Source: Clostridia bacterium (GTDB lineage: Bacteria > Bacillota > Sulfobacillia > SLMV01). Taken from it: a stretch of DNA of 34,324 bases. The position numbers and the translations under genes were made by a program. A model generated the notes under the pieces. It was not told where the DNA came from. It saw only the letters and a program-made list of their open reading frames with translations, and made no database searches. Positions 1 through 34,324 of this stretch are shown piece by piece (the stretch's first letter is position 1; every line of letters begins with the position of its first letter). The DNA is taken from assembly GCA_003551365.1 (NCBI GenBank), contig PUMM01000034.1, forward strand, positions 1-34,324, given 5' to 3'.

Positions 1-1219
1 CAGTGGTGGATGGGGTTTTGCCTCGTTCAACTCACTGGAGGAACTGGAATCGCGCATCCGGCACGCCTGTGACATGGCCCGTGTGGCGGGCGAGCACCGC
101 AACGAGCAGGTTGAGCTGGCTCCGGTGGAGCCCGTGCAGGATACGGTGCAGCCCCCGGAAGGATGGGACCCGGCCGAGGTCAGTCTTGCGGACAAGATCG
201 ATCTGTTCGCCGACTACAACCGCATAGTTCTCGAGTACGGGGGAGAGATAGCCAGCTCATCCGTGGCGTATGGGGACAAGCGGACCCGCCTGCTCTTCAT
301 GAACAATGAGGGTACCTGTGTGGATCAGACGAAGATAGATCTGCAGGGTGGGATCGTTGCCATAGCCACGCGCGGAAGCGATACGCAGGCGGGACACGTT
401 AGCTTTGGCAGCTCTGCGGATTTTTCCGTCACACACGGGCTGGAGGAAGATGTCGTCGACGCCTGCAAGACTGCCTGTCAGCTCCTGGACGCACCAGTGG
501 TGCGTGGAGGCGAATACACCGTCATCGCCTCGCCGCGGATGGCGGGAATTTTTGCGCATGAGGCCTTCGGTCACCTCAGTGAGGCGGATGATCTCATGGA
601 GAAGGAGCGCATGCGCGAGATGATGCAGCTGGGCAGGCGCTTCGGGCGGGAGACCCTGAACATATATGACACTGGCCTGACCCCCGGTGCGCGCGGCTAC
701 CTCCCCTACGATGATGAGGGAGTTCCCGCGACAGATGTCGACCTGATTCGCGAGGGCGTGTTGGTGGGAAGGCTGCATTCGCGCCGTTCAGCGGGCAGAA
801 TGGGGGAGAAACCCACCGGCAATGCTCGTGCTCTCAACTACCGCTATCCTCCCATATGCCGCATGCGCAATACCCGCATAGGGTCGGGCGATGCCTCCTT
901 CTCGGATATGCTAGATGGCGTGAAGAAGGGTCTGTACGTCGTGACTCCCCAGGGGGGACAGACGGACGACGAGATGTTCACCTTCATGGCCGGTAAATCC
1001 TTCCTCATCGAGGATGGCAGGCTCGGCCCCATGGTCAAGGATGTCACCCTGACGGGCAATGTCTTTCACACGCTGCAGGAGATCGATATGGTGGGTGATG
1101 ACGTTCTGCAGTGGGAGAGTGCGGGCGGCTGCGGCAAGGGCGAACAGAGTCCGCTGCCGACCAGTGAGTGGGCCCCGCACATCCGGATACAGAACGTCGT
1201 GGTCGGAGGTGAGAGTTGA
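1..1219 (+). CDS. tldD: TldD metalloprotease subunit, 5' partial
   Basis: The reading frame is open from the first base of the window, so the start lies upstream; about 405 residues are visible against roughly 460-480 in the family, so only the N-terminus is missing. The HExxxH zinc motif (HEAFGH, about 557-574) is present. A late GGCGKG motif matches the region that supplies the third, cysteine zinc ligand in E. coli TldD. TldD pairs with TldE to form a cytoplasmic protease that degrades unfolded or small peptides and matures some modified peptides; this is family knowledge. Its stop codon overlaps the tldE start (TGATG), so the two are translationally coupled. No modified-peptide precursor is visible nearby, so a general peptidase role is the default reading. 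Confidence 0.93.
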   Translation, partial: SGGWGFASFNSLEELESRIRHACDMARVAGEHRNEQVELAPVEPVQDTVQPPEGWDPAEVSLADKIDLFADYNRIVLEYGGEIASSSVAYGDKRTRLLFMNNEGTCVDQTKIDLQGGIVAIATRGSDTQAGHVSFGSSADFSVTHGLEEDVVDACKTACQLLDAPVVRGGEYTVIASPRMAGIFAHEAFGHLSEADDLMEKERMREMMQLGRRFGRETLNIYDTGLTPGARGYLPYDDEGVPATDVDLIREGVLVGRLHSRRSAGRMGEKPTGNARALNYRYPPICRMRNTRIGSGDASFSDMLDGVKKGLYVVTPQGGQTDDEMFTFMAGKSFLIEDGRLGPMVKDVTLTGNVFHTLQEIDMVGDDVLQWESAGGCGKGEQSPLPTSEWAPHIRIQNVVVGGES

Positions 1220-2553
1220 TGACTTCCCGTTACGAGCGGCAGGCGGAGAGAGTTCTACAACTCGCCGGTGAGCTGGCAGATGATGCCGAGGTGTGGTGCG
1301 CGGATTCAGAGAGGATCCCCGTCCGTTTTGACGACAACAGGCTGCAGATGTTGGAGGCATCCTCTGCAACCGGTATTGCTCTGCGGGTCATGAACGACGG
1401 GCGGATGGGGTTCTCCGCGAGCACTCGCGACTCTTCCGAGGCGGAGCTGGTAGACATGGCTCTGGCCACCGCCGAGTTCGGTTCCGAGGTCGATTACGAG
1501 TTTCCCGCCTCTACTACATATCCGACCGTAGATACATATGACCCGGCCGTGGCCGATCTGCGGGCAGATGCCATGACGCAGACCGGCTCGGCAATTCTGG
1601 AGAGGATTCTGGAGCACGAGAGCGATGTTGATGTGCACATCTCTCTCAATCGCAGTGTGGGCCGGGCCCGGCTCATGAATACCCGCGGACTGGATGTTGC
1701 AGGTGAAAGCACTGCGGCCAGCATTATGTGTTCTGCCACCTGGATCGAAGGAGACAGCCTTCTGCGGACGGGAGACATAGTGGGGTCGCAGTTTCTGTAC
1801 GAGGATCCGGGGCAGCTGGCCGAACGTATCATTGAGCAGCTGGATTTGGGCCGCAGGCCAGCCAGAATCAGCGAGGGACGCTACCCGGTCATTTTTGCAC
1901 CCTGGGCGCTCGGGGACATACTGCGGCCACTTTTCGCCTGCGTGGATGGTGATGCCGTTGCCAAGGGATTTTCCCCGTGGCGCGACAGTCTGGGCGAGAG
2001 CGTGGCGGACCGTCGGTTGACCATATACGACGACGGCCTGATGCACGGAGGTACGGGGACGGCCCCCTGGGATGATGAAGGCGTGCCCTCGCAGTGCACT
2101 CCCCTCATCCGCAAGGGGCAGCTGGAAAATTTCCTGGTTGACCTCAAGAACGGCTCCCGACTGGACCTCGCTCCCACGGGGAATGGTCAGCGAGGGGGGC
2201 TGAGCTCCCCGCCGGGGGTGGGAACCAGCAATATTCGCCTCGAACCGGGTGAGCGCACGCACCAGCAGATGATCGCGTCGATCGATGAGGGCGTATTCGT
2301 GCACCAGCTCATGGGTGCGTGGGGAGCCAATCCCTACGGGGGTCAGGTGAGCGGCAATATAGCACTCGGCTACAAGATTGAGGGCGGGGAACTGGTCGGA
2401 CGGGTCAAAAATACTATGCTCTATCTCAACGCATTCGAGGCCTGGCGCGATCAACTGCGCGAGATCAGCTCCGATGCCCGTCAGATGCTCTCCTACCGTT
2501 TGCCGTACGTGACAATGGATGGGGTGAGTATCTCGACGCGGGGCACGGAATGA
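1219..2553 (+). CDS. tldE: TldE/PmbA, non-catalytic partner of TldD
   Basis: A 444-residue protein of the PmbA/TldD superfamily. It lacks the HExxxH motif seen in the upstream gene, as expected for TldE, which forms a heterodimer with TldD and contributes to the substrate channel. Conserved stretches include a PYDDEG-like segment (APWDDEGVPS, about 2060-2090) and a C-terminal region with NPYGGQVSGNIALGYKIEGG. I chose ATG 1219, which overlaps the tldD stop and has GGAGGTGA at 1205-1212; a TTG one codon upstream is less likely. It is the last gene before a 140-base gap and the aromatic operon promoter. Confidence 0.92.
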   Translation: MTSRYERQAERVLQLAGELADDAEVWCADSERIPVRFDDNRLQMLEASSATGIALRVMNDGRMGFSASTRDSSEAELVDMALATAEFGSEVDYEFPASTTYPTVDTYDPAVADLRADAMTQTGSAILERILEHESDVDVHISLNRSVGRARLMNTRGLDVAGESTAASIMCSATWIEGDSLLRTGDIVGSQFLYEDPGQLAERIIEQLDLGRRPARISEGRYPVIFAPWALGDILRPLFACVDGDAVAKGFSPWRDSLGESVADRRLTIYDDGLMHGGTGTAPWDDEGVPSQCTPLIRKGQLENFLVDLKNGSRLDLAPTGNGQRGGLSSPPGVGTSNIRLEPGERTHQQMIASIDEGVFVHQLMGAWGANPYGGQVSGNIALGYKIEGGELVGRVKNTMLYLNAFEAWRDQLREISSDARQMLSYRLPYVTMDGVSISTRGTE

Positions 2554-2693
2554 GGGGCAGATCACCGGGACTGCTGCCGGATATCACTTTGTGCGCCACC
2601 CCAGCTGGGTCAAAGCGGTCCCCACCCTGCCCGCTTTCCTCCCCAATGCGGCTGGGGGCGATGTGTTTCGCAGAAACCGGGGTGCTGGGGTGC
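2554..2693. other. Intergenic region between tldE and the aromatic operon promoter
   Basis: No credible gene is present. The stretch holds a short perfect palindrome (CCCAGCTGGG) and a CCCC...GGGG inverted repeat that could terminate tldDE transcripts, but neither is followed by a T-run. Confidence 0.4.
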
Positions 2694-2722
2694 TTGACAA
2701 GTGGGCATTGGAAGTCTATAGT
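2694..2722 (+). promoter_or_regulatory. Sigma-A-type promoter of the aromatic operon
   Basis: A perfect -35 hexamer TTGACA (2694-2699), a 17-base spacer and a -10 hexamer TATAGT (2717-2722, 5 of 6 match). Transcription would begin near 2729, just before the T-box leader. This is the best promoter match noticed in the window. Confidence 0.85.
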
Positions 2723-2728
2723 GTGCTA

Positions 2729-3005
2729 ACAAGTTAAATAGTGTGTGAACAGAAAGACTGTGAAGGGGAGGAGTAAGCCCAGTCAGCTGACAGAGAGCTG
2801 AGGGTGCTGCGACTCAGCAGCTGCACAGGCCGAAATACACCCCGGAGTCGCCGGCTGAACGGAAATACCAGTAGGCCGGGCCGTAATCCGTCGTTATCCG
2901 GTGAGGGAGTGATGGCTCCCAATAGAGAGAGCCCGCGAGGCTAACTCAGGTGGTACCGCGCCCACGTCTATGTAGGGTCGTCCTGTGAGGGGACGGCCCT
3001 TTTTT
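2729..3005 (+). promoter_or_regulatory. T-box riboswitch leader, probably tRNA-Tyr responsive
   Basis: A T-box leader reads the charging state of a tRNA and lets transcription continue when that tRNA is uncharged. Visible elements are the Stem I AGAGA motif (2792-2796), a helix AGCTG (2796-2800) with CGGCT (2852-2856), and a T-box sequence CAGGTGGTACCGCG (2947-2960). An intrinsic terminator follows. CAGG (2947-2950) can pair with CCTG (2982-2985) in an antiterminator that would disrupt the terminator's 5' arm. The bulge UGGU (2951-2954) pairs with a tRNA ending ACCA, as tRNA-Tyr and tRNA-Phe do; tRNA-Trp normally has G at that position. TAC at 2866-2868 is my candidate specifier codon. The tyrosine call rests on that codon and on tyrA downstream; the exact Stem I fold is uncertain. 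Confidence 0.9.
2975..3005 (+). terminator. T-box leader intrinsic terminator
   Basis: The stem GGGTCGTCC (2975-2983) pairs with GGACGGCCC (2991-2999), with one G-U pair and a 7-base loop, and is followed by six T residues (3000-3005). It competes with the T-box antiterminator and is the regulated attenuation point for the operon. Confidence 0.92.
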
Positions 3006-3059
3006 ATTTTCTGGACTGCGATGATGGGCCCCGGACATCTGAACGGAAGGGAGCGGAAC

Positions 3060-3425
3060 ATGATAGCGATTCGCGGTGCGACCACAGTGCAGTGCGACGA
3101 CGAGGAGGAGATTCTGGCAGCTGCGCGGGAGCTGCTCGCCGAGCTCATCGGGAGAAACGGGTTGTGTGAGGATGAAGTGGTGAGTGCCCTTTTTACGGCC
3201 ACCCCAGACCTCACCGCCTGTTTCCCGGCTGCGGCGGCGCGGGAGCTGGGCTGGACTGCAACCCCCCTCATGTGCGCCGCAGAAATCGACGTGCAGGACG
3301 CCCTGCCGGGCTGCATCCGTGTCCTGCTGCACGTGAACCGGAGATGCAGCAAAGAGGAAGTACAGCACGTTTACCTGCGTGAGGCCACAGCCTTGCGCCC
3401 CGATCTCACAGAAGGGACTGAGTAA
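3060..3425 (+). CDS. aroH: Chorismate mutase, AroH type
   Basis: Converts chorismate to prephenate. The 121-residue protein matches the monofunctional B. subtilis AroH fold in length and pattern. Residues aligned to the known active site are all present: R5, R61, C72, E75, R87, Y105 and R113 (B. subtilis R7, R63, C75, E78, R90, Y108, R116). The start ATG 3060 gives the canonical N-terminus MIAIRGATT and follows GGAAGGGAGCGGA. It is the first gene after the T-box terminator, so it lies directly under the riboswitch. DAHP synthase follows after two bases. Confidence 0.96.
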   Translation: MIAIRGATTVQCDDEEEILAAARELLAELIGRNGLCEDEVVSALFTATPDLTACFPAAAARELGWTATPLMCAAEIDVQDALPGCIRVLLHVNRRCSKEEVQHVYLREATALRPDLTEGTE

Positions 3426-3427
3426 CA

Positions 3428-4450
3428 ATGATCATCGTTATGGGCAATACCAGCACCGAGGAGGATCTGGAACGAGTGGTCGGTGCAGTGAAGAGTGCCG
3501 GTCTGGATGTGCACATATCGGAGGGCGTGGAGCACACCATAGTCGGCTGTGTGGGCGATGTTAGCCACCTCGACCGCAACGAGCTGCAGGTGCTATCCGG
3601 GGTGCAGCGCGTGGTCCGGGTCATGCAGCCCTTCAAACTGGTCAGCCGGGAGTTTCAGGAGGAAGACACGGTGGTCGATGTGGATGGAGTGCGGGTAGGT
3701 GGTTCCCGGGTTGTGGTGATGGCCGGTCCCTGTGCCGTAGAGGACCGGGAGATGCTTCTGGAGACGGCAGAGATCGTCAGGGATGCCGGCGGAGAGATCC
3801 TGCGCGGCGGTGCCTTCAAACCCAGAACCTCTCCGTACAGCTTTCAGGGGCTGGGTGAAGAGGGCCTGAAAATCCTGCGCGAGGCCTCTGAACGCACTGG
3901 CCTGAAAGTGGTCACGGAAGTGCTTTCGCCCGAGGATGTCGAGCTGGTCGCCGGCTACGCCGATGTACTGCAGATTGGTGCGCGGAATATGCAGAACTAC
4001 AGTCTGCTGCGTCAGGTGGGCCGCACGCAGCGCCCCGTCCTGCTGAAACGCGGGCTGATGTCTTCCGTCGAGGAATGGCTGATGGCAGCTGAGTATGTCG
4101 CCTCGGAGGGCAACCCGAACATCATGCTGTGCGAGCGCGGCATTCGTACTTTCTCCCAATACACCCGAAACACCCTGGATCTGAGTGCCGTTCCTCTGGT
4201 ACAGGAGTTGAGTCACCTGCCCGTGGTCGTCGATCCCAGTCACGCCACCGGTCGCTGGAGGTTGGTGGCACCCATGGCTCGCGCGGCAGTTGCAGCCGGT
4301 GCTGATGGTCTCATCATGGAGGTCCACCCCCGACCGGCAGAGGCCAAGTCAGACGGGCCGCAGTCTCTCAAACCTGACACCTTCCGGCAGACCATGCGTG
4401 AGATTGCCGAAGTGGCCCGGAGCATCGGGCGGGGAGTGAACAATGGATGA
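3428..4450 (+). CDS. aroF: DAHP synthase, type I-beta with N-terminal ferredoxin-like domain
   Basis: Condenses PEP and erythrose-4-phosphate to DAHP, the committed step of the shikimate pathway. The 340-residue protein has an N-terminal domain (about 1-70) like the ferredoxin-like regulatory domain of Thermotoga maritima DAHP synthase, which in that enzyme mediates feedback inhibition by tyrosine and phenylalanine. The catalytic barrel follows, with AGPCAVE (metal-binding Cys), a GGAFKPRTSPYSFQG segment, an LLKRG lysine segment and a C-terminal DPSHATG...EVHPRPAEAKSDGPQSL run. The domain layout suggests this operon is controlled both by the T-box and by end-product inhibition. The stop overlaps the tyrA start (ATGA). 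Confidence 0.96.
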   Translation: MIIVMGNTSTEEDLERVVGAVKSAGLDVHISEGVEHTIVGCVGDVSHLDRNELQVLSGVQRVVRVMQPFKLVSREFQEEDTVVDVDGVRVGGSRVVVMAGPCAVEDREMLLETAEIVRDAGGEILRGGAFKPRTSPYSFQGLGEEGLKILREASERTGLKVVTEVLSPEDVELVAGYADVLQIGARNMQNYSLLRQVGRTQRPVLLKRGLMSSVEEWLMAAEYVASEGNPNIMLCERGIRTFSQYTRNTLDLSAVPLVQELSHLPVVVDPSHATGRWRLVAPMARAAVAAGADGLIMEVHPRPAEAKSDGPQSLKPDTFRQTMREIAEVARSIGRGVNNG

Positions 4451-5313
4451 TTCGCTCCCTGGATCATGCCACGGTCTTCATTGCCGGGATGGGACTCATG
4501 GGCGGATCACTGGCCCTGGCCCTGCGGGGGAGTGCCGGCCGTATAGTGGGGAGCGATGTGGACCTTGCCGCTCTTTGCGCGGCCCGGACACTGGATGCCG
4601 TGGATGAGACGGTCAAACTGGACTGCTGTGCGGACTGGATCCGTCGCACCGACCTGCTGGTACTGTCCACTCCCCTGGGACAGATGAGCAGATTCCTGCG
4701 CACTGCCGCCCCTCACCTGCGCCCCGGAACCGTGGTCACCGATCTGGGGGGAGCCAAGATGAAGGTGATCGGGGAGATCGAGGCAACTCTTCCCGCAGGG
4801 GTCCGCTACATACCCGGCCACCCCATGGCCGGGTCGGAGAAGCGCGGTATATCGGGCGCAGACGCTTCCCTCTTCCGGCAAGCGGCATGGATGGTAGCAG
4901 AAGAACCTCCGGCCCTGCTGGCGGAGATGATATCTGCGGTCGGCGCCGAACTGATCACCATCGACGCACAGATGCACGACAGGGTGGTGGCCCACACCAG
5001 CCATCTGCCTCATATGATGGCAGCGGCCACCGCTTTCGTCTGTGCAGAGGCGGCAGGAGACAATGAGGGAGCCTTTCAGACCCTCTCTGCCGGCGGATTC
5101 CGTGATACTACTCGCGTGTGCGAGGGCTCCCCGGAGATGGCGGCAGACATGTGTTTGTACAATACCGATGAGCTTCTGCCCGCTCTGGAGCGAGCTGGCG
5201 AAATACTGCTGGATATGTCCGCCGCCCTGCGGGGAGGAGACACAGACTGTCTCCGTTCCTTTCTGCAGGATGCCCGGGACGGACGGCGACGGATTGTGAG
5301 GGACGAACAATGA
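4447..5313 (+). CDS. tyrA: Prephenate dehydrogenase
   Basis: Oxidatively decarboxylates prephenate to 4-hydroxyphenylpyruvate. The 288-residue protein has an N-terminal Rossmann fold with GMGLMGGSLA (about residues 14-23) and the signature HPMAGSEKRGISGA, containing the catalytic histidine. A helical C-terminal domain with HTSHLPHMMA follows. It ends without an ACT domain, so allosteric control is more likely to sit in AroF. The start ATG 4447 overlaps the aroF stop by four bases, and its own stop overlaps the next start in the same way. It is the branch-specific gene that points the operon toward tyrosine; no pheA is present. Confidence 0.95.
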   Translation: MIRSLDHATVFIAGMGLMGGSLALALRGSAGRIVGSDVDLAALCAARTLDAVDETVKLDCCADWIRRTDLLVLSTPLGQMSRFLRTAAPHLRPGTVVTDLGGAKMKVIGEIEATLPAGVRYIPGHPMAGSEKRGISGADASLFRQAAWMVAEEPPALLAEMISAVGAELITIDAQMHDRVVAHTSHLPHMMAAATAFVCAEAAGDNEGAFQTLSAGGFRDTTRVCEGSPEMAADMCLYNTDELLPALERAGEILLDMSAALRGGDTDCLRSFLQDARDGRRRIVRDEQ

Positions 5314-7442
5314 GACTGTGCACGGATGGACCACTCAGAGGAGAGGTCGAGGCGCCGGGAGACAAGTCCTGTTCCCATCGGGCGGCGCTGCTGGCCGCAC
5401 TGACGGATGATGAGGTCACCATTTTCAACTTCGCACCCGGAGAGGACTGCGCGAGCACCCTGGACTGCCTCGCCGCTCTCGGGGTGCCGGTAACCCGGCG
5501 GGGTTCCGAGGTTACGGTACAGGGCAGGGCCGGAGTGCTTGATGAGCCCGATCGCGTGCTGGACTGCGGGAATTCGGGCACCACCATGCGTCTTCTGGCC
5601 GGCCTTCTGAGTGGTCAGCGAATGCATGTCATCCTGAGTGGAGATGACTCGCTCAACAGACGACCCATGGACCGAATAGTCGATCCCCTGCGTCATATGG
5701 GTGCAGATATCAGGATGCGGGAGGAAGCTGGTGCCCCCCTGAGCATCTGCGGGGGGGTAACCCGGGGAGGAGAATACCGCACGCCGGTAGCCAGCGCTCA
5801 GGTCAAGTCGGCCATACTGCTGGCGGGTCTCTATGCGGAATCCGCTACCACGGTGCGCGAGCCCGGCACATCCCGGGATCATACCGAACGGATGCTGGAG
5901 GCATGGGGCGTGCCGGTGCAACGGCACAATGGTCGGGTCCGCCTCGGTGGGAAAGGCCTGTCCCGCTTGAGGGCGCCAGAGGACGGGGTGCGCATACCGG
6001 GAGATATTTCCTCGGTTGCCTTCCTCGTCGCCGCTGCCCTGCTCACACCCGGCTCCGAGGTGCTCATCCGCAATGTGGGCATCAACCCCACCCGCACCGG
6101 CATTCTGGCCGTGCTGGAGAGTATGGATGCGCGGGTGGAGGCGGACAATGTTCGCGATTGGATGGGTGAGCCGGTGGCCGATCTTCTGGTCCGTCACAGC
6201 TCCCTGCGCCCCTTTCAGGTGGAAGAGGATATGGTGCCGACCCTCATCGATGAGATACCCCTTCTCGCCCTGCTGGCAGCGCATGCTCGCGGCACGAGTA
6301 CGTTCCGGGGGGTGGGCGAGCTGCGCTTCAAGGAGACGGACCGGCTGGCCGCAGTGCAGGAAGAACTCGGAGCGGTCGGGGTCCAGTGTCGGGTGCGGGA
6401 GGATACTCTGCTCATAGATGGGGAGGAAGACTTCTCCGCAATCCCGGCCACACCGGACGCCAGGGGTGATCATCGTATGGCCATGACTCTGGCCCTGGCT
6501 GGTCTGCCCGATGGACGGGTAGAGCTGCGGAATGATTCTGCAGTGGATATTTCCTATCCGCAGTTTTTTCATCACCTGCGCTCCCTGGGCGCCCGCCCCT
6601 CCTCGCGGGGCGAGCACCTGCAGATGGGTCTGCTGGGGGAGGGCATCGAAGACAGCGCCTCTCCCCCCATGCTGCGCACGGCTCTGGAGGTGTGCGGCCT
6701 GCGCGGTTCCTACCGGTTGTTCGACGTTGGTTCGAAAGACCTGGGTGCGGCGGTGCGCGGGCTGGGGGCACTGGGAGTGGTTCGGTTCAATGTCACCCGG
6801 CCGCACAAGGTGGCCATATGCAGGTATCTGGACAGACTGGCTCCGTCCGCTCGCGACCTGGAAGCCGTCAACACGGTGGTGCCGGACGGCGGGGAGCTGG
6901 TCGGGCACAACACCGATGTCGCCGGAGTGGCCCGGGCCCTGCGTGACGCCGGTTTCCGTATGCAGGACTCCCGCGTGCTCATTGTTGGTGCAGGTGGCGC
7001 TGCCCGCGCCGCACTGCGGGCGGCGGTGGACGGTGCGGCCGCTGGTGTGCATATCGCCAACCGCTCTCCGCGGGCGGCAGCCGAACTGGCCGGACTCTGG
7101 TGGGCCGAGGACTGTGCAACACAGGTGCACTGCTCGGGACTGACAGATGTCCCCGGCGGGCGCTTCGATCTGATCATACAGGCCACACCCGTCGGGTCAC
7201 TCGATGCGAGCTGCCCGCTGCCGGAGCACTGCCACCTGGGGGCGGGTGTGACGGTTCTGGAGATGATCTACCGGCCGCAGGTGACGTCGCTGGTGCGGCG
7301 GGCCCGGACCGCCGGAGCGAAGGTGGTACCGGGATCGGAGATGCTGCTGCATCAGGGCGCGCGGGCCTTCGAACTGTGGACGGGAGAAGCCGCTCCGGTG
7401 CAGAAGATGAGAGAAGAGCTGGGGAGGGTATTGCGATGGTGA
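5310..7442 (+). CDS. aroA-aroE: Fused EPSP synthase - shikimate dehydrogenase
   Basis: One uninterrupted 710-residue frame. Residues 1 to about 428 are an EPSP synthase resembling the B. subtilis enzyme: APGDKSCSHRA near the start, GNSGTTMRLLAGLL, SLNRRPM, SAQVKSAILLAGLYAE, SRDHTERML, NPTRTGI, LIDEIP and GDHRMAM. Residues about 437-710 are a shikimate dehydrogenase: SASP near 449-452 (family SLSP), NVTRPHK with the catalytic lysine, AVNTVV, GHNTDVAG with the catalytic aspartate, and the NADP loop GAGGAARA followed by ANRS. The linker is only about 8 residues, and no stop or frame change separates the halves. The usual HSLSPxMHN of AroE reads DSASPPMLR here, a divergent substrate-pocket edge. 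The start overlaps the tyrA stop (ATGA) and the stop overlaps aroC by 7 bases. Both activities are predicted intact. This domain pairing is unusual outside the eukaryotic AROM protein. Confidence 0.94.
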   Translation: MRLCTDGPLRGEVEAPGDKSCSHRAALLAALTDDEVTIFNFAPGEDCASTLDCLAALGVPVTRRGSEVTVQGRAGVLDEPDRVLDCGNSGTTMRLLAGLLSGQRMHVILSGDDSLNRRPMDRIVDPLRHMGADIRMREEAGAPLSICGGVTRGGEYRTPVASAQVKSAILLAGLYAESATTVREPGTSRDHTERMLEAWGVPVQRHNGRVRLGGKGLSRLRAPEDGVRIPGDISSVAFLVAAALLTPGSEVLIRNVGINPTRTGILAVLESMDARVEADNVRDWMGEPVADLLVRHSSLRPFQVEEDMVPTLIDEIPLLALLAAHARGTSTFRGVGELRFKETDRLAAVQEELGAVGVQCRVREDTLLIDGEEDFSAIPATPDARGDHRMAMTLALAGLPDGRVELRNDSAVDISYPQFFHHLRSLGARPSSRGEHLQMGLLGEGIEDSASPPMLRTALEVCGLRGSYRLFDVGSKDLGAAVRGLGALGVVRFNVTRPHKVAICRYLDRLAPSARDLEAVNTVVPDGGELVGHNTDVAGVARALRDAGFRMQDSRVLIVGAGGAARAALRAAVDGAAAGVHIANRSPRAAAELAGLWWAEDCATQVHCSGLTDVPGGRFDLIIQATPVGSLDASCPLPEHCHLGAGVTVLEMIYRPQVTSLVRRARTAGAKVVPGSEMLLHQGARAFELWTGEAAPVQKMREELGRVLRW

Positions 7443-8605
7443 GGTACAGAACTGCAGGTGAGTCGCACGGGCGGGCCCTCATGGTCATCATTGAGGGAGT
7501 GCCTGCCGGACTGAACATTGAGCGGAAGGACATTAATGAGGAACTGGCGCGCCGCCAGCTGGGATATGGGCGTGGCGGTCGTATGCAGATTGAGCGGGAT
7601 GAGGTGGAGATTATTTCCGGGGTGCGGCATCGCCGCACACTCGGGAGCCCGATCGGTCTGCTCATACGCAACCGCGACTGGGTTAACTGGGAACAAGCCA
7701 TGTCTCCGGATGATGGAACGGCTGAACCGGTGGTGCGGCCGCGGCCGGGGCACGCCGATCTGGCCGGCCATCACAAGTATGGGCACCGGGACCTGCGCAA
7801 TGTGCTGGAACGGGCCTCTGCCCGCGATACGGCTGCCCGGGTTGCCGCCGGCGCGGTGAGCATGATTCTGTTGCGCGAGCTGGGGGTCCATCTGATCGGC
7901 TGTGTCTGCTCGGTGGGTTCAGTTGCTTCCGGGGGGTTCCCCTCGCAGTGGTTCGAGCGGCCCGCTTCCGAGGTTTACGAATACTGGCGCGAGCTCGAGA
8001 GAGATCGCCCCCTGCGCTGCCCCGATGCCGGGGCGGAACAAGAGATGGTCGAACTGATCGATGCGTGTCGGGATGAGGGCGACACACTGGGCGGCGTGGT
8101 GGAAGTCTGCGCCATGGGGGTGCCGCCCGGACTCGGCAGCTACGCCCAGTGGTCCGACCGGCTGGACGGCCGGCTGGCCCGGGCCCTCATGTCCATTCCG
8201 GGCATCAAGTCGGTGGAGGTCGGCGATGGATTCTCCGCGGCGCAGAGCCGCGGATCCCGGGTGCACGACCCCATAGTGCCGGGTGAGGCCGGGGGTACCC
8301 GGCGTACGTCCAACAACGCGGGCGGATTGGAGGGCGGCGTTACCAATGGCCGCGAGGTGCGGGTGCGGGCGGGAATGAAACCCATCGCCACTCTGCGCAG
8401 GGCCCTGCCGTCTGTGGATCTGTCTACCGGTGAGGCCACATCTGCCCACCACGAGCGTTCCGATGTGTGTGCGGTGCCCTCTGCCGGAGTCGTGGCGGAG
8501 GCGGTCACCGCCGTGGAGCTGGCCGGCGCCATCATTCATCGCTTCGGCGGCGATCGTCTGGACCATCTCCGCGACCGGGTGGAGCGAGAGGGGCGATCCC
8601 CGTGA
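7436..8605 (+). CDS. aroC: Chorismate synthase
   Basis: Converts EPSP to chorismate with reduced FMN as cofactor. The 389-residue protein has normal family length. It has the N-terminal signature RYRTAGESHG, the GHADLAGHHKYG segment, RASARDTAARVAAGA and the C-terminal GGVTNGREVRVR...KPIATL run with flavin and substrate contacts. I chose ATG 7436 because it yields the canonical MVRYRTAGESHG N-terminus, with GGGGAGGG upstream at 7421-7428. It overlaps the 3' end of aroA-aroE by 7 bases and its stop overlaps the next GTG start, so the whole run is coupled. Confidence 0.96.
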   Translation: MVRYRTAGESHGRALMVIIEGVPAGLNIERKDINEELARRQLGYGRGGRMQIERDEVEIISGVRHRRTLGSPIGLLIRNRDWVNWEQAMSPDDGTAEPVVRPRPGHADLAGHHKYGHRDLRNVLERASARDTAARVAAGAVSMILLRELGVHLIGCVCSVGSVASGGFPSQWFERPASEVYEYWRELERDRPLRCPDAGAEQEMVELIDACRDEGDTLGGVVEVCAMGVPPGLGSYAQWSDRLDGRLARALMSIPGIKSVEVGDGFSAAQSRGSRVHDPIVPGEAGGTRRTSNNAGGLEGGVTNGREVRVRAGMKPIATLRRALPSVDLSTGEATSAHHERSDVCAVPSAGVVAEAVTAVELAGAIIHRFGGDRLDHLRDRVEREGRSP

Positions 8606-10200
8606 AAATTGTTCTGGTTGGTTTCATGGGAGCGGGCAAGACCTCCGTCGCTCGCCGGCTGGGCCAACTGCTCCGGCTACCGGTGGTTGATACGGATGAG
8701 ATGATTGTCGACTGGGCGGGACGATCCGTGCCGGAAATCTTTGCCCGGGAGGGCGAGGCGGGCTTTCGCGCTCGCGAGCGGCGGGTGGTGCGGCGGATTG
8801 CCGACCTGCGCAATGTGATAATCGCGGCGGGAGGGGGAGCGCAGGTTGATCCGGAGAACCGGGCCAACCTGCGGCGCGGGGCCCGAGTGGTGCATCTTGC
8901 GGTCTCACCCGGGGCGGTGCGGGAGCGCGTGGATGACTCGCACCGACCACTGCTCGCCGGTGGAGCGACAGGTGAGATAGAGAGACTGATGCGCCGGCGG
9001 GAATCATCCTACGCCCTGGCCGGGGAGGAGATTGATACCACCCACCTGAGTGTACAGGAGGTGGCCGAGCGGCTCGCCCGCGGCTGCGAACCTGCCCCCC
9101 GGGATACGGATATGGGTCAGGTGCGAGAGATGACCGTGCGGGTTGATCCTCCCTATCAGATAGCGGTCGGCGGGGAGATGCTGCAGTCACCTGCGGGGCA
9201 ACTGTCCCGGGTCCTGACTGGCCGGCGGGTGGCTGTGATATCCGATACCCTGGTATGGCAGCTGTGGGGGCGTTCTGTGCGGGATGATCTGCGGCGGGCC
9301 GGGTATCGCACCACCGCCTACCATTTCTGGGGGGGCGAGGGTGGCAAAACCCTCCGCACCGTGGAAGCGGCGGCGGACCGACTGCTGGAGGACGGAGTTG
9401 ATCGGCACTGTCACGTGGTGGTGCTGGGCGGTGGAGTGCCGGGCGATGTGGGCGGAATGGTGGCCGCCGTGCTTCTGCGCGGGATTCCCCTCATCCAGAT
9501 GCCCACCAGCCTGCTGGCGCAGGTGGACAGTTCAGTGGGTGGAAAGGTGGGTGTAAATCACCGCCTGGGCAAGAATATGCTGGGCGCGTTTCACCAGCCG
9601 GACCTGGTCCTCAGTGACGTTAGTACCCTCCGGATTCTGCCGGAGGACGAGTTCCGCAGCGGTCTGGGAGAGGTAATCAAACACGGATTCATTGCCGGAG
9701 GATCCTACCTGCAGATGCTGCGCGACCGACGGGAGGATATCCTGGCTCGCGACCCGCAGGTGCTGCGCGACGTAGTTCTGGGCAGCTGCCGCATCAAGGA
9801 GAGTTTCGTGCGGGGTGATGAGCGCGACCGCGGGCGCCGCATGATGCTCAACTTCGGGCACACCCTGGGTCACGCTATGGAAACGGCAGCGGGGGGGAGG
9901 ATTCCGCACGGCGTCGCGGTCGGATGGGGAATGGCTGCCGCTGCGCGGATTTCCGAGCGCATGAATATCCTATCCCGTGGGGGTCGGCGGGAACTGGAAG
10001 ATATGCTGCACAGCTATGGGCTGCCCAGCGGTCTGCCGGATCTGCGGGATGCTCCCGGGGCGGGAGAGATCATGCGATGTGTGCGATACGACAAGAAGCG
10101 GCGCGATGCCGGAATGCGCTGGATACTTCTGCGCGGTGCGGGGCAGCCAGAGGTGTGCGATAATGTGCCGCAGGAGGTGGTGGCCGAGAGCCTACGGTGA
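8602..10200 (+). CDS. aroK-aroB: Fused shikimate kinase - 3-dehydroquinate synthase
   Basis: A 532-residue fusion starting at GTG 8602, which overlaps the aroC stop (GTGA). Residues 1 to about 165 are shikimate kinase: Walker A GFMGAGKT, DTDEMI, FRARERRVV and AAGGGAQ, with an SHRPLLAG lid region. Residues about 176-532 are 3-dehydroquinate synthase: GGEGGKTLRTVE, GGGVPGDVGGMVAA, MPTSLLAQVDSSVGGKVGVN, GLGEVIKHG (zinc Glu), NFGHTLGHA and IPHGVAVGWG (zinc histidines). An internal ATG near 9112 lacks a good ribosome site, so a single polypeptide is expected. AroK-AroB fusions are known in some bacteria, for example Thermotoga. Here it complements the adjacent AroA-AroE fusion, covering non-consecutive steps of one pathway. 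Confidence 0.95.
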   Translation: MKIVLVGFMGAGKTSVARRLGQLLRLPVVDTDEMIVDWAGRSVPEIFAREGEAGFRARERRVVRRIADLRNVIIAAGGGAQVDPENRANLRRGARVVHLAVSPGAVRERVDDSHRPLLAGGATGEIERLMRRRESSYALAGEEIDTTHLSVQEVAERLARGCEPAPRDTDMGQVREMTVRVDPPYQIAVGGEMLQSPAGQLSRVLTGRRVAVISDTLVWQLWGRSVRDDLRRAGYRTTAYHFWGGEGGKTLRTVEAAADRLLEDGVDRHCHVVVLGGGVPGDVGGMVAAVLLRGIPLIQMPTSLLAQVDSSVGGKVGVNHRLGKNMLGAFHQPDLVLSDVSTLRILPEDEFRSGLGEVIKHGFIAGGSYLQMLRDRREDILARDPQVLRDVVLGSCRIKESFVRGDERDRGRRMMLNFGHTLGHAMETAAGGRIPHGVAVGWGMAAAARISERMNILSRGGRRELEDMLHSYGLPSGLPDLRDAPGAGEIMRCVRYDKKRRDAGMRWILLRGAGQPEVCDNVPQEVVAESLR

Positions 10201-10257
10201 CGTCGTCGGTCGATGGGTAGGGACAGATGTGGGGAGAGTGAACTGGGGGTGAACAGC

Positions 10258-10695
10258 GTGAAGATCATGGTGATCAACGGCCCCAACCTGAACCTCCTCG
10301 GTGCGCGGGAAACCGAACACTACGGAATGACGACTCTCGAGGACATTGAGGAGGGGCTGCGGGAGATCGCGGCGCGGGCGGGAGTAGAGATCGAATGTGG
10401 GCAGTTCAACGGCGAGGGTGAGATTATCGATTTCATCCACCGGTACGGGACTGGGGCCGACGGCATAATCATCAATCCCGGCGCCTACACCCACTACAGC
10501 ATTGCCATTCGCGATGCCATTGCCGCCGTGGATCTTCCGACCGTGGAGGTGCACCTCAGCAACATCCACCAGCGGGAGGATTTCCGGCGAGAGTCAGTCG
10601 TGGCTCCAGTGAGTCTCGGCGGAGTGTGGGGGTTCGGATCGCACGGATATGAACTGGCCCTCCTGGCACTTCTGCGGAGGCTGGGCGTGCAGTGA
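10258..10695 (+). CDS. aroQ: Type II 3-dehydroquinate dehydratase
   Basis: Dehydrates 3-dehydroquinate to 3-dehydroshikimate. The 145-residue protein shows the type II pattern: INGPNLNLLGARE, HYG with the catalytic tyrosine, NPGAYTHYSIAIRDAI, VEVHLSNIHQREDFR with the catalytic histidine, and GFGSHGYELAL. I chose GTG 10258, which gives the usual MKIMVINGPN N-terminus and has GGGGGTGA at 10245-10252; an ATG at 10213 would add 15 residues of non-conserved sequence. It lies 57 bases after aroK-aroB and is the last aromatic gene of the operon. Confidence 0.95.
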   Translation: MKIMVINGPNLNLLGARETEHYGMTTLEDIEEGLREIAARAGVEIECGQFNGEGEIIDFIHRYGTGADGIIINPGAYTHYSIAIRDAIAAVDLPTVEVHLSNIHQREDFRRESVVAPVSLGGVWGFGSHGYELALLALLRRLGVQ

Positions 10696-10830
10696 GTCTG
10701 CATTGAGACGGCCAATGACGCCGACTCCCCGGTGTCGAATTCCCGCGAACGGCCGGGGAGGTGGAATGCTGCCCGCGTATTGGATAAGATGAGAACAGGT
10801 GGAATATTTGCGCGGGGAAGGGATGAATCC

Positions 10831-11424
10831 ATGCGCATAATAGGCGGAGAATTCCGGGGTTTCCGGCTCGAGGCCCCGCGGGGTCTCGAAGTGCGCCCGA
10901 CCTCCGACCGGGTCCGCGAATCCATTTTCAACATGCTGGGCGGGTCGGCGCGGGGGGCGCGGGTGCTGGACCTCTTCGCCGGAACGGGTGCGTTGGGTCT
11001 GGAGGCCCTGAGTCGCAGTGCTTCCAGCTGTTGTTTTGTGGATTCGTCGCCCGCCGCATGTTCTGCCATCCGGCACAATATCGAAAAACTGGGAGTGCAA
11101 TGTCGAAGCAGAGTCCTGAGGCGAGACGTGAACCAGCTCCTGCGGGAATCGGGACGCGACGGTTTGGATTCCCGTTCACTGGTCTTCCTGGACCCTCCCT
11201 ACGATCTGGGGTTCCCCCACGAAACAGTGCGTCTACTCGTGACTGGATCCGGGCTGGCGCCCGGCGCACTGCTGGTGGTGGAATCCGACGCGCGGGGCGC
11301 ACCGGATCTCGATGAAGGTGATTGGCTCCGACCGGAGGTAAGGGTCCTGCGGGCTCGCCGATATGGCGACACTGCTGTGACGATCATGCGATATGCTGAG
11401 GGAGGGAAATGCGCTCATGAATGA
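10831..11424 (+). CDS. rsmD: 16S rRNA (guanine966-N2)-methyltransferase
   Basis: A 197-residue SAM-dependent methyltransferase for 16S rRNA G966. Features are the N-terminal MRIIGGEFRG, RPTSDRVRESIFNML, the SAM loop DLFAGTGALGLEAL (about 47-60) and the catalytic DPPY (residues 121-124). ATG 10831 gives the family N-terminus; the frame is open further upstream but not conserved there. A 135-base gap separates it from aroQ. Its 3' end overlaps coaD by 8 bases, the standard rsmD-coaD pairing seen in B. subtilis (ylbH-coaD). Confidence 0.95.
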   Translation: MRIIGGEFRGFRLEAPRGLEVRPTSDRVRESIFNMLGGSARGARVLDLFAGTGALGLEALSRSASSCCFVDSSPAACSAIRHNIEKLGVQCRSRVLRRDVNQLLRESGRDGLDSRSLVFLDPPYDLGFPHETVRLLVTGSGLAPGALLVVESDARGAPDLDEGDWLRPEVRVLRARRYGDTAVTIMRYAEGGKCAHE

Positions 11425-11923
11425 GAGGGCCATGTGCCCGGGAAGTTTCGATCCCATAACGTACGGGCACATAGATATCATTGGGCGGACTGCGCGGATC
11501 TTTGATGAGGTGGTCGTATCGGTTTTTGATAATCCGAACAAGCAGCACTGCTTCCCCTGCGAAAAGAGACTGGAGCTGGCCACGGAGTGCCTCCGTTCCT
11601 TTCCCAACGTGGTGGTGGAGCGGGGAGAGGGTCTGCTGGTGGATTGCGCCCGCAAGCGGGGGATCAAGGTGGTTATCAAGGGACTGCGGGCTGTTTCCGA
11701 TTTTGAATACGAATTTCAGATGGCCCAGATGAACAGGGCTATAGCCAATCATGTCGAAACCCTATTTATGATGACCAAGCCCGAGCATTCCTACCTCAGT
11801 TCCAGCGTGGTAAAGGAACTGGCGGCACTCGGCGCCGATGTCAGCGGAATGGTACCCGAGGTCGTGGTCGAGGCGTTTGCAAAAAGGCTGGGGGAGGGAT
11901 GGAATGGGGACGAGGAGACCTAG
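11417..11923 (+). CDS. coaD: Phosphopantetheine adenylyltransferase
   Basis: Transfers AMP from ATP to 4'-phosphopantetheine to give dephospho-CoA. The protein is about 168 residues, with the nucleotidyltransferase motif GSFDPITYGH, the IKGLRAVSDFEYEFQMAQMN substrate run and the YLSSSVVKEL motif. ATG 11417 overlaps rsmD and has GAGGGA upstream; ATG 11432, directly before CPGSFDP, is a possible alternative start but has poor ribosome-site spacing. Full length and intact. Confidence 0.95.
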   Translation: MNERAMCPGSFDPITYGHIDIIGRTARIFDEVVVSVFDNPNKQHCFPCEKRLELATECLRSFPNVVVERGEGLLVDCARKRGIKVVIKGLRAVSDFEYEFQMAQMNRAIANHVETLFMMTKPEHSYLSSSVVKELAALGADVSGMVPEVVVEAFAKRLGEGWNGDEET

Positions 11924-11947
11924 TCCGGTTTGGGGAGGCAAGAGACA

Positions 11948-12478
11948 ATGAAACAGGATCTTTGGGGCATCATAGAGGAACTGGAGGCCGCGGTGGCAGA
12001 GGGGATGCACATTCCGCTCAGCGATCGCGTGGTGGTGAGCGAGCACGAAATGTTTGCCCTGCTTGACGAGCTGCGGGCGGCGCTGCCCGATGAACTGAGC
12101 GAAGCCAGGGCCCTGGTTGAGGAGAGAGATCGCATACTGTCCCGCGCCCGTTCAGATGCAGATCGGGTGGTTACCGAGGCCAAGGAGTACGCCGAGCAGC
12201 TCACAGCCGAGGCTACCATCACGGAGCGCGCGGAGGATGAAGCGGAGGAGATCCTGACCCGGGCCGAGGATAAGTCACATCGGATCATGGTCGAGGCCCA
12301 CAAGTATGCGGACGAGGTCCTCGAGCAGCTGCAGGATATCATGGAGAGGGCGACTGACCGGGTGGGCGAGAGCAGGAAGGAGCTGCGAACCGCGCAGGGA
12401 TCACAGGCGCGGGAAGAGGCCGCCGCGGCGAGTGACAGCTCATTGTCGTCGCGTGAGACCGAGCGCGTGCGCCACTAG
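11948..12478 (+). CDS. Coiled-coil protein of unknown function downstream of coaD
   Basis: A 176-residue soluble, highly charged protein, rich in Glu, Ala and Arg. A long predicted helical or coiled-coil stretch runs from about 45 to 155 (DELRAALPDELSEARALVEE, then repeats of RAxxxADRVVTEAKEYAEQL type). There is no membrane segment, so it is not an ATP synthase b subunit even though the composition is similar. Small coiled-coil genes sit beside coaD in other Clostridia (from memory), which suggests a scaffold or division-related role at most. The ribosome site GGGGAGG (11932-11938) supports ATG 11948. Its 3' end overlaps the convergent ylbJ by 39 bases. Confidence 0.75.
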   Translation: MKQDLWGIIEELEAAVAEGMHIPLSDRVVVSEHEMFALLDELRAALPDELSEARALVEERDRILSRARSDADRVVTEAKEYAEQLTAEATITERAEDEAEEILTRAEDKSHRIMVEAHKYADEVLEQLQDIMERATDRVGESRKELRTAQGSQAREEAAAASDSSLSSRETERVRH

Positions 12479-13657
12479 GCTGCCGGCCAGAAGCAAGGTG
12501 CCAGCGGCGCAGAAGCGTACCGCCGAGCGGGTGAAGATTTCCAGCCACCCCAGATCCACGGCGTTTGCGTGCAGAACGGGGGCGATGACCGCCACATGTG
12601 CGTCCAGGTCCGGAGCCAGCGGAAGCAGCAACCAGGTGAACAATCCCGCCAGGGTGGCGTGCAGTGCTCTGCTGCAGACGTAGGGAAGGATGTTTATGTC
12701 AGTGTCGTGCAGGAGGGCGGCCACCTGTGCGTGCACCGACAGACCACTCCAACCGATGACGGCGCCAGTTATTATCAACCGGTCAGACAAGGCGGCGGAG
12801 GCAGCTCCGGCCGCCTGGCAGCCGAGAGTTATCTCGAAGAGTCCGCGGGTGACTGCGCCGGCGAGCTCGGGGGAGAGATTGACGATGTAAAGACCCCCGG
12901 CGATCACAGAGTGCATAACCCCGGCGATTGCCGTCGCCTCGAGCACGTTTATTACCACAGAGAGAAGGATGATGAGTCCCCCTATCAACACGAGGGTATC
13001 GAATGCCCGGCGGACGGCATCGCCGAGGATATTCCCCAGCGGGCGCCCGTCCCGCTCGCGGGCTGCCAGGAGGGCGCTCAGTGCCCGCCGGAGAACCGAA
13101 CCCCGGCCCCGGTCGTCCTCCCGCGGCGTGGTGGGAGCGCCGGGAGCGTAGAAGCGCACTATGAGGCCGTTTCCCAGGGCGGACAGGTAATGGGCGATCA
13201 TGATCAGTGCGGCGGCGCCCGGACTGTGAAAAATGCCCACGGCGACTGCACCCGACATGAAGAGGGGATCAGCGGTATTGGCGATGCTGACCATCCGTTC
13301 GGCCTCGTACCGGTTCAGCATACCATCCCTTCGCATGTTGCCGGTGAGAACCGCTCCGATGGGGTAACCCGAGGCCAGGCCCATGGCCAGAACGAAGGAA
13401 CCGCATCCCGGCACGTTGAACAGCGGGCGCATGACCGGTTCGAGAAGCACACCCATGCCGTGCACCACTCCGAGCCCCAGGAGGATCTGAGCGCCGATGA
13501 AAAACGGCATGAGCGCGGGAAAGACGATGTCCCACCAGGTTCGCAGTCCCTCGACCGCCGCAGCAAAGGCGATTTCCGGTCGCAGAACCATGGCTACGAC
13601 CGCACTGACTGCCGCCCCGCAGAGCAGCAGGTTTATGGCTTTTTCGCGGAGGGTCAC
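12440..13657 (-). CDS. ylbJ: Sporulation integral membrane protein YlbJ
   Basis: A polytopic membrane protein of about 405 residues in the nucleoside-recognition/Gate-like family. Hydrophobic segments run through most of its length, with a conserved MGLASGYPIGAVLTGNM motif and SIANTADPLFMSGAVAVGIF. In B. subtilis YlbJ is made under sigma-E and is required for normal spore formation; its molecular function is not known. GTG 13657 is preferred because GGGGGTGA ends five bases upstream; a TTG at 13672 would add five residues. It lies opposite in strand to its usual B. subtilis neighbours, and its 3' end overlaps the coiled-coil gene. Confidence 0.9.
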   Translation of the reverse strand: MTLREKAINLLLCGAAVSAVVAMVLRPEIAFAAAVEGLRTWWDIVFPALMPFFIGAQILLGLGVVHGMGVLLEPVMRPLFNVPGCGSFVLAMGLASGYPIGAVLTGNMRRDGMLNRYEAERMVSIANTADPLFMSGAVAVGIFHSPGAAALIMIAHYLSALGNGLIVRFYAPGAPTTPREDDRGRGSVLRRALSALLAARERDGRPLGNILGDAVRRAFDTLVLIGGLIILLSVVINVLEATAIAGVMHSVIAGGLYIVNLSPELAGAVTRGLFEITLGCQAAGAASAALSDRLIITGAVIGWSGLSVHAQVAALLHDTDINILPYVCSRALHATLAGLFTWLLLPLAPDLDAHVAVIAPVLHANAVDLGWLEIFTRSAVRFCAAGTLLLAGSLVAHALGLTRRQ

Positions 13658-13684
13658 ACCGGTCACCCCCAATCGGCACTGAAC

Positions 13685-13691
13685 TAGTATG
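13685..13691 (-). promoter_or_regulatory. Candidate sporulation sigma-factor -10 for ylbJ
   Basis: On the minus strand the heptamer CATACTA lies 27 bases before the GTG start, giving room for transcription to begin near 13678 ahead of the ribosome site. It matches the sigma-G -10 and is close to the sigma-E one. I could not find a convincing -35 at the expected distance, so this is tentative. Confidence 0.35.
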
Positions 13692-13729
13692 TGGCCCGCT
13701 TTATTTTAGAACTGGAAGGGAGGAGGGCG

Positions 13730-14785
13730 ATGAGAAGACTCACGGGAAGGCTCAGGAACCTGCTCGTTGAAAACTACCGGTCCATTGTGATCGGCGCAAT
13801 CATAATTGCCGTCCTGTGGTATGTACCGAGCGGGCATATACTGGTCAGTCCCGGCTCGGCCATCGCCGTATCTCCCATGATCACCGTCGACGGGCAGGCA
13901 GTGGGAATGCATCGACCGGGGGAATCCATGCTCACCACGGTTTCCACCCGGGAGGCCAACCTCGCCGTTGCCCTGTTTGGCATGATGCATCCCCGGGCCG
14001 AACTGCGGCCGCGCACCATGTACGTGGATGAGCATGAGGATTTTGAGGAATATTTGCAGCGGAGCCGCGAGATGATGCGGGAGAGCCAGCAATTTGCAGT
14101 TTATGCAGCCATGCGGGAGGCCGGTCTGGATGTTTCGGTGACCGGCGATGGGGCAGAGGTGGCTACAGTACGCACCGATTCCCCGGCCCGGCAGAAGCTG
14201 GAGGCCGGCGATGTGATACGCAGGGCGGATGATGAGTATATCGGGGTTACCGATGATCTGCTCGACGTGGTGGGCCGCCACGAGGCGGGAGATGAGCTGG
14301 AGCTGCTGGTGCAGCGGGACGGAGAGGAATTTTCTGTCCGCGTGACTCTGATGTCCTCCCCCGATGAGCCGGACCGGGCCCTCATAGGAATCGGGGTGGT
14401 GACGCGGAATGTGCAGTTCGATTTCCCGCTGGATGTGCAAATAGACGCGGGGGCCATCGGGGGGCCGTCCGCCGGTCTGGCCTTCGCCCTCACGCTCGTC
14501 GATCACTTCCGGCCCGAGTGGGAGCTGCTGAATCGCAGGGTGGCTACCACCGGCAGTGTGAACACCCGCGGGGAGGTTGGCTCGGTGGGTGGAGTGGGAA
14601 TGAAGGTTTGGACGGCGGACCGGGCCGGGGCCGAGGTATTTCTCGTTCCAGGCGACAACTACGAAGATGCGCAGGTCGCAGGTGTGGATATCGAGGTGGT
14701 GCCGGTGGACACCGTGAGGGAGGCGATCGATTTCCTGCGTGAATTTTCTGGTTCCAGCAGTGGGAGACGGGATGTGGCCGCGTGA
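13730..14785 (+). CDS. ylbL: Membrane-anchored PDZ-Lon-type serine protease (YlbL/SepM family)
   Basis: A 351-residue protein with one N-terminal transmembrane segment (about 16-32), a PDZ-like region (about 140-208, with VRTDSPARQKLEAGDVI) and a C-terminal Lon-type protease domain. The catalytic serine is S247 in GGPSAGLA and the lysine is K292 in VGGVGMK, 45 residues later, as in Lon-family dyads. The active domain would face outside. Relatives are B. subtilis YlbL and streptococcal SepM, which trims a signalling peptide; no such peptide is visible here. ATG 13730 follows GGGAGGAGGG. It is divergent from ylbJ. Confidence 0.9.
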   Translation: MRRLTGRLRNLLVENYRSIVIGAIIIAVLWYVPSGHILVSPGSAIAVSPMITVDGQAVGMHRPGESMLTTVSTREANLAVALFGMMHPRAELRPRTMYVDEHEDFEEYLQRSREMMRESQQFAVYAAMREAGLDVSVTGDGAEVATVRTDSPARQKLEAGDVIRRADDEYIGVTDDLLDVVGRHEAGDELELLVQRDGEEFSVRVTLMSSPDEPDRALIGIGVVTRNVQFDFPLDVQIDAGAIGGPSAGLAFALTLVDHFRPEWELLNRRVATTGSVNTRGEVGSVGGVGMKVWTADRAGAEVFLVPGDNYEDAQVAGVDIEVVPVDTVREAIDFLREFSGSSSGRRDVAA

Positions 14786-14801
14786 GCGGTGCTTCACTTC
14801 C

Positions 14802-14830
14802 TTGCGCATCCCGGGGTTTGCCGATAAAAT
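14802..14830 (+). promoter_or_regulatory. Candidate sigma-A promoter for yceD-rpmF
   Basis: TTGCGC (14802-14807), a 17-base spacer and TAAAAT (14825-14830, 5 of 6 match). A start near 14837 would leave a short leader before yceD. The -35 is weak; the spacing and -10 are good. Confidence 0.5.
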
Positions 14831-14860
14831 GATTGAGTGGCATTTGGGAGAGTGACAATT

Positions 14861-15424
14861 ATGACAATGATGATTTCCGTGGAGTCGATTCGGAATGAGC
14901 CGGGAGGGCAGCTTTGCCGCACTCTACCCGTCGAGATCCCGTCCTTCCGCATGCGAGGTGCCGAGATGGAGATTCTGGAGGACTCCGAAATGGCCTTCCA
15001 TGTTTATCGCCTGGAAGGCGGCTGGTATCTGATGGGGCAGGGCGATGTCTCGATACGCACCGTCTGCAGTCGCTGCCTGGAGGAGGCGGAGTTAACCGTC
15101 CCCATCAGCTTTTCGGAGGAGATTCCCGACCAGGAGGTTGAGATCCGTCCCGCCGCGCGGGAAGACCGGGGTCTCCGACCGGAGGGAGTGGTGCCCGATC
15201 TGAGGGATGATTACCAGATCGATGTCACTCAGAGGGTGCGCGAGGAAATCATACTGGCGATTCCGCTCAAGGTCACCTGTGGCTCCGAGTGTCGGGGATT
15301 GTGCCCGGAATGCGGTACCAATCTGAACCGGGAGGCCTGTGAGTGTGAAGACACCGACATTGATCCGCGGATGGCCGAGTTGGAGGAACTGAAGAGATCG
15401 CTCAGCGAGGGCGGCGGCCGATAA
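14861..15424 (+). CDS. yceD: YceD/DUF177 family protein (YlbN)
   Basis: A 187-residue acidic protein of the DUF177 family, which almost always precedes rpmF and is linked to large-subunit rRNA accumulation in plants and bacteria. It has the CSRC pair typical of the family (about residue 70, in TVCSRCLEEAEL) and a C-terminal cysteine cluster CGSECRGLCPECGTNL, which could bind zinc. ATG 14861 follows GGGAG with about 10 bases of spacing; an upstream in-frame start would run into the promoter. It lies 37 bases before rpmF. Confidence 0.92.
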   Translation: MTMMISVESIRNEPGGQLCRTLPVEIPSFRMRGAEMEILEDSEMAFHVYRLEGGWYLMGQGDVSIRTVCSRCLEEAELTVPISFSEEIPDQEVEIRPAAREDRGLRPEGVVPDLRDDYQIDVTQRVREEIILAIPLKVTCGSECRGLCPECGTNLNREACECEDTDIDPRMAELEELKRSLSEGGGR

Positions 15425-15461
15425 CGGATTGACCAAGTCCTGTGTGAGGTAGGTGAGAATT

Positions 15462-15641
15462 ATGGCAGTTCCCAAGAAGAAACACTCCCGTGCCCGCCGG
15501 GATCGCCGGCGCGCACACTGGAAGGCGCGAGCGCGGGGCCTGCAGCTGGTGGAATGTCCGAGGTGTCACGAATCCAGGAGGCCGCACCATATATGTCCCA
15601 ATTGCGGACATTACAAGGGCCGCGCGGTTATTTCCGACTGA
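15462..15641 (+). CDS. rpmF: Ribosomal protein bL32
   Basis: A 59-residue basic protein beginning MAVPKKKHSRARRDRRRAHW, as L32 does, with a four-cysteine zinc ribbon (CPRC and CPNC). A GTG nine bases upstream is in frame, but ATG 15462 restores the exact family N-terminus. The usual fatty-acid genes (plsX, acpP) that follow rpmF in many Bacillota are absent; a strong hairpin follows instead. Confidence 0.97.
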   Translation: MAVPKKKHSRARRDRRRAHWKARARGLQLVECPRCHESRRPHHICPNCGHYKGRAVISD

Positions 15642-15664
15642 ATTTTCGGAACACAGATTTGCAG

Positions 15665-15699
15665 GGAACATCCCCCGGCTCCGAGTCGGGGGATGTTCC
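15665..15699 (+). terminator. Strong hairpin after rpmF, no T-run
   Basis: A perfect 12-base stem, GGAACATCCCCC (15665-15676) with GGGGGATGTTCC (15688-15699), encloses an 11-base loop. No uridine tract follows, so it may be a factor-dependent or weak terminator, an RNA-stabilising stem, or a protein site. Confidence 0.6.
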
Positions 15700-15812
15700 A
15701 TAATGGAGACATCCGCCCCTGCAGAGGTCCGCGGACGACGGGGACACTTCGGATGCGCTGCGGATAGGATATCCTGTGAGTAGTCAGTCGGCACGTCGGA
15801 GGGGTGCAGGCG

Positions 15813-16685
15813 ATGAGTATGTGCAAGCGGATATCGGTGCGAAACACCCGCCGGGCGGAGCATATTCACGGGCGGCTGGCCCGGGATATCTCCGCAGCGG
15901 CCTTATCATCGGACGGCGTACGCGTGCGGGCCGATGCAGCCGGTGAGGTGACGGAAATTCGCCTGCACCTGGACCGCCCACTGTCGGTGCAGGAGGAGCT
16001 GGATGTCCTGCACCGGGTGGCCAATATCATCTCTGATGCCATCGTCAATGACTGCGAACCTGAACTGATTGAGGACATTCTCGATCGACATTACCATTTT
16101 CTCGAAGACGAGGAACGGCAGCGGGTGCTTCTGTCCATCTCGGGCGAGATGTCCCCGGGTGACGACATGACCCGACGGAAAATTCGGCGCAAGAGCTTCA
16201 TCCTTCGTCGCCTGTACGAGTACCTGCGCGACAATGATCGTCTGTCCGTGGAGGGGTTTGTCGCCTTCCGTCTCAAGGAATACGTCGAATCCCTCGAGTA
16301 CCGGGTGGAGGAGGCGGTCAGTGACGTACTCATTCTGCGCGAGTACACGGAATGGACTGAGCTTTTGCGGCACCTGTCCCTGCCGCAGCTGGATTCGCCC
16401 CAGCGGGTGCATGTGCAGGTGCAGGTGGATGGGGATTGGACTCTCTGGGATGATGATGACCCGACAGCAGAGATAGATCTGCCCGGGGATTTCCCGGAAT
16501 GGGAACAGGATTTGGACGTTGATTATCCGGATGAACTGATGGCCGCACTGATCATGGTCCGCCCCAGAGAGGTAGTTGTGCACGATCCCACGGAGAGCGG
16601 CCGCTCGCGCGGGGTAATTCCCGTCCTGCGGGAGATCTTCGACGACCGGCTGCACGTCTGCGAAGGCTGCGAGGTGTGCCAGTAG
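15813..16685 (+). CDS. ytxC: Putative sporulation protein YtxC
   Basis: A 290-residue protein resembling the YtxC family found in spore formers. Recognisable parts are a central run SVEGFVAFRLKEYVESLEYR, REYTEWTELLRHL, a VHVQVQVDGDWTLWDDDD stretch and a C-terminal CEGCEVC cysteine motif. No membrane segment or known catalytic motif is evident and the molecular role is unknown. ATG 15813 is supported by GGAGGGG at 15798-15804, eight bases upstream; a GTG at 15804 overlaps that site. Confidence 0.82.
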   Translation: MSMCKRISVRNTRRAEHIHGRLARDISAAALSSDGVRVRADAAGEVTEIRLHLDRPLSVQEELDVLHRVANIISDAIVNDCEPELIEDILDRHYHFLEDEERQRVLLSISGEMSPGDDMTRRKIRRKSFILRRLYEYLRDNDRLSVEGFVAFRLKEYVESLEYRVEEAVSDVLILREYTEWTELLRHLSLPQLDSPQRVHVQVQVDGDWTLWDDDDPTAEIDLPGDFPEWEQDLDVDYPDELMAALIMVRPREVVVHDPTESGRSRGVIPVLREIFDDRLHVCEGCEVCQ

Positions 16686-16810
16686 GAGTGATCGGTCCCG
16701 CACCATGCGGAAAGTCACTTCTCTGTATGGGCGGTCTCATGCGGCAGGAGTCGGGCTCCGGGCTGCAGAAATCCTGTGGGACTGGACAGACAATGGGAGG
16801 GAAGGGTGGT

Positions 16811-17545
16811 ATGGCGACGACAGATACGGCAGTGTTGATACCCGCCTACGACGAAGAACCGAGGATAGAGGCGGTGCTGGATGTAGTCTGCGGTATGGAC
16901 GATCTCAGCATCGTGGTCATAGATGACGGCTCGCGCGATGCGACTGCCGAACGGGCTCTGCAGTATCCCGTCGGTGTGGTACAGCATCGCAGCAATGAGG
17001 GTAAGGGGGCGGCCCTGGAGAGCGGTATGATATACGTGGGCGACGCCCGCTTCTGGGTGTTTCTGGACGCCGACCTCATCAATTTGCGGCGGGAACACAT
17101 CCGCCAGCTTCTGCGACCCCTGCGGGAAGACGCCGATATGGGCATGACGGTGGGACAATTCGTGGAGGGCACCAAGCACGTGGACTGGGCGCAACGTTTC
17201 TTCGCAATTCTGAATGGACAGCGCGCTCTCAGTGATGCCTTCGCCCGCAGCCTCCCCGGCCTGGGGTGGAGCCGATTTGGGATGGAGGTTTTTCTCAGCA
17301 GGTTCGCCGCGCACTCCGGGTGGCCGGTCGGTGAACCCTTTCTGCCGGGTCTGACGCACCACACCAAGGAGAGCAAGATGGGGGCAGCTCGCGGCGTGTG
17401 GGCTCGCCTCAGCATGTACCGGGAGTGTCTCTCGGCGATGCGCCGGTGGCGCAACCACCTGTCGGAGGAGCGAAGGACCGCGCTGTCTGCGGACCGCTGC
17501 AGGATCCTGCAAGAAGTTGAAGGGAAGGGAGCGAGTCAGGGGTGA
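16811..17545 (+). CDS. Family 2 glycosyltransferase
   Basis: A 244-residue soluble GT-A fold enzyme, similar to dolichyl-phosphate-mannose-synthase-like and glucosyl-3-phosphoglycerate-type GT2 proteins. It has VLIPAYDEE at residues 8-16, VIDDGSRD at 37-43, GKGAAL, and the metal-binding DAD at 86-88. There is no transmembrane anchor, and the acceptor cannot be predicted. ATG 16811 follows GGGAGGGAAGGGTGG; upstream in-frame sequence is not conserved-looking. Its stop overlaps the tnaA GTG start (GTGA), so the two are co-translated, although no functional link is obvious. Confidence 0.85.
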   Translation: MATTDTAVLIPAYDEEPRIEAVLDVVCGMDDLSIVVIDDGSRDATAERALQYPVGVVQHRSNEGKGAALESGMIYVGDARFWVFLDADLINLRREHIRQLLRPLREDADMGMTVGQFVEGTKHVDWAQRFFAILNGQRALSDAFARSLPGLGWSRFGMEVFLSRFAAHSGWPVGEPFLPGLTHHTKESKMGAARGVWARLSMYRECLSAMRRWRNHLSEERRTALSADRCRILQEVEGKGASQG

Positions 17546-18924
17546 GGGATCGCCGGGAGTATGCTGAACCTTTCCGCATCAAGATGGTGGAGCCGGTGCA
17601 GCTGATTCCGCGGGAGGAGCGCAGACGCAAAATCGAAGAAGCTGGCTTCAACGTGTTCCGTCTGCGTTCGTCCGAGGTTTTCATCGATTTGCTCACTGAC
17701 AGCGGAACGTCAGCCATGAGCCAGAGCGGTTGGGCCGCGCTGCTGCAGGGGGATGAGGCCTACGCGGGGTCGAGCTCCTATGAGGAAATGAAGGAGACGG
17801 TGCAGGACATATTTGGCTATCCGCACGTCGTGCCCACGCATCAGGGGCGGGCGGCAGAGAACATACTCATGACGATGCTGGTGCAGCCGGGTGACCGCGT
17901 TCCCGGCAATATGCACTTCGATACCACCGAGGGGCACATCATGCTCAACCGCGCCGAACCGGTCAACCTGGTGGTGCAGGAGGGATATCGAATCTCCTCC
18001 GATGCTCCCTTCAAGGGCAACATTGATCTGCAGAGACTGGAGGAGGAGCTGGACAGTAACGGGGATCGCATTCCTTTTGTGCTTCTGACCATCACCTGCA
18101 ACAACAACGGCGGGCAGCCGGTATCCATGCAGAACATCCGGGACACCGCTGAACTGACGCGCAAATATGACGTGCCGCTGTTTTTCGATGCGGCCAGATT
18201 CGCCGAAAACGCCCATTTCATCCGCGAGCGGGAATCCGGGTATGAAGGAGTCGAGATCCGGGACATAGCCCGGGAGATGTTCAGCTGGGGAGATGGGTGC
18301 ACCATGAGCGCCAAAAAGGATGGCCTGGTGAACATCGGCGGTTTCCTGGCTCTGCGGGACGAGGATCTGTACCATCGCGCCATACAGTGGCAGATTCCCT
18401 TCGAGGGATACATCACCTACGGCGGCATGGCCGGGCGGGACATGCAGGCCATGGCCGTTGGCCTGCGCGAGGTCATCGATGAACAGTACCTGCAGGATCG
18501 CATTGGGCAGGTCCGTTACCTGGCTGAGGGTCTGGCCCACCGGGGTGTGCCCGTAATCGAACCGCCGGGAGGTCACGGGGTGTTCATAGACGCCCGGCAG
18601 GTATTTCCCCACATCCCCCAGCGGGACTTTCCCGCTCAGGCCCTGGTAGTGCAGCTGTATCTGGAGGGAGGAGTCCGGGGGGTGGAACTGGGTACCTCCG
18701 CCTTCGGCCGCACCGATCCCGACACGGGGGAGATGCAGTACCCGGAGCTGGAATTGGTGCGTCTGGCCATCCCGCGCCGCGTCTACACCGACCGGCACAT
18801 GGACCGGGTGGTGGAGGCTGCGGCGGCGGTGCTGGAGAGGGGCGGCGAGGTGAGGGGTCTGCAGCTCGTGCGGGAGGCCCCGGTACTGCGCCACTTCACG
18901 GCGGAGTTTGCCCGCCTGCCCTGA
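17542..18924 (+). CDS. tnaA: Tryptophanase
   Basis: A 460-residue PLP enzyme of the beta-eliminating lyase family, cleaving tryptophan to indole, pyruvate and ammonia. Features are EPFRIKMVEP at the N-terminus, LLTDSGTSAMS, GDEAYAGSS, THQGRAAENI, FDAARFAEN and the PLP lysine (K258/K259 in SAKKDG). Tryptophanase is favoured over tyrosine phenol-lyase by H451 in LRHFTAEF (E. coli TnaA H463; phenol-lyase has Phe there), by VELG where phenol-lyase has the substrate-binding Arg of MERG, and by HFDTT in place of YFTTT. GTG 17542 keeps the conserved N-terminus. No tnaC-like leader or permease is adjacent. Confidence 0.92.
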   Translation: MRDRREYAEPFRIKMVEPVQLIPREERRRKIEEAGFNVFRLRSSEVFIDLLTDSGTSAMSQSGWAALLQGDEAYAGSSSYEEMKETVQDIFGYPHVVPTHQGRAAENILMTMLVQPGDRVPGNMHFDTTEGHIMLNRAEPVNLVVQEGYRISSDAPFKGNIDLQRLEEELDSNGDRIPFVLLTITCNNNGGQPVSMQNIRDTAELTRKYDVPLFFDAARFAENAHFIRERESGYEGVEIRDIAREMFSWGDGCTMSAKKDGLVNIGGFLALRDEDLYHRAIQWQIPFEGYITYGGMAGRDMQAMAVGLREVIDEQYLQDRIGQVRYLAEGLAHRGVPVIEPPGGHGVFIDARQVFPHIPQRDFPAQALVVQLYLEGGVRGVELGTSAFGRTDPDTGEMQYPELELVRLAIPRRVYTDRHMDRVVEAAAAVLERGGEVRGLQLVREAPVLRHFTAEFARLP

Positions 18925-18969
18925 CCCCGACATGCGGATGAACTGCCCGGAATCAGGAGGTTGGCAATC

Positions 18970-19278
18970 GTGTGCAACGAAGTTCCATCAGGCTCCCCGC
19001 GCCTCGGCATGGTAGTGGTCGAACTCCGACTGTTCGCCTGCCGGTCGCTCAAGGAGAAGCGTTCCCGCATGCGGCGCATAATCAAGGAGATACATGATCT
19101 GAATTTCAGTGCCGCGGAGGTGGGACAGCAGGACGTATGGGAGCGGGCCGTTCTGGCCTGCGCTCTGGTTGGCTCGGACTGGGTGGAGGTGGAACGAAGG
19201 CTGCGGGATATACCCAGAATGCTGTACCGGGGTGATCTGGCGGAAGTCATCGACATCCGAACCGAGCGATTGATCTGA
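18970..19278 (+). CDS. DUF503 protein
   Basis: A 102-residue DUF503 (YlxP-like) protein. The marker motif is SLKEKRSRMRRIIKEI, followed by a FSAAEVGQQDVWERAVLACALVGSD stretch. The family is small and of unknown function, and is often placed near ribosome or rbfA-associated genes. GTG 18970 has AGGAGG nine bases upstream; a TTG at 18961 sits too close to that site. It follows tnaA by 45 bases and converges on the next gene, with a hairpin in between. Confidence 0.88.
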   Translation: MCNEVPSGSPRLGMVVVELRLFACRSLKEKRSRMRRIIKEIHDLNFSAAEVGQQDVWERAVLACALVGSDWVEVERRLRDIPRMLYRGDLAEVIDIRTERLI

Positions 19279-19299
19279 TGGGGCGCCAGGGACGCCCCA
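19279..19299. terminator. Hairpin between convergent genes
   Basis: TGGGGCG (19279-19285) pairs with CGCCCCA (19293-19299) around a 7-base loop, immediately after the DUF503 stop and ten bases before the end of the opposite gene. A bidirectional terminator is likely by position, although no T-run is present. Confidence 0.6.
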
Positions 19300-19308
19300 C
19301 CGGTGTCT

Positions 19309-19800
19309 TCAGGTCTTGTATCCTATGGTCCGCAGCAGCTCTTTGCGGTTTTGCACGTCGTCCTCATCCTCAACCCCTAACGGGGTATAACCATCCACCA
19401 CACCGACGATGGCGCGTCCCTGCCCGGTTTCAGCGACAAGGACCTCCACGGGGTTGGCCGTGGCGCAGAAGATGCCGCACACCTCCGGCACCGCTTTTAT
19501 GTTGTTCATGACGTTGATGGGGAAGCCATCCTCCAGAAACAGGATGAAACAGTGGCCTGCCGCGATATTCTCGGCGTTTTTCGTGGCCAGCTCTATGAGA
19601 TTCTCATCGTTGCCGTCACAGCGTATGAGACGGGGACCCGATGCCTCACAGAAGGCCAGCCCGAACCTGATCCCCCCTCCGGCATTGGCCACAGCCTCAT
19701 ACAGATCTTCCACCGTTTTGATGAAGTGAGACTGACCCAGGATCATGTTCATCTCTTCGGGCTTTTGCACGGGAATAGATTTGATCTTCACCTCAGACAC
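19309..19800 (-). CDS. Adenosine-specific kinase family protein
   Basis: A 163-residue protein of the family annotated as adenosine-specific kinase (PF04008). Family features are the GQSHFIKTVEDLYEA run, the GPRLIRCDGND segment, the AGHCFILFLEDGFPINVMN segment and the IFCATANPVEVLV segment near the middle and C-terminus. The name comes from structural and binding evidence in archaeal members; biochemical function in bacteria is weakly supported. GTG 19800 has GGAGGTGA just upstream on the minus strand. It lies downstream of the cotJ operon on the same strand, but has its own candidate promoter. Confidence 0.85.
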   Translation of the reverse strand: MSEVKIKSIPVQKPEEMNMILGQSHFIKTVEDLYEAVANAGGGIRFGLAFCEASGPRLIRCDGNDENLIELATKNAENIAAGHCFILFLEDGFPINVMNNIKAVPEVCGIFCATANPVEVLVAETGQGRAIVGVVDGYTPLGVEDEDDVQNRKELLRTIGYKT

Positions 19801-20071
19801 AGCTCGTCACCTCCGCGCGACATTTTCTCTCATTCTATCAGACCCACCGGGGGCAAAACAGAAAATGGCTCATCACCGGCGCGCGAAAGGGGCATCGATC
19901 AGCCCGGCCCGACTGGCGATGGGGTGGGGCATCTACCCCGGCGGCAGCATACGTGCACGCACCGCGCTATCGATTACTTCTATCTGACTGGCGATGATGC
20001 CGTTGGGGGCGGGGGATCCCGGAAATGCGGAGTCGTCCGGCTCTCAGTGATTCCCGGGTGTGGATCCTGCG
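19801..20071 (-). other. Intergenic region between the kinase-family gene and cotJC
   Basis: No gene is apparent. It holds the candidate promoter for the downstream minus-strand gene. Near the cotJC end there is an imperfect GGATCC/CCGG-type inverted repeat (about 20012-20066) that could act in cotJ termination, but it has a large loop and no T-run. Confidence 0.4.
19832..19840 (-). promoter_or_regulatory. Candidate extended -10 promoter
   Basis: On the minus strand TGATAGAAT provides an extended -10 (TGn plus TAGAAT), about 20 bases before the ribosome site of the adenosine-specific-kinase gene. The -35 at 17 bases is poor, as is common for extended -10 promoters. Confidence 0.4.
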
Positions 20072-20653
20072 TCATCCGTAGAAGGTCGTGCGGTGTTTGA
20101 CCTCGTCCTTGAGGAGGTCCAGTGCCTCTCCAAAGCGCTGGAAGTGTACCACCTCGCGCTCGCGCAGAAAACGGAGGCTTCGATTCAGCTTGTGATCGTC
20201 GCTGAGGTCCAGCAGGTTCTCGTAGGTGGCGCGCGCCTTGGATTCCGCTGCGAGGTCCTCGTGTAGGTTGGCTATGGGATCCCGCCCGTGCGCCTGAATG
20301 TACGAGGCGGTCCACGGATTGCCCTCCGAGTCGACGGGAAATACCGCCGGCCCCCGCCCCGCGTACTTGCGGGCCATGTTCAGCTGCTTCCAGGCCTCCG
20401 GGTCCAGCTCATCCGTGAGCTTGTAAACCATGGTAGCGATCATCTCCCAGTGCGCCAGCTCCTCGGTCCCGATGTCAGTGAGAAGGGCCTTGAGGTAGCC
20501 GCGGGGCATGGTGTAACGCTGGGTGAGGTAGCGCACTGCGGCCGAAAGCTCCCCGTCCGGTCCCCCGAACTGGGTGATGACGTACTCAGCCAGCTTGGGA
20601 TCAGCTCTTTCCACATCCACCGGCTGCTGCAGTCTTTTTTCGTATATCCACAT
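20072..20653 (-). CDS. cotJC: Spore coat protein CotJC, manganese-catalase family
   Basis: A 193-residue CotJC, related to dimanganese catalases and built into the spore coat. Conserved parts are MWIYEKRLQQPV, the FGGPDGELSAAVRYLTQR run, the TDIGTEELAHWEMIATMV run with metal-ligand Glu and His, and HEDLAAESKARATYENL with REREVVHFQRF. It begins directly after the cotJB stop, with GGAGGTGA upstream. Whether it has catalase activity is not settled here, but the expected metal-ligand residues are in place. Last gene of the cotJABC set. Confidence 0.93.
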   Translation of the reverse strand: MWIYEKRLQQPVDVERADPKLAEYVITQFGGPDGELSAAVRYLTQRYTMPRGYLKALLTDIGTEELAHWEMIATMVYKLTDELDPEAWKQLNMARKYAGRGPAVFPVDSEGNPWTASYIQAHGRDPIANLHEDLAAESKARATYENLLDLSDDHKLNRSLRFLREREVVHFQRFGEALDLLKDEVKHRTTFYG

Positions 20654-20926
20654 TTAGCTGTCACCTCCACAGTGCAGCTGCCAGGGCCACGGTTCGTCTA
20701 TCCAGCGCCAGGGGTATTCTGCCCGGGAGACCCCGGTCAGTGGTCCGAAGCGCTCCTCATACCTGCGGACCAGCGGCTCCTTCCTCTTCAGATATGCGTT
20801 GCGCTGCCGCAGGGCTCCCCGGTCGTCCGGATGGGTGTCCAGGTAGAGGGTGAGTTCCAGCGCCGCGAAGTCCAGGGCGCTTATGTCCTGCAGGAGGCGG
20901 CATTGTTCCTTCCATCTGCGATTCAC
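20654..20926 (-). CDS. cotJB: Spore coat protein CotJB
   Basis: A 90-residue acidic CotJB protein, with LLQDISALDFAALELTLYLD, THPDD and a WRWIDEPWPW tryptophan-rich tail. The GTG start overlaps the cotJA stop (GTGA) and its TAA directly abuts the cotJC ATG. CotJB is a coat-assembly partner of CotJC in B. subtilis. Function beyond coat association is unknown. Confidence 0.9.
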   Translation of the reverse strand: MNRRWKEQCRLLQDISALDFAALELTLYLDTHPDDRGALRQRNAYLKRKEPLVRRYEERFGPLTGVSRAEYPWRWIDEPWPWQLHCGGDS

Positions 20927-21144
20927 GCCCCATCCCTCCCCCAGAAGTAGTGGCGAAAGGCCCTTTCATATGGACGGAACAGATCGGGGAACAGGGTCCC
21001 CCTGCGCAGAGCGTCCCGGGCAGGCATTTTTCGCGGGCGAAGTGGTTGATAGGGTATGAAAGCCCGGGCCAGCTGCATCCAGGGCGGGCAGCAGAGGTCG
21101 AGATCGTTCCCCTCGGTCAGCTCCTCCGTGTGCGATGTTACCAC
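20923..21144 (-). CDS. cotJA: Spore coat associated protein CotJA
   Basis: A 73-residue protein matching CotJA, with LARAFIPYQPL, a DALRRGTLFPDLFRPY run and aromatic residues to the end. GTG 21144 has GAGGTGAT upstream on the minus strand. It opens the cotJABC set; all three genes overlap or abut. I could not define a convincing sigma-E promoter upstream. Confidence 0.88.
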   Translation of the reverse strand: MVTSHTEELTEGNDLDLCCPPWMQLARAFIPYQPLRPRKMPARDALRRGTLFPDLFRPYERAFRHYFWGRDGA

Positions 21145-21303
21145 CGTAAATCACCTCATTTTCCTCAGGGTACACGCAGTTTACGTAATGCCAGCCTATG
21201 CGGATCGGAAAGCCGGGGTGCGCGGGGCAGGAGGAGCGGGTAGAATGAAGAAGACTTTCCTGTAAGCACCCGTAGATCAGGCACATGCGGCGGGAGGGTT
21301 CGT

Positions 21304-22203
21304 TTGGCAGGCGAGGAGCAAACCCGGGAAACAGAAGAACGACGGCAGTCTCTTTTTGTGCGGATCCTGCGGCGATGGGGCTGGATTCTCATCGTGGGTG
21401 TATTTGCCGTGGGCACTATTCTGGTCGCAGTGACCCCGGATCCCGATCACCTGCACGCCGCTCACTCCTTTCAGGTGGCCCGGCGGGATGACGACTGGGA
21501 GCGCGTGGGGGAGCTCATGCACGCAGAATTCGAGCGGCGGGGTGGGCATGCCGCCGATCTGATCGGCTACCTCAGTGCAGCGTCCGCCCATCCCGACTAC
21601 CACTACCCGGCTCCGGTGGCCCGGACGGTGGTGGGACGGGTGAGTGAGGGCATCGGAGTTGCCGATACTGACCGCCGCGGGCAGATCCTCTGCCTGCGTC
21701 CGGATGAGGATGATACCTGGCGCGTGGTTCCCACTCCTTTCCTGCTGCACGAGATGCAGCGCGGAGAACCTCTACAGCTGCCGGACGACGACTTCTCACC
21801 GCACTCGGCCATGGTGGTGCTGCCGGAGGTGCCACCGCATGGCTGGAACCAGGCCCACGTGCTGGCGGATCCTGTGTGGGTGCGGGAGACCCCGGAGGGA
21901 ACCCTCCGCGTACTGGTGCATATCGAGGTGGCGGGAGAGCACATAAATCTGCGCCTGACCTCGGTCCTGGCCAACACCTTCTGGTCCACCGGGGAGGGAG
22001 AAGAGCACCGGGCAGACCGGATTGTCTGGACAGACATCTTCCCCGATGGGGACGGAGTGTGGCCGCTCGAACCGGGGTCCTGGTTGCTAGATCTGGAGTG
22101 GGATGAGATTCCGGATGGTTCCTTCGATCTGCAGCTGGGAGAGCTGGCGTACGATCCGGATCGCGCCTCGCTGCAGATGTCCGGGCTGCAACTGGCTCCA
22201 TGA
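21304..22203 (+). CDS. Unrecognised single-pass membrane protein
   Basis: I do not recognise this 299-residue protein. It has a short cytoplasmic N-terminus, one membrane segment at about residues 25-43 (WGWILIVGVFAVGTILVAV) and a large acidic extracytoplasmic part. That part has many Asp, Glu, Trp and Pro residues and looks beta-rich in its second half (GTLRVLVHIEVAGEHINLRL, SWLLDLEWDEIP). TTG 21304 is used because GGGAGGG lies five bases upstream. It stands alone, divergent from cotJA and convergent with ade. A spore or cell-envelope role is plausible from location only. Confidence 0.7.
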   Translation: MAGEEQTRETEERRQSLFVRILRRWGWILIVGVFAVGTILVAVTPDPDHLHAAHSFQVARRDDDWERVGELMHAEFERRGGHAADLIGYLSAASAHPDYHYPAPVARTVVGRVSEGIGVADTDRRGQILCLRPDEDDTWRVVPTPFLLHEMQRGEPLQLPDDDFSPHSAMVVLPEVPPHGWNQAHVLADPVWVRETPEGTLRVLVHIEVAGEHINLRLTSVLANTFWSTGEGEEHRADRIVWTDIFPDGDGVWPLEPGSWLLDLEWDEIPDGSFDLQLGELAYDPDRASLQMSGLQLAP

Positions 22204-22210
22204 GCCGACC

Positions 22211-22233
22211 CGGGGCGCCGGATCGGCGCCCCG
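22211..22233. terminator. Hairpin between convergent genes
   Basis: A perfect 10-base stem, CGGGGCGCCG (22211-22220) with CGGCGCCCCG (22224-22233), around the 3-base loop GAT. It lies eight bases after one gene and 28 before the end of the opposite gene, so a bidirectional terminator is likely. There is no T-run. Confidence 0.65.
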
Positions 22234-22260
22234 ACGCGTACTCGCAGCCCACAGCATCAT

Positions 22261-24060
22261 TCACTCCTCTGCAATGAACAGCGGCAGCAGTTCCTGTCGG
22301 TTGACATCTACCAGCCCCTGATCGGTGATCTTGGCCTCGGGGATAACGGCCAGGGTGAGTGTGGCTATGCGCAGAAGCGGATCGGTCCCGGTCAGACCCA
22401 TGTTCCGCAGCGCGTCCTTCAGGCGTGCAGTGCGGGTGGCCAGTTCGGACGGCGGGAGAGTGGAGATGAGGCCGGCCACCGGCAGCTCCAGCAGGGCCAG
22501 GATCTCCCCGTCCCTTGCGCAGGCGATTCCCCCGCCGCAGTCCATCAGGGCGTTTGCGGCCAGTGCAGCATCCCGTCGGTCGGAAGCCACCACAGTCAGG
22601 TTGTGACAGTCATGTGCCACGGTGCTGGCGACAGCTCCCCCGTCAATTCCGAAGCCCTGAATGACTCCGATGAAGCTGTTCTCCGGTGCGCCGTGTCGGT
22701 TGAACACCGCGACATAGTGCAGATCTTCGCCGGCGGATAGATCCAGTTCCCCGTCCCGCACCGGCAGCTGCATTTGCTGACAGACGGCAGACAGAGACTC
22801 CTCGCTGGCGTAGGCCAGGACGCGCGTGGTGACCGCACCATCCTCACACGGGGCCGAGATGGAGAAGTCCCCCGGCTGCAGATGGCTGAGGTGCACGGTA
22901 TTGCGCCGCTCGGTGGCAAAATCTCCCGGTTCCGGGATGGCTGCGGTCATCTGCCCATTGCGGGCCACCACTTCTCCCGCCACCATCACGGTCTGCGGTT
23001 CCATCTGCTGCAGGTCGCAAATGAGCAGCAGGTCGGCGGCGTAGCCCGGGGCCACCGCGCCCAGATGGTTCAGCCCCACGGATTGGGCGGGGTGCAGGGT
23101 AGCCAGCCGCAGCGCCTGAGGCGGTGTGAGGCCCTCTTCAATGGCCCGGCGCACTGCGTGGTTCACACTTCCCTCGTGCAAAAGATCGGCCGGCTCCCGG
23201 TCGTCGGTGCACAGCGTGAGATTGGGTGGGGCATAAAAATCACGCACGGCCGGTAGAATGTCTGCCAGGTTGCGCGATATGGAGCTCTCCCGCGCATCCA
23301 CGGTCATCCCCAGGCGCATCTTTTCCCGCGCCTCCGCCGCCTCCCGTATTTCGTGATCGCTGCGGGGACCGGCGCACAAATAGGCGGAAAGCTCCCGGCC
23401 AGTGAGCCCGGGCGAGTGTCCCTGCACGAACATGTTGCGACGCAGGGCTTCGTCCACTATGGACTGCATTCGCTCGCCCCCGCCTATGACGCCCGGAAAA
23501 TCCATCACCTCGGCCAGCCCGATGACTCCCTCCCAGTCCAGTATCTCGGCAACTTCCTCCGCCGTAAACTCCGCCCCGGTGGTCTCCAGACCGGGCACCG
23601 ACGGCACGCAGGAGGGGGCCAGGATGTACTGGCGCATCGGCAGCCCTCGACTGGCCCGATGCATGTAGCGTACTCCCGCCAGTCCCAGCACATTGGCTAT
23701 CTCGTGTGGGTCAGTTATCGCCGTCGTGGTGCCGTGCGGGAGCACGGTGGCGGCGAAGTTCCCCGGAGTCATCATGCTGCTCTCTATGTGCACGTGTGAG
23801 TCAATCAACCCGGGGGTCAGATACTGGTTTTTCCCATCCAGCACCTCGCGCGCATATGGGTCGGTGTCCCCTGCACATCCCCCTCCGTCCGCCTCTGCGG
23901 CCACGTGGGCGATGAAGCCGCCGTATATTCCGACCCGGGCGGGATAGATCTCGCCGGTGAACACGTTGACCAGACGAACATTTTCCAGGAGACAGTCCAG
24001 TTCCCGGCGGCCCAGGGCCGCCTCCACCAGCTTACGTCTCTCTTCTGCCGTGCGGGGCAT
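22261..24060 (-). CDS. ade: Adenine deaminase
   Basis: Deaminates adenine to hypoxanthine. The 599-residue amidohydrolase is of full family length. The metal motif DSHVHIESS is followed by HGTTTAITDPHEIANV, GHSPGL and a conserved C-terminal deaminase region with GDFATERRNTVH and HDCHNLTVV. ATG 24060 gives MPRTAEERR with GGTGG about eight bases upstream; a GTG four codons earlier is possible. It is a soluble purine-salvage enzyme. It lies on the same strand as, and 87 bases downstream of, a class V aminotransferase-like gene. Confidence 0.94.
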   Translation of the reverse strand: MPRTAEERRKLVEAALGRRELDCLLENVRLVNVFTGEIYPARVGIYGGFIAHVAAEADGGGCAGDTDPYAREVLDGKNQYLTPGLIDSHVHIESSMMTPGNFAATVLPHGTTTAITDPHEIANVLGLAGVRYMHRASRGLPMRQYILAPSCVPSVPGLETTGAEFTAEEVAEILDWEGVIGLAEVMDFPGVIGGGERMQSIVDEALRRNMFVQGHSPGLTGRELSAYLCAGPRSDHEIREAAEAREKMRLGMTVDARESSISRNLADILPAVRDFYAPPNLTLCTDDREPADLLHEGSVNHAVRRAIEEGLTPPQALRLATLHPAQSVGLNHLGAVAPGYAADLLLICDLQQMEPQTVMVAGEVVARNGQMTAAIPEPGDFATERRNTVHLSHLQPGDFSISAPCEDGAVTTRVLAYASEESLSAVCQQMQLPVRDGELDLSAGEDLHYVAVFNRHGAPENSFIGVIQGFGIDGGAVASTVAHDCHNLTVVASDRRDAALAANALMDCGGGIACARDGEILALLELPVAGLISTLPPSELATRTARLKDALRNMGLTGTDPLLRIATLTLAVIPEAKITDQGLVDVNRQELLPLFIAEE

Positions 24061-24147
24061 TGTGACAACCACCTTTCATTCATCAGTTCCGGATGCGGCA
24101 CCCCCGGTCCGCTCGGATCCTGGGCAGAAGCGGTGCGCAGTCCGGAT

Positions 24148-25368
24148 TCAGCGAATATCATCCACTCCCTGCAGCAGTGCGTCCACTTCCTCCGCCGCAG
24201 TGTACGGGGCGATTCCGGCCCGCACCACCCCGCCGCTTGCGGCCAGTCCGAGCTTCTCCACCACCGTGAGGGCATAGAAGTGACCGTCTCCGACGAAGAT
24301 GCCTTGTGCGGCGAGAAACTCCGCCACCTCGCGGGGAGAGCGATCCCGCACGGTGAATGAAACGGTCGGCGTTCGCTCATCGTCAGCTGCTGGACCGTAT
24401 ATCTGCACTCCGTCCATATCCGACAGTCCCCGCATGAGGCGGCGGTTGAGTTCGTCCTCGTACCCGGCAACCGCCCGCATCCCCCGCAGCAGATTCTCGC
24501 GGTAGCTGTCCCCGCCACCGTCAATGTCGGCGATGAAGTCGCAGGCGGCTGCCGTCCCCGCTATGCCCTCGTGGTTGGCAGTTCCCGTCTCGATCTTCTC
24601 GGGCGGGCCGGCCCGCTGCGGACGCGCGCGGTGCGCGGGCAGGCGGTCAAAGGCGTCACGCCGCCCGTACAGCACCCCCAGGTGTGGGCCGAAGAACTTG
24701 TAGGGGGAACAGAGAAGGAAATCGCACTGCACCTCCCGCACGTCCACCGGGCGGTGCGGAACGTGATGCACCGCATCCACCACTAGCGTGGCGTCCACCT
24801 CGCGCGCCAGCCTCCCGACCTCTGCCAGATCGACGATCGCCCCCGACAGGTTGGAGGCCCAGCCGATGGCCACTATTTGGGTGCGGTGATTCAGCTGCGC
24901 ACGCAGCGCGTCCAAGTCGACCCGGCAATCGGGCATGCGCATGGGGATGCTTCGTACCACTGCTCCGTGTTCCCGTAGGTCGAGCCACGGATCCCGGTTG
25001 GCCTCGTGATCCATGTCGGTGATGATGATCTCGTCCCCGGGGTGCAGAGTGTGTCCCAGAGCCCGCGCCAGGCTGAAATTGAGCGTGGTCATGTTGGCGC
25101 CGAAAGCAATCTCGTCCGGATCCGCCCCGAGCAGGGCGGCCATCTTCTCCCGTCCGGTACGAATGACGTGTTCGGTGCGCTCACTGGTGATAAAGGCACC
25201 GTGTCGGTTGGCGTTGCTGTCAGTGTAGTATTCGGTGACGGCGGTCAGTACCCGCTGGGGGACCTGGGTGCCCCCCGGCCCGTCAAAATAGGCGGCGCTG
25301 CGTCCCCCCACGGACAGATCCAGGGCGGGAAACTGCCCGCGCACATGCTGCAGTGCAAATTCAGTCAA
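24148..25368 (-). CDS. Class V aminotransferase-like protein (TIGR01976-type)
   Basis: A 406-residue PLP protein of the class V aminotransferase family, usually annotated as cysteine desulfurase-like. It has YFDGPGGTQVP near the start, the NLSGAIVDL segment and the PLP lysine K224 in SPYKFFGPHLG. The region where SufS-type desulfurases place the catalytic cysteine reads GDGHFYAL, so the cysteine is missing and desulfurase activity is not expected. TTG 25368 has GAGAGGGAG eight bases upstream. Substrate unknown. Ade lies downstream on the same strand. Confidence 0.87.
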   Translation of the reverse strand: MTEFALQHVRGQFPALDLSVGGRSAAYFDGPGGTQVPQRVLTAVTEYYTDSNANRHGAFITSERTEHVIRTGREKMAALLGADPDEIAFGANMTTLNFSLARALGHTLHPGDEIIITDMDHEANRDPWLDLREHGAVVRSIPMRMPDCRVDLDALRAQLNHRTQIVAIGWASNLSGAIVDLAEVGRLAREVDATLVVDAVHHVPHRPVDVREVQCDFLLCSPYKFFGPHLGVLYGRRDAFDRLPAHRARPQRAGPPEKIETGTANHEGIAGTAAACDFIADIDGGGDSYRENLLRGMRAVAGYEDELNRRLMRGLSDMDGVQIYGPAADDERTPTVSFTVRDRSPREVAEFLAAQGIFVGDGHFYALTVVEKLGLAASGGVVRAGIAPYTAAEEVDALLQGVDDIR

Positions 25369-25528
25369 TGGTATCGCTCCCTCTCCAGCGTGGGCTGTCT
25401 GTCATCTGGTGTATGCTCCTGTCCCTATGCTTCTCCCCACTCAGTTCGTCCTCCTGCGGAAGAAGAGGATTTTGGACGGTGAGCATTCACGGCATGCGGG
25501 GGAAGAGGAAGGGGGGGCGGACGTATCC

Positions 25529-26659
25529 TCAGGCCCGGCGCAGGGTACGGACCAGGGCGGCCCGGGTGCGCTCCACTTCTGAGAAATCCACGGTAGGTAC
25601 GTAGATGTCCTCCATCTCGCGGTGCATGGATGCCGCCCGGGACAGCTCGCCCCGGGCGCGCCGCAGCGCTGCGCCCCGCGCGCGCCGCAGGTCGCGCAGG
25701 GTGGCGTGCACGGAGTCCAGACGTCCGGGGTGAATGATCCGACTATTGCACAGGAGGCGGGCGGAGTCGGGGGGATGCAGCATCAGTCCCGGCCGGGAGG
25801 TCACCACCGAGGCGCCAATTTCCGGGAGGTGGCAGTGTTGCAGTTTCTGCGGATCCAGGGGAGAGGCAAAGACCCAGCACGCCAGTCCCTCGAGGGCAGC
25901 GCAGTCGCGCAGGTGAGATACGAGCGGGTGGGACAGCAGCCCGGTGCCGTCTCGCACTACGTACAGATTGGGCGAGGCGGAGACCAGATCGCTGACGTGC
26001 GATACCGGACCCTCCGGACCGAGGGCGGAGAGAAACAGCCGCCGGGTACGGGGGAGGTGAGGGCAGATGGGTACGCGGTCGACCGCGCGCCGCAGTATGT
26101 CCCGTGTGACCTCCGTGATCGTGCGCCGCCGCGCTCCGTCATCCACTGCCCCGCTGCGGCGCAGGATCCTTCGGGCGCCGCTGTCGCATCTGCCCGCTGC
26201 GGCGAGGTGAGTGTGGGCGGCCAAAAAATGAAGAGCGGTGCGGCGCTGCAGGGAGGCAATCTCTTCCCGCCTGCCGCTCAGCGCGGCCCGTCTCCAGTGG
26301 CGGGAGAGATCCACCAGATGATCGGCTGCTCCCGGCAGCTGCGGGTCCATCGGGTGTGGGTGAGTTCCATCGACGAGGAGGGCGCCGGCCGATGGGAAGT
26401 AGATGGCATCCAGCGAGTCGGGATCGGAGGGACACCAGTAGAACTCGACCCTCCACCCGTCGCCCGCGAGATCCCAGGCCGTACGCTGCAGGAAGGTGGA
26501 TTTTCCCGTCCCCGGTCCGCCCTTCAGCACGTGGGTGCTGCGCACCGCGTCGCCGCCGATCTGCTGGAAGCGAGAGCAGAAGCCGTATCTGCTGTTGGCC
26601 GCTGGAAAGAAGTTTGCTGGCTGGTGTCCGGTGTGACCGGTTTCCCCCGCAACCCGCAT
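25529..26659 (-). CDS. P-loop ATPase of the PRK06851 family
   Basis: A 376-residue predicted ATPase. Walker A is KGGPGTGKST (residues 46-55), followed by VEFYWCPSDPDSLDAIYFP and LVDGTHPHPMDP. The C-terminal half repeats the layout (WVFASPLDPQKLQHCHLPEI), but its P-loop position reads VRDGTGLLSHP, so the second nucleotide site is degenerate. Family members often have two intact loops. No partner domain identifies a substrate. It faces ligD across a 120-base divergent gap, which does not by itself imply a repair role. ATG 26659 has AGGATG upstream on the minus strand. Confidence 0.8.
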   Translation of the reverse strand: MRVAGETGHTGHQPANFFPAANSRYGFCSRFQQIGGDAVRSTHVLKGGPGTGKSTFLQRTAWDLAGDGWRVEFYWCPSDPDSLDAIYFPSAGALLVDGTHPHPMDPQLPGAADHLVDLSRHWRRAALSGRREEIASLQRRTALHFLAAHTHLAAAGRCDSGARRILRRSGAVDDGARRRTITEVTRDILRRAVDRVPICPHLPRTRRLFLSALGPEGPVSHVSDLVSASPNLYVVRDGTGLLSHPLVSHLRDCAALEGLACWVFASPLDPQKLQHCHLPEIGASVVTSRPGLMLHPPDSARLLCNSRIIHPGRLDSVHATLRDLRRARGAALRRARGELSRAASMHREMEDIYVPTVDFSEVERTRAALVRTLRRA

Positions 26660-26781
26660 TCACTCACATCCTCTCATGACCCCTCCGGGGATATGCCCGG
26701 AAGGAAGAAGGGAATCATAGGGGAGGCTTTGCTCTACCTATACGCCGTCAGTGCCATTTGATTCGTCGAGGGGATGTTCCG

Positions 26782-28734
26782 TTGCGCCACAAACAGTACT
26801 TTCCGCCCATGCTCGCGGTGTCCGGCCGGCGACTCCCGCCGGGATCGCAGTGGATACACGAGATCAAACTGGATGGTGTGCGGGTGCTCACACTGGTGGA
26901 GGGCGACCGGGTACAATTTCTCTCCCGCCGGGGCAACCCGCTCCCCGCCCTGGGACGATGGGCAGACGAGGTGGCGGAGCGGGTGCGTCCGGCGTCTGCT
27001 GTGCTGGATGGCGAGGTCGTGGCCTTCGCGGATGATGGACGTCCGTGTTTTACTACCCTGATGGCGCTGCTGCGCCGTGGGCGGTTCGGGGGGAGCGCTC
27101 ATCGTTTTCCGCTGTGCCTGTACCTCTTTGACCTGCTGCACTGTGGAGGGCGGGACCTGCGCCATCGCGCGTTGACCGCCCGGCGGGAGGTGCTGCGCAG
27201 CGCGGTGCGGTGGGGCGGACTGCTGCGGCGCTCGGCCGCCGTCGGTGGAGAGAGGGGTGAGCAGTTTTTGCGCGCGGTCGATGCCCTGGGCTATGAGGGG
27301 GTGGTGAGTAAGGATGCCACCAGCGGCTATACCGCCGGGCGGAGCTCCAGGTGGCGCAAGCTGCCGCTGCGCGCCGAGGGTCGTTTTTTCATCCATGCCG
27401 TGCGGGAGGGAAAGAGGGGCCTCACTCTGTCCCTGGGAGTGCGGGGGGAGGATGGCGGGTTGCGGCCCACGGGTGCGGTAGTGCTGCCGGAGAGCCGGCG
27501 GGAGGATCTGCTCGGGCACGGTTGTGCTGATCACACCGGTGCAGGGGGTGCCGGTTGCGGCACACGCTCGCAGCCAGTGAATCCGATGGCGGCAGCCCGT
27601 GTGCACTACACGGAGATCACCCCGGCCGGTGGACTCCGACACCCCATGTACGGCGGGCTCATCCCGTTCCCCGGGGTGGTCTGCGCGTGGACGCATCTGG
27701 AGAAAAACCGGGCCAGGAGGCGGAAAACGGGTGCGGACCCCGATACGTCCGGGAGCGGCGAAGGACGGGATATCCGGCTGGCGGACCTCCTGCAGCCGCA
27801 TGGGTCGGGTGCCCGGCTCCGCGTGGGGGGAGACATCCTGCACCTCAGCAACCTGGATCGTTCCCTGGGAGGGGAATGGAATATGAGCAAGCTGGATGCC
27901 CTCGACTACTACTGGACCGTGCGCAGGGCCTTCCTCCGGCATGTGGCGGGCCGCCCCCTGCTGCTCACCCGTTATCCGCGCGGGGCGGCGGGAGAGGGTT
28001 TCTACCAGCGGAGACCACCGGAGCCCCGTCCGTCCAGGCTGCAGACGGTCCGTCTGGGCAGCGGGGAGGGGCAGGAGGGCGCCGGGAGAGAGCTGGTGCT
28101 GTGCGGGGACGAGCAAACTCTCCTGTGGCTGATAAACCTGGGCGCCTACGAGATTCACCCTCTGCCTGAGACCGGGGATCGACGCCGCGACGTGATCATC
28201 TTAGATCTGGACCCCGCCGGAAGGACGGACAGCAGGGAGGTGGTGCTGGCGGCGCAGGTGACCGAACAGATGCTGGGACGGGCGGGCCTGCGCAGCTGGG
28301 TCAAGACCTCGGGAGGGCGGGGAGTGCACATTGTGATCCCCCTGGCCCGCCCGTACCCCTCCGGGCAGGTCACAGAAGCTGCGCGGATAATGGGAAAGAT
28401 CCTCACGGGGTCGCGCCCCCACCTGTTCACTCTGGAGAGGACCCGGATGGGGCGCGACGGCAAGGTGTACGTGGATTACCTGCAGAACCGGCGCGGGGCG
28501 ACAGTGGTGGCCCCGTACTGCATGCGGATGCGGCGGAATCCGGGTGTCTCAGTTCCGCTGTTGTGGAGCGAGGTGTATGCTGCGCGGGGGAGGGGACTCC
28601 CGCAGCATACCCCGGCCAGCGCTGCGCAGCGCTATCGCCGGTGGGGCGATCCCTGGGCCGGCCTGCCGGAGGAGGAGGGGTACGGACTGCGTGATCTGCT
28701 CAGACGACTGCGTACAGTTGTGGAAGGGAGCTGA
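26782..28734 (+). CDS. ligD: NHEJ DNA ligase-polymerase LigD
   Basis: A 650-residue, two-domain end-joining enzyme in the Bacillus order. Residues 1 to about 340 are an ATP-dependent ligase: nucleotidyl lysine K29 in EIKLDGVR, SRRG, LDGEVVAF, EGVVSKD and the motif V SRWRKLPL, followed by an OB-like part. Residues about 345-640 are a primase-like polymerase, with SKLDALDYYW and catalytic D475/D477 in IILDLDP and a KTSGGRGVHIV segment. No 3'-phosphoesterase domain is present, unlike Mycobacterium LigD. TTG 26782 follows GAGGGGAT by five bases and precedes RHKQYFPPMLA; an upstream TTG at 26758 is less well placed. ku follows after four bases. Confidence 0.92.
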   Translation: MRHKQYFPPMLAVSGRRLPPGSQWIHEIKLDGVRVLTLVEGDRVQFLSRRGNPLPALGRWADEVAERVRPASAVLDGEVVAFADDGRPCFTTLMALLRRGRFGGSAHRFPLCLYLFDLLHCGGRDLRHRALTARREVLRSAVRWGGLLRRSAAVGGERGEQFLRAVDALGYEGVVSKDATSGYTAGRSSRWRKLPLRAEGRFFIHAVREGKRGLTLSLGVRGEDGGLRPTGAVVLPESRREDLLGHGCADHTGAGGAGCGTRSQPVNPMAAARVHYTEITPAGGLRHPMYGGLIPFPGVVCAWTHLEKNRARRRKTGADPDTSGSGEGRDIRLADLLQPHGSGARLRVGGDILHLSNLDRSLGGEWNMSKLDALDYYWTVRRAFLRHVAGRPLLLTRYPRGAAGEGFYQRRPPEPRPSRLQTVRLGSGEGQEGAGRELVLCGDEQTLLWLINLGAYEIHPLPETGDRRRDVIILDLDPAGRTDSREVVLAAQVTEQMLGRAGLRSWVKTSGGRGVHIVIPLARPYPSGQVTEAARIMGKILTGSRPHLFTLERTRMGRDGKVYVDYLQNRRGATVVAPYCMRMRRNPGVSVPLLWSEVYAARGRGLPQHTPASAAQRYRRWGDPWAGLPEEEGYGLRDLLRRLRTVVEGS

Positions 28735-28738
28735 TGTT

Positions 28739-29539
28739 GTGCAGAGGAGTGTGTGGAGCGGGGTCATCAGCTTTGGACTGGTGGCGGTGCCGGTGCGCCT
28801 GTTTCCGGCCACCCGGCGGCGCGCCCCCCAGTTCAATCTGCTGCATCGACGGTGTGGGAGCAGAATACAGTACAGGAAGTGGTGCCCCCGATGTGAGGAG
28901 GAGTTGTCGGCTGAGGAACTGGTCCGGGGGTACGAGTATGCCCGCGGTCAGTATGTGACCCTGGAGGATGAGGATATTCGGGGGGCCGCCGGCGAGCAAA
29001 CCGGTCGGATCGATCTGGCCACCTTTGCCCGGTTGTCGGAGATAGATCCGGTGTACTACGATCGAACCTATCATGCTGTGCCGGAGAGGGCCGGCCGCAG
29101 GGCGGGGGCACTGCTGGCCGATGCACTGCACCGGCACGATCGCGTGGGCGTCGGCCACTGCATCCTGCGCACCAAGCCGCATCTGGCGGCAGTTCGCAGT
29201 GGGGAGACGGGTCTGCTGGTGCAGACCATGTACTACCCGGATGAAGTGACGGAGGTACCGCAGGTGGAAGGTTTGCCCGGATCAATGCCCGCGGCGGAGG
29301 AGGTGGGAGACGCCGAGCGGGAGATGGCTGCGCAGCTGGTGACCAATCTGTCGGAGCCCTTTGACCCGGGACAGTTCTCCAACGAGTACCGCGGGCGGCT
29401 GGAGGAGCTGATAGACGGCAAGATCGCGGGGCGGGAGATCGTGATCCCGCCGGAGCGGCCCAGGGGGGAAGTCATCGACCTGCTGGAGGCGCTGGAGAAG
29501 AGCGTGGAGGCCGCGGAGGATGGAGAGCATCGGGGATGA
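28739..29539 (+). CDS. ku: Bacterial Ku end-binding protein
   Basis: A 266-residue Ku homodimer subunit that binds double-strand break ends and recruits LigD. The family N-terminus is VWSGVISFGLVAVPVRLF, followed by CGSRIQYRKWCPRC (cysteines 40, 49 and 52), VRGYEYARGQYVTLEDED and a YYPDEVTEVP segment. GTG 28739 lies four bases after ligD with GGGAG upstream; the frame runs open into ligD but carries no Ku sequence there. ligD and ku form an operon, as expected for end joining in germinating spores or stationary cells. Confidence 0.93.
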   Translation: MQRSVWSGVISFGLVAVPVRLFPATRRRAPQFNLLHRRCGSRIQYRKWCPRCEEELSAEELVRGYEYARGQYVTLEDEDIRGAAGEQTGRIDLATFARLSEIDPVYYDRTYHAVPERAGRRAGALLADALHRHDRVGVGHCILRTKPHLAAVRSGETGLLVQTMYYPDEVTEVPQVEGLPGSMPAAEEVGDAEREMAAQLVTNLSEPFDPGQFSNEYRGRLEELIDGKIAGREIVIPPERPRGEVIDLLEALEKSVEAAEDGEHRG

Positions 29540-29842
29540 GCGGCGCGCCGCTGCGGTGGGGAGGGATTGGTGCCCCGATTACCGAAAGGCTTGACCACTG
29601 CGGGCAGGTAATTGTGCCCCGATGGGCTGTCGTCGAGCGTGCCGGTCGGCACCTCCTGCCGCCTCCCCGGAGTCCTCCGGGCTCACCCGGGGCTTTTGCA
29701 CAGTCGCTTTCGAGCTCCTGCCTTTTCACTGTCCGGTGTCAGTGCGCATCGGGTGCAGGAGAGGCGGGGAAGGTGTCGAAAGACTTTACTCTGTGGAGCA
29801 ACTCCCGGCACGGGGGTGCAGTAGAAGGGAGGGATTCGAGCT
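29540..29842. other. Intergenic region after ku
   Basis: About 300 bases without a convincing gene. It contains a weak hairpin (29665-29692) and no promoter I could defend, although a TTGACC at 29591-29596 looks like an isolated -35. Confidence 0.45.
29665..29697 (+). terminator. Weak candidate terminator for ligD-ku
   Basis: CCCCGG (29665-29670) can pair with CCGGGG (29687-29692) and is followed by CTTTT (29693-29697). Short stem and short T-run. Confidence 0.4.
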
Positions 29843-30877
29843 ATGCACGTGCGATTTGATGTTTCGAACTGGGGAGGCGTGAGTTCCCACTGGGATAGAT
29901 TGCGCGCCGCTCTTCTGCATGAAAAGACCGATCGCATGCCCGTCAGCATGTGGCGGCACTTTCCGGGATTTGAGAGTTCATCTGAGGAACTGGCCCGCGT
30001 TCATCTGGCCTTTCAGCTTCGCTTTGACTTCGATCTGATGGTGTTCAGCCCGCGCTATGCGTACACTGCTGAACCTTGGGGGTATGTTCCGTCCGAAGAG
30101 CTCGATGAGCAGGGACGGGCGGTAGATGCACACCGGCCCTTCTCCGGACTGGAGAAGTGGCCAGATCTCTCCGTGCCCCGCGCGGACGAAGGAGTATTGG
30201 GGACGGTGCTGGATGCTCTGGGGCTTACGGTTCGCAACCTTCCGCATGAGGTCCCACTGATTCTCACGGTGTACGCTCCGTTGACCACCGCATACCTGCT
30301 GCGCGGTGAACACCTTGCCGGTGACGTCGACGAGGATGGATGCATGTCGGAGGAGCTGGCTGCTGCGACCGACGCGATAGAGGAGACCCTGGCGGATTTC
30401 TGCCGACGTGCCCTGCAGGTGGCTGACGGTCTCTACGTCATCTCATATTTTTGCGGTGATCAGGTGATCGAGGATGAAGAGGCGGGGAGACGTCTCATGC
30501 AGCGGGAGCTGTCCTTCGTGGAAAGATTCAGCGATTGTGAGCGTCTGCTGGCCCTGCACATGCACGCGGACCACATTCTCTTCGATGACATTCTCGAGTA
30601 TCCGCTTGACGTCCTCAGCTGGCATGATCGGTGGGTCAAACCCAGCCTGCGCGACGCCCGCATCAAAAGTGACAAGGTGCTGATGGGCGGCATAAATGAA
30701 TCGGACACCGTGCACCGCGAGACGGAGGCTGCCGTCAGCCTGCAGGTGGAGGATGCCATAAGCCAGGTCAAGGGCAAGGGACTCATCGTGGCTCCCGGCG
30801 GGGCGATCAAACTGGATACGCCAGTGCAGAACATCCGGGCAGTCATACGGGCAGCGGAGCTGGTGAACCAGACTTGA
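29843..30877 (+). CDS. Uroporphyrinogen decarboxylase-fold protein, not HemE
   Basis: A 344-residue protein with the UroD-type barrel pattern. It begins with a domain containing HWDRLRAALLHEKTDRMPVSM and ends with LIVAPGGAIKLDTPVQNIRA, the usual UroD-family tail (compare GCVIPxxTPxENL). The HemE hallmark MRQAGR segment is absent, and the sequence is closer in style to the MtaA/CmuA methyltransferase-like branch. It may therefore act on a methylated or carboxylated small molecule, but no corrinoid protein or methyltransferase partner lies nearby. ATG 29843 follows GGGAGGG. It lies 137 bases upstream of the decarboxylase gene, so a functional link is uncertain. Confidence 0.78.
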   Translation: MHVRFDVSNWGGVSSHWDRLRAALLHEKTDRMPVSMWRHFPGFESSSEELARVHLAFQLRFDFDLMVFSPRYAYTAEPWGYVPSEELDEQGRAVDAHRPFSGLEKWPDLSVPRADEGVLGTVLDALGLTVRNLPHEVPLILTVYAPLTTAYLLRGEHLAGDVDEDGCMSEELAAATDAIEETLADFCRRALQVADGLYVISYFCGDQVIEDEEAGRRLMQRELSFVERFSDCERLLALHMHADHILFDDILEYPLDVLSWHDRWVKPSLRDARIKSDKVLMGGINESDTVHRETEAAVSLQVEDAISQVKGKGLIVAPGGAIKLDTPVQNIRAVIRAAELVNQT

Positions 30878-30900
30878 AGAGAATTGCGACAATTTTTAAT
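30874..30900 (+). promoter_or_regulatory. Candidate promoter for the decarboxylase cluster
   Basis: TTGAAG (30874-30879), a 15-base spacer and TTTAAT (30895-30900, 5 of 6 match) overlap the upstream stop codon. The spacer is shorter than ideal. A leader of about 108 bases follows, with a CCCCGG/CCGGGG hairpin (30901-30926). Confidence 0.35.
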
Positions 30901-31014
30901 CCCCGGAAGGACCTGCGATCCCGGGGGGGGAAATAGACCAGTTGTATGGCGGCAAATATTCATTCCCTGCATGACATTGACGGGGTCAGCACAGCACAAA
31001 GGAGGATGTACTTG

Positions 31015-32628
31015 ATGGCACGCATGACCGGAGGAAGGGCAGTCGTGGAGGCACTGATCCGCGAGGGTGTGGACCGGGTCTTCGGAATCCCCGGGGTTCA
31101 CACCATGGAAATCTACGATGAGCTGTACGAGCGCAGGGACGACATTACCCATGTGGTGAGCCGGCACGAGGGGGGCGCTGGATTCATGGCCGATGGTTAC
31201 GCCAGGGCCTCCGGAGAAATCGGGGTGTGTCTGGTGATAACGGGTCCCGGGGTCACCAACGCGACCACTGCACTGGGACAGGCCTATTCTGATTCGTCGC
31301 CCGTGCTCATGATTTCCAGCCAGAATGATACGGAGCACATGGACCGCGATGTGGGGGCACTGCACCAGCTGAAGGATCAGCTGTCTGTGACCGATGGGTG
31401 CACGGCCTGGACGCGCCGGGTGATGGATCCGGCTGACATACCGGAGGCCATCTCCGATGCGGCAGCGTATCTGCGAACGCACCGTCCCCGCCCCGTACAC
31501 ATCGATATCCCCACCGACGTCCTGGAGTCCGAGGCGGAGATTTCCTTTGCCGATTCCGGGCGCACTGCCGAGCAGTTTGCTCCCAGTCCGGCCAGGATGG
31601 ACCAGGCGGTGCAGATGCTGGTAGATGCGGAGCGTCCGCTCATATGGGTGGGCGGCGGCGCCACAGGGGCCGGTGAGGAGATAACCGAGCTGGCAGAGAT
31701 GCTCGACGCCGCAGTGGTCATGACCTGCGCCGGCAAGGGTGTGGTGCGGGAGGATCACCCACTGAACATAGGGAGTCGCCTCCGGGGAGATGACGAGAGA
31801 GTGGTGCAGGACTTCGTTGCCACGGGGGATATTGTGCTGGTCATCGGCAGTGAGCTGGGCGTGGTGGATACCATGGGGGGCCAGGTGCAGCTGTCCGAGC
31901 GGATGATCCGGGTGGATGTGGATGCCCCGGGCGGGGACAAACTGTACCGGCCGGAGCTGGAAATACGCAGCGATGCCCGCATATTCTGCCGACAGCTGCT
32001 GCAGCGCCTGCGCGACCTGCCGGAGGATGACTTTGGTGCGGGTGACTCCTTCCGGGCAGAGATCAGTGCTGTGCAGGATGCTCTGGAGACTGAACCGGCG
32101 GACGATGGAGGGCCCCGCCCCATAATCGACTCCCTGCGGCAGTCGCTGGGCGATGAGGATATAGTGGTATGTGACATGACCATGCTGTGCTACCGGGCCA
32201 CCGCTCTTTACCCGGCGTACGCGCCGAACACCCTGCTGTTTCCGCGCGGTTTCGGCACACTGGGTTGGGGACTGCCGGCGGCCGTCGGGGTGCAGATGGG
32301 TGCCCCGAATCGCCAGGTGGTGACCGTGTGCGGGGACGGCGGGTTCATGTTCACCGTGCAGGAGTTGGCCACGGCGGTGAAGTACCAGCTGCCCATAGCG
32401 ATTCTTCTGATGAACAATGACAGCTACGGGGTGGTGGACAAGAATATGCGGCACCGTTACGATCGGGCCATCGGGTGCGACATCGCCAACCCCGACTTTA
32501 TGCAGATGGCCGAGTCTTTTGGCATTGCTGCGCGGCGCCTGAACGATGCTTCTGAACTGCCGGCCGCCCTGGAGGAGGCTGCAGACGCTGATGGCCCCAC
32601 GCTGATAGAGTTCTGCGTCGACTTCTGA
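31015..32628 (+). CDS. ThDP-dependent 2-oxoacid decarboxylase, AruI-like
   Basis: A 537-residue thiamine diphosphate enzyme. It has FGIPGVHTMEIYDELYE near the start, the activating E52 in SRHEGGAGFMADGYARASG, GPGVTNATTALGQAY and the cofactor motif GDG (440-442) ending with NN (467-468). The N-terminal pattern resembles AruI, the 2-ketoarginine (5-guanidino-2-oxopentanoate) decarboxylase of the arginine transaminase pathway, more than acetolactate synthase; this is pattern recognition, not a search. ATG 31015 follows GGAGG (31001-31005) by nine bases. The aminotransferase 41 bases downstream would supply its keto acid. Substrate inferred. Confidence 0.88.
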   Translation: MARMTGGRAVVEALIREGVDRVFGIPGVHTMEIYDELYERRDDITHVVSRHEGGAGFMADGYARASGEIGVCLVITGPGVTNATTALGQAYSDSSPVLMISSQNDTEHMDRDVGALHQLKDQLSVTDGCTAWTRRVMDPADIPEAISDAAAYLRTHRPRPVHIDIPTDVLESEAEISFADSGRTAEQFAPSPARMDQAVQMLVDAERPLIWVGGGATGAGEEITELAEMLDAAVVMTCAGKGVVREDHPLNIGSRLRGDDERVVQDFVATGDIVLVIGSELGVVDTMGGQVQLSERMIRVDVDAPGGDKLYRPELEIRSDARIFCRQLLQRLRDLPEDDFGAGDSFRAEISAVQDALETEPADDGGPRPIIDSLRQSLGDEDIVVCDMTMLCYRATALYPAYAPNTLLFPRGFGTLGWGLPAAVGVQMGAPNRQVVTVCGDGGFMFTVQELATAVKYQLPIAILLMNNDSYGVVDKNMRHRYDRAIGCDIANPDFMQMAESFGIAARRLNDASELPAALEEAADADGPTLIEFCVDF

Positions 32629-32669
32629 GGCGAGGTACCGGAGGGACAATTCACAGGGAGGTTTTATTG

Positions 32670-33857
32670 ATGCAGGATCGGTATTATGATCTGGTATCAG
32701 AACGAGTTCGCCGCAACATGGAACGCCAGTCGCCCAGCTGGGGGGGAGCAGCCCGTCCCGACGCCGTGCCCCTCAATTACGGATTTCCCTATCCGGAATC
32801 CTACCCGCTGGAGGATCTGATTGAGGCGTGCGCCACCGCCCTGCGGGAGGACGGCTCCGAGGCGCTGCGATATGGGGGCGGCCCGCTCGCCGGGGAATTC
32901 GACGCCATGGTCGCCGACCGCTGCAACGAGCGCGGGCTGCAGGTGGATGATGAAAACATCATAGTGACCAACGGTTCGGCGCAGGCCATAACGGTGGTGT
33001 GTGATCTGCTGATCGACCCAGACGACGTGGTGCTGGTGGAGGCCCCCACCTACATGGGCGCCCTGCGGGAGTTCGAGAACTTCTGCGCCGATGTGCGCGG
33101 CGTGGACATGGATGACGATGGCATACTGACAGAAGAGCTGGAGCGCATTCTGGCCGATGGAGTGCGGCCAAAGTTTCTGTACACCATGCCCAACTTTCAC
33201 AACCCGGCCGGCTGCACCATGAGCATGCAGCGCCGGCGCCGGCTCCTCGAACTGGCGGAGGAATACAATTTCCTGCTGGTGGAGGATGATGCCTACGGAG
33301 AGCTGCGCTACGACGGTGAAGACCTGCCGGCCCTGCGCGCGCTTGACGAGACGGACCGGGTGTTCCACCTGGGATCCATGTCCAAGATTCTGGCGCCGGG
33401 TTTCCGCCTGGGCTGGATTATCGGTCCGCCATCCCTGATGGAGCAGGGAGATCGGCTGAAGGTGGACGGTGGCACCGGCCCCTTCGTACGGGCCATGATC
33501 GGCGCCTATCTGCGGGAGATCGACCTGGATGAGAGGATTATCCGCATACGGGAGGGCTACCGGCGGCGGCGCGACGCTGCGCTGCGCGCCCTGCGGGAGT
33601 ACATGCCGGAGGGCTGCAGCTGGAGTGAGCCCGAGGGCGGGTACTTCCTGTGGCTGACTCTGCCAGAATCGGTGGATGTCACCGTTCTGATGGAGGATAT
33701 CGCGGAGGCGGGGGCCAACCCCCTGGCCGGGAACATATTTTTCCCGGACGACCGCGGCAGAAATAACCTGCGCCTATCCTTCAGCTATCCGGATGAGGCC
33801 GAGCTGGAGCGCGGTATCCGCGCAATCGCCCGGGTCACGGCCGGACAGATGGAGTGA
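32670..33857 (+). CDS. Class I PLP aminotransferase
   Basis: A 395-residue fold-type I aminotransferase of the LysN/2-aminoadipate and MocR-catalytic-domain type. It has LNYGFPYPESYPLEDLIEA, YGGGPLAGEF, TNGSAQAI, the NFHNPAG motif, EDDAYGELRY and the PLP lysine K239 in SMSKILAPGFRLGW. No DNA-binding domain is present, so it is an enzyme, not a MocR regulator. ATG 32670 has AGGGAGG eight bases upstream. Between a ThDP decarboxylase and a guanidino-group enzyme, it would fit the transaminase step of arginine breakdown; specificity is not readable from sequence. Confidence 0.88.
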   Translation: MQDRYYDLVSERVRRNMERQSPSWGGAARPDAVPLNYGFPYPESYPLEDLIEACATALREDGSEALRYGGGPLAGEFDAMVADRCNERGLQVDDENIIVTNGSAQAITVVCDLLIDPDDVVLVEAPTYMGALREFENFCADVRGVDMDDDGILTEELERILADGVRPKFLYTMPNFHNPAGCTMSMQRRRRLLELAEEYNFLLVEDDAYGELRYDGEDLPALRALDETDRVFHLGSMSKILAPGFRLGWIIGPPSLMEQGDRLKVDGGTGPFVRAMIGAYLREIDLDERIIRIREGYRRRRDAALRALREYMPEGCSWSEPEGGYFLWLTLPESVDVTVLMEDIAEAGANPLAGNIFFPDDRGRNNLRLSFSYPDEAELERGIRAIARVTAGQME

Positions 33858-33870
33858 GGGGAGACCCGTC

Positions 33871-34324
33871 ATGACTGAGCTGCGTAGCGAGGGCGAACGC
33901 TGGTTTGCGCTGGAGACTGACTTCACTGCGGACCTCGCGGAGTACTGGGGACCCTGGGGCGTCGACTCGGAGACTGGACAGCTGCGGGCGGTGCTGCTCC
34001 GCCGCCCCGGGCCGGAGGTCGATGCCGTACGGGACCCATCCGAGGCGCGGTGGCTGGACTGTATGGACGGCGAGTTGGCGCGGCGCCAGCACGATGACCT
34101 GGCGCAGATCTACCGGGATGCCGGCGCCGAGGTGCACTACGTGCAGGATATGGACCCGGGAAAGCCCAACGCGCTGTTCATGCGCGATCTGGTGGTCATG
34201 ACCCCGGAAGGAGCCATCGTTGCGCGCCCGGCCATGCCCGCCCGGCGGGGTGAGGAGAGATATGTCGCGGCGACGCTGTCTGCCCTGGGTGTGCCGATCA
34301 TCCGTACCATAAGCGGAACCGGCG
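33871..34324 (+). CDS. Amidinotransferase/dimethylargininase-family enzyme, 3' partial
   Basis: The frame is open from ATG 33871 to the window edge, giving 151 residues of a protein that continues beyond it. The visible part matches the N-terminal half of the guanidino-group modifying superfamily (arginine deiminase, dimethylarginine dimethylaminohydrolase, amidinotransferase). It has LRAVLLRRPG, then NALFMRDLVVMTPEGAIVAR with MPARRGEE, the usual Asp/Arg substrate-side motifs. The catalytic His and Cys are not in the window, so deiminase, hydrolase and transferase cannot be told apart. It starts 13 bases after the aminotransferase stop and so very probably shares its operon. Confidence 0.85.
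   Translation, partial: MTELRSEGERWFALETDFTADLAEYWGPWGVDSETGQLRAVLLRRPGPEVDAVRDPSEARWLDCMDGELARRQHDDLAQIYRDAGAEVHYVQDMDPGKPNALFMRDLVVMTPEGAIVARPAMPARRGEERYVAATLSALGVPIIRTISGTG

Follow-up and report, generated by a model that had tools for sequence, protein, structure and literature searches.

The window (the whole 34,324-nucleotide stretch of DNA that was analysed) is an entire contig, C196, from a draft genome of 2.78 Mb that comprises 201 contigs, is 86% complete, and belongs to a family of uncultured Bacillota. The sole match in an Rfam scan, a distant T-box, is consistent with Bacillota. Four conserved genes lie at the end of the contig, all on the same strand:

29843..30877, + strand, UroD/MtaA-superfamily protein of 344 aa (PF01208), the first of the four conserved genes
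31015..32628 (ORF open from 30946), + strand, ThDP-dependent 2-oxo-acid decarboxylase of the AruI/PRK08266 region (PF02776/PF00205/PF02775)
32667 (TTG) or 32670 (ATG)..33857, + strand, class I PLP aminotransferase (AT) of 396 aa (PF00155, Aminotran_1_2)
33871 (ATG)..34324, + strand, N-terminal half of a GME hydrolase of ~312 aa in total, which stops at the contig end; the rest corresponds to bases 1-468 of contig C113

The ThDP and AT genes are separated by 38–41 bp and the AT and GME genes by 13 bp. Homologues of the ThDP protein begin with MTGG, and the ATG at 31015 yields MARMTGG, so 31015 is a reasonable start. A previous sequence-only reading had described the last three genes as a cluster spaced 13–41 bases apart; their order, strand, and spacing are as claimed, and the domain and model matches agree. 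They do belong to a conserved unit whose order is kept in related genomes, but the proposed membership was incomplete, as the UroD-like gene had been missed.

We sampled eight genomes of the family from five genera, including that of the window, labelled by G-numbers (G000–G007). The UroD-ThDP-AT-GME order is intact in G001, G002, and G004 and is split across contig ends in G000, G003, G006, and G007, while the G005 cluster consists of UroD-ThDP-GME without the AT, with ~560 bp and no called gene between ThDP and GME. The order is found in all eight family genomes wherever contigs permit, except for the missing AT in G005, and because it is kept in related genomes, chance grouping is excluded. 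The AT-ThDP-GME order is maintained across four genera, and AT and ThDP pairs are also present in further families of the class.

The C-terminal half of the hydrolase is carried by C113 (L156:1-468), with profile coverage running to position 151 on C196 and from position 159 on C113; the two contigs share no end overlap, and the junction rests on synteny. On C113 the hydrolase is followed by a Peptidase_S11 D-Ala-D-Ala carboxypeptidase (DacF) and then a UPF0182 protein. Homologues of both are also found 3' of the hydrolase in G001, G004, and G007 (L022, L029, and L031) and, judged by length and position, in G003 and G006 (L158 and L159). Aldehyde dehydrogenase, guanidinobutyrase, transporter, or regulator genes had been proposed as candidates to look for past position 34324; inspected via C113 and synteny, that sequence contains the carboxypeptidase and UPF0182 genes and none of these, and no aldehyde dehydrogenase or guanidinobutyrase gene was found adjoining the family clusters. 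Upstream of the UroD-like gene, G002, G004, G006, and G007 encode an N-acyl-D-amino-acid-deacylase-like amidohydrolase (PF07969), and the window, G001, and G005 contain LigD/Ku-like genes, which are taken to be unrelated to the cluster. The UroD-ThDP intergenic stretch (~105–160 bp) makes no case for a conserved RNA element: identity across columns is 46%, and the folds are inconsistent (z of 1.1, -0.1, 0.6, -1.5, and -2.2).

Properties of the encoded proteins

All three TPP_enzyme domains (N, M, and C) are matched in the ThDP protein, which scores 514.5 bits against NF005712, '5-guanidino-2-oxopentanoate decarboxylase' (cut-off 500), and nearly as high, 473 bits, against PRK08266 (cut-off 571). 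Its orthologues score 505.7, 495.4, and 456.2 bits against NF005712, with two of the four family sequences tested under the cut-off. The protein is ~40% identical to proteobacterial AruI; in the tree, the family ThDP clade (support 100/99) is separate from a 20-row, mainly proteobacterial AruI clade (100/100) and has Natrarchaeobius as a weakly supported sister (90/88). When named genomes were searched with the ThDP alignment, most of the hits were Pseudomonas AruI homologues, and the window's family was not among them. ThDP paralogues in G003 and G005 occur away from any AT, that of G005 adjoining a beta-eliminating lyase. According to PMC7268258, the purified AruI homologue of S. meliloti works sevenfold better on 5-amino-2-oxopentanoate than on the guanidino substrate. 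By analogy with this ornithine-series preference, an ornithine-derived keto acid (after deimination) may be as likely to be decarboxylated here as 2-ketoarginine. The enzyme can be called AruI-like, as the sequence-only reading had it, but the case for a strict AruI identity is weakened by its position outside the proteobacterial clade, family scores that straddle the NF005712 cut-off (514, 506, 495, and 456), and the substrate preferred by the rhizobial homologue (PMC7268258).

The AT falls into a group with archaeal multi-substrate ATs, LysN, KAT-II, and MppQ, and its PLP lysine region reads SMSKILAP. Its best solved relatives are 1wst, 1x0m, and 3aov, followed by LysN (2egy) and MppQ (8tn2); the MppQ model TIGR04461 is its second-best NCBIfam match, at 218 bits, which does not reach the cut-off of 540. 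The ATs neighbouring Pseudomonas AruI homologues belong to a different subfamily, scoring ~100 bits with the AT model versus >650 for family members. The S. meliloti AT partner accepted arginine, ornithine, agmatine, and putrescine (PMC7268258).

The first 152 residues of the hydrolase match only dimethylargininase (DDAH) and arginine deiminase (ADI) models. The GME profiles are about equally near to ADI and DDAH and pass no curated NCBIfam cut-off, with 115 bits against the ArcA model TIGR01078 (cut-off 489) and 87 and 95 bits against the DDAH models NF045658 and NF045660 (cut-offs 450 and 340); the length of ~312 aa compares with ~400 aa for ArcA, which includes a helical domain. Nine residues (N99, D105, R124, E153, R172, H204, D206, N255, and C301 in L022 numbering) are kept in 20/20 compact GME sequences compared, and the gene spanning the window and C113 keeps the same set save E153, which falls in the gap between the contigs. 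These residues align to substrate and catalytic residues of DDAH and ADI, and counterparts of ADI N160, D166, R185, E224, R243, H278, D280, and C406 are all present. N99 corresponds to the residue binding the alpha-amino group in ADI, D206 lies at the ADI Asp280 position, where DDAH has Lys, and the ADI Arg401 position is a Trp. ADIs retain an Asp two positions past the catalytic His, DDAHs have Lys there to accommodate methyl groups, and arginines grip the substrate carboxylate (PMC11659421). Based on its ADI-type substrate and catalytic residues, including this Asp, the compact GME has the look of an arginine deiminase that lacks the helical domain. The Asp at the DDAH Lys position disfavours methylarginine, which had been put forward as an alternative substrate.

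The GME subfamily is present in 46 of 154 class genomes (~30% at E 1e-40, with some paralogues of greater distance among those counted) and in 10 of 399 phylum genomes, four of them from the window's class. In four lineages outside the family it occurs beside a polar amino-acid ABC transporter (L166, L169, L175, and L239). The L166 block also contains a beta-aspartyl-peptidase-like gene (320 versus a cut-off of 331), L169 has an AT of the cluster's AT subfamily near GME, and at L235 a tandem GME precedes a protein judged by eye to be an argininosuccinate lyase. These neighbourhoods point to arginine. Together with the ADI-type residues they favour an arginine-type substrate, for which the sequence evidence is good and which fits the guanidino-group hydrolase originally suspected. 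Among 93 non-family genomes, with thresholds of at least 330 bits for AruI-like ThDP and at least 300 bits for GME, the former is found in 9, the latter in 22, and both in 8 (hypergeometric 2.4e-5, uncorrected for kinship, with two of the eight congeneric). No OTC or carbamate kinase gene lies next to GME at any GME gene examined. Beyond the cluster GME, the window's genome encodes three or more further GME genes (C61/C149, C35, and C123), so a different one could be the main deiminase.

The UroD-like gene is present in 8/8 family genomes and adjoins the ThDP gene every time. Its subfamily profile scores 580–628 bits in these eight genomes; in a wider comparison covering 154 genomes of the class and 399 of the phylum, the next best class score is 229 bits, and no phylum genome except the window's own contains a member at E 1e-60. 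The protein scores 69 bits against PF01208 (cut-off 23.9) and 44 and 33 bits against MtaA models (cut-offs 244 and 400). A phmmer search of the PDB gave no match, and the profile gave a single one, MtaA (4ay7), at E=0.003. An HxH at 239/241 and WHDR at 260-263 are conserved in the alignments. The MtaA/CmuA zinc pattern HxC...C is absent: HxC has become HxH and, by comparison with 4ay7 and the alignments, the third ligand Cys has become Gly (APGG), such that both Cys ligands are replaced. The Cys lost by the window's family is retained in wider class relatives. Cobalamin methyl transfer was considered for this protein and dropped because the zinc-site ligands are changed. A literature search found no paper linking UroD-family proteins with arginine, aminotransferase, and ThDP terms. 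The UroD-like protein is a constant member of the cluster with an unexplained role, and it is the strongest reason for follow-up.

Partner genes and a candidate pathway

Canonical ArcA over its cut-off is found in none of the eight family genomes, and carbamate kinase over its cut-off in all eight, versus 2/14 controls. At two loci in the window's genome, consecutive genes encode OTC, a P-loop protein, and carbamate kinase (OTC 424 and 418 versus 281 bits). A ureohydrolase family member, unlinked to the cluster, is present in 8/8 family genomes; that of the window's genome has guanidinobutyrase 3nio as its nearest solved relative (241 bits versus 193 for agmatinase), and its NCBIfam name is agmatinase. 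Unlinked ALDH genes occur in 6/8 family genomes and none in the other two drafts, and all eight contain aldehyde:ferredoxin oxidoreductase (AOR) domains, 3-8 per genome, which are evidence of presence and not proof of use. As with gene order and its conservation, family membership, and active-site residues, the presence or absence of these partners is a direct observation.

Our leading interpretation, to which we assign a probability of about 0.5, is that the four genes constitute an operon through which arginine and its direct products are catabolised anaerobically; here we infer all substrates, the reaction order, co-transcription, and anaerobic conditions. GME would act as a compact arginine deiminase, converting arginine to citrulline and ammonia, and the citrulline would be split by the OTC and carbamate kinase encoded elsewhere to yield ATP and ornithine. 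The AT may take the alpha-amino group off arginine and/or ornithine, possibly also citrulline, and the ThDP enzyme would convert the 2-oxo acid to a C4 aldehyde (4-guanidino- or 4-aminobutyraldehyde). Unlinked AORs (or ALDH) could then form 4-guanidinobutyrate or GABA, and the unlinked guanidinobutyrase-like ureohydrolase would be at hand for the pathway. A precedent is found in S. meliloti, where AspC/IlvB1 accept the arginine and ornithine series (PMC7268258). We count several observations against the operon reading: the ThDP protein has only ~40% identity to proteobacterial AruI and lies outside that clade, two of the four family orthologues tested are under the NF005712 cut-off and the PRK08266 score is near that for NF005712, Arg401 is replaced by Trp, the AT is absent in G005, OTC and carbamate kinase are not linked, the window's genome has other GME genes, and the UroD-like protein is left without a role.

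The AT/ThDP pair could instead serve another amino acid (e.g. an aromatic or branched-chain one), with GME as a bystander in an operon for the fermentation of multiple amino acids. We regard this as possible, though well short of probable: the nearest solved relatives of the AT are multi-substrate or kynurenine/aminoadipate enzymes, ThDP specificity is unsettled by sequence, and the ThDP paralogues of G003 and G005 stand apart from an AT, but the AT-ThDP-GME order over four genera, the co-occurrence of ThDP and GME, and the AT near GME in G020 argue otherwise. A strict AruH/AruI transaminase pathway, in which GME would stand in for guanidinobutyrase and act once transamination or decarboxylation has occurred, with 2-ketoarginine or 4-guanidinobutyrate as its substrate, seems unlikely, since a guanidinobutyrase-like ureohydrolase is already present in 8/8 genomes, GME keeps N99, and many genomes have GME but no ThDP/AT, some of them with amino-acid ABC transporters next to it. 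In favour of this pathway, ThDP passes the AruI model, the AT and ThDP genes are linked both inside and outside the family, and the S. meliloti ureohydrolase SpeB2 acts on several guanidino intermediates (PMC7268258).

Two further readings have little in their favour. Methylarginine catabolism, with GME as a dimethylargininase and the UroD-like protein as a methyl transfer enzyme, is very improbable. Although GME profile similarity to DDAH is about equal to that to ADI and methylcobamide:CoM methyltransferases are found within the UroD superfamily, the DDAH lysine, which leaves space for methyl groups, is replaced by D206 here (PMC11659421), both MtaA Cys zinc ligands are replaced, and the cluster contains no corrinoid protein gene. 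The similarity of the AT to MppQ, as second-best NCBIfam match and solved relative, might also suggest a small-molecule biosynthetic cluster, with an MppQ-like (enduracididine) AT, ThDP as a carboligase, and a UroD-like tailoring enzyme. However, the MppQ cut-off is missed, no NRPS/PKS, export, or resistance genes were found in the cluster, and its flanks are housekeeping genes, so we give this reading scarcely any credence.

Returning to the arginine catabolism operon, the cluster most likely degrades arginine or products derived from it, combining known enzyme types in a new arrangement with one unexplained protein, as a variant of known arginine/ornithine pathways. More speculatively, and in our view doubtfully, the UroD-like protein (HxH...WHDR, without the third Cys ligand) might represent a novel enzyme type in the catabolism of arginine, acting for example on the C4 guanidino, amino, or ureido aldehyde or on a 2-oxo acid derived from AT/ThDP, and the operon a route of arginine fermentation, not described before, that works without a linked aldehyde dehydrogenase or ureohydrolase. 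If the operon reading is correct, arginine breakdown in uncultured Bacillota is fed by a compact deiminase that differs from canonical ArcA, and the transaminase-decarboxylase pair for arginine/ornithine is made of non-Pseudomonas members. A UroD-superfamily protein would also be tied to a defined metabolic neighbourhood, making its function testable.

Comparison with known systems

The UroD-like protein shares its Pfam family, PF01208, with the MtaA methylcobamide:CoM methyltransferase and UroD, but has HxH and Gly in place of the HxC...C zinc site of MtaA and scores far under the MtaA cut-offs. GME resembles DDAH in its size without the helical domain, its fold family, and its catalytic Cys/His/Glu; it differs in having Asp where DDAH has Lys and is under all DDAH cut-offs.

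Like the Pseudomonas AruH-AruI pathway, the cluster unites a class I aminotransferase and a ThDP decarboxylase. Unlike it, the AT is of a different subfamily, the ThDP protein is outside the AruI clade, no ALDH is linked, and an ADI-type hydrolase and a UroD-like protein are added. With AspC-IlvB1 in the CATCH-N arginine network of S. meliloti, it shares an AT adjoining an AruI homologue, there in a network with arginine deiminases and ureohydrolases, whereas here the guanidino hydrolase lies inside the cluster; the excerpt of PMC7268258 mentions no UroD-like member for S. meliloti. Relative to the arginine deiminase pathway (ArcA, OTC, and carbamate kinase), GME is, at ~312 aa, far under the ArcA cut-off, is unlinked to OTC and carbamate kinase, and has R401 replaced by W, but it has an ADI-type active site, and OTC and carbamate kinase are encoded in the same genome.

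Aromatic amino-acid genes behind a T-box

An aromatic amino-acid biosynthesis operon lies past a T-box leader (RF00230) in the window. Its order is DAHP synthase, prephenate dehydrogenase and then two ORFs, each of which appears to be a shikimate-pathway fusion:

2751-2988, +, T-box leader (109.7 bits)
3428-4450, +, DAHP synthase
4447-5313, +, prephenate dehydrogenase
5310-7442, +, EPSP synthase and shikimate dehydrogenase domains, single 710-aa ORF
8467-10200, +, shikimate kinase and 3-dehydroquinate synthase, single 577-aa ORF

End-joining and other genes in the window and the wider class

Three further features of the window have counterparts in other sampled genomes of the family:

17542-18924, +, beta-eliminating lyase, tryptophanase/tyrosine phenol-lyase type
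25529-26659, -, nSTAND NTPase, matched weakly at 23.8 bits, under the cut-off of 34
26758-29539, +, LigD and an overlapping Ku-like gene

LigD has its ligase domain first and its primase-polymerase domain second, and the gene overlapping its 3' side reads as the Ku of bacterial end joining. G001 and G005 likewise carry LigD/Ku-like genes 5' of the cluster, and genes resembling the weak nSTAND match are found near it in G001, G003 and G005. A ThDP decarboxylase paralogue in G005 (locus L026) is adjoined by a gene similar to the beta-eliminating lyase.

In the wider class, across several families, a UPF0173-type metal-dependent hydrolase gene is immediately 5' of the AruI-like ThDP gene (L033, L034, L035 and L036); the L035 protein matches PRK00685 above the cut-off.

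Carbamate kinase blocks and GME paralogues

The window's genome has three carbamate kinase genes in total and carries two OTC/P-loop protein/carbamate kinase blocks, in which the P-loop protein looks, by eye, cyclic-diphosphoglycerate-synthetase-like:

L222, 35-3260
L224, 1292-4757

GME is the cluster's compact guanidino-group hydrolase. In this genome two GME paralogues, the cluster's own copy (C196/C113) and another (C61/C149), are each split mid-gene at contig ends, perhaps because the copies confused the assembler. An M14 zinc carboxypeptidase gene, which might free C-terminal arginine for the deiminase, is divergent from a second GME paralogue at two loci, L019 and L026; at another locus, L173, saccharopine-dehydrogenase-like genes flank GME on both sides:

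L019, 6452-8305, M14 carboxypeptidase divergent from a GME paralogue
L026, 6428-8092, M14 carboxypeptidase divergent from a GME paralogue
L173, 6947-10428, GME with its flanking genes

The L173 arrangement is reminiscent of cyanobacterial fused deiminase/ornithine cyclodeaminase proteins.
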